Assembly: GCA_937120965.1 (NCBI GenBank)
Contig: CAKZKA010000154.1
Span: 1-33,356, forward strand
Direction: 5' to 3'
From: an uncultured Chloroflexota bacterium
GTDB taxonomy: Bacteria > Chloroflexota > Chloroflexia > Chloroflexales > Chloroflexaceae
Length of the DNA: 33,356 nt
The notes under the pieces are model-generated. The model made no database searches and had not been told where the DNA came from. It worked only from the letters and a program-made list of their open reading frames with translations. Below, piece after piece: positions 1 to 33,356 of this stretch. Each line of letters starts with the position of its first letter. Within the stretch, counting starts at the first letter, position 1. Position numbers and translations under genes: made by a program.

Positions 1-77
1 AACCGCTGGTGGGAGCGGCTGGCGCCCCCACAGGCAGGGGAATGGGGAAACCCGGTTTCCCCGTATGTTCACCTCAG
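1..77. repeat. Interspersed repeat family A, copy 1
   Basis: Contains the near-palindromic core GGGGAAACCCGGTTTCCCC at 44-62 and the edge GTATGTTCACCTCAG at 63-77. The same core and edge recur near 3532, 7571 and 27360, and shorter forms occur elsewhere. The left part (CGCTGGTGGGAGCGGCTGGC) also matches the unit at 7510-7530. The copy lies just downstream of the phosphoribulokinase stop on the minus strand and could fold as an RNA stem-loop there. Confidence 0.8.
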
Positions 78-99
78 CCGATGGGCCTGGCGGCGCTGT

Positions 100-1011
100 T
101 CAATCGCGGAGACCCGCGCGGAGCAGGAGCTGGTAGGCGATCAGCAGTTGCACCAGGCCGAGAGCGTGGCTCTGGCGCAATTCGCGGCCGTGAAGGTACA
201 GGCCGATCTGTTCGGGGCGCAAGTAGCTGAGGCCGGGGAGGTTGGCCCAGATCACCTCTTCGACGGCGGCGGCCTGCGCGGCGCTGATTGAGCCGTCAAT
301 CTCAAAGATCTCGGTGAGTCGTCCCTCGTCGCGGCCAACCCGCAGGCGCAGAGCGGGGGGCTGGATCTGCCGCGCGAGCACGGGGCTCAGATCGGGGTAG
401 GTCAGGGTGGGTCGGAGGACCAGGCGCACGTTCAGGTGGCCATCGGGGCCTTCACCGTTGGGATAGAAGCGCACCACGAGGTCGGCCCAGCCCCGCTGGG
501 GTTGGATGAACTCGACGGAGTCGGCGCGGCTGCGGGCAATCTCGGCGCGCACCTGCTCCGGGGTATAGCCACGTAGCACACAGTCGCGCTGGATCTTCCA
601 GCGCTCGCGCAGTTCCTCGGGAGGATCGAGAAAAACCTTCACGTGGTAGGGCTCGCGCAGGCGCGGCGTGGCCAGCCCCAGCAACCCCTCGGCGATAATG
701 AAGGGCGCCGGGTCAAGCCGCTGACGCCCGTCAAAATCGCCGGTGGCGTGGTTGTATACCGGTTTGACAATCGGTTCACCATTGGCCAGGCGATGGAGGT
801 GTTCCTCCATCAGCTCGATGTGGTTGCAATCGGGATGCAGGGGGGTCAGGCAGCGCCGTTCTCGTTCCGCCCGGCTGTAGCGATGGTAGTCATCGAGGCT
901 GAGCGTCGTTACCCGGTCGGGCCCGAGAATGGCGGCAATGCCCGTGCTGAGCGTCGTCTTGCCCGCCGCGCTGTCGCCAACCACTGCCAGGATAACGGGC
1001 CGCTGTTGCAT
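100..1011 (-). CDS. prk: Phosphoribulokinase (P-loop kinase, plant/cyanobacterial-like type)
   Basis: A 303-aa cytoplasmic kinase predicted to phosphorylate ribulose 5-phosphate to ribulose 1,5-bisphosphate with ATP. A Walker A loop GDSAAGKTT lies at residues 12-20. The SLDDYHRY segment (38-45) and KPVYNHATG (83-91), followed by an EGL motif near 108-110, match the order and spacing of plant-type phosphoribulokinase and related uridine kinases. WKIQRD and the PQRGWADLVV region further down also fit phosphoribulokinase. The ATG at 1011 has an AGGG-like ribosome site just upstream. No Rubisco gene is visible here, so a Calvin-cycle role is inferred. A uridine-kinase-like sugar kinase is the alternative. 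A 24-bp inverted repeat precedes the start. Confidence 0.8.
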   Translation of the reverse strand: MQQRPVILAVVGDSAAGKTTLSTGIAAILGPDRVTTLSLDDYHRYSRAERERRCLTPLHPDCNHIELMEEHLHRLANGEPIVKPVYNHATGDFDGRQRLDPAPFIIAEGLLGLATPRLREPYHVKVFLDPPEELRERWKIQRDCVLRGYTPEQVRAEIARSRADSVEFIQPQRGWADLVVRFYPNGEGPDGHLNVRLVLRPTLTYPDLSPVLARQIQPPALRLRVGRDEGRLTEIFEIDGSISAAQAAAVEEVIWANLPGLSYLRPEQIGLYLHGRELRQSHALGLVQLLIAYQLLLRAGLRD

Positions 1012-1036
1012 ACCCTACACCACTGCACTCAAGGGA

Positions 1037-1060
1037 ACCATGTTCAATACATCACATGGT
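1037..1060 (-). promoter_or_regulatory. Candidate operator upstream of phosphoribulokinase
   Basis: Perfect inverted repeat ACCATGT-N10-ACATGGT, 26 bases upstream of the phosphoribulokinase start. It sits between that start and a possible minus-strand -10 (TATACT, 1078-1073), where a repressor site would be expected. No regulator gene lies next to it, so the binding protein is unknown. Confidence 0.4.
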
Positions 1061-1122
1061 CCTCTCTCCCTCAGTATACCCTTCTAGCACGGGTGGGACG
1101 ACCGCACGGGGGGCGGTTTCGA

Positions 1123-1140
1123 CCTACCTAGTCGGGTAGG
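1123..1140. other. Short hairpin CCTACC-TAGTCG-GGTAGG
   Basis: A perfect 6-bp stem with loop TAGTCG in the 396-bp gap between phosphoribulokinase and the next minus-strand gene. The same six-base loop occurs in a different stem at 12951-12972. No T-run follows on either strand, so it is not a standard terminator. Its function is unknown. Confidence 0.4.
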
Positions 1141-1195
1141 GCAGGCAGGAAGGAGCCTATTTGCTCGTGGGAGAGCCGCCCTCCCACGCCCTCTC

Positions 1196-1400
1196 GCGCA
1201 GAGGTTCAGGGGCGGACAGAACCTGTGGGCGCCGAGGGGCGTGGTGGCGTGGGGATGCGCTGGTTGATCCTCACCCCCGGCCCGGCTCCAGCGGAGCTGG
1301 AGCGTGGAGACAAGCGCCGCGTGGGGGCGTTCCAATGCGGTACAAGCCAGGTTAGCTCGGATGTTCTTCCCGCCCTTAAATGCGCAGGGGCAGGGAGAGG
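1196..1400 (+). repeat. Interspersed repeat family B, copy 1
   Basis: Shares ordered blocks with 9058-9300 in the same orientation and with 22140-22262 inverted. The blocks are GTTCAGGGGCGGACAGA, GGGATGCGCTGGTTG, GGGGGCGTTCCAATGCGGTA and GCCCTTAAA. Short ORFs across it are not conserved between copies in a coding-like way. The rest of the 1012-1407 gap holds only the palindrome and hairpin listed separately. Confidence 0.75.
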
Positions 1401-1407
1401 CGGGGAT

Positions 1408-2232
1408 TCACCCTGCCGGGACGGCGACCGCCCGAAGGTGCTCGAGCACAAAGCGGCGGGCGCGCGCGGCCCGCTCCAGGGCGACGTGCTCGATGACCAG
1501 GGGCGCGCTGATCTCGGCGCGGACAACGGCGCCCAGGAAGGTTGGATAATCCAGGATGCCTTCGCCTGGACCGGGCAGGTCGAGGGCCGCGCCACGCAGG
1601 CGCATATCCTTGAGGTGGATCAGGCTAGTATAGGGCGCGAGCGCGGCGACGAGGGGCGGCAGCAGGTCACTCTGCTGCTGCCACATACCGGGGGTCAGCA
1701 GGTTGGGCGGATCGAGCACCACCCGGACGTAGGGTGAGCCGACTTCTTCACAGAAGGCGACGATCCGTTCGGGCGTATCGAGGACGTGGGCGAAGAACGG
1801 CTCGATCACCAGAATGGCATCGCTGGCGTCGAGGAGCGGAAAGAGGTCATCTACGGCGCGGCGCAGCGTATCCCAGGCGGCAAGGCCCTGGTTCTCCGGA
1901 TGTTCTTCCAGCAGGCTCGGGGCGAAGGTGCCGCTCCAGGTAACCACGCGCCGGGCGTCGAGCACGGGCAGCAGGGCGATCAGATCGGCCAGCGCCGCCT
2001 GGGTGAACCCCATTGGCGCATCGGTGGGCCGCAGCGGGTTGGCGTACCCCGAAACGGCGACGATCTCGATGCCGTTCCTGGCGGCAGCGCGGTATATGCG
2101 ACGCGCCAGGGGCGCGTCGCAGCCGGCAGGGAAGTGAACCTGCACCGCTCCGAAGCCCAGTTCCGCCACCTGCTCGAAGAGACGCAGCGCGTCGCGATCC
2201 GGGTGAACATCGATCCAGATGCCGAGTTGCAT
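1408..2232 (-). CDS. Sugar phosphate isomerase/epimerase family protein (TIM barrel, IolE/AP-endonuclease-2 fold)
   Basis: A 274-aa protein of the xylose-isomerase-like TIM-barrel superfamily. Candidate metal ligands fall in the usual order: E144 (LVIEP), D174 (VVLDPPN), H206 (LIHLKD) and E248 (LVIEH). The GPGEGILDY segment near 221-229 is typical of sugar epimerases and isomerases of this fold. I chose the internal ATG at 2232 (MQLGIWIDVHPD) because family members start here. The upstream in-frame extension to 2331 reads through a family D hairpin repeat and looks non-coding. The gene lies 134 bp downstream of the Gfo/Idh/MocA dehydrogenase on the same strand, and such pairs often act together in inositol or sugar catabolism. 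The exact substrate cannot be read from the sequence. Confidence 0.8.
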   Translation of the reverse strand: MQLGIWIDVHPDRDALRLFEQVAELGFGAVQVHFPAGCDAPLARRIYRAAARNGIEIVAVSGYANPLRPTDAPMGFTQAALADLIALLPVLDARRVVTWSGTFAPSLLEEHPENQGLAAWDTLRRAVDDLFPLLDASDAILVIEPFFAHVLDTPERIVAFCEEVGSPYVRVVLDPPNLLTPGMWQQQSDLLPPLVAALAPYTSLIHLKDMRLRGAALDLPGPGEGILDYPTFLGAVVRAEISAPLVIEHVALERAARARRFVLEHLRAVAVPAG

Positions 2233-2271
2233 AGGAACTTGCCCGATACAGGGATGCAACCAGATTCTCCC

Positions 2272-2290
2272 GGGAGGGCGCAGCCCTCCC
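2272..2290. repeat. Family D hairpin GGGAGGGC-GCA-GCCCTCCC
   Basis: A perfect 8-bp stem with a GCA loop in the gap between the epimerase-like gene and the dehydrogenase. The identical sequence is found at 3668-3686 and 13414-13432. It is part of a dispersed intergenic family. No following U-tract is obvious on the transcribed minus strand. Confidence 0.8.
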
Positions 2291-2366
2291 AAACTCTTTC
2301 GTTGCGGGAGGGGTGCCACTCCGATGGGCAATTATACGCGATCCTGTTTGGAGCGCGGCAACACCG

Positions 2367-3440
2367 TCACTCGCGCCGGGAGCGCAGGGCGTTCTGTGGG
2401 GAGCGCAGCCGTAATGGCGACCACCCCGCGGCGCGGAGGTGCGCGCCGATGTCTACGCGCAGCCCGGTGCGCGAGGAGGCCACGGCCGCCGATGTCAGGG
2501 CCAGGCTGTGGATGTTATCTTCGCCGTCCGGTTCAGGTAGCGCCTCGCCCCACAGGGCGCGGGTGAAGATATCCAGGCCGCGGGCCAGGCCCATCGGTTC
2601 CAGGCGCGGCACCTCCAGGGGATGCGGCGTGTCGCTTTCACCGGGGTAGAACCAGACCGTTTCGTCTTCCCGCAGGAGCAAGGCGCCGTCCGACCCGGCC
2701 ACGATCAGTTCGCCGTCCCACGAGCTACGCGGACCGCGGGCGACCCAGCTCCCGAAGTAACTGACCGGAATATCGCCTTCCAGCAGCAGGTCCACAGTGG
2801 CGCACGAATTACCGCGGAACCAGCTCCAGGCCGGCCGGAAGCTGTGGGCAAAGACGCGCTGCCCGTTGCGTCCGGCGATGAAGCGAATGGTATCGAAGTG
2901 ATGAATGGCGAGGTCTTCGATGAGCACCTCGGGCATGGTGTCGCGCCAGCCACCGAAGCGGAAGGGCACGCGGAACTGGCAGGTGATGTAGCCCAGATCG
3001 CCGATCATCCCTGCACGGACGGCGTTGCGCAGAGCGACGATGTGGGGCAGCCAGCGCCGGCCCTGGCCGACCATCAGCAGCGCCCCGTTTTGCCGGGCGG
3101 CCCGGAGCACAGCCACCCCATCGGTGAGGCTGGAGGCCAGCGGCTTTTCGCAGAACACTGGCAGGCCCCGGTTCAACGCGGCGACGCTGATCGCGCGGTG
3201 GGTCTCGGGCGGCGTCACCACCAGAACGGCATCGGCCGCCACCAGCTCAAAGGCGGCGTCGGCATTTCCAAAGCGACGTTCCTCGGGAACGCCGAAGGCG
3301 TCGCCGGCGGCGTTGAGCCGATCAGGCACAATATCAACCAGGGCGGCGATGGTCCAGCGCGGGTCAGCGCGCAGCGTTTCCAGCCAGGTTCGCCCCATCA
3401 CGCCCGTTCCGACCACTATCATTTGAAGGGGGGTGTGCAT
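2367..3440 (-). CDS. Gfo/Idh/MocA family NAD(P)-dependent oxidoreductase
   Basis: A 357-aa soluble dehydrogenase predicted to oxidise a sugar, inositol or related polyol. The N-terminal Rossmann fold has GTGVMG at residues 11-16, and the conserved EKP triad lies at 98-100 (PVFCEKPLASS). A segment LIEDLAIHHFD carries the catalytic-region histidines of the family. The ATG at 3440 (MHTPLQMIVV) follows GAGGTG with a 4-base gap. The open frame continues upstream to 4067, but that part crosses repeats and the antisense of the MFS gene, so it was rejected. The gene is divergent from the MFS exporter. A candidate extended -10 lies about 65 bases upstream. The substrate is unknown. Confidence 0.88.
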   Translation of the reverse strand: MHTPLQMIVVGTGVMGRTWLETLRADPRWTIAALVDIVPDRLNAAGDAFGVPEERRFGNADAAFELVAADAVLVVTPPETHRAISVAALNRGLPVFCEKPLASSLTDGVAVLRAARQNGALLMVGQGRRWLPHIVALRNAVRAGMIGDLGYITCQFRVPFRFGGWRDTMPEVLIEDLAIHHFDTIRFIAGRNGQRVFAHSFRPAWSWFRGNSCATVDLLLEGDIPVSYFGSWVARGPRSSWDGELIVAGSDGALLLREDETVWFYPGESDTPHPLEVPRLEPMGLARGLDIFTRALWGEALPEPDGEDNIHSLALTSAAVASSRTGLRVDIGAHLRAAGWSPLRLRSPQNALRSRRE

Positions 3441-3504
3441 ATGGCACCTCGTTGCCCGCGGGTAAGGATTATGCAATGTCTCGCTGCACAGGAGAATAAC
3501 GTGT

Positions 3505-3513
3505 ATTGTAGCA
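3505..3513 (-). promoter_or_regulatory. Candidate extended -10 promoter for the Gfo/Idh/MocA gene
   Basis: The minus strand reads TGCTACAAT, a TGn-extended -10. The hexamer 17 bases upstream is a poor -35 (CCGTAT), as is common for extended -10 promoters. Transcription would begin near 3498, giving a leader of about 58 bases. The same string occurs on the minus strand at 7245-7237. Confidence 0.4.
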
Positions 3514-3516
3514 GAC

Positions 3517-3660
3517 CTGAGGTGAAAATACGGGGAAACCGGGTTTCCCCACCTGCGGTGAGCCTGTCGAACCGCACCCCTGCCTGTGGGGGCGCCAGCC
3601 GCTCCCAACAGCGGTTGGGGGTTGGGGAAACCGGGTTTCCCCAACCCCCTCCCCGCGGGG
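3517..3660. repeat. Interspersed repeat family A, copy 2 (double core)
   Basis: Begins with the edge CTGAGGTGAAAATACGGGG, followed by core palindromes at 3532-3550 and 3624-3642. Between them are CACCTGCGGTGAGCCTGTCG and CGCCAGCCGCTCCC. It lies in the 412-bp divergent gap 3441-3852. A further core copy with a variant edge is at 3737-3770. Confidence 0.8.
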
Positions 3661-3770
3661 AGGGTTTGGGAGGGCGCAGCCCTCCCAGGAACAAATATTT
3701 TCATTCTGGCGTTGTGCGGCGCAGCCGCATGGAGGACTGAGATGAAAGTATGGGGAAACCGGGTTTCCCC
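3661..3770. repeat. Family D unit plus a family A core
   Basis: Holds the GGGAGGGC-GCA-GCCCTCCC hairpin (3668-3686) followed by ATTCTGGCGTTGTGCGGCGC and AGCCGCATGGA. The same order and near-identical sequence occur at 13414-13478 downstream of mftA. A family A core with edge CTGAGATGAAAGTATGGGG follows at 3737-3770. Confidence 0.75.
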
Positions 3771-3795
3771 ACGCCCCTGCCTGCGGGGATGGCTG

Positions 3796-3824
3796 CTGAA
3801 ACCATTATCCAACGCTGGTATAAT
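3796..3824 (+). promoter_or_regulatory. Promoter of the MFS transporter gene
   Basis: A consensus -10 TATAAT at 3819-3824 is preceded by TGG, making a full extended -10. A -35-like CTGAAA lies at 3796-3801 with a 17-base spacer. The predicted start is near 3831, only about 22 bases before the ATG at 3853. This is the best-looking sigma-70-type promoter in the window. Confidence 0.65.
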
Positions 3825-3852
3825 GGCGCCGTCAACGAGAGCGGAGGGATCT

Positions 3853-5259
3853 ATGACGACCGTCAGTGGCGCCGGTGTGGCTGATGCGCGCGCTCGGAAC
3901 CGTATCCTGCTGGTGCTGTTTGTCGGGGTGTTTATGTCGGCGCTTGATGCGGCGGTGATCGCGCCCGCGGTACCTGCCTTGCGCGCCGCCTTCAGTGTGG
4001 ACAACAGCCAGATCGGGATGCTCACGATTGTCTTCGTGCTGTTCACGATGAGCAGCACCACGCTCATGGCCAGTCTGGGCGACCGGTACGGGCGCCGGCC
4101 GGTCTTTCTGCTCTGCGTGGCCGGATTTGCCCTGGGTTCGTTGTGGATCGCGCTGGCGCCGACGTTCTGGATGGTACTGCTCGGGCGGGCGGTTCAGGGC
4201 TTCAGCGCCGGGGGCGTGTCGCCGCTGGCAAGCGCGGTGGTGGGCGATGCGTTCCCGCCAGCGGAGCGCGGCAAGGCCCTGGGGTTGATCGGGGCGACAG
4301 TGGGAATGGCGTTTCTGCTGGGGCCGCTGGTGGCTTCGGTAATCCTGGTAGTGCTGAGCTGGCACTGGATCTTCCTGATCAATCTGCCCATTGCGGCGCT
4401 GGTGATCTGGCTGGGGCTGCGCAACCTGCCGGTGACCCGCGCCGAAGGTAGCCAGCCGCCGCTCGACTGGGCGGGGATCGTGATCATCGCGGTGATGCTG
4501 TCGTGTCTGACCCTGGGCATCAACCGGGTGCTCGATACGGTGCTCGGACGAACGTTGTGGCCGTACCTGCTGGCTGCCGCGGGGCTATGCGTGCCTCTGC
4601 TGATTGCCGTCGAGCGGCGCGCCGCGCGCCCGGTGGCGCCGCTGGATCTCTTCAACTCGCGGCAGATCGCCCTGACCTACATCCTCTGCGTTGGGGCAGG
4701 GTTTGCCATGGGCAGTGTGATCTTTGTCTCCTCGGTCGCGGTGGCGGCCCTGGGCTTCGCCCCGGAGCGAGCCGGTTTGCTGCTGATGCCGATGGTCGCC
4801 GTCTCGTCGGTCGGGTCGGTAGTCTTCGGGCGCCTGCTCAACCGGCTTGGCTCGCGCCGGGTGCTGATCATTGGCTTCAGCAACGTGGCCCTGGGCTCGG
4901 CGCTGCTGAGCCTGGCCAGCGCCGGGCTGTGGATGTTCCTGATCGCCAGCGCCCTCATCGGTCACGGGGTGGGCATCGTGGTCGGAGGCACTCTGCGCAC
5001 GATCGTGCTGAACGAGGTGGCGCCGCAGCAGCGCGGGGCGGCCCAGGGCCTGGTCAACGTCGGAATCGCTGTGGGCAACCTGCTGGTGGTAGCATTGCTG
5101 GGTTTTGTGGCCGACGTGTTTGGCGGCGGCATGGCGGGCCTGGGGGCCGCCTATCTGACCTCAGCAGCCGTGACGGGTGCGATGACGCTGCTGAGCTTCG
5201 GGCTGCGCCCCCATGGTGAGGAGCAGGTGGTGATCGCTGCCGGTCAGCGGGTGTCGTAA
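3853..5259 (+). CDS. MFS transporter, DHA2-like 14-TM drug/proton antiporter
   Basis: A 468-aa inner-membrane protein with about 14 hydrophobic segments, the layout of the DHA2 (EmrB/QacA) group. Motif A appears as GDRYGRRP after the second segment. A motif-C-like glycine-rich stretch (GATVGMAFLLGP) is in the fifth segment, and ALDAAVIAPAVPAL in the first resembles the DHA2 motif LDxTxVNVALP. The likely role is proton-driven export of drugs or metabolites; the substrate is unknown. The ATG at 3853 has GGAGGG four bases upstream and sits directly behind a strong extended -10 promoter. The longer open frame from 3586 runs through repeats and was rejected. No regulator gene is adjacent. Confidence 0.88.
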   Translation: MTTVSGAGVADARARNRILLVLFVGVFMSALDAAVIAPAVPALRAAFSVDNSQIGMLTIVFVLFTMSSTTLMASLGDRYGRRPVFLLCVAGFALGSLWIALAPTFWMVLLGRAVQGFSAGGVSPLASAVVGDAFPPAERGKALGLIGATVGMAFLLGPLVASVILVVLSWHWIFLINLPIAALVIWLGLRNLPVTRAEGSQPPLDWAGIVIIAVMLSCLTLGINRVLDTVLGRTLWPYLLAAAGLCVPLLIAVERRAARPVAPLDLFNSRQIALTYILCVGAGFAMGSVIFVSSVAVAALGFAPERAGLLLMPMVAVSSVGSVVFGRLLNRLGSRRVLIIGFSNVALGSALLSLASAGLWMFLIASALIGHGVGIVVGGTLRTIVLNEVAPQQRGAAQGLVNVGIAVGNLLVVALLGFVADVFGGGMAGLGAAYLTSAAVTGAMTLLSFGLRPHGEEQVVIAAGQRVS

Positions 5260-5277
5260 GGTGTGGTTCAAACCCTC

Positions 5278-5315
5278 CCTGATGTGAAAATACGGGGACA
5301 CCGGGTTTCCCCCCT
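5278..5315. repeat. Interspersed repeat family A, minimal copy
   Basis: Edge CTGATGTGAAAATACGGGG followed by an imperfect core (GGGGACACCGGGTTTCCCC, 5294-5312). It lies in the 88-bp convergent gap between the MFS gene and the polyphosphate kinase. A stem-loop here could act on either transcript, but there is no clear U-tract. Confidence 0.7.
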
Positions 5316-5347
5316 CAGACCTCCATACGGTTGCGCCGCGCCCTGCA

Positions 5348-6925
5348 TCAGAACTTGATCTTGCCCAACTCGCTCTCGAGTCGCTGCACCACTGTGCGCA
5401 AGACCTTGATGCGCGCATAGTGCTTGTCCTCGGCCTCGACGATCGTCCAAGGGGCGGCGGGGGTAGAGGTGCGGAGGAGCATTTCGTCGGCGGCCTCTTC
5501 GTAGAGCGCCCACTTTTCGCGGTTGCGCCAGTCCTCAGCAGTCAGTTTCCAGGCTTTGTAGGGCACATTGCGGCGCGCTTCGAAGCGTCGCAGTTGCTCC
5601 TCGGGGCTGATGTGCATCCAGAACTTGCAGATGATCGTGCCAGAGTCGATCAACTGGCGCTCGAACTCGTTAATCTCGACATAGGCGCGCCGCCACTCGT
5701 TGGGGCTGGCGAAGCCTTCGACGCGCTCGACGAGGACGCGCCCGTACCAGGAGCGGTCGAAGATGGCGAACTGGCCGCGCGGCGGCAGGCGCCGCCAGAA
5801 GCGGTAGAGGTAGTGTCGCACTTTGTCTTCTCCGGTGGGGGCGGCGATAGCGTGGACAGTATAGCTCCGCGGGTCGAGCTCGGCGGTCAGTCGCTGGATG
5901 GTGCCGCCCTTCCCTGCGGCGTCCCACCCTTCGAAGACGATCACGGCCGGGCGTTTCTGCTGGTAGAGTTGCAGGCCGAGCAGGTGCAGCCGGGCTTGCA
6001 GTTGCTTGAGTTCGCGCGCGTAGCGTTTCTCGTCCATGCGCAGACTGAGGTCCACCTGTTTGAGGATGGCGGGCAAGGGCTGGCGGATCGACACGGAGTT
6101 GTAGCTCAGCGACAGATCGGGCGGCGGCTCGCGCAGTGACAGGTGGTTGCGTTCGCGATAGGCGCCGCTGGCGAGATCGGGGTCCTGTGAATAGGCCGAG
6201 CGAGCCACAGGCACGGCGCGCCGCCCGAGGCGCGCCTCGAGGGTGGCAATCACCGCCTGGAACATGGCCACGCGGGCGTAGTACTTGTTGTTGGCCGGGA
6301 TGACGTGCCAGGGCGCAGCCGGCGTATTGGTGCGCGCCAGCATATCCTCGACCGCCGCGGCGTACTCCTCGTAGTGGCGGTGTTGCCAGCGGTCCTCGTC
6401 GGTTACCTGGTAGGCGGTCAGGGGATTGGCGGTAAGCCGTTCGAAGCGGCGTCGCTGCTCCTTTTTGGAGATGTGCAGCCAGAGCTTGACGATCTCCGCG
6501 CCGTCGTCGGTCAACTGGCGTTCCATCGTCACTACATCTTCGCAGCGTTGTCGCCAGCGCGCCGCATCGCCGCCGCGCACGCGCTCGGCAAGCATCTCGC
6601 GGTACCACGAGCGGTCAAAGACGGCGATCTCGCCATAGGCGGGGAGCTTGAGCCAGAAACGGTACAGCCAGGGGTACTGCTGCTCGGAGGTGCGCGGTGG
6701 GGTGATGGGGTAGACCCGCAGGCCTCGTGGGTCGAGCCGGCTCGAGAGGACGCTGATGGTGCGCACCTTGGCCGTTCCGGCCCACCCTTCGAAGACGATC
6801 AGTACCGGAACCCCCGCTTCCAGCACGGCCTGCTCCATGTCGAACAGGCGGGCCTGCAATTCCGGGAGCGCCTGACGGTACTCGCGCTTGCTCAGGGCCA
6901 GGTTGAGATCAATCTGATCCAGCAT
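5348..6925 (-). CDS. Tandem-domain PPK2 polyphosphate kinase (polyphosphate:AMP phosphotransferase type)
   Basis: A 525-aa cytoplasmic protein with two fused PPK2 domains, the architecture of class II PPK2 (Pap), which phosphorylates AMP to ADP using polyphosphate. The C-terminal domain has an intact Walker A, FEGWDAAGKGGT, and the DRSWYGR lid/Walker B region. The N-terminal domain (about 1-250) has the degenerate equivalent FEGWAGTAKVRT (45-56) but keeps FDRSWYRE. In the characterised class the C-terminal half is catalytic and the N-terminal half structural, which fits. Length agrees with the roughly 500-aa family. The start MLDQIDLNLALSK at 6925 is a normal family start. A candidate promoter lies about 300 bases upstream (7237-7264). 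Confidence 0.92.
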   Translation of the reverse strand: MLDQIDLNLALSKREYRQALPELQARLFDMEQAVLEAGVPVLIVFEGWAGTAKVRTISVLSSRLDPRGLRVYPITPPRTSEQQYPWLYRFWLKLPAYGEIAVFDRSWYREMLAERVRGGDAARWRQRCEDVVTMERQLTDDGAEIVKLWLHISKKEQRRRFERLTANPLTAYQVTDEDRWQHRHYEEYAAAVEDMLARTNTPAAPWHVIPANNKYYARVAMFQAVIATLEARLGRRAVPVARSAYSQDPDLASGAYRERNHLSLREPPPDLSLSYNSVSIRQPLPAILKQVDLSLRMDEKRYARELKQLQARLHLLGLQLYQQKRPAVIVFEGWDAAGKGGTIQRLTAELDPRSYTVHAIAAPTGEDKVRHYLYRFWRRLPPRGQFAIFDRSWYGRVLVERVEGFASPNEWRRAYVEINEFERQLIDSGTIICKFWMHISPEEQLRRFEARRNVPYKAWKLTAEDWRNREKWALYEEAADEMLLRTSTPAAPWTIVEAEDKHYARIKVLRTVVQRLESELGKIKF

Positions 6926-7023
6926 GGCTGACTCTCACCTTCCAGCCTGACAATCAGGTGACGGGGCGTTGCGGGTGGGGAGGTTAAACCCTCTCCGCGC
7001 CGAACCCGTCACAGGTGTCCGGG

Positions 7024-7130
7024 TACCTACTACCAACTACCGTTGATGATGCCGCATTGCTTGAAGCGGTTTCAGGCTTTGTGCTGCCCAGCGTGGCAAT
7101 CCACAATCCAAAATCTAAAATGGTATACGA
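7024..7130 (+). repeat. Interspersed repeat family C, copy 1
   Basis: A block containing CAACTACCGTTGATGATGCC, GCATTGCTTGAAGCGGTTTC, GCTGCCCAGCGTGGCAATCC and ACAATCCAAAATCTAAAATG. It is found nearly intact in inverted orientation at 18374-18480. It is AT-richer than its surroundings and lies in the 675-bp gap 6926-7600, which holds no convincing gene. Confidence 0.8.
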
Positions 7131-7236
7131 CGAGGGTCACCGCTGTTCTCCGGGCACTGCGCCCTCACACAGGAGAACGCCGGTTCCTCCTGCTTTGCGT
7201 TCGTATTCAGCAGCAACTCTGGATGGGATCTCGTTT

Positions 7237-7264
7237 ATTGTAGCACGGTGTTGTTGGGAAGCAA
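7237..7264 (-). promoter_or_regulatory. Candidate promoter reading toward the polyphosphate kinase
   Basis: The minus strand reads TGCTACAAT (extended -10, 7245-7237), identical to the string before the Gfo/Idh/MocA gene. A weak TTGCTT is about 16 bases upstream. If used, it would give a leader of about 300 bases that includes the family C repeat. Confidence 0.3.
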
Positions 7265-7317
7265 GACCGGAACGGGACGTACAAACGCCAGGAGGCGCAG
7301 CGCCGCTGCGCCTCTCC

Positions 7318-7603
7318 CGAACTCTCCCCTCAGGCAGGGGCGTGGGGAACCCCGGTTTCCCCGTGGCCCAACCGCGGTTGGGAGCGGCTGGCGCCTCTAC
7401 AGGCAGGGGTGCGGTTCGACAGGCTCACCGCAGGTGGGGAAACCCGGTGTCCTCGGATAGTCACCGCAGGGAGGGGGCTGGGGAAACCCGGTGTCCCCAG
7501 TTCCCCACCGCTGGTGGGAGCGGCTGACATCCCACCGGCAGGGGTGCGGTTCGACAGGCTCACCGCAAGTGGGGAAACCCGGTTTCCCCGTATGTTCACC
7601 TCA
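7318..7603. repeat. Composite array of family A repeats
   Basis: Four imperfect cores are stacked here: 7344-7362, 7437-7455 (diverged), 7480-7498 and 7571-7589. They are separated by GAGCGGCTGGC and GGTTCGACAGGCTCACCGCA blocks. The outer edge TATGTTCACCTCA overlaps the stop codon of the DoxX-like gene (TGA, complement of 7601-7603). Spacing is irregular and no protein is conserved. Confidence 0.8.
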
Positions 7604-8068
7604 GCGAAACAGCGGCGAATGGGGGAACCGCTGGTGGAGCCGGCCGTCGAGGCCCCACCAGTGACCGGAGGGAGTGGCCAGGAGCAGGAGCGAGACGAGA
7701 AAGAAGGGGGGCATCGAGGCATTGTAGTAGGAACCGGCGGTGATGTTACTGATCAGAAACAGGGCCAGCGCGGCATTGGGGCGTACTGCCAACCCCAGCA
7801 GCATCCCCAGCGCCACGCTCACCTGACCCAGGGTTAGCACCCAGGCCACGGGGCGGTACCATGGGATAGCAAAGTGCTTGAGGTAGGCCGCCGAGAATGA
7901 CTCGGGATCGATCTCGCTGAGGCGCTGCACAAAGTGCTCACGCATCACAGGGCTTGTCAACCAACCGCGGGTGATCTTGTGGTACGCTCCGTAGAGGAAA
8001 AAGGCGCCGAATCCGTAACGCAGGGCCACGACCGTGCCCTTCGCGATGTGCCGCACACGCGGGTTCAT
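7601..8068 (-). CDS. DoxX-like small integral membrane protein
   Basis: A 155-aa protein with about four hydrophobic segments (GFGAFFLYGAYHK, VAWVLTLGQVSVALGMLLGL, ALALFLISNITAG, FFLVSLLLLA), the layout of the DoxX/DoxD family. The segment TLGQVSVALGMLLGLAVRP resembles the glycine-rich second and third helices of that family. Members include subunits of thiosulfate:quinone oxidoreductase and many uncharacterised membrane proteins; none of these roles can be assigned here. The ATG at 8068 has GGAGA five bases upstream. A longer in-frame start at 8125 lacks such a site. Its stop codon is supplied by the edge of a family A repeat, so the C-terminus may have been altered by repeat insertion. Confidence 0.7.
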   Translation of the reverse strand: MNPRVRHIAKGTVVALRYGFGAFFLYGAYHKITRGWLTSPVMREHFVQRLSEIDPESFSAAYLKHFAIPWYRPVAWVLTLGQVSVALGMLLGLAVRPNAALALFLISNITAGSYYNASMPPFFLVSLLLLATPSGHWWGLDGRLHQRFPHSPLFR

Positions 8069-8227
8069 CGTTGTCTCCGTGCATGTGAATACGGTACCCC
8101 GGCCTATGGTAACGCACCGTGGCATGGCTTCAAGATAAAGAACGATTACGCTGGGGAAAGGTTCAGCAAACAGGGCCGGGTCCGCTCGAACCCTTGCCGT
8201 GAGGAGGGCTTGCCACGGCCGTGGACA

Positions 8228-8256
8228 GGAGGTTGGGGAAACCCGGCTTTCCCGGG
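8228..8256. repeat. Family A core hairpin
   Basis: GGGGAAACCCGGCTTTCCC at 8235-8253 lies just downstream of the dhaM stop on the minus strand. The core alone is present here, without the CTGAGGTGAA edge. Confidence 0.65.
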
Positions 8257-8266
8257 TTGGTAGCCG

Positions 8267-8989
8267 TCACTCCTCGCCGAAATTGTCGGCCACGAGTGCT
8301 GCCAGGGCGGCCACCGCGGCCCGGGCATCCTCACCCTCGGCGCGCACGTGGACCCGTTGCCCGGGGAGTACGCCGAGTTTCATCACATCGAGGATACTCC
8401 TGGCATTGCCGGCGGGGCGATCGAGCCGGTCGAGGTTACGCACGTAGATGGCGCAGGGGAACCGCGCGGCGGTCTGAACGAACGCGCTGGCCGGGCGCAT
8501 GTGCAGCCCGACCTTGTTGGTGATGGTCAGGGTTGCTTCGGCAACGGGTGTATCTGAGGGTGCACTGGAGACGGTGTTGTCGGTTGGGGCGGGAGGAGGA
8601 GGTGGGTCAATGCCCTTGGCTTCGAGGGCCCGGGCAGCAGCGGCAGCCACCCCCGCCAGGTCCATTCCGGGGCGACCGGCTTCAACCGCCGCCAGCACGG
8701 CCCCTTCGACCAGCGGCGCTCCGCTGATCAGGTACGGAACCCCGGCCGCTTCCAGGGCCATTTCGGTGCTCATCACCGCGCTACCCAGGTCCACCAGGGC
8801 GAGCACGCCGTCCACACCCCGCAGCGATTCCATCGCTCCGGCGATCAGGTCCACCGAAGTGCCCAGGGCGCCGTCGTGGGTACCCCCGGCTGCGGCGATC
8901 CGCGTCTGGCTGCCGGCCATCTGCTCGGCCAGCATCTTCACGCCGTGGGCCACCTCTGCGCTGTGCGAGACGATCAGGATTCCGATCAT
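8267..8989 (-). CDS. dhaM: DhaM-type phosphocarrier: EIIA(Man)-like domain fused to HPr
   Basis: A 240-aa two-domain PTS protein. Residues 1-125 match the DhaM EIIA-like domain: MIGILIVSHS puts the phosphoacceptor at His9, and VDLGSAVMSTEMALE is the characteristic region. A proline-rich linker (129-134 and beyond) leads to an HPr domain at about 150-240, with active His163 in GLHMRPASAF and the regulatory-serine region ARSILDVMKLG. DhaM normally receives phosphate from EI/HPr and re-phosphorylates ADP bound to DhaL during dihydroxyacetone phosphorylation. No dhaK, dhaL or ptsI is visible in the window, and a family B repeat lies directly upstream. The ATG at 8989 follows GAGG. Confidence 0.88.
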   Translation of the reverse strand: MIGILIVSHSAEVAHGVKMLAEQMAGSQTRIAAAGGTHDGALGTSVDLIAGAMESLRGVDGVLALVDLGSAVMSTEMALEAAGVPYLISGAPLVEGAVLAAVEAGRPGMDLAGVAAAAARALEAKGIDPPPPPAPTDNTVSSAPSDTPVAEATLTITNKVGLHMRPASAFVQTAARFPCAIYVRNLDRLDRPAGNARSILDVMKLGVLPGQRVHVRAEGEDARAAVAALAALVADNFGEE

Positions 8990-9057
8990 AGAGCCTCGAC
9001 TCTACCAGAGAGCCATGGTCAGAGATGCGCCTGGGAGGGCTGCTCCGTCTCACACCC

Positions 9058-9300
9058 GCCCGCAGGAGTTCAGGGGTGGACAGAGCGTATGGGCGCCGAT
9101 GAGCGTTATGTGGTTGGGATGCACTGGTTGGTTCCCGCCGCCGACCCCGCTCCAGCTTCGCTGGAGAGCCTGCGCTGAGCCTGTCGAAGCGGGGAGACCA
9201 GAGCCGCGCGCGGGGGCGCTCCAATACGGTACAGGCCACGTTGGCGCGGATGTGCTGTCCGCCCTTAAACCCCGCAGGTGGGAGGCTGGGAGGGGGCCGA
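9058..9300 (+). repeat. Interspersed repeat family B, copy 2
   Basis: Matches 1196-1400 block for block (GTTCAGGGGTGGACAGAG, GGGATGCACTGGTTG, GGGGGCGCTCCAATACGGTA, GCCCTTAAA). An inserted GCCTGCGCTGAGCCTGTCGA is shared with family A. It fills most of the 401-bp gap 8990-9390, where I see no gene. Confidence 0.75.
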
Positions 9301-9390
9301 ACACCCATACCCTCCCGCCGGGGCTGCCAGGGTTTTCCCGGGAGGACTGCGCCATCCCAGACCCTTGCGGTGCAGCTTGTCTGAGCCTCC

Positions 9391-10035
9391 TCACAACAAA
9401 CCCAGCTTCCCAGCGACGTAGACCACCTCGGCCCGATGGTGAACTTTCAGCTTGCGCATGATGTTCCGCAGGTGGAATTTTACCGTACTCTCGCTGATGG
9501 CGATCTGCTCGCCAATCTCGCGGTTGGAGAGACCGCAGGCCAGCAGGCGCATAACCTGGTGTTCACGTTCGGTAAGCAAGGTCTCCCGGGTTTCGCCGGG
9601 GTTGGAGAGGCTTTTCATCACCAGCGAGGCGGTGCGGGTATCAAGCGCCGACTCGCCGCGATGAACGGCGCGGACGCTCTTGATAAGGTCAAAGGCATCT
9701 ACGTCTTTGAGCACGTACCCCCGCGCGCCGCTGCGGATGGCCCGCAGAACGAGCTGATCATCGAGAAAGGTGGTGAGCACAATGACGTTCGTCTGTGGAT
9801 AGTCGGCGCAGATCGTCTGGCACAGTTCGAGACCGCCCTCAACCCCCTGCGCGCCCAGGCTCAGGTCGAGCAGGACGACATCGGGATGCTCCTGGGCAAT
9901 GAGGGCCAGGGCCGCGCCCGCATCGCCGGCCTCGCCGGCCACCATGATGCCTGGTTCGAGCTCGAGGATCGAGCGCAGACCATGGCGCACAATGGCATGG
10001 TCGTCCACGATCACCAGCCGAATGGGTTTGTTCAT
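9391..10035 (-). CDS. NarL/LuxR-family response regulator
   Basis: A 214-aa DNA-binding response regulator. The receiver domain (about 5-125) has the acidic pair D11/D12, phosphoacceptor D57 (VVLLDLSL) and the T/K switch residues (VLTTF, VLKD). The C-terminal LuxR helix-turn-helix spans LTEREHQVMRLLACGLSNRE to the C-terminus. The ATG at 10035 has GGGAGGTG four bases upstream; the longer open frame to 10209 lacks a good start. It lies 139 bp downstream of the sensor kinase on the same strand and is almost certainly its partner. Being in line with the Fe-dependent alcohol dehydrogenase and divergent from mftA, it may control either or both. Confidence 0.92.
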   Translation of the reverse strand: MNKPIRLVIVDDHAIVRHGLRSILELEPGIMVAGEAGDAGAALALIAQEHPDVVLLDLSLGAQGVEGGLELCQTICADYPQTNVIVLTTFLDDQLVLRAIRSGARGYVLKDVDAFDLIKSVRAVHRGESALDTRTASLVMKSLSNPGETRETLLTEREHQVMRLLACGLSNREIGEQIAISESTVKFHLRNIMRKLKVHHRAEVVYVAGKLGLL

Positions 10036-10174
10036 ACGCACCTCCCGGCTCGGGCCTGCAGATGCGGTGTTCACGAAGAAGGCGCGAAGATGACGAACGC
10101 TCCGGGATTCGAGGAAGATTCCCGGTGTCCCGGTTGACAGAGTTAGCGAGCGCCCTGGCGCCGGGTGAGTCGGG

Positions 10175-11494
10175 TTACCCCGGCAGCTCCTGAAGCGGGA
10201 CCACCACACGCACCTCGGTTCCGCCGACGGGGGGCCGCAGAATGGTCAGCGTACCGCCCAGTTCCTGCACACGTTCTCGCATATTGCGCAGGCCGAAGTG
10301 CTGCGCCGTGGGCTCGGGCGTGACGGCGTTGAGGGCCTCTTCGGCAATGCCAACCCCATCATCGGCAATGACGAGGTGGGCAGCGCCGCTGTGGAAGTGG
10401 ATCGCGATGCTGATCTGCCGGGCGCGGGCGTGCTTGTAGGCGTTGAACAGCGCCTCCTGAGCAATGTAGTACAGACCGCTGGCGAGTTGAACGCTCACCA
10501 TCGGCGGCACATCCGCCGTATGCAACTGCACGTTCAGATTGGTGGTCTTCTCAAAATCGATCGCCAGTTCGCGCAGGGCGGCCACCAGGCTTGACTGCGC
10601 CCCGTTGACCGGGGTGAGCTGGAAGATCGTCGCGCGCATGCGCGTGACTGCGCTGCGGGCCATCTCCTTGGCGTTGCAGATCCGCTCATAGACCGGCGAC
10701 TGCGGGTCGAGTTGCACGCGGCACCACTCCAGGTTCATGCCGATGCTGATGAGGTGCTGGGCGACACTATCGTGCAGGTCGCGGGCGATGCGGGTGCGTT
10801 CGCTGTTGAGGATCTCGTTCTGGCGCGCGGCGGCCAGGCGGTAGCGGGCCTTGGCAAGCTGGCGGTTCTTCTCCTCCAGTTCAGTCTTCTGGCGCAGGGC
10901 GTCTTCGTAGAGCGCCACGGCCTGCGCGCGGAGACGTTCGCTCTCTTCGTAGAGGCGCGCATTCTCTACTGCCACCGCGGCCTGGTTGGCCAGGGTACGC
11001 AACACCGACAGCTCGCGTTCGTCCATAGTGAACCCGGCATGCAACACCACCACCAGCGCGCCGACCACCTGGTCGCTCAAGAGCATCGGCGCGCCGAGGA
11101 CGCGCATTCCGGCGCCGGCTTCGCGCATGACCAGGCCGTGCTGGGCGAGCACCTGGGTGATGGCCCCTTCGATGACGGCCAGATCGGCGCCGGGCTCCAG
11201 CGGTTCAACCCCGCGAGCGGTGCGGCGCATCCCCCAGCGAGACGTTTCGGGGGCGTTGAGCACCAGCACGGCCAGCGACGCATCGAAGTGCTGGAGGGCC
11301 ACCTCGACCACGGCCCGGGCCAGACAGGCGACGCCGCTGGTGGTATTGCAAAGGGCGCCGGAGATCATTGCCACCGAGGCAATCGCCCGGTCGAGCCGGC
11401 GTTCATTCTCGCGGTACTCGCTGTAGTAGGTCCGGCGCGAGGCGCTGACGCCGATCAGGCTCTCCAGCAGATGCTCACGATCGCTATCGTCCAT
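10175..11494 (-). CDS. Soluble GAF-domain sensor histidine kinase (HisKA_3/NarX class)
   Basis: A 439-aa kinase without membrane segments. A GAF-like domain spans about 45-180, a coiled-coil linker about 183-225, and the HisKA_3 dimerisation site ERTRIARDLHDSVAQHL has His241 as phosphoacceptor. The C-terminal ATPase carries the N-box (QEALFNAYKHA) and G-box (ADDGVGI; HFGLRNMRER). A cytoplasmic GAF input suggests sensing of an internal small molecule or redox signal. I prefer the ATG at 11494 because GAGGTG (11501-11506) lies 6 bases upstream; the GTG at 11503 would overlap that site. It starts 10 bases after the alcohol dehydrogenase stop, so the two are co-transcribed. Confidence 0.9.
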   Translation of the reverse strand: MDDSDREHLLESLIGVSASRRTYYSEYRENERRLDRAIASVAMISGALCNTTSGVACLARAVVEVALQHFDASLAVLVLNAPETSRWGMRRTARGVEPLEPGADLAVIEGAITQVLAQHGLVMREAGAGMRVLGAPMLLSDQVVGALVVVLHAGFTMDERELSVLRTLANQAAVAVENARLYEESERLRAQAVALYEDALRQKTELEEKNRQLAKARYRLAAARQNEILNSERTRIARDLHDSVAQHLISIGMNLEWCRVQLDPQSPVYERICNAKEMARSAVTRMRATIFQLTPVNGAQSSLVAALRELAIDFEKTTNLNVQLHTADVPPMVSVQLASGLYYIAQEALFNAYKHARARQISIAIHFHSGAAHLVIADDGVGIAEEALNAVTPEPTAQHFGLRNMRERVQELGGTLTILRPPVGGTEVRVVVPLQELPG

Positions 11495-11504
11495 AGCGCG
11501 CACC

Positions 11505-12653
11505 TCACATTGCCGCGTAGAACAACTCCATCACCGTCTCGACACTTGCCTCGCGCGGATTGGTAGCCATACAGGCATCGTGCATAGCATTGGCGCTCAG
11601 GGTGGGCAGATCGCGCTCCCTGACCCCGAGATCGGCCAGGCGCTTGGTCAGACCCACATCGGCGATGAGGGTGCGCACGGCCTCAATGGCCATAGCCCCG
11701 GCCTCGATAGGCGCCAGGCCAGCGACGGGCAGGCCCATCGTCTCGGCAATGGTCGCGTAGCGCTCGGGACAGGCGGGGAGGTTGTACTCCATCACTGTGG
11801 GTAACAGGATGGCGTTCAACTCGCCGTGGGGCTGATCGAGCAGACCCCCGACCTGATGGGCCATAGCGTGGGTTGCGCCAAGAATAGCGTTGGAGAAGGC
11901 CATGCCGGCGTGGAGACTACTGCGGGCCATAATCTCCTTCGCCTCCAGATCGGACCGGCTGGCGACCGAGCGGCGCAGCCCGGCGACGGCCAGGGCGATC
12001 GCGCGCAGGGAATGGACCTCGGTGAGAAAGGTCGCCGCGAGCGAGACATACGACTCGATGCCATGGGTCAGGGCGTCCATCCCGGTGCTGGCGGTGAGCC
12101 AGGCGTCTTTGGTCGTGAGCAACAGCGGGTCGGTGAGGGAGATGTCAGGGATGAGCGACTTGCTGATGAGGGTCATTTTGATGCGTCGGCGCGTGTCGGT
12201 AATCACCGCAAACTGGGATACATCGGCGCCAGTGCCGGCAGTGGTGGGAATAGCGACCAGCGGCGGCAGGGGCCGGGTGATGCGGTCGATTCCCTCGTAG
12301 TCGTGGATGCGGCCGCCGTTAGTGCTGAGCACGGCGATGCCCTTGGCGGCATCAATGCAACTGCCGCCGCCGAGGGCCACCAGCGCATCACAGCGCTGGG
12401 CACGGTAGAACGCTGCCCCCGCTTCAACCTCGTAATCCTTGGGGTTTGGCGTAACACCGGTCCAGATCGCGAAATCGAGGCCCTCTTGTTCGATGGCCGG
12501 GAGCATCTGCTCGAGCCAGCCGGCAGCAATAATACCGGGGTCACTCACCACCAGCACCCTGGTGGCGCCGAGGCGCCGCGCGGCCTTACCCGCCTGTTCA
12601 AGGACGCCACAGCCTACGATGATCTCCGGGAGCGTAAACTTGCAAACCTGCAT
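11505..12653 (-). CDS. Iron-containing (group III) alcohol dehydrogenase
   Basis: A 382-aa cytoplasmic dehydrogenase that oxidises an alcohol to the aldehyde with NAD(P). The nucleotide-binding GGGSCIDAAKG lies at 95-105. The metal-binding regions are STGMDALTHGIESYVS and GATHAMAHQVGGLLDQPHGE, which supply the Asp and three His ligands of the family. Length fits group III enzymes. The ATG at 12653 (MQVCKFTLPE) is chosen because AAGGA lies 8 bases upstream; the ATG three codons earlier has no usable site. It heads a minus-strand operon with the sensor kinase and regulator. A related enzyme in the mycofactocin block (Mdo) raises the possibility that this one is also mycofactocin-linked, but no diagnostic feature shows that. 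Confidence 0.92.
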   Translation of the reverse strand: MQVCKFTLPEIIVGCGVLEQAGKAARRLGATRVLVVSDPGIIAAGWLEQMLPAIEQEGLDFAIWTGVTPNPKDYEVEAGAAFYRAQRCDALVALGGGSCIDAAKGIAVLSTNGGRIHDYEGIDRITRPLPPLVAIPTTAGTGADVSQFAVITDTRRRIKMTLISKSLIPDISLTDPLLLTTKDAWLTASTGMDALTHGIESYVSLAATFLTEVHSLRAIALAVAGLRRSVASRSDLEAKEIMARSSLHAGMAFSNAILGATHAMAHQVGGLLDQPHGELNAILLPTVMEYNLPACPERYATIAETMGLPVAGLAPIEAGAMAIEAVRTLIADVGLTKRLADLGVRERDLPTLSANAMHDACMATNPREASVETVMELFYAAM

Positions 12654-12730
12654 AATAGCCATCCTTGGCCAGGCGATGTGCCGGGGTAGGGTCAGAAGTG
12701 TGCTGGCCCTGTCTACCGCCAGGGGGCTGA

Positions 12731-12930
12731 CCCTGGCAGGGTTCCCGCACCGAAATGTCCAGCACGATCGCTCGTGCGCAACGTCGCGCGTCCTCTGCAT
12801 CTTACCGGCGTGTACCGGGTACACCACGAAACCCTGGCAGCGTTCCCGCGCCGGCAGTGCTCAGCACGATTGCTCGGGCGCAACGTCGCGCATCATCCAC
12901 GGCTTCCTGAAGTCTACCGGGTATGGCCTG
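12731..12930. repeat. Imperfect tandem duplication (two units of about 100 bp) in the divergent regulatory region
   Basis: Unit 1 (12731-12828) and unit 2 (12832-12930) share CCCTGGCAG, GTTCCCGC, CAGCACGAT, GCTCG, GCGCAACGTCGCGC and TACCGGGTA in the same order. Unit 1 contains the perfect inverted repeat GCACGA-TCGC-TCGTGC; unit 2 has a decayed form. It lies between the divergent adh and mftA genes. The 486-bp gap 12654-13139 otherwise holds only the sites listed separately. Confidence 0.7.
12810..12824. promoter_or_regulatory. Candidate operator GTGTACC-G-GGTACAC
   Basis: Perfect 7-base arms with a one-base centre, about 160 bases upstream of the alcohol dehydrogenase start. The related but asymmetric string TACCGGGTATGG occurs in the second duplicated unit. 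It is a plausible regulator site, but the factor is unknown. Confidence 0.35.
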
Positions 12931-12950
12931 GATTATAGATACTTTCTCGC

Positions 12951-12972
12951 ACCCTGTCTAGTCGGACAGGGT
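12951..12972. promoter_or_regulatory. Inverted repeat ACCCTGTC-TAGTCG-GACAGGGT
   Basis: A perfect 8-bp stem with six-base loop TAGTCG in the adh-mftA divergent region, about 45 bases upstream of the candidate mftA -35. It could be an operator or an RNA hairpin. The partial direct copy CCCTGTCTA occurs nearer adh (about 12708). Confidence 0.4.
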
Positions 12973-13016
12973 ATTCTTCTCACCAGTTGTTCAGGCGGGC
13001 TTTGCACAGTCAGGGG

Positions 13017-13046
13017 ATGACAGACCGCCACCCTTTCTGCTACAGT
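13017..13046 (+). promoter_or_regulatory. Candidate mftA promoter
   Basis: A -35-like ATGACA (13017-13022) is separated by 18 bases from TACAGT (13041-13046), which is preceded by TGC (an extended -10). Transcription would start near 13053, about 87 bases before mftA. The leader contains a small hairpin ATGCC-CGTA-GGCAT at 13089-13102. Confidence 0.4.
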
Positions 13047-13139
13047 GTAGGCTATCCAGATCTACCGAAGTGCAACACCACCCAGGGGATGCCCGTAGGC
13101 ATGTCGCGCCGTTGAGCGCGCGAGCGAAGGAGGTTCCGT

Positions 13140-13313
13140 ATGGAAAGTAACCCCGTTGGCCTGGAGGAACTCGAAGGAGCGGTTGAGAGTGAGGAAGAGA
13201 CTGGTCTGATTGACGCGGCGGAGGCCCCTCTGGCTGAAGAGGATGCGCCGGAGATCCTGGCCGAACTGGTGGTCGAAGAAGTGAGCATTGATGGGATGTG
13301 CGGCGTCTACTAA
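13140..13313 (+). CDS. mftA: Mycofactocin precursor peptide MftA
   Basis: A 57-aa ribosomal precursor, acidic throughout, whose last residues are EEVSIDGMCGVY, the invariant tail of MftA peptides. In the known pathway MftC decarboxylates the C-terminal Tyr and crosslinks it to the preceding Val, and MftE then releases the modified Val-Tyr dipeptide. The Val-Tyr end is intact here. The ATG at 13140 has a perfect AAGGAGG six bases upstream. Lacking 60 codons, the gene is easy to miss. It heads the plus-strand block, but it is separated from mftB by a repeat-filled spacer and an SDR gene. The spacer begins directly at the stop codon with GGTGAAAATA, resembling the edge of repeat family A. Confidence 0.95.
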   Translation: MESNPVGLEELEGAVESEEETGLIDAAEAPLAEEDAPEILAELVVEEVSIDGMCGVY

Positions 13314-13482
13314 GGTGAAAATAGCCCGCGTGCGGGAGGGTTTGGGTGTAGAGACGCGGCGCCGCCCCGCCTCTACGCCCTCCCAGGAAACAACCCGCCA
13401 GCGGGGAGGGTTTGGGAGGGCGCAGCCCTCCCAAGAACAATATTCATTCTGGCGTTGTGCGGCGCAGCCGCATGGATGACTG
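13314..13482. repeat. Repeat cluster downstream of mftA (family D and relatives)
   Basis: Contains a hairpin at 13348-13376 (GTAGAG...CTCTAC) and the strong GGGAGGGC-GCA-GCCCTCCC stem-loop at 13414-13432. ATTCTGGCGTTGTGCGGCGC then follows, shared with 3690-3740. No U-tract follows either hairpin. Its place between the precursor gene and the rest of the cluster could let it stabilise or partly insulate mftA mRNA. Confidence 0.7.
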
Positions 13483-13568
13483 CCAGCAGGGAGGATGTGG
13501 GAGGGCCGCGCCCTTTGCTGGGGCCTGCCGTTGTGTGATGAAGCCGTATAGCCAACCGATGAGCACCT

Positions 13569-14387
13569 ATGCAGCGACTCGAAGGTAAAGTAGCCCTGAT
13601 CACCGGAGCCGCGCGCGGTCAGGGGCGGGCGCACGCGCTGACCCTGGCCCGCGCCGGGGCCGATATCGCGGCGCTGGACATCTGTCACGATCTTCCGTAC
13701 CCGCGCTACCACCTTGCCACCAGTGAGGACCTGGAAGCGACCGTGGCAGAGGTGCGCGCCCTGGGCCGCCGCTGCCTGAGCCTGACCGCCGATGTGCGGA
13801 GCGCCTCCGAGATGGAGGCGGCCGTGCGGCAGACGATTGACAGCTTCGGGCACATTGACATTCTAATCTGCAATGCCGGTATCGCCGATATGGCCGCCAC
13901 CTGGGACATTACCGAGGAGTGGTGGGACATCATGCTCGATGTCAACCTGAAGGGTTGCTGGCTGGCAGTGAAGTATGTGGTGCCGCACATGCTGGAGCGC
14001 GGGCAGGGTGGGCGGATCGTGATGACCTCGTCGGTGGCGGGGCTGAAGGGGATGGCAGGGCTGGCCCATTATTGCGCCGCAAAGTGGGGCATGGTGGGGC
14101 TGGCGCGCAGCCTGGCAATCGAAGTGGCCCACGCCGGCATTACCGTCAACACCGTTCACCCGACCGGGGTTGACACACCGCTGATCACCGGGATGGCCCG
14201 GGCCGCCGGCATGCTCCGGCAGGAACTGGCGGATCAACTGCGCGAGGATAACCTGTTGCCCGTGGCCCTGGTAGACCCGCAGGACATTGCCAATGCGGTC
14301 CTGTGGTTGGTCTCCGATGAAGCCCGCTATGTTACCGGGTTGGAACTGAAGGTTGACGCGGGCCAGATGATCAAGTGTCCGGCCTAG
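13569..14387 (+). CDS. Mycofactocin-coupled SDR family oxidoreductase
   Basis: A 272-aa short-chain dehydrogenase. The cofactor loop TGAARGQGRAHA is at 12-23, CNAG follows as the NNAG equivalent, the catalytic serine is in MTSSVAG, and YCAAK supplies the Tyr/Lys pair. An insertion after the second strand (YPRYHLATSEDLEATVAEV, about 44-62) is the hallmark of SDRs found only with mycofactocin; it is thought to hold NAD(H) so that re-oxidation needs mycofactocin. The C-terminus (VTGLELKVDAG) is typical. It lies between mftA and mftB, supporting a direct link. The ATG at 13569 has only a weak GAGCACC upstream. The alcohol substrate is unknown. Confidence 0.93.
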   Translation: MQRLEGKVALITGAARGQGRAHALTLARAGADIAALDICHDLPYPRYHLATSEDLEATVAEVRALGRRCLSLTADVRSASEMEAAVRQTIDSFGHIDILICNAGIADMAATWDITEEWWDIMLDVNLKGCWLAVKYVVPHMLERGQGGRIVMTSSVAGLKGMAGLAHYCAAKWGMVGLARSLAIEVAHAGITVNTVHPTGVDTPLITGMARAAGMLRQELADQLREDNLLPVALVDPQDIANAVLWLVSDEARYVTGLELKVDAGQMIKCPA

Positions 14388-14436
14388 CCGGATACAGGCA
14401 TCACGACGAGGGTTTCCCAGAAAAGGCAGGCAGCCG

Positions 14437-14751
14437 ATGGAACTTACTGCGACCTACCGGCTCGCGCCCTACGTGGCCCTCCGCGCCGAGCGCTTTGGCG
14501 GGTTAATCTACCGCTACGACAATCGCCGGCTCTACTTCCTGCACGCGCCCGAGCTCGTCAGGCTGCTCCATGCCCTGGACGGCGCGACGACCCTGGGCGA
14601 GGCGCTCGAGGCCCTGGGGGTCGCGGAGCCGGCCCGTGGCCGGTACCTGCGCGCCCTGGCACACCTCCAACGCCTGGGCGTGATCGTCGGGCCGGATATT
14701 CCCGGACCACCTGCTCTGCCCGCCGTCGCGGCAGGGAGCGCGCCGGCCTGA
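14437..14751 (+). CDS. mftB: Mycofactocin chaperone MftB (RiPP recognition element)
   Basis: A 104-aa PqqD-like winged-helix protein that binds the MftA leader and presents it to MftC. The pattern YRLAPYVALRAERFGGLIYR, then RLYFLHAPELVRLLHALDG, an acidic helix and a final HLQRLGVIV match MftB in order and length. The Ala/Pro-rich tail (about 89-104) looks disordered. The ATG at 14437 follows AAAGGCAGG. It is 1.1 kb from mftA with an SDR between them, unlike the adjacent mftAB order of mycobacteria. The next gene, a response regulator, starts 26 bases after its stop. Confidence 0.9.
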   Translation: MELTATYRLAPYVALRAERFGGLIYRYDNRRLYFLHAPELVRLLHALDGATTLGEALEALGVAEPARGRYLRALAHLQRLGVIVGPDIPGPPALPAVAAGSAPA

Positions 14752-14777
14752 TCACCGCTCTGCGGGAGAGGGCTGCC

Positions 14778-15446
14778 ATGGAAGACGCTGATCCTCACAA
14801 GGCAAACACCCCGATACGCGTCGTCGTTGCCGATGACTTTGAATTGATGCGGATCGGGTTGTGTACGGTGCTGGATGCCGAGCCGGATGTGAGCGTCGTG
14901 GGGGTTGCGGCCAATGGTCAGGAGGCGGTAGCCTTGTGCGCCCGGCTGCGCCCCGATGTGGTCATTCTCGATGAACGCATGCCGGTGCTGGACGGGATGG
15001 AGGCGGCCCGGCGCATCAGGCCGCTGGGCGTGCGAGTGATCGTCCTCTCGCCGCATGGCGACCGGCTGGACCGGGCGCGGATGGCCCGCTACGGGCTTGA
15101 TGGCTGGTTGCTGAAGAACATCACCCGCGCGGCCCTGGTGGAGGCGGTGCGCCAGGTGCGCCAGGGGCAGACGCTGATCAGCGCGCCTGATGAAGCCGCG
15201 CGCCTCAGTCAGATCTACAGCCCCGTGCCAGCAGGGCAGGAGGTGCTGACCCCACGGGAGCTGGATGTCCTGCGTCTGCTGGCCCAGGGCAAAACCAACG
15301 CTGAGATCGCCAATGATCTGGCGCTCAGTCGCGGCACCGTGAAGGCCTATGTTGAGCAGATAATCGCCAAGTTGCACGTTAGTGGGCGCACGCACGCGGC
15401 GGTGCGCGCTGTGGAGATGGGGTTGCTGCGCGAGGCTGACGAGTGA
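14778..15446 (+). CDS. Orphan NarL/LuxR-family response regulator within the mycofactocin cluster
   Basis: A 222-aa protein with a receiver domain (about 13-130): acidic pair D19/D20 (VVADDFE), phosphoacceptor D65 (VVILDERMP) and the LLKN switch lysine. The LuxR helix-turn-helix is at LTPRELDVLRLLAQGKTNAE onward. The ATG at 14778 follows GGGAGAGG. No kinase gene is adjacent on this strand. The nearest, at 10175-11494, already has its own regulator but could serve both. Its place between mftB and the methanol dehydrogenase suggests control of mycofactocin or alcohol oxidation genes. Actinobacterial clusters instead use the TetR-type MftR, which is absent here. Confidence 0.9.
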   Translation: MEDADPHKANTPIRVVVADDFELMRIGLCTVLDAEPDVSVVGVAANGQEAVALCARLRPDVVILDERMPVLDGMEAARRIRPLGVRVIVLSPHGDRLDRARMARYGLDGWLLKNITRAALVEAVRQVRQGQTLISAPDEAARLSQIYSPVPAGQEVLTPRELDVLRLLAQGKTNAEIANDLALSRGTVKAYVEQIIAKLHVSGRTHAAVRAVEMGLLREADE

Positions 15447-15449
15447 GGG

Positions 15450-15493
15450 GTGGAGGTGTGGGGATGACCAGGAGGATTGTTTCACACCTCCAC
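15450..15493 (+). terminator. Possible terminator-like hairpin after the response regulator
   Basis: GTGGAGGTGTG (15450-15460) and CACACCTCCAC (15483-15493) form a perfect 11-bp stem with a 22-base loop starting four bases after the stop codon. There is no U-tract afterwards, so it may be a weak terminator or an mRNA-stabilising structure. AT-rich DNA follows. Confidence 0.4.
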
Positions 15494-15499
15494 ACCTTG

Positions 15500-15974
15500 T
15501 GAACGCCTGGTAATTATGACGCAGTGCGAAATAGATTTCAACACAAAATACCTGCCACATGGCAGTAGGCAAAACTTTTTAACATTAACTATACTCAAAC
15601 CGCCCTGTTAAACATTCGCAATTCCAGTTACCTTGAGCTTATACCGTAAAGCCCGCGCCGCTGGAGCAGGCGGCGAGGTTCAGGCAGTGTTTTGCGTTCT
15701 CCCGCATGGCCGGCGGGAGCTGGTTCGATACAGCCCGGCGCCGTGGTTCGGTCCATCTGCGCAGAGATGTCCGGTTCGCAGCCAGATCTGGCGAAGTCCC
15801 GATGATGGGTTGGAAAGCATGGTTCAGGCTCGCTTGTCAGGCTGATCCTCACCGCTGCGGATAGGGTTCCGTAGAGGTGTGGAGCCAGGGGTCAGGCGAA
15901 AATGCCCTGAGCTATGTCCGAAGGGGAGGCGCGCTGCCTCACCCACCGCCTCTTGAACAAAGGAGTCAAGACGA
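15500..15974 (+). promoter_or_regulatory. AT-rich promoter island and long structured leader of the methanol dehydrogenase gene
   Basis: 15500-15640 is strikingly AT-rich for this genome. It holds the inverted repeat CTGCCA-CA-TGGCAG (15552-15565) and a -10-like TATACT (15590-15595) with no good -35. Downstream, 15640-15958 has several hairpins: CTCCCGC/GCGGGAG (15699-15719), the 12-base palindrome GCCAGATCTGGC (15781-15792), the overlapping alternatives CAGGG/CCCTG and TCAGGC/GCCCTGA (15886-15910), and GAGGC/GCCTC (15926-15940). A strong AAAGGAG (15959-15965) precedes the ATG. No protein is supported, and I do not recognise a known riboswitch class. Confidence 0.45.
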
Positions 15975-17246
15975 ATGGAAGCGCACAAGCTCTGGCAGTT
16001 CCCAATCAAGGAGTTCCACCCGTTCCCACGGGGGCTGATCGGTCCGGGAGCCTATGAGATGGTAGGCGTCGAGGCGAAGAAGCTCGGCTTCAAACGCACG
16101 CTGCTGATGACCTCGGGCATCCGTGGCACCGACCTGGTGGAGGACGTCGCGGCAAAGCTCCGCTACCAGGGCATTGATGTGGTGATCTACGATAAGGTCG
16201 AGTCGAACCCCAAGGACTACAACTGCATGGAGGCCGCCGATCTCTACATGCGCGAGAAGTGCGACAGCTTCGTTTCCGTCGGCGGCGGAAGTGTGACCGA
16301 CGCAACCAAGGGCGCGCGTCTGGTGGTTGCCCACGATGGGCGCAACATCAATGAGTTCGATGGGTTCAACAAGTCCGACCCCGACCGCCAGAAGAACCCC
16401 CCGCACATTGCGATCAACACCACCGCCGGTACCGGTTCGGAGACGAGCTGGGCGTTCGTGATCACCGACACGACCTCCGAGCGCGCCCCGCGCAAGTGGC
16501 TGGGCTTCGATGATAGCTGTATCGTGACCCTGGGGATCAATGACCCCTATGTGTTCAAGACGATGCCGCAGGATCTGACCGCTTTCTGTGGCTTTGATGT
16601 GCTGGCGCACGGCTCGGAGCCGTATGTTTCGCGGCTCGACTTCCCCGCCAGTCTGGGCGGCGCGCTGAAGTGTATCGAACTGGTAGCCCAGAATTTGCGC
16701 GAAGTGGTCGCCAACCGCAACAACTTCGAGGCCTGGACGAATATGGTCTGGGCGCAGTACATCGGCGCGCAGGCCTTCAACAGCGGCGGTCTGGGCATTA
16801 TCCACTCGATCTCGCACGCAGTTAGCGCCTACTACGACAGCCACCACGGTCTGAACAATGCCATTGCCCTGCCGCGGGTCTGGGCGTTCAACCTGCCCTC
16901 GAACTACCGGCGCTACCGCGATATCGCCCGCGCGATGGGCGAGCGGGTGGACGGGTTGAGCGATGTTGCGGCTGCCGAGCGAGCGGTTGAGGCGGCCATT
17001 CGCCTGGCCAAGGATGTGGGCATTCCGCCCAACTTCAAGAGCGTCGGCGAGTACAGCAAGTCGCGGATGGGCAAGGGCGTGTACGAAAAGTGGAGCGGCC
17101 CGCGCATCATCGGCGACGATAACGATGTTGACCGCGTCTCCAAGCACGTCCTCGGCGATGGCTCGACGCCCGGCAACCCGCGCGAAGTGACCTTCGAGTC
17201 GGTCTGGCCGGTGGTGGCCCACGCGATGCGCGAGTCGTACTACTAA
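15975..17246 (+). CDS. mdo: NDMA-dependent methanol dehydrogenase (group III alcohol dehydrogenase, Mdo/Mno type)
   Basis: A 423-aa enzyme matching the decameric Mdo of actinomycetes, which keeps NAD(P)(H) tightly bound, oxidises methanol and other short alcohols, and needs an external acceptor (NDMA in vitro, mycofactocin in vivo). Diagnostic stretches are KLWQFPIKEFHPFPRGLIGP at the N-terminus, the nucleotide site SVGGGSVTDATKG (about 101-113), and metal-binding CGFDVLAHGSEPYVS and HSISHAVSAYYDSHHGLNNA. Length is exactly as expected. The ATG at 15975 has AAAGGAG nine bases upstream. A long leader and AT-rich promoter region suggest its own regulation. The adjacent MoxR/VWA pair may help its assembly or activation. 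Confidence 0.95.
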   Translation: MEAHKLWQFPIKEFHPFPRGLIGPGAYEMVGVEAKKLGFKRTLLMTSGIRGTDLVEDVAAKLRYQGIDVVIYDKVESNPKDYNCMEAADLYMREKCDSFVSVGGGSVTDATKGARLVVAHDGRNINEFDGFNKSDPDRQKNPPHIAINTTAGTGSETSWAFVITDTTSERAPRKWLGFDDSCIVTLGINDPYVFKTMPQDLTAFCGFDVLAHGSEPYVSRLDFPASLGGALKCIELVAQNLREVVANRNNFEAWTNMVWAQYIGAQAFNSGGLGIIHSISHAVSAYYDSHHGLNNAIALPRVWAFNLPSNYRRYRDIARAMGERVDGLSDVAAAERAVEAAIRLAKDVGIPPNFKSVGEYSKSRMGKGVYEKWSGPRIIGDDNDVDRVSKHVLGDGSTPGNPREVTFESVWPVVAHAMRESYY

Positions 17247-17261
17247 ACGTGAGCCTTTCTC

Positions 17262-17300
17262 GAAGGGGGTGCGGGGAAACCTGGTTTCCCCACCCCCCTC
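17262..17300. repeat. Family A core hairpin after the methanol dehydrogenase gene
   Basis: GGGGAAACCTGGTTTCCCC at 17273-17291, 26 bases after the stop codon, flanked by GGGGGTG and CACCCCC that extend the stem. It could protect or delimit the methanol dehydrogenase transcript. Confidence 0.7.
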
Positions 17301-17360
17301 CTTGCGGGCAGATGTGAGACTATGCGGTGGAGCCGCGTGGGCGCCGAATGGAGTACATAC

Positions 17361-18374
17361 GTGTTTGAAACGATCGACCAGGTGGTGACGCTCTTGCGCC
17401 AGCAGCGCTACATCTGCGACCGCAAGCTGGCGACGGTGATCTTCCTCGCCCTCAAGATGAACAAGCCGGTGCTGATCGAAGGGCCGGCGGGGGTTGGCAA
17501 GACCGAACTGGCCAAGACGGTGGCGCGGGCGCTCAACCGGTCGCTGATCCGGTTGCAGTGCTACGAGGGGCTTGACGAGGCCCGGGCGCTGTATGAGTGG
17601 GAATACGGCAAGCAGTTGCTCTACACGCAGATCCTGCGCGAGAAGATCGGCAGTCTGTTTGCCGAGATGGAGGACCTGCGCGCCGCAGTGGAGTACCTGC
17701 GCCAGCACGAGGATGTGTTTTTCTCCGAACACTTCATGGTGCGCCGCCCCATCCTGCAAGCCATTGCCTCGCCGGAGCCGGTGGTGCTGCTGATTGATGA
17801 GATTGACCGCGCCGAAGAGCAATTCGAGGCCTTTTTGCTGGAGGTGTTGAGCGACTTCCAGGTGACGGTGCCCGAAATCGGCACCATCATCGCCCGGCAC
17901 CCGCCCCTGGTGTGCATCACCGGCAACAGCACCCGCGAGTTGAGCGATGCTCTGAAACGCCGCTGTCTGCACCTGGCGATTGGCTATCCCGACGAAGAAC
18001 GCGAACTGGAGATCATTCGCCTGAAGGTGCCGGAGTTGCGCGAGACTCTGGCCCGTCAGATGGTGGGGCTGATCCGCCGCATCCGCGCGATGGATCTGCG
18101 GAAGGCGCCCAGCATTAGCGAGACCCTGGATTGGGCCCAGGCCCTGGTGCTGCTCAACGCCGAGCGTTTGAGCCGTGAACTGGTCGAGGAGACGCTGCAA
18201 CTCATCCTCAAGTACGACCGCGATGTGCAGCAGGTGAGCGCCCAACTGCCCGTGCTGCTCGAGGGCGCCGATGGCGCTGCGCGACTGACCTTCGACAACA
18301 TGGATCTGCGTGAGCAGCAGGAGCGCTACCGCACGAACGAACGGGCCTATTTTAGCTCGCGCCGGGAGGAGTAA
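17361..18374 (+). CDS. MoxR-family AAA+ ATPase
   Basis: A 337-aa ATPase of the MoxR/NorQ/CbbQ/CoxD group, which works with a VWA protein to insert metals or activate enzymes. Walker A is EGPAGVGKTEL (40-50). Walker B is VVLLIDEIDRAEEQFE with D146/E147. Sensor 1 is VCITGNSTRELSDALKRRC, with the arginine pair at its end. I chose the GTG at 17361 (MFETIDQVV) because GGAG lies 7 bases upstream; the ATG at 17322 has no site and adds an atypical N-terminus. It lies between the methanol dehydrogenase and a CoxE-like VWA protein, pointing to a chaperone role for Mdo or another mycofactocin enzyme. Confidence 0.9.
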   Translation: MFETIDQVVTLLRQQRYICDRKLATVIFLALKMNKPVLIEGPAGVGKTELAKTVARALNRSLIRLQCYEGLDEARALYEWEYGKQLLYTQILREKIGSLFAEMEDLRAAVEYLRQHEDVFFSEHFMVRRPILQAIASPEPVVLLIDEIDRAEEQFEAFLLEVLSDFQVTVPEIGTIIARHPPLVCITGNSTRELSDALKRRCLHLAIGYPDEERELEIIRLKVPELRETLARQMVGLIRRIRAMDLRKAPSISETLDWAQALVLLNAERLSRELVEETLQLILKYDRDVQQVSAQLPVLLEGADGAARLTFDNMDLREQQERYRTNERAYFSSRREE

Positions 18375-18490
18375 TACCATTTTGGATTTTAGATTTTGGA
18401 TTGTGGATTGCCACGCTGGGCAGCACAACGCCTGAAATCGCTTCAGGCAATGCGGCATCATCAACGGTAATTGGTGTAATGCCGTTAGAA
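18374..18490 (-). repeat. Interspersed repeat family C, copy 2 (inverted relative to copy 1)
   Basis: Reads ACCATTTTGGATTTTAGATT and TGGATTGCCACGCTGGGCAG onward, the complement of 7024-7130, with about 90% identity by eye. It begins at the moxR stop codon and fills the 220-bp gap before the VWA gene, within an otherwise tight operon. Confidence 0.8.
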
Positions 18491-18594
18491 GAGTGTTGAT
18501 GCTGGATTGTTGATTGTTACGCAAGGTGTCGGGTGCGCTTTGAGGCTCCACTGGCACGTGAGTGAACGTGCCGGATGCACCAGTAAGGCTGGCC

Positions 18595-20076
18595 ATGGAT
18601 ATCCCAATCACACGCTTTGTAGCGCTGCTGAAGCGCCACGGTATCACCGTTTCGCCAGCCGAGGCGATTGACGCCCTGCAAGGGTTGGCCCTGGCAGGCA
18701 TTGATGACCGTGAGACGGTGCGCGTGGTGCTGCGTAGCACGCTGGTGAAGCAGTGTCAGGCCATTGCCGAGTTTGACCGGCTGTTTGACCTGTTCTTCAG
18801 CCTGCCGGCCCCCGCTGATGGATCGCTAGCAACCGGGCCAGACGGCGCCACCGCTCCGCTTCAGCTCGACAAGAACGGCGCTGAGGCGCCGGCAGCGCCG
18901 GAAGGGGCGCGCGCCGAGCTGGCGCCTGTCGAGATCGAAACCGAGCGAACCACCCGCGCCCCGGTGACGCCGGAGTACGAAGGCGTCGATCTCTCGCTCT
19001 TCGGGCAGCACCTGCTGTTGCAACAGCGCCGCGACCCGGGTGAAGCAGGCTACAAGCCGACCTTTCACGTCAATGCCCGCCACAATCCTGGCCTGCCCGG
19101 GGGCGGGGAGTTGAGTGCGGGCGATCCGGGTGAGGAGATCGATCTCGGCGGCGCGGTTGAGGCCCTGCTGGCCGACCTGCGCGCGCTCGAGGTGGACGAG
19201 GCCCTGCTGGAGCAGCTCGAGGCCCAGCTCGCCGGGAGCCTCTCCCGACTGCCCGATCTGCTGCGGCGCTACCGCGCGCGCGACGCGGCGCTGCAACGCC
19301 CCCACAACGCCGCGCCGGCGCCGCCGCGGCCCCGGCGCAGCTACCGCTTCAACGACCACGAGCGCCGCCAGATGGACGAGATCATCCGCCGCCTGGGACG
19401 GCAGATGCGCGGCGCGCTCTCGTACCGCAAAACCACCAACCGGCGCGGGCGGATCAATGTCTCGCGCACCATTCGCAGCAATCTGAAGTACGACGGGGTG
19501 CCCTTCTTCCCGGTGCTCTCCAACCAGCGCGAGGAGCGCCCGCGCCTCACCGTGATCTGCGATGTCAGCCTGTCGGTGCGCACCACCGCCCGCTTCATGC
19601 TCCACCTGGTCTACAGCCTGCAATCGCTCTTCAGCCGGGTGCGGAGCTTTGTTTTTGTGAGCGATCTGGCCGAAATCAGCGCCGAGATCGAACGCTCCAG
19701 CCTGGAGGAAACAATCGATCGCGTCTTCAGTGGCGAGATTATCAATACCGAAGAAAACAGTAATTACGGCCGGGCGCTGGAGATTTTCTACGAGCGCTAC
19801 CGCTCAGCGGCCACCAGCCGCACCACGCTGATCATCCTGGGCGATGGGCGCGGCAATCGCAACCCGCCGAACGCCTGGATCCTGGAAGAACTGCGCCGAC
19901 GCTGCAAACAGGTGATCTGGTTGACGCCGGAGTCGCGCGGGAGCTGGCACCTCGGCGCGTCGGATATGCCGACCTATGCCCCGATCTGCCACAAGGTCGA
20001 AGTCGTGCGAAACCTGGATCAACTGGGGCGCGTGGCCGAGAACCTGGTGCGGAGCTCGTTTGCTAACCGGAGATAG
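18595..20076 (+). CDS. VWA domain-containing CoxE-like protein
   Basis: A 493-aa cytoplasmic protein. The N-terminal 70 residues (RFVALLKRHGITVSPAEAID) are typical of CoxE. The middle (about 75-250) is low-complexity and variable. The C-terminal half has the VWA domain with a MIDAS metal site DVSLS (D323, S325, S327), followed by the conserved HLVYSLQSLF and YGRALEIFYERY regions. Such proteins pair with MoxR ATPases in Cox, Nor and Cbb systems to activate metalloenzymes. I prefer the ATG at 18595 (AAGG six bases upstream) over the GTG at 18562. The next gene starts two bases after its stop. The client is unknown; Mdo is the obvious candidate. Confidence 0.88.
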   Translation: MDIPITRFVALLKRHGITVSPAEAIDALQGLALAGIDDRETVRVVLRSTLVKQCQAIAEFDRLFDLFFSLPAPADGSLATGPDGATAPLQLDKNGAEAPAAPEGARAELAPVEIETERTTRAPVTPEYEGVDLSLFGQHLLLQQRRDPGEAGYKPTFHVNARHNPGLPGGGELSAGDPGEEIDLGGAVEALLADLRALEVDEALLEQLEAQLAGSLSRLPDLLRRYRARDAALQRPHNAAPAPPRPRRSYRFNDHERRQMDEIIRRLGRQMRGALSYRKTTNRRGRINVSRTIRSNLKYDGVPFFPVLSNQREERPRLTVICDVSLSVRTTARFMLHLVYSLQSLFSRVRSFVFVSDLAEISAEIERSSLEETIDRVFSGEIINTEENSNYGRALEIFYERYRSAATSRTTLIILGDGRGNRNPPNAWILEELRRRCKQVIWLTPESRGSWHLGASDMPTYAPICHKVEVVRNLDQLGRVAENLVRSSFANRR

Positions 20077-20078
20077 CC

Positions 20079-21020
20079 ATGGTTCCTCTGTTTCTGTCAC
20101 CCTGGCGGCATGGCGCCCTCACGACTTGCCTCGCGGCAACCCTCGGGGCGACGGCCGGCAGCCGGCATTTTACGATCTATCGGCTGGAGCCGGCCCGGCA
20201 CACCCCGTCCGCCGGCCCGGAACTGGTTGTGGTGCATACCTTTGGCCCCGAACAGATCGACAACAATCTGGGCTTTTATGTGGCCAACGAGCTGCTGCCG
20301 CTGCTGAGCGCCGCGCGGGGCCGCCTGCCCGACCCCGCGCCCACGGACGAACCGTTCGCCCACGACCAGCAGACGCTCTTTGAACAGTGCGTCGGGGCGA
20401 TTGTCCGCTCGATGGACGGCAATGAGGGCCGGGCCTGGCATCGGTTTTATGTCAACTCCCTGGCGGCCCTGGAAGCGGCCATGCAGCGCGATCAGCCGGC
20501 CAGTGATTTCATCGGTCCCTTCGGGGTGATTTACCGCCGCCTGATGGAACTGGCGCGCGGCATCAGCCTGCTCGACGCCGGTACCTGTTTTGGTTTTCTG
20601 CCCCTGCTCCTGGCCCGCCGGGGCGGGCCGCCGCACACCATTGTCGGCTGCGACCTCGACGGCGCCCTGGTTGGCTTTGCCAACGCCTATGCCCGGCTGG
20701 CAGGGCTGGCAAATGTCAGCTTCACCGTCGCCGATTTGCTCGGCGATGACCTGGCGCGCCTGGGGCGCTTCGACACCGTGACCTGCGTGCACGTCCTCGA
20801 GCACCTGGAGCCGGCGCAAACACTGGCCGCCCTGCGCGCCCTCTGGCAACTCACCGCGCAGCGCCTGATCGTCACCGTGCCCCTGGAAGAGCAGCCCGAT
20901 CCGCGCTTCGGCCACCGCCAGACGTTTACCACCGGGCGCCTGGAGATCCTGGGTCGCGAACTCGGCGGGCGCTTTCAGACCTTTGAGTTGCACGGGTGCT
21001 GGCTGGTCGTGGATCGGTGA
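20079..21020 (+). CDS. mftM: SAM-dependent methyltransferase, MftM-like
   Basis: A 313-aa class I methyltransferase. Motif I is SLLDAGTCFGFLPLLLARR (163-181), the acidic motif II is VGCDLDGALVG (189-199), and FDTVTCVHVLEHLEP is motif IV. The N-terminal 150 residues (HTFGPEQIDNNLGFYVANEL; FEQCVGAIVRSMDG) are unlike generic methyltransferases and, from memory, resemble MftM, which methylates the oligoglucose chain of mycofactocin in mycobacteria. Its position directly before mftC supports this. The ATG at 20079 follows CCGGAGA, two bases after the VWA stop, so translation is probably coupled. A general sugar or lipid methyltransferase remains possible. Confidence 0.78.
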   Translation: MVPLFLSPWRHGALTTCLAATLGATAGSRHFTIYRLEPARHTPSAGPELVVVHTFGPEQIDNNLGFYVANELLPLLSAARGRLPDPAPTDEPFAHDQQTLFEQCVGAIVRSMDGNEGRAWHRFYVNSLAALEAAMQRDQPASDFIGPFGVIYRRLMELARGISLLDAGTCFGFLPLLLARRGGPPHTIVGCDLDGALVGFANAYARLAGLANVSFTVADLLGDDLARLGRFDTVTCVHVLEHLEPAQTLAALRALWQLTAQRLIVTVPLEEQPDPRFGHRQTFTTGRLEILGRELGGRFQTFELHGCWLVVDR

Positions 21021-21030
21021 AAGGATTGCC

Positions 21031-22083
21031 ATGAGCTACGAAATCTTCCGCCAGGGCCTGGACGCGCCGATCTGTCTGACCTGGGAGCTGACCTACGGCT
21101 GCAATCTGCGCTGCGTTCACTGTCTCTCGTCGTCGGGCCGGGCGCATACCGGCGAGTTGAGCACCGCCGAGGCGCGCCACCTGATTGACGAGTGGGCGGC
21201 CATGAAAGTGTTTTATGTCAACGTCGGCGGCGGCGAGCCGATGAGCCGGCCCGATTTCTTCGAGTTGATGGATTATTGCCTGGAACGCGGGATCGGGGTG
21301 AAGTTCAGCACCAATGGCACCTTGATTGACGCCGCCGCCGCGGCCTGGATCGCCGCCCGCGACTATCTGGACCTGCAGATTAGCCTTGATGGCGCCACGG
21401 CGGAGACGAACGACCCGGTGCGCGGCACCGGCGCGTTCCGGCGGGCGCTGCGGGCGATGGAACTGCTGGCGGCAGAAGGCTTTCCCTTCAAGATCAACAC
21501 CGTGGTCACGCGCCAGAATGCCCATCAACTCGATGACCTCTACGCCCTGGCGCAACGCTACGGCGCCCAGTTGCGCGTCACTCGCCTGCGTCCCTCCGGG
21601 CGCGGCGCGGAGGTATGGGAACATATGCGCCCGACTCACGCCCAGAACCGCGCCCTCTACGAGTGGCTCCTGGCCCACCCCGATGTGATGACCGGCGACT
21701 CGTTCTTCCACCTTTCGGCCTATGGCACGCCGATTGATGGCCTGAACATGTGCGGCGCCGGGCGGATCGTCTGTTGCGTGGACCCGGTGGGCGAGGTGTA
21801 CGCCTGTCCGTTTGTGCTGGCGCCTGAGTTTTCGGCGGGCAATGTGCGCGCGCCGGGGGGCTTTACCCACATCTGGCGCCACGCCCCGCTCTTCGCGCAC
21901 CTGCGGCAGTGGCAGGTGGGCGGCACGTGCCAGCAGTGCAATGCGTATGCCCTGTGTCACGGCGGCTGTATGGCGGTCAAACACTTTACCGGACGCTCGC
22001 TCGATGACCCCGATCCCGACTGCATTTTCGCTGGGGAGACGGCGGCGCTGCGCACCGGGGTGATCCCCTTGCAGCAGTGGTAG
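21031..22083 (+). CDS. mftC: Mycofactocin radical SAM maturase MftC
   Basis: A 350-aa radical SAM/SPASM enzyme. It oxidatively decarboxylates the C-terminal Tyr of MftA and then forms the Val-Tyr carbon-carbon bond, using MftB to hold the peptide. The SAM cluster site is C24-x3-C28-x2-C31 (YGCNLRCVHC), followed by NVGGGEPM. The C-terminal SPASM region supplies further cysteines in MCGAGRIVCCVDP, YACPF and CQQCNAYALCHGGC, enough for two auxiliary 4Fe-4S clusters. The ATG at 21031 has AAGGA five bases upstream, ten bases after the mftM stop. The upstream in-frame extension to 20983 lies inside mftM and was rejected. mftC is 6.3 kb from mftB, an unusually wide gap. Confidence 0.95.
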   Translation: MSYEIFRQGLDAPICLTWELTYGCNLRCVHCLSSSGRAHTGELSTAEARHLIDEWAAMKVFYVNVGGGEPMSRPDFFELMDYCLERGIGVKFSTNGTLIDAAAAAWIAARDYLDLQISLDGATAETNDPVRGTGAFRRALRAMELLAAEGFPFKINTVVTRQNAHQLDDLYALAQRYGAQLRVTRLRPSGRGAEVWEHMRPTHAQNRALYEWLLAHPDVMTGDSFFHLSAYGTPIDGLNMCGAGRIVCCVDPVGEVYACPFVLAPEFSAGNVRAPGGFTHIWRHAPLFAHLRQWQVGGTCQQCNAYALCHGGCMAVKHFTGRSLDDPDPDCIFAGETAALRTGVIPLQQW

Positions 22084-22139
22084 CGAGCAGGGGGCCGGGA
22101 ACAATCAGGTTCCCCGCCTCCCCTTCGCGGGAGACCTGA

Positions 22140-22262
22140 CCAGACCTTCCCTCCGGGCCGAGGCTTTAAGAGCAGACAGAACATCCGAGCCAGTGTGGTT
22201 TGTACCGCATTGGAACGCCGCCGGGGGTGAGGACCAACCAGCGCATCTCAAACCATAACGCC
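22140..22262 (-). repeat. Interspersed repeat family B, copy 3 (inverted)
   Basis: Complement of the 1220-1390 unit: GGCTTTAAGAGCAGACAGAA, TTGTACCGCATTGGAACGCC and TGAGGACCAACCAGCGCATC match in order. It lies in the 221-bp gap between mftC and the first OYE-type gene, inside the operon. A degenerate family A core is just upstream (about 22090-22125). Confidence 0.7.
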
Positions 22263-22304
22263 CGTCGGCGCCCATTCAGTCGGCGCTTCTGGAAAGAGGA
22301 GATC

Positions 22305-24287
22305 ATGGCTGAACTCTTCGCTCCGTTGTTCCAACCCCTGCGCCTGGGGCGGAAAACGGCGCCCTCGCGGATCGTCTTCGCCGCGCACCAGACCAACTTC
22401 GCGCGCCACAATCGCTTCGATTCACGCCACGCCGCCTACTACGCGGCGCGCGCCCGGGGCGGCGCGGGGGTGATCGTCCTCGAAGGCGGTGTGGTGCACC
22501 CCTCCGACTGGCCCTACGAGTACGCGATCTTCGGCTATGACGAACAGATCGTGCCCACGTACCAGATGCTGGTCGAGGCAGTGCGCCCCCACGGCACGCT
22601 CCTGCTGGCCCAGTTGACCCACAGCGGAATGCAGGGCACCAGCCACTACTCCCAGGCGGCCCTCTGGGCGCCCTCGCCGATTCCCGATGTCAACAGCCGC
22701 GAGATGCCCAAGGAGATGGAGCCGGAGGACATCGCCGCGGTGATTGACGGCTTTGCCACGGCGGCGCGCTACGCCATAGAGGGCGGTCTGGACGGGGTGG
22801 AGATCAACGCCGGACCGGATAGCCTGGTGCGCCAGTTCCTCTCCCCGCTGACCAACCAGCGCCAGGACGAGTATGGCGGCTCCTCGGAGAACCGGATGCG
22901 CTTCGCCCGCGAGGTGATTGCCGCAGTGCGCCGCGCCGTCGGCGATGAGGCCGTGGTGGGCCTGCGCCTCAGTGGTGACGAGCACGCCCCCTGGGCGGGC
23001 ATCAAGCCCGGCGACGCCGCCGAGATCGCCCGCATCCTCAGCAGCGAACACCAGATTGACTACCTCAGTGTGACCAGCGGCAGCATCTACACACCCCACC
23101 TGACCCGCGCCGGTCTGTTTATGCCCCCGGGCTATGCTCTGCATCTGGCCGCCGAGATCAAGGCCGCCGTGCAGGTGCCGGTCTTTGCCCAGGGTAGCAT
23201 TGTGGACCCGCGGCAGGCAACGATGGTGCTGGTGGAGGGCCGGGCCGACGCGGTAAAGATGACCCGCGCCCTGATCGCCGACCCCGACCTGCCGCGCAAG
23301 GTGCGCGAAGGGCGCGCCGAGGACGTGCGCCAGTGCATCCTCTGCAACCAGGATTGTATGGTGCAGAGTGTGCAGAACCCGCGGCTGAGCTGTTCGATCA
23401 ATCCGGCCGCCGGCCACGAGGCCCACGCCGAATTTGCCAGCCTGCCCCCGGCGGTGCGCCCGAAGCGCGTGATGGTCATCGGCGGCGGCCCGGCGGGGAT
23501 GGAAGCAGCCCGGATCGCTGCCCTGCGTGGCCACCGGGTAACCCTCTACGAACAGAACGAGACCCTGGGAGGCGCGCTGCTCCTGGCCTCCGCCGAACCC
23601 GGGCGCAAACGCCTGGAGTTGATTGGTCAGTGGCTTGAAGCCCAGATCCGCAAGCTCGGCGTGACCATCCGGCTCGGGGTGACGGCGACCTTCGAGACCG
23701 TGCGCGCCGAGATGCCCGACGCGGTCATCGTCGCAGTGGGCGGCGTGCCGGTTCTCTACCCGGGGGTTGACTTCGACAACAGTGTGCCGGTGCTGAACGA
23801 GCGTGATGTGCTCGGCGGAGCGCCGCTGCCGCCCATCGGCAAAGCCGTGGTGCTCGACGAGATCGGCGACCACGATGGCATGGCCGTGGCCGAGTGGTTG
23901 GTACACAAAGGCTGGCGGGTCGAGATCGTCACCCGTGACATGTTTTGCGGCCAGCGCCTCACCGCTACCCAGGAGCTGACCGCCTGGAACCAGCGGGCCT
24001 GGAGCAAAGGCGTAGTCTTCCATCCCCAGCAAGAGGCCGTGCGGGTTACTGAACGGACCTTGATCATGGTCGATCGTTTCAGCCGCGAGGAGCAGCGGAT
24101 CGAACAGGTGGACCTGATCGTTGACGTGACCTACGACCGGCCCGACGAGACGCTGTACTTCACGCTGAAGGAAGCCGGCTTCGGCGCCGAGGGTATGCCG
24201 GCTCTGTACCGCGCGGGCGACTGTGTGGCTCCGCGCCGGATCGGGCAGGCCATTCTCGAAGGCTATCGCGCTGGAAGGGCGGTGTGA
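22305..24287 (+). CDS. Mycofactocin-system OYE/FadH-like oxidoreductase 1
   Basis: A 660-aa FMN / 4Fe-4S / FAD protein. The OYE barrel spans about 1-340. The iron-sulfur cysteines C344-x2-C347-x3-C351-x11-C363 have the spacing of E. coli FadH and trimethylamine dehydrogenase. A Rossmann FAD motif VIGGGPAGMEAA starts near 391. Ser173 replaces the catalytic Tyr of FadH. The second nucleotide domain reads VVLDEIGDHDGMAVAE and lacks GxGxxG, as in trimethylamine dehydrogenase, which donates to ETF. Dienoyl-CoA reductase activity is therefore unlikely; I infer oxidation of reduced mycofactocin or a linked substrate with transfer to the ETF encoded downstream. The ATG at 22305 follows AGAGGAGA. Confidence 0.9.
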   Translation: MAELFAPLFQPLRLGRKTAPSRIVFAAHQTNFARHNRFDSRHAAYYAARARGGAGVIVLEGGVVHPSDWPYEYAIFGYDEQIVPTYQMLVEAVRPHGTLLLAQLTHSGMQGTSHYSQAALWAPSPIPDVNSREMPKEMEPEDIAAVIDGFATAARYAIEGGLDGVEINAGPDSLVRQFLSPLTNQRQDEYGGSSENRMRFAREVIAAVRRAVGDEAVVGLRLSGDEHAPWAGIKPGDAAEIARILSSEHQIDYLSVTSGSIYTPHLTRAGLFMPPGYALHLAAEIKAAVQVPVFAQGSIVDPRQATMVLVEGRADAVKMTRALIADPDLPRKVREGRAEDVRQCILCNQDCMVQSVQNPRLSCSINPAAGHEAHAEFASLPPAVRPKRVMVIGGGPAGMEAARIAALRGHRVTLYEQNETLGGALLLASAEPGRKRLELIGQWLEAQIRKLGVTIRLGVTATFETVRAEMPDAVIVAVGGVPVLYPGVDFDNSVPVLNERDVLGGAPLPPIGKAVVLDEIGDHDGMAVAEWLVHKGWRVEIVTRDMFCGQRLTATQELTAWNQRAWSKGVVFHPQQEAVRVTERTLIMVDRFSREEQRIEQVDLIVDVTYDRPDETLYFTLKEAGFGAEGMPALYRAGDCVAPRRIGQAILEGYRAGRAV

Positions 24288-24288
24288 G

Positions 24289-26247
24289 ATGAACCAGGGC
24301 GCCCGTCTGCTCTTTACGCCGATCAAGGTCGGCAGCCTGACGCTCAACAACCGGATCGTCTTCTCGGCGCACCTGACAAACTACGCCGAGGGGTATATGC
24401 CCTCCGAGCGCCACGTCTACTACTACCGCGAGCGGGCGCGTGGCGGGGCGGGCCTGATCATTACCGAGGAACACTCGACCCATCCCACCGATCACCCCTA
24501 CGAGAAGCTGATCCACGCCTTCAACCCGGCGGTGATACCCGGCTACCGGCAGATCACGGCTGCGGTCCATGCCGAGGGCACGCCCATCCTGGCCCAGATC
24601 AACCACAACGGCGGCCAGAGCAGCGGGATGTTCACCCGGCTGCCGGCCTGGGCGCCCTCGTCGGTGGCCGACCCGATGTTCCGCGAGGTGCCCAAGGCGG
24701 TCGAGCTGGAGGATATTCAGGAGATCATCGCCGGGTACGCGCAGGTGGCCTACCACACCCAGCTCGGCGGCTTCGACGGGGTGGAGTTGCAGTGCTCGCA
24801 CTCGTCGATCGTGCGGCAGTTCCTCTCGCGCCACAACAATCTGCGCACCGACGGCTACGGCGGCGGGCTGGAGCAGCGCATGCGCCTGCTGCGCGAGATT
24901 ATTGCTGCGATCCGCGCCCGGGTCGGGCGCAGCTACGTGCTGGGTGTGCGCCTCTGCGGCGATGAGCTGATCCGCGATGGCATTGTGCTCGACGAAGCAG
25001 TGGCCGCGGCGCGCATTCTGGAGGCCGATGGCCTGATTGACTACATCAACACCAGTATCGGCACCGCCACCCACACCCTCTACATGATCGAAGCCTCGAT
25101 GCACATCCCGCCGGGCTACGCGCTGTTCATTTCCTCGGCCATCCGCAAGGCGGTACGGCTCCCGGTGATCGGCGTGGGACGGATCAAGGACCCCATTCAG
25201 GCCGAGCGGGTGTTGCAGGAGGGCCACGCCGACCTGGTGGGGATCGTGCGCGCCCAGATCGCCGACCCCGAGTTCGCCCGCAAGTCGCGCGAGAACCGGG
25301 TGGAGGACATCCGGTTGTGCCTCTCGTGCAACCAGGAGTGTGTCGGGCGCATGGGGCTGAATCGCTGGATGGGGTGCATCGAAACGCCCGCAACCGGCCG
25401 CGAGAAGGAGCTGGGTATCGGCACGCTCCAGGCCGCGCCGCGCCCCAGGCGGGTGACCGTGGTCGGCGGCGGGCCGGCGGGTCTCAAGGCTGCGGTCATC
25501 GCCGCCCGGCGCGGCCATCGCGTCACCCTCTACGAGCGACAACCGGAACTGGGCGGACAGGTGAATCTGGCAGTCAAGGTGACCAACCGGGCCGAGTTTG
25601 GCGATCTGGTGCGCAACCTGCTCCACGAATTGCACCAGCTCGACGTGACGGTGCACACCGGTGTGGCCGCCACTGCCGAGATGGTCCTGGCCGGACAGCC
25701 CGACGCCGTAGTGATCGCCACTGGCTCCACCCCCGACCGCAACGCCTTTCCGGGCGCCGACGGCCCCGAGGTCGCCGACGTCACCGACATTCTCGCCGGG
25801 CGGGTCACGCCGGGCCGGCGGGTCATGATCATCGATCGCCTGGGCTTTCACGAGGTGACCAGCGTGGCCGAGTACCTGGCCGAGCAGGGCTGCCGGGTGG
25901 AGATCGTCACGCCAACCCTCTACGTCGGTCAGGATCTCGGCATCACTCTGGATCTCGAAAACTGGTACCGCCGCGCCCGGCAACTCAAGATCGTCTGCAC
26001 GCCGAACGTCTCAGTGCTGAATGCCGCCAACGGCGTGGTCACCGCGGTGCACAACTACAGCGGGCAGATCATCACTTTCGATCCGGTGGACACGATCGTG
26101 CTGGCGGTACAGCGGCGCGCCGACAGCGGGCTGTACTTCGCGCTGAAAGGGCGCGTGCCGGAACTGCACCGCATTGGCGATGCCCTGGCGCCGCGCCGCG
26201 CCCACGCGGCGATCATCGAGGGTGAGCGGGTAGGGCGGGCGTTGTAG
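24289..26247 (+). CDS. Mycofactocin-system OYE/FadH-like oxidoreductase 2
   Basis: A 652-aa paralogue of the preceding protein with the same layout: FMN barrel with AQINHNGGQ (102-110), cluster cysteines C344, C347, C351 and C363, and FAD motif VVGGGPAGLKAA near 391. The FadH catalytic Tyr is again Ser173 (HSSIVRQFL). The last nucleotide fold is VMIIDRLGFHEVTSVAEYL, without a dinucleotide fingerprint. The ATG at 24289 starts one base after the stop of gene 1 (TGAGATG), so translation is probably coupled and a heteromeric complex is plausible. The two copies are quite diverged, suggesting separate jobs, for example different substrates or catalytic and structural roles. Electron acceptance by the downstream ETF is inferred. 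Confidence 0.9.
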   Translation: MNQGARLLFTPIKVGSLTLNNRIVFSAHLTNYAEGYMPSERHVYYYRERARGGAGLIITEEHSTHPTDHPYEKLIHAFNPAVIPGYRQITAAVHAEGTPILAQINHNGGQSSGMFTRLPAWAPSSVADPMFREVPKAVELEDIQEIIAGYAQVAYHTQLGGFDGVELQCSHSSIVRQFLSRHNNLRTDGYGGGLEQRMRLLREIIAAIRARVGRSYVLGVRLCGDELIRDGIVLDEAVAAARILEADGLIDYINTSIGTATHTLYMIEASMHIPPGYALFISSAIRKAVRLPVIGVGRIKDPIQAERVLQEGHADLVGIVRAQIADPEFARKSRENRVEDIRLCLSCNQECVGRMGLNRWMGCIETPATGREKELGIGTLQAAPRPRRVTVVGGGPAGLKAAVIAARRGHRVTLYERQPELGGQVNLAVKVTNRAEFGDLVRNLLHELHQLDVTVHTGVAATAEMVLAGQPDAVVIATGSTPDRNAFPGADGPEVADVTDILAGRVTPGRRVMIIDRLGFHEVTSVAEYLAEQGCRVEIVTPTLYVGQDLGITLDLENWYRRARQLKIVCTPNVSVLNAANGVVTAVHNYSGQIITFDPVDTIVLAVQRRADSGLYFALKGRVPELHRIGDALAPRRAHAAIIEGERVGRAL

Positions 26248-26310
26248 CGGCCGACACACTGGCGCCGCCACTGCGTCGGCCCCACCTTGATATGTTGACA
26301 GGGATCACCT

Positions 26311-27348
26311 ATGCAAATCGTCGTAATCGCCGAAACCGAGCACGGCGCAGTGACGCGGCCAGCGCTGGAGTGTGTCGAGGAGGCGCGCGATCTTGCCAGC
26401 GCGCGCGACCTGCGGGTGCGGGCGCTGCTGCCGGGCGCCGGTCTGGAGGAGCAGGCGGCCACCCTGGCGGCGCACGGCGCCGATGAAGTGACGCTGATCG
26501 AACACGAAGCCCTGGCCCGCGCCAGCGCCGATGCCTGGCTGGCGGCGCTGGAGCCGGTGATCCGACCCCTGAGCCACCGCTCCTACGGCGGGTTGCTGCT
26601 GCTGGCCCCCGACACCAGCCATATGCGGGCCTGGCTGCCCCGGCTGGCGTTGCGCCTGCACGCGCCGATGGTAAGCCACTGCCTGGAAGTGCGCCAGGAT
26701 GGCGCCGACCTGGTGTTTGTGCGCCCCACCTACAGCGGCGCGCGCCACGAGCACCTGGTCTGCCCCGGAGCGACGGTCATCTGCGCGACCCTGGCTCCCA
26801 ATACCCGTGGCATCGGGCGGGGTGATGTGCGCCGGCGCCCTCAGGTGACCCACGTCACCCCCACCATTGATACAGCGCGCCTCCGCGACCGGCCCGTGCG
26901 CACCATTCCCGCCGATCCACGCACGGTTGACCTGCGCGAAGCCGAGCGCATCGTCGCCGGGGGCCTGGGCCTGGGCGGCCCGGAGGGCGTGGCGCAACTC
27001 TGGGAACTGGGCAACCGGTTGCAGGCGGCCGTAGGCGGTACGCGCGTTATCTCCGACCGGGGGTGGCTGCCGACCGATCGCTTTATCGGCACGACCGGCA
27101 AGATCGTTGCGCCGAAGCTCTATCTGGCCCTGGGAATCTCAGGGGCCAGTCAACATACCTCGGGTATGAACGCAAGTGAGACGGTGATCGCCGTCAATCT
27201 CGACCGTACCGCCCCGATCTTCGGCCTGGCCGACCTGGGCATCGTGGCTGATGTGCGACAGCTTATTCCCGCCCTGCTGGAGCGCCTGGCAGCCGAGCCG
27301 CAGCGCAGCGCGACAGACAATGACCATAGCCGCCAGGTGGCGGCCTGA
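26311..27348 (+). CDS. etfA: Electron transfer flavoprotein alpha subunit (EtfA/FixB)
   Basis: A 345-aa subunit carrying the exchangeable FAD of the ETF dimer. The N-terminal domain starts MQIVVIAETEHG. The C-terminal FAD domain shows the alpha signature YLALGISGASQHTSGM, followed by AVNLDRTAPIFGLADLGIVAD, with RVISDRGWLPTDRFIGTTG earlier. Together with EtfB (29207) it should carry single electrons from the two OYE-type proteins to FixC. The ATG at 26311 has a weak AGGGA upstream. Its stop TGA forms part of the edge of a family A repeat (CTGAGGTGAACATACGGGG), so the repeat abuts or overlaps the C-terminus. EtfA and EtfB are split by fixC and fixX, unlike the usual adjacent order. Confidence 0.93.
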   Translation: MQIVVIAETEHGAVTRPALECVEEARDLASARDLRVRALLPGAGLEEQAATLAAHGADEVTLIEHEALARASADAWLAALEPVIRPLSHRSYGGLLLLAPDTSHMRAWLPRLALRLHAPMVSHCLEVRQDGADLVFVRPTYSGARHEHLVCPGATVICATLAPNTRGIGRGDVRRRPQVTHVTPTIDTARLRDRPVRTIPADPRTVDLREAERIVAGGLGLGGPEGVAQLWELGNRLQAAVGGTRVISDRGWLPTDRFIGTTGKIVAPKLYLALGISGASQHTSGMNASETVIAVNLDRTAPIFGLADLGIVADVRQLIPALLERLAAEPQRSATDNDHSRQVAA

Positions 27349-27440
27349 GGTGAACATACGGGGAAACCGGGTTTCCCCACCTGCGGTGAGCCTGTCGAAC
27401 CGCACCCCTGCCTGTGGAGGCGGCAAGCCCTCCGCACAGG
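27349..27440. repeat. Interspersed repeat family A inside the ETF operon
   Basis: Edge TGAGGTGAACATACGGGG, core at 27360-27378, then CACCTGCGGTGAGCCTGTCG and CGCACCCCTGCCTGTGGAGG as in copy 2. It separates etfA from fixC by 144 bp in an operon whose other gaps are mostly overlaps. Confidence 0.8.
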
Positions 27441-27492
27441 CAGGGGCTGAGAGGGCGCAGCCCTCCTGAGCATAGCCTGTGAAGGATACGCT

Positions 27493-28929
27493 ATGGCTTT
27501 GTTGAGCAAAGAGGCCTCTCTGGCGCTGGTGCAGCAGGTGCACCGCCTGATCGGCATGAAGAACGGCGTCGCCCCTCACGACGCGCCGCGACCGCGGCCC
27601 CAGCGCAACGCGCCGCGCCCGGGCGCCGAGCGCTTCGATGTGATCGTCGTTGGCGCCGGGCCGGCCGGGAGCGCCGCAGCGCTGGTGGCGGCGCGCGCCG
27701 GGCTGAAGGTGCTGCTCCTCGAGCGCGGTGAGTACCCCGGCGCCAAAAACGTCTCCGGCGCGGCCTTCTACGGTAGCGCCATTCTCCACGACCTCATCCC
27801 CAACTGGTGGGAACAGGCGCCGGTCGAACGCTACCTGACCCGACGCGTGCTCGCGTTTATGACCGCCGAGACGTCGGTGGCGATCGATTTTCGCACCACC
27901 CGCTTCGCCGAGCCGCCCTACAACGGCTTCAGCATCCTGCGCCCGAAGTTTGACCGCTGGTTCGCCGATCAGGCCGTTGCCGCAGGCGCCTTCCTGCTCA
28001 ACGCTGCTGTGGTGGACGAGGTGCTCTGGGAGGACGACCAGGTGGTGGGGGTGCGCGTGCGCCGCGACGAGGGCGACCTGCGCGCTGATGTGGTGATCGC
28101 CTGCGATGGCGCGAATTCGTTCCTCGCCAAGAACGCCGGCCTGCAACGTGAGTTCCATGCCCATGAGATGTCGCTCGGGGTGAAGGAGGTGCTGGCGCTC
28201 GATGAGGCGATCATTCGCGAGCGTTTTCACCTCCACGACAATGACGGCCTGGCAATTGAGTATATCGGAGCCATTACCGAAGAGGTCAGCGGCGGCGGCT
28301 TCCTCTACACCAACCGCGACAGCCTCTCGCTGGGTGTCATCGGTCAGATCTCCTCGCTGGCCGAGCACAAGCGTCGCCCCTACGAGTTGCTGGAGACCTT
28401 CAAGCGCCACCCCGCGGTGGCCCCCCTGGTGCGCGGCGGCAGGGTGCGCGAGTACTCGGCCCACATTATCCCCGAAGCGGGCTGGAACATGCTGCCAAAG
28501 CTCTACACTGGCGGCATGCTGGTGGCGGGTGACGCAGCGGCGTTATGCTTCGTGGCCGGGTTGTACCTCGAAGGCATCAACTACGCCATCCAGTCGGGCA
28601 TTGCCGCAGGCGAAACCGCCGTAGCCGCCCATCAGGAGCGCGATTTCTCGGCTCGCTCACTAGCCCGCTACGTCGAGCGTCTGCGGGCGCGACACGTCAT
28701 CACCGATTTCGCAAACTACCGCCACGCCCCGGCACTGGTCAACAGCCCGCGCCTGCAGAACCTGTACCCGGAAATCATCGCCGCCGGCGCCGAGCAGGTC
28801 TTCCGCGTGAACGGCGGTCCTAAACGCAAGCTCCTGCCCATCGCCCTCGAGGCCCTTCGCCGCGCCCAGGTCTCGCCGGTACACGTGCTCCAGGACGCTT
28901 TGCAAGCAGGGAGGTCATTCGGATGGTGA
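27493..28929 (+). CDS. fixC: FixC-like ETF:quinone oxidoreductase flavoprotein
   Basis: A 478-aa FAD protein of the FixC/ETF-QO family, which accepts electrons from ETF and reduces quinone at the membrane surface. The dinucleotide fold FDVIVVGAGPAGSAA begins near 48, followed by LLLERGEYPGAKNVSGAAFY, typical of FixC. GGMLVAGDAAALCFVAGLYLEGINYA is the second FAD motif plus membrane-association segment. An extra N-terminal stretch (1-47, Pro/Arg-rich) precedes the FAD fold. Unlike mammalian ETF-QO it lacks a fused iron-sulfur domain; FixX, encoded immediately after with a 7-base overlap, supplies it. The ATG at 27493 follows GAAGGAT. It probably links mycofactocin oxidation to the respiratory chain. 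Confidence 0.93.
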   Translation: MALLSKEASLALVQQVHRLIGMKNGVAPHDAPRPRPQRNAPRPGAERFDVIVVGAGPAGSAAALVAARAGLKVLLLERGEYPGAKNVSGAAFYGSAILHDLIPNWWEQAPVERYLTRRVLAFMTAETSVAIDFRTTRFAEPPYNGFSILRPKFDRWFADQAVAAGAFLLNAAVVDEVLWEDDQVVGVRVRRDEGDLRADVVIACDGANSFLAKNAGLQREFHAHEMSLGVKEVLALDEAIIRERFHLHDNDGLAIEYIGAITEEVSGGGFLYTNRDSLSLGVIGQISSLAEHKRRPYELLETFKRHPAVAPLVRGGRVREYSAHIIPEAGWNMLPKLYTGGMLVAGDAAALCFVAGLYLEGINYAIQSGIAAGETAVAAHQERDFSARSLARYVERLRARHVITDFANYRHAPALVNSPRLQNLYPEIIAAGAEQVFRVNGGPKRKLLPIALEALRRAQVSPVHVLQDALQAGRSFGW

Positions 28930-29207
28930 GCATTCCTCTGGAAGAACGCATGCGCACGGTGCGCTTCAAGGTGGACGACCAGCCGCACATCGTCGTCAAC
29001 GCAGCCGTATGCGCGAAGTGCTCCGTGCGCGCCTGCGTCTATGTCTGTCCAGCCAATCTGTTCGTGCCGCTGGACGATGGGGGCATTCTCTTCAACTATG
29101 AGGAGTGCTTCGAGTGTGGAACCTGCTACATCGCCTGTAATCAAGAGGGCGCCATCCAGTGGTCGTACCCGCGCGGCGGCTATGGCGTCACCTTTCGGGA
29201 GGCGTAA
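28923..29207 (+). CDS. fixX: FixX-like ferredoxin, iron-sulfur partner of FixC
   Basis: A 94-aa ferredoxin. C30-x2-C33-x4-C38-x3-C42-P and C62-x2-C65-x2-C68-x3-C72 would bind two 4Fe-4S clusters. The ending WSYPRGGYGVTFREA is characteristic of FixX and of the ferredoxin domain of ETF-QO. It should relay electrons between the FixC flavin and quinone. The ATG at 28923 has GGGAGG upstream and overlaps the fixC end by seven bases. Its stop shares one base with the etfB start (TAATG), so fixC, fixX and etfB are translationally coupled. Confidence 0.94.
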   Translation: MVSIPLEERMRTVRFKVDDQPHIVVNAAVCAKCSVRACVYVCPANLFVPLDDGGILFNYEECFECGTCYIACNQEGAIQWSYPRGGYGVTFREA

Positions 29208-30067
29208 TGCGTATTGCCGTCTGTCTCAAACAGGTGCCCGACCCGGCCACGGTCGAGGTTGATCCGCTCACCGCGGCGCTGGATACGCGCCGGATGCTCT
29301 ACATCGCCGGTCCGGCTGATACGGCGGCCCTGGAGCTGGCCCTGCGCCTGGCCGGCCCCACGGGTCAGGTCAGCGCGCTGTGCGTCGGCCCACCCGCCGC
29401 CGATGCGGTGCTGCGCATGGCGCTCGCCGTCGGCGCAACGGAGGTGCGCCGGCTCTGGGTGCCGCCCTTCCTCTCGCTCCAGGCGCCGGCTCAGACCGCG
29501 CTGTTGCTGGCTGCGGGGCTGCAACGGGCGACGATCCCTGATCTGGTGCTCTGTGGCGCCCGCAGCAGCGACCAGGGCAGCGGCCAGGCGCCGGCCCTCC
29601 TCGCCGAGTTCCTCGACTGGCCAGTGGTGTGCGATGTCACGCAGATTGCTATGGAGGGGGATCGCGTGCGAGTGCAACGCCGCCTCGACCGCGGGGCGCG
29701 CGAGGAACTGGAGGTGCGCCTGCCTGCGGTGCTGGCGGTTGAAGCCAACCTGGCCCGCCTGCGCCATGCCAGTCTCCCCGGGCTGATGCGCGCCGAGCGG
29801 GCCAGCGTTCCTGTCAGCCATCTGGAGGATCTGGGGCTTGAGCCGGCCGATCTGGCCTTTCCGACCGCAAGCGTGCGGGCGGTGACGCCGCCGCGCCCGC
29901 GCACGCGCCCGATCTTCACGCCCGACAGCACCCGCCCGGCCCACGAGCGCATTACGCAGATTATCACTGCCGGCGTGACCCGCAAATCGGGCAAGGTGCT
30001 CGAAGGGCCGCCGGCGCAGATGGCCGATGCAGTGGTAGAGTTCCTGCGCGAGCGCGGGTTTGTGTAG
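29207..30067 (+). CDS. etfB: Electron transfer flavoprotein beta subunit (EtfB/FixA)
   Basis: A 286-aa subunit starting MRIAVCLKQVPDP, the standard EtfB start, with ALRLA and VSALCVGPPAADAVLRMALA following. The nucleotide-binding segment reads LVLCGARSSDQGSGQAPALL followed by AEFLDWP. Canonical ETFs bind AMP here and bifurcating ETFs a second FAD; the sequence does not clearly settle which. The ATG at 29207 overlaps the fixX stop by one base and follows CGGGAGGCG. The longer open frame to 29159 lies inside fixX and was rejected. Together with EtfA it makes the soluble carrier between the OYE-type proteins and FixCX. Confidence 0.92.
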   Translation: MRIAVCLKQVPDPATVEVDPLTAALDTRRMLYIAGPADTAALELALRLAGPTGQVSALCVGPPAADAVLRMALAVGATEVRRLWVPPFLSLQAPAQTALLLAAGLQRATIPDLVLCGARSSDQGSGQAPALLAEFLDWPVVCDVTQIAMEGDRVRVQRRLDRGAREELEVRLPAVLAVEANLARLRHASLPGLMRAERASVPVSHLEDLGLEPADLAFPTASVRAVTPPRPRTRPIFTPDSTRPAHERITQIITAGVTRKSGKVLEGPPAQMADAVVEFLRERGFV

Positions 30068-30092
30068 GTGGGGCAACCGGGTTTCCCCACCC
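30066..30092. repeat. Family A core after etfB
   Basis: GGGGCAACCGGGTTTCCCC at 30070-30088, beginning two bases after the etfB stop, in a 50-bp gap before mftE. Flanking GGTG/CACC extends the stem. Confidence 0.65.
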
Positions 30093-30117
30093 CCGGCCCC
30101 GCCAGATGGGTGACACC

Positions 30118-30867
30118 ATGACAACCCAACGCAACCTGGCCCATCTAACCTGGCCCGAGGTGGCGCGCGCGGTAGCCGAAGGCGCCACCACAGTCATTCT
30201 ACCCCTGGGGGCGACCGAGCAACACGGGCCGCACCTGCCCCTGGGCACCGATACGATCCGCGCCGAGGGGCTGGCCCGGCGACTGGCGGCGCGGCTGCCG
30301 GGGGCGCTGGTGGCGCCGGTTCTACCCATCGGCTGCTCGGACGAGCACGCGGGCTTTCCCGGCCTGTTGAGCCTCGATGCCGCGACCCTCGCCGCCGTGA
30401 TCGTCGATTGTGCGCGGCGCATGGTTGCCTGGGGCGTTACCCGCCTGGTGCTGCTCTCGGCCCACGGCGGCAACGGTCAGGCCCTGGCCCTGGCCGCTGA
30501 ACGCCTGCGCCACGAACTGCCCGTCCTGCGCGTCTGGGCGCCTGAGGAGAGGCTGGCGCCCGATGAGGCCGTTCTTGCCGTTGCCACGGGCGCGGGGATC
30601 ACTCCCCAGGAGTTCGGACTCCACGCTGGCGAGGGCGAAACCTCGGAAGTGCTCTGGCTGCGCCCCGACCTGGTGCGCGCCGAGGCTGCCGCTGCCGGTT
30701 ACTGTGGCGAGATGGCAACGATCCTCGATACCCTCCGGCGCCTGGGGTTGAAGGCCGTCACCCCCAACGGCGTGCTTGGCGACCCCGCGCGCGCCCTGGC
30801 CGCGCGCGGCGACCGCTACCTCGACGCCCGGGCAGGCGCGCTGGCAAAGGAGTTGCTCGCGTGGTAG
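30118..30867 (+). CDS. mftE: Mycofactocin precursor peptidase MftE (creatininase family)
   Basis: A 249-aa metal-dependent peptidase that releases the crosslinked Val-Tyr dipeptide from MftC-modified MftA. The metal site is GATEQHGPHLPLGTD (31-45; E34, H36, D45). SAHGGNGQ (H116) and AGEGETSE (170-177) complete the creatininase set. Length equals that of mycobacterial MftE. I prefer the ATG at 30118, preceded by GGTGA, over the ATG at 30106, which has no ribosome site. Its end overlaps the mftF start by seven bases. Confidence 0.93.
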   Translation: MTTQRNLAHLTWPEVARAVAEGATTVILPLGATEQHGPHLPLGTDTIRAEGLARRLAARLPGALVAPVLPIGCSDEHAGFPGLLSLDAATLAAVIVDCARRMVAWGVTRLVLLSAHGGNGQALALAAERLRHELPVLRVWAPEERLAPDEAVLAVATGAGITPQEFGLHAGEGETSEVLWLRPDLVRAEAAAAGYCGEMATILDTLRRLGLKAVTPNGVLGDPARALAARGDRYLDARAGALAKELLAW

Positions 30868-33104
30868 CATCGCCTCCAGCCCTTCGGACCACCCGCCGCC
30901 AGCGCTGGGCCGCGGCGCTGACTCTGCCCGGCCAGCCCGACCTGGCGCAGAGCCTGGTGGTCGAACTGGCCGCGTTCCTGGAGCAGCCGGTGGAGGAGGT
31001 TGAGGCCCGCTGCCGCCTGGCTGCCGGCGACCTGGCGCGGGCCTGGCGCAACGCCGCGCCCGCTACCCCGGCAGCCATCACCGCCTTCTACCGCGACACC
31101 GATGCCTACCTCTACGATCTGACCTGGTGGCACACCCTGGCGGAGGACGAGAGCGCGCTGGTGCAGGTAGAGGCCCTGGAGGCGGCCCTGGCCCACCACG
31201 CCCGCAGCGCGCTCGACTTCGGCGGCGGTATCGGCTCGCTAGGGTTGCTGCTGGCCCGTCACGGTCTGGAGGTGACCCTGGCCGATGTCAACGCGCGCCT
31301 GAACGCCTATGCGCGCTGGCGCTTCGCGCGGCGGGGCCTGCACGCGCGCGTGATTGACCTGCCCCCCGGCGCGCCCGATCTGCCTGTCGCGGCCTTCGAC
31401 TTCATCAGCGCGGTGGATGTGTTCGAGCACCTGCCCGAGCCAGGAACCACCCTGGTGGCCCTGGCCGCAGCGCTGCGGCCAGGCGGCGCCCTCTTTATCC
31501 ATCTACCCGGCAACGCTGACGCGGGCCATCCCATGCACCTCTGGCGCCAGCCGGCTACCCTCCTGCGCCACCTGGAGGCCGCCGGTCTCTGGCTGGAGGG
31601 TGAAAGCAGCCAGATCGAACCCGGCGGCAACGCTCGCCTGCTGCTGCGGCGCGGCCAGGGCCCGCGCTACCGGCTCAATCAGGGGTTGGAACTGCGCGCC
31701 GATACCGCAGGCGGAACATTGCTCTCCTTGCGGCCCCTGGTGGCGCTGCGCCTCAACCAGCAGGCCTTTGACACCCTCGCCACCCTCAACGGCGGCAGCA
31801 CCGCCCTTGAAGTGGTTGCGGACCATCCCGGGTTGTCCCTCCCTACCACAACGACGTTCCTCGACGCCCTGGCTCGGCGACGCCTGCTTGTCAAACAACC
31901 CGCGCCAGTTGAACACCTGCCCTCCGTCTCGGCGATCGTCCCGGCCCACGGCCGCCCGGAGGCAACGCGGGCCTGTGTTGAGTCGCTGCTGGCCCAGCAC
32001 TACCCGGCGGAGCTACTGGAGGTGATCGTGGTTGACGACGCCTCGAACCCACCGCTGGCCCCGGCCCTCGCCGGGCTGCCGATCCGCCTGCTGCGCCAGG
32101 AGGAGAACACTGGCCAGTCGGCGGCCCGCAACCGCGCGGCAGAACTGGCGCGTGGCGAGGTGCTGGCCTTTCTCGATAACGACTGCGTTGCTGCCCCCGA
32201 CTGGCTGCGGACCCTGGTCGCCGCGCTCGACGAGCCGGGCGTAGAGATTGCCGGTGGACGGGTGCTGGCGCCGCCGCCGGAGGGGCCAGTTGCGGCCTTC
32301 GAGGCGGTGCGCTCGCCGCTGGATATGGGGCCGGTCAGCGGGGCAGTTGGCCCCGGCGAGCCAATCAGCTACATGCCTTCGTGCAACCTGGCCATCCGGC
32401 GCAACCTGCTCCTGCGTATCGGCGGCTTCGATCCGGCTATGCGCCTGGGGGAGGATGTTGATCTGATCTGGCGGGCGCTGGCCACGGGCGCGCAGGCGCG
32501 CTACGTGGCCGAAGGCGCGGTCGTTCACCATCATCGCGTGCGTCTGGGGGCGCTGCTGCGTCGCCGCGCCGACTACGCCTCCTCAGAGGCCGACCTGCAA
32601 CGGCGCCACCCTGCGGGCCGGCGCACTATGGCGCTCCCGAGGGTCACGCTGGCGCTCCTGGCGGCCCTGGTCCTTGCCTGGAGCGCCCCGGTTCTGGCCG
32701 GGCTGATCGTCATCGGCGCCAGCTTCGCCCTGATGCGCGAGATCCGGCGCAAGCAGCGCGACCTGCGGCGCCACGGCGTCCACCTGCCCTGGCATCAGGT
32801 GAGCGCTGCGGTGCTGCAACAACATCAAGCGGCGCTCTACCACCTGGGGGCCAACGTCACCCGCTACTACAGCCTGCCCCTGCTGGCTGCTGCCCTGCTC
32901 TGGCGGCCCTTGCTGCCGGCGCTGCTGCTGCTTTGCCTCACCCCGCCGGCGCTCGACTACCACCGTCTGCGCCCGCAGGTGGCCCTGCCGCTGTTCGTCG
33001 GCCTGTACTGGCTGGAATTGTGCGCCTACCAGGTGGGCGTCTGGCGCGGCTGCCGGCAACGTCGCACCCTGCGTCCGCTGGTCCCGGCGCGTGTGATTGT
33101 ATGA
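30861..33104 (+). CDS. mftF: Methyltransferase-MftF fusion: mycofactocin glycosyltransferase with N-terminal SAM methyltransferase
   Basis: A 747-aa protein. Residues 75-265 form a class I methyltransferase: ALDFGGGIGSLGLLLARHG (117-135, motif I with FGGGIG), ADVN (141-144) and DFISAVDVFEHLPEPG (180-195). Residues 265-350 are the PqqD-like segment that begins ordinary MftF proteins (YRLNQGLELRA). Residues 353-560 are a GT2 glycosyltransferase with VSAIVPAHGRP, VVDDAS, FLDND (437-441) and EDVD (531-534). Three hydrophobic segments follow (about 593-623, 670-695, 705-728). MftF adds glucose chains to (pre)mycofactocin and is normally about 470 aa, so the methyltransferase is an extra domain. 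The GTG at 30861 has AAGGAG eight bases upstream and overlaps mftE by seven bases. Confidence 0.92.
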   Translation: MVASPPALRTTRRQRWAAALTLPGQPDLAQSLVVELAAFLEQPVEEVEARCRLAAGDLARAWRNAAPATPAAITAFYRDTDAYLYDLTWWHTLAEDESALVQVEALEAALAHHARSALDFGGGIGSLGLLLARHGLEVTLADVNARLNAYARWRFARRGLHARVIDLPPGAPDLPVAAFDFISAVDVFEHLPEPGTTLVALAAALRPGGALFIHLPGNADAGHPMHLWRQPATLLRHLEAAGLWLEGESSQIEPGGNARLLLRRGQGPRYRLNQGLELRADTAGGTLLSLRPLVALRLNQQAFDTLATLNGGSTALEVVADHPGLSLPTTTTFLDALARRRLLVKQPAPVEHLPSVSAIVPAHGRPEATRACVESLLAQHYPAELLEVIVVDDASNPPLAPALAGLPIRLLRQEENTGQSAARNRAAELARGEVLAFLDNDCVAAPDWLRTLVAALDEPGVEIAGGRVLAPPPEGPVAAFEAVRSPLDMGPVSGAVGPGEPISYMPSCNLAIRRNLLLRIGGFDPAMRLGEDVDLIWRALATGAQARYVAEGAVVHHHRVRLGALLRRRADYASSEADLQRRHPAGRRTMALPRVTLALLAALVLAWSAPVLAGLIVIGASFALMREIRRKQRDLRRHGVHLPWHQVSAAVLQQHQAALYHLGANVTRYYSLPLLAAALLWRPLLPALLLLCLTPPALDYHRLRPQVALPLFVGLYWLELCAYQVGVWRGCRQRRTLRPLVPARVIV

Positions 33105-33321
33105 GCGCGACAAAGCCACGGGAGCGCGGGCTGGAGGCCCGCACACAAACGCCCACGCGGCTTCGCCGCATGAACGATGAAAACGTTAGAGGCGCAGCGC
33201 TGCTGCGCCCCTATGCCCACACCTTCCCTGTCGGCAGGGGGGTGGGGAAACGGGGTTTCCCCACCCTTTGTCGCGCCTTCGTGGCCCATCGTCCGTTTTC
33301 TATTGAGTTAAGGAGACACGC
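33105..33321. repeat. Intergenic repeat patch with family A core
   Basis: CACGCGGCTTCGCCGCATGA (hairpin), GGCGCAGCGCTGCTGCGCC (hairpin, similar to 7296-7315) and the core GGGGAAACGGGGTTTCCCC at 33244-33262. It fills the 217-bp gap after mftF. No gene or clear terminator is seen. Confidence 0.65.
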
Positions 33322-33356
33322 ATGAACCTCGGCGGCTTTGCGAACCGGATCGCCCA
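33322..33356 (+). CDS. Start of an unidentified gene, cut by the window edge
   Basis: The ATG at 33322 has AAGGAG (33310-33315) six bases upstream. Only the first eleven residues are present (MNLGGFANRIA). From its position after mftF it could be another mycofactocin gene such as mftD, but the visible residues do not resemble the mycobacterial MftD start and are too few to judge. Confidence 0.55.
   Translation, partial: MNLGGFANRIA

Follow-up and report, generated by a model that had tools for sequence, protein, structure and literature searches.

A methyltransferase-MftF fusion in the mycofactocin operon of a Chloroflexota bacterium and its predicted role in glucan O-methylation

The mycobacterial glycosyltransferase MftF is a protein of 470 aa, and the M. 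smegmatis enzyme is known to build a beta-1,4-glucan chain on mycofactocin that reaches nine units at most; the second sugar of the mycobacterial product is 2-O-methylglucose and is not described as an end cap (PMC7491314). Another paper (PMC11778925), citing earlier work, assigns this 2-O-methylglucose to a separate methyltransferase, MftM. No mycofactocin structure from outside mycobacteria was found in the papers retrieved, and for mycofactocin in Chloroflexota or Rubrobacter the open-access literature yielded only a 2011 survey and a cultivation paper. Both kinds of enzyme are known already, while no description of a methyltransferase-MftF fusion was found in the open-access literature, a scope outside which most subscription papers fall.

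Gene content of the mycofactocin locus

The window, that is, the whole stretch of 33,356 nucleotides that was analysed, is an entire contig of a 5.18 Mb genome from an uncultured Chloroflexota bacterium. It was found to hold a complete mft operon (mftA, mftB, mftC and mftE), and its features include the following:

13140..13313, + strand: mftA, precursor ending in IDGMCGVY (TIGR03969 match at 13245-13310, 49.4 bits)
14437..14751, + strand: mftB (TIGR03967 match at 14446-14685, 86.8 bits)
15975..17246, + strand: NDMA-type methanol dehydrogenase, mycofactocin-associated (TIGR04266, 651.6 bits, cut-off 625)
20079..21020, + strand: separate MftM-like methyltransferase, immediately following MadC (160.7 bits to NF041255, short of its cut-off of 200)
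20983..22083, + strand: mftC, radical SAM maturase (TIGR03962, 617 bits; ORF as called)
22200-24287 and 24223-26247, + strand: two FadH/OYE oxidoreductases of mycofactocin systems (TIGR03997, 788 and 973 bits, cut-off 793)
26311..30067, + strand: etfA, FixC-like ETF:quinone oxidoreductase and etfB (NF038209, PRK10157-type and TIGR04503, all below cut-offs)
30106..30867, + strand: mftE, creatininase-type peptidase (TIGR03964, 179.6 bits, cut-off 172)
30861..33104, + strand: methyltransferase-MftF fusion gene (747 aa, GTG start, no internal stop)

The start of the fusion gene overlaps the stop of mftE, and in most of the loci read mftE likewise immediately precedes the fusion. The true start of mftC is probably slightly downstream of the start of the called ORF. 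A mycofactocin-coupled SDR, a NarL-type response regulator, MadB and MadC are further encoded in the window, and the whole operon is kept in order in two genus-mates of the window genome.

A search for MftD (TIGR03966) in five fusion genomes, namely the window genome and four others, gave no match. The two mycofactocin-type FadH/OYE enzymes (22200-26247) may take over the step of MftD or act as redox partners, and etfA, the FixC-like ETF:quinone oxidoreductase and etfB, which lie inside the operon, might link mycofactocin to quinone. Beside the operon, on the minus strand (9391-12827), lie MadR/MadS-like two-component genes and an ErcA-like iron alcohol dehydrogenase, which together suggest alcohol-responsive control. 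The block comprising the NDMA-methanol dehydrogenase, MadB, MadC and the MftM-like gene (15975-21020) was present in the same order in two actinobacterial fusion loci (L158 and L160); a third (L163) has the same methanol-dehydrogenase block but two MadC copies.

Domains of the fusion protein

The fusion protein was divided as follows:

30861..31670, + strand, residues 1-270: N-terminal class I SAM methyltransferase domain, with a helical cap (~1-111) and a Rossmann core from ~114
31683..31910, + strand, residues ~275-350: MftF N-terminal segment, beta and winged-helix-like, where the TIGR03965 match begins
31911..32630, + strand, residues ~351-590: GT2 catalytic domain of MftF (Pfam PF00535; Foldseek matches)
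32640..33062, + strand, residues ~594-734: C-terminal long helices (DSSP on the AlphaFold model), probably membrane-associated

The earlier note had read 30861-33104 as a methyltransferase followed by MftF in one frame, and its coordinates and domain order were right, as were the two motifs it named (FGGGIG and VFEHLPEPG), both of which are present in the translation. The AlphaFold model of the full-length protein was of high confidence (pLDDT 93.4, pTM 0.87) and, taken with the Pfam boundaries, showed the two parts to be joined by only ~30 residues. No coiled-coil ruler was apparent between them, there being no long helix at that place in the model.

The first domain was matched by Pfam Methyltransf_23 (PF13489; residues 114-232, 4.9e-15, 56.1 bits, cut-off 27) and Methyltransf_12 (PF08242; residues 118-211, 49 bits, cut-off 30). 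A Rossmann fold, a glycine-rich motif I (119-DFGGGIGSLG) and an acidic residue after strand 2 characterise it as a class I enzyme. Across 12 of 12 fusions compared, motif I residues D119, G121, G123 and G125 were invariant, the acidic residue after strand 2 (position 142) was D or E, and D186, E189, H190, H214 and H226 were invariant as well. Only glycosyltransferases were among the matches listed when the whole model was submitted to Foldseek, and the domain was thus modelled alone (pLDDT 92.8, pTM 0.92). In this case, the best fold matches were SAM- or SAH-bound methyltransferases (Z ~19 over ~187 residues), with VIA-align giving Z 19.4 to SAM-bound ChlM and SAH-bound UbiG. A SAM pocket is therefore predicted, and its absence, which the earlier note had named as a refutation, is not borne out by the model. 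Pfam, AlphaFold and the invariant SAM motifs thus agree with the earlier description of a complete class I methyltransferase. The sequence and fold matches are to enzymes that act on small molecules, quinones, lipids and tRNA and do not single out one family of sugar O-methyltransferases, which counts against a sugar acceptor.

The remainder of the protein is a full-length MftF, which matched NCBIfam TIGR03965 at residues 275-743 (426 bits, cut-off 280; profile positions 4-464 of 467). Pfam Glycos_transf_2 was detected at residues 357-472 (6.9e-29), and the Foldseek matches were GT2/GT-A enzymes, including the cellulose synthase BcsA. The assignment of a GT2 domain and of MftF itself was thereby upheld, while the PqqD-like nature proposed for residues ~275-350 drew weak support: PqqD/HTH signals were faint, PF05402 (PqqD) gave E 0.058 in one relative and no match in the window protein, and hhalign of this segment with MftB gave a probability of 26% (pairwise E 7e-4).

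Relation to MftM and proposed function

The fused domain scored 19.9 bits against NF041255 (MftM), where the cut-off is 200. This score, together with the separate MftM-like gene located between MadC and mftC in the same operon, ruled out a transfer of MftM into MftF. MftM orthologues scoring above the NF041255 cut-off were found after MadC in three actinobacterial fusion genomes. Of the 11 fusion genomes tested, eight had an MftM or MftM-like gene and three did not (G452, G422 and G509); where the loci could be read, this gene adjoined MadC in the methanol-dehydrogenase module. In G353 the MftM-like gene (L105:233-1387) contains an insertion (384 vs 313 aa) and gave two NF041255 matches. Because the window genome and the three actinobacterial fusion genomes carry MftM or an MftM-like gene as well, the fused domain is judged, by sequence comparison, to be an extra, second methyltransferase, and because it scores so low against NF041255 and occurs with or without MftM, the two are judged independent. 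The separate methylation enzyme of mycobacteria, to which the note had pointed, is known, while the contrast drawn from it (fused here, separate there) is incomplete, since the window has an MftM-like gene of its own, which the note had missed, and since three actinobacterial fusion genomes have MftM.

The closest unfused relatives of the domain are free-standing Methyltransf_23/11 proteins from Acidobacteriota and Rokubacteria (L091, L092 and L093; ~40% identity), which have glycosyltransferase or ABC-transporter neighbours and, unlike the fusion, are neither joined to MftF nor located in mft operons. The extra helical N-terminal part (residues ~6-111) is common to the fused domain and its unfused relatives. 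The two Acidobacteriota relatives directly follow a GT2 gene, several unfused relatives were found in glycosyltransferase or polysaccharide-export loci, and MftF-like GT2 genes were present within 8 kb in L091, L092, L093, L094, L095, L098 and L101. Some others (Pseudonocardia, Methylobacterium) lack any neighbour that resembles the GT2 domain of MftF. The loci of the relatives point to a putative glycan substrate, in a setting where methyltransferases are common anyway. The Acidobacteriota relatives in L091 (7977-9515) and L092 (7977-9506), encoded right after the GT2 gene, are themselves proteins with two methyltransferase domains in one chain.

Most likely, the fused domain places an O-methyl group on the mycofactocin glucan, and does so at a different site from MftM. 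The full reading that we favour, and consider probable, is that of a bifunctional mycofactocin-maturing enzyme in which MftF adds glucose and the fused methyltransferase O-methylates the same glucan, with a position distinct from that of MftM. The MftF part (GT2, probably membrane-associated) would add beta-1,4-glucose units to the mycofactocin aglycone, and the N-terminal domain would O-methylate the glucan being made by the same polypeptide, the catalysis, the sugar acceptor and the position all being predictions. The fusion would keep the methyltransferase where the chain is being made. In most carriers it would be a second, position-distinct methyltransferase beside MftM, and in the three genomes without MftM it would be the sole recognisable mycofactocin methyltransferase.

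As a special case of glucan O-methylation, the fused domain could put its methyl group on the non-reducing end of the glucan during growth and thereby halt further extension. Terminator methyltransferases stop chain extension in ABC-exported O-antigens. The occurrence of polymerase and methyltransferase in one polypeptide is in keeping with such capping, as is the second methyltransferase beside MftM, which suggests a different methylation position, and the K. pneumoniae O7 ORF6 protein, composed of methyltransferase, kinase, coiled-coil and GT2 modules, terminates its chain (PMC11231755). The fusion, by comparison, has neither a coiled-coil ruler nor a kinase module, with its parts so close together, and the known mycobacterial methyl group is on the second sugar and is not described as an end cap. 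Capping is accordingly a tentative proposal that we regard as rather unlikely. Slightly more doubtful is its extended form, in which one enzyme polymerises and methyl-caps the glucan and thus sets its length while MftM adds another methyl group, giving doubly methylated, length-controlled mycofactocins unlike those of mycobacteria.

A different acceptor, the aglycone or peptide-derived part of the molecule, was also considered, for example with an O- or N-methyl group on the AHDP/PMFT head. The gene adjoins mftE, the peptidase that acts before completion of the aglycone, and small-molecule O/N-methyltransferases are among the fold neighbours; however, adjacency to mftE is the usual mft gene order and says little, and several unfused relatives are found in glycan loci. 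This reading is considered improbable, less so than one in which the domain is catalytically dead or structural and serves as a scaffold or for substrate docking. Non-catalytic class I methyltransferase folds do exist, but the SAM-motif residues are invariant, or conserved as acidic, in all 12 proteins from two phyla, and the domain is under strong purifying selection, which leaves an inactive domain a slim prospect. Among three genus members, dN/dS was 0.16-0.25 in the Rossmann part and 0.09-0.14 in the GT2 domain, and both domains of the fusion are under purifying selection.

Distribution, origin and comparison with known systems

A frame error or misassembly merging two adjacent genes can be dismissed, its probability being negligible, because independent genomes, single large contigs among them, carry the same fusion (735-776 aa) at 54-86% identity; the artefact that had been raised as a test of the fusion is thereby excluded.

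A search with the N-terminal domain recovered the fusion in two more genomes of the genus (83-86% identity) and in one genome of another genus (66% identity), and the three further fusions found in this way are 745, 745 and 757 aa long. A scan of named genomes added records from Chloroflexales (743 aa) and Rubrobacter sp. (776 aa). In a sample of 400 Chloroflexota genomes, MftF was above cut-off in 18, and the frame was long enough for a fusion in only four, all from the family of the window genome. Within the order of the window genome, MftF was present in 8/82 genomes and was fused in 8/8; one of these lacks its beginning because the contig ends within the gene, and the match begins at residue 65.

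A sample of 396 genomes of Actinobacteriota (the phylum of G408) contained MftF above cut-off in 51. Ten of the frames were of at least 719 codons (719-893); all ten were fetched and a methyltransferase was identified in six, while the remaining four were rejected as fusions, their length being no more than that of extended open frames typical of GC-rich DNA. The six fusions belong to one class of 39 genomes, that of G452, and account for 6/6 of its MftF genomes; grouping with the Rubrobacter sp. fusion in the tree (100/100) suggests that this class is Rubrobacteria. No fusion was found among the other Chloroflexota or Actinobacteriota MftFs surveyed, with early contig ends leaving a small uncertainty in the count of unfused MftFs. 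The search that the note had proposed, for MftF proteins of more than 700 aa with the methyltransferase first, thus led to Chloroflexota and Actinobacteriota.

A tree of the MftF core (45 proteins) placed the 12 full-length fusions in one clade (100/99), within which the proteins from Chloroflexales (100/98) and those from actinobacteria (88/91) each form a clade of their own, and the fused state required one change on the tree. The tree of the methyltransferase domain agreed, more weakly (84/98). Because the 12 full-length fusions form one clade, a single fusion appears to have spread across the two phyla, and the simplest reading of the trees would be that the fusion arose once and then passed from one lineage to the other. 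It is genuine, and it is both old and conserved.

For Chloroflexota of the order Chloroflexales and for Rubrobacter-type actinobacteria, the fusion leads one to expect a sugar chain of another kind, which may carry two methyl groups, and the three fusion genomes with no detectable MftM provide a clean test of the role of the fused domain. It would also represent a biosynthetic gene fusion that arose once, was transferred and is now fixed in two phyla.

Compared with MftF (TIGR03965), the fusion shares a full-length core scoring above cut-off, the mft operon and the mftE neighbour, and differs by the ~270-residue SAM methyltransferase in front of a core that in mycobacteria stands alone (470 aa; PMC7491314). 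Like MftM (NF041255), the fused domain is a class I SAM methyltransferase tied to mycofactocin, but it belongs to a different family (19.9 bits vs 200). The ORF6/WbdD-type terminators, such as that of Klebsiella pneumoniae O7, likewise combine a methyltransferase with a glycan polymerase, either in one protein or as partners; they differ in having a kinase, a coiled-coil ruler and a methylphosphate cap, none of which was seen in the fusion.
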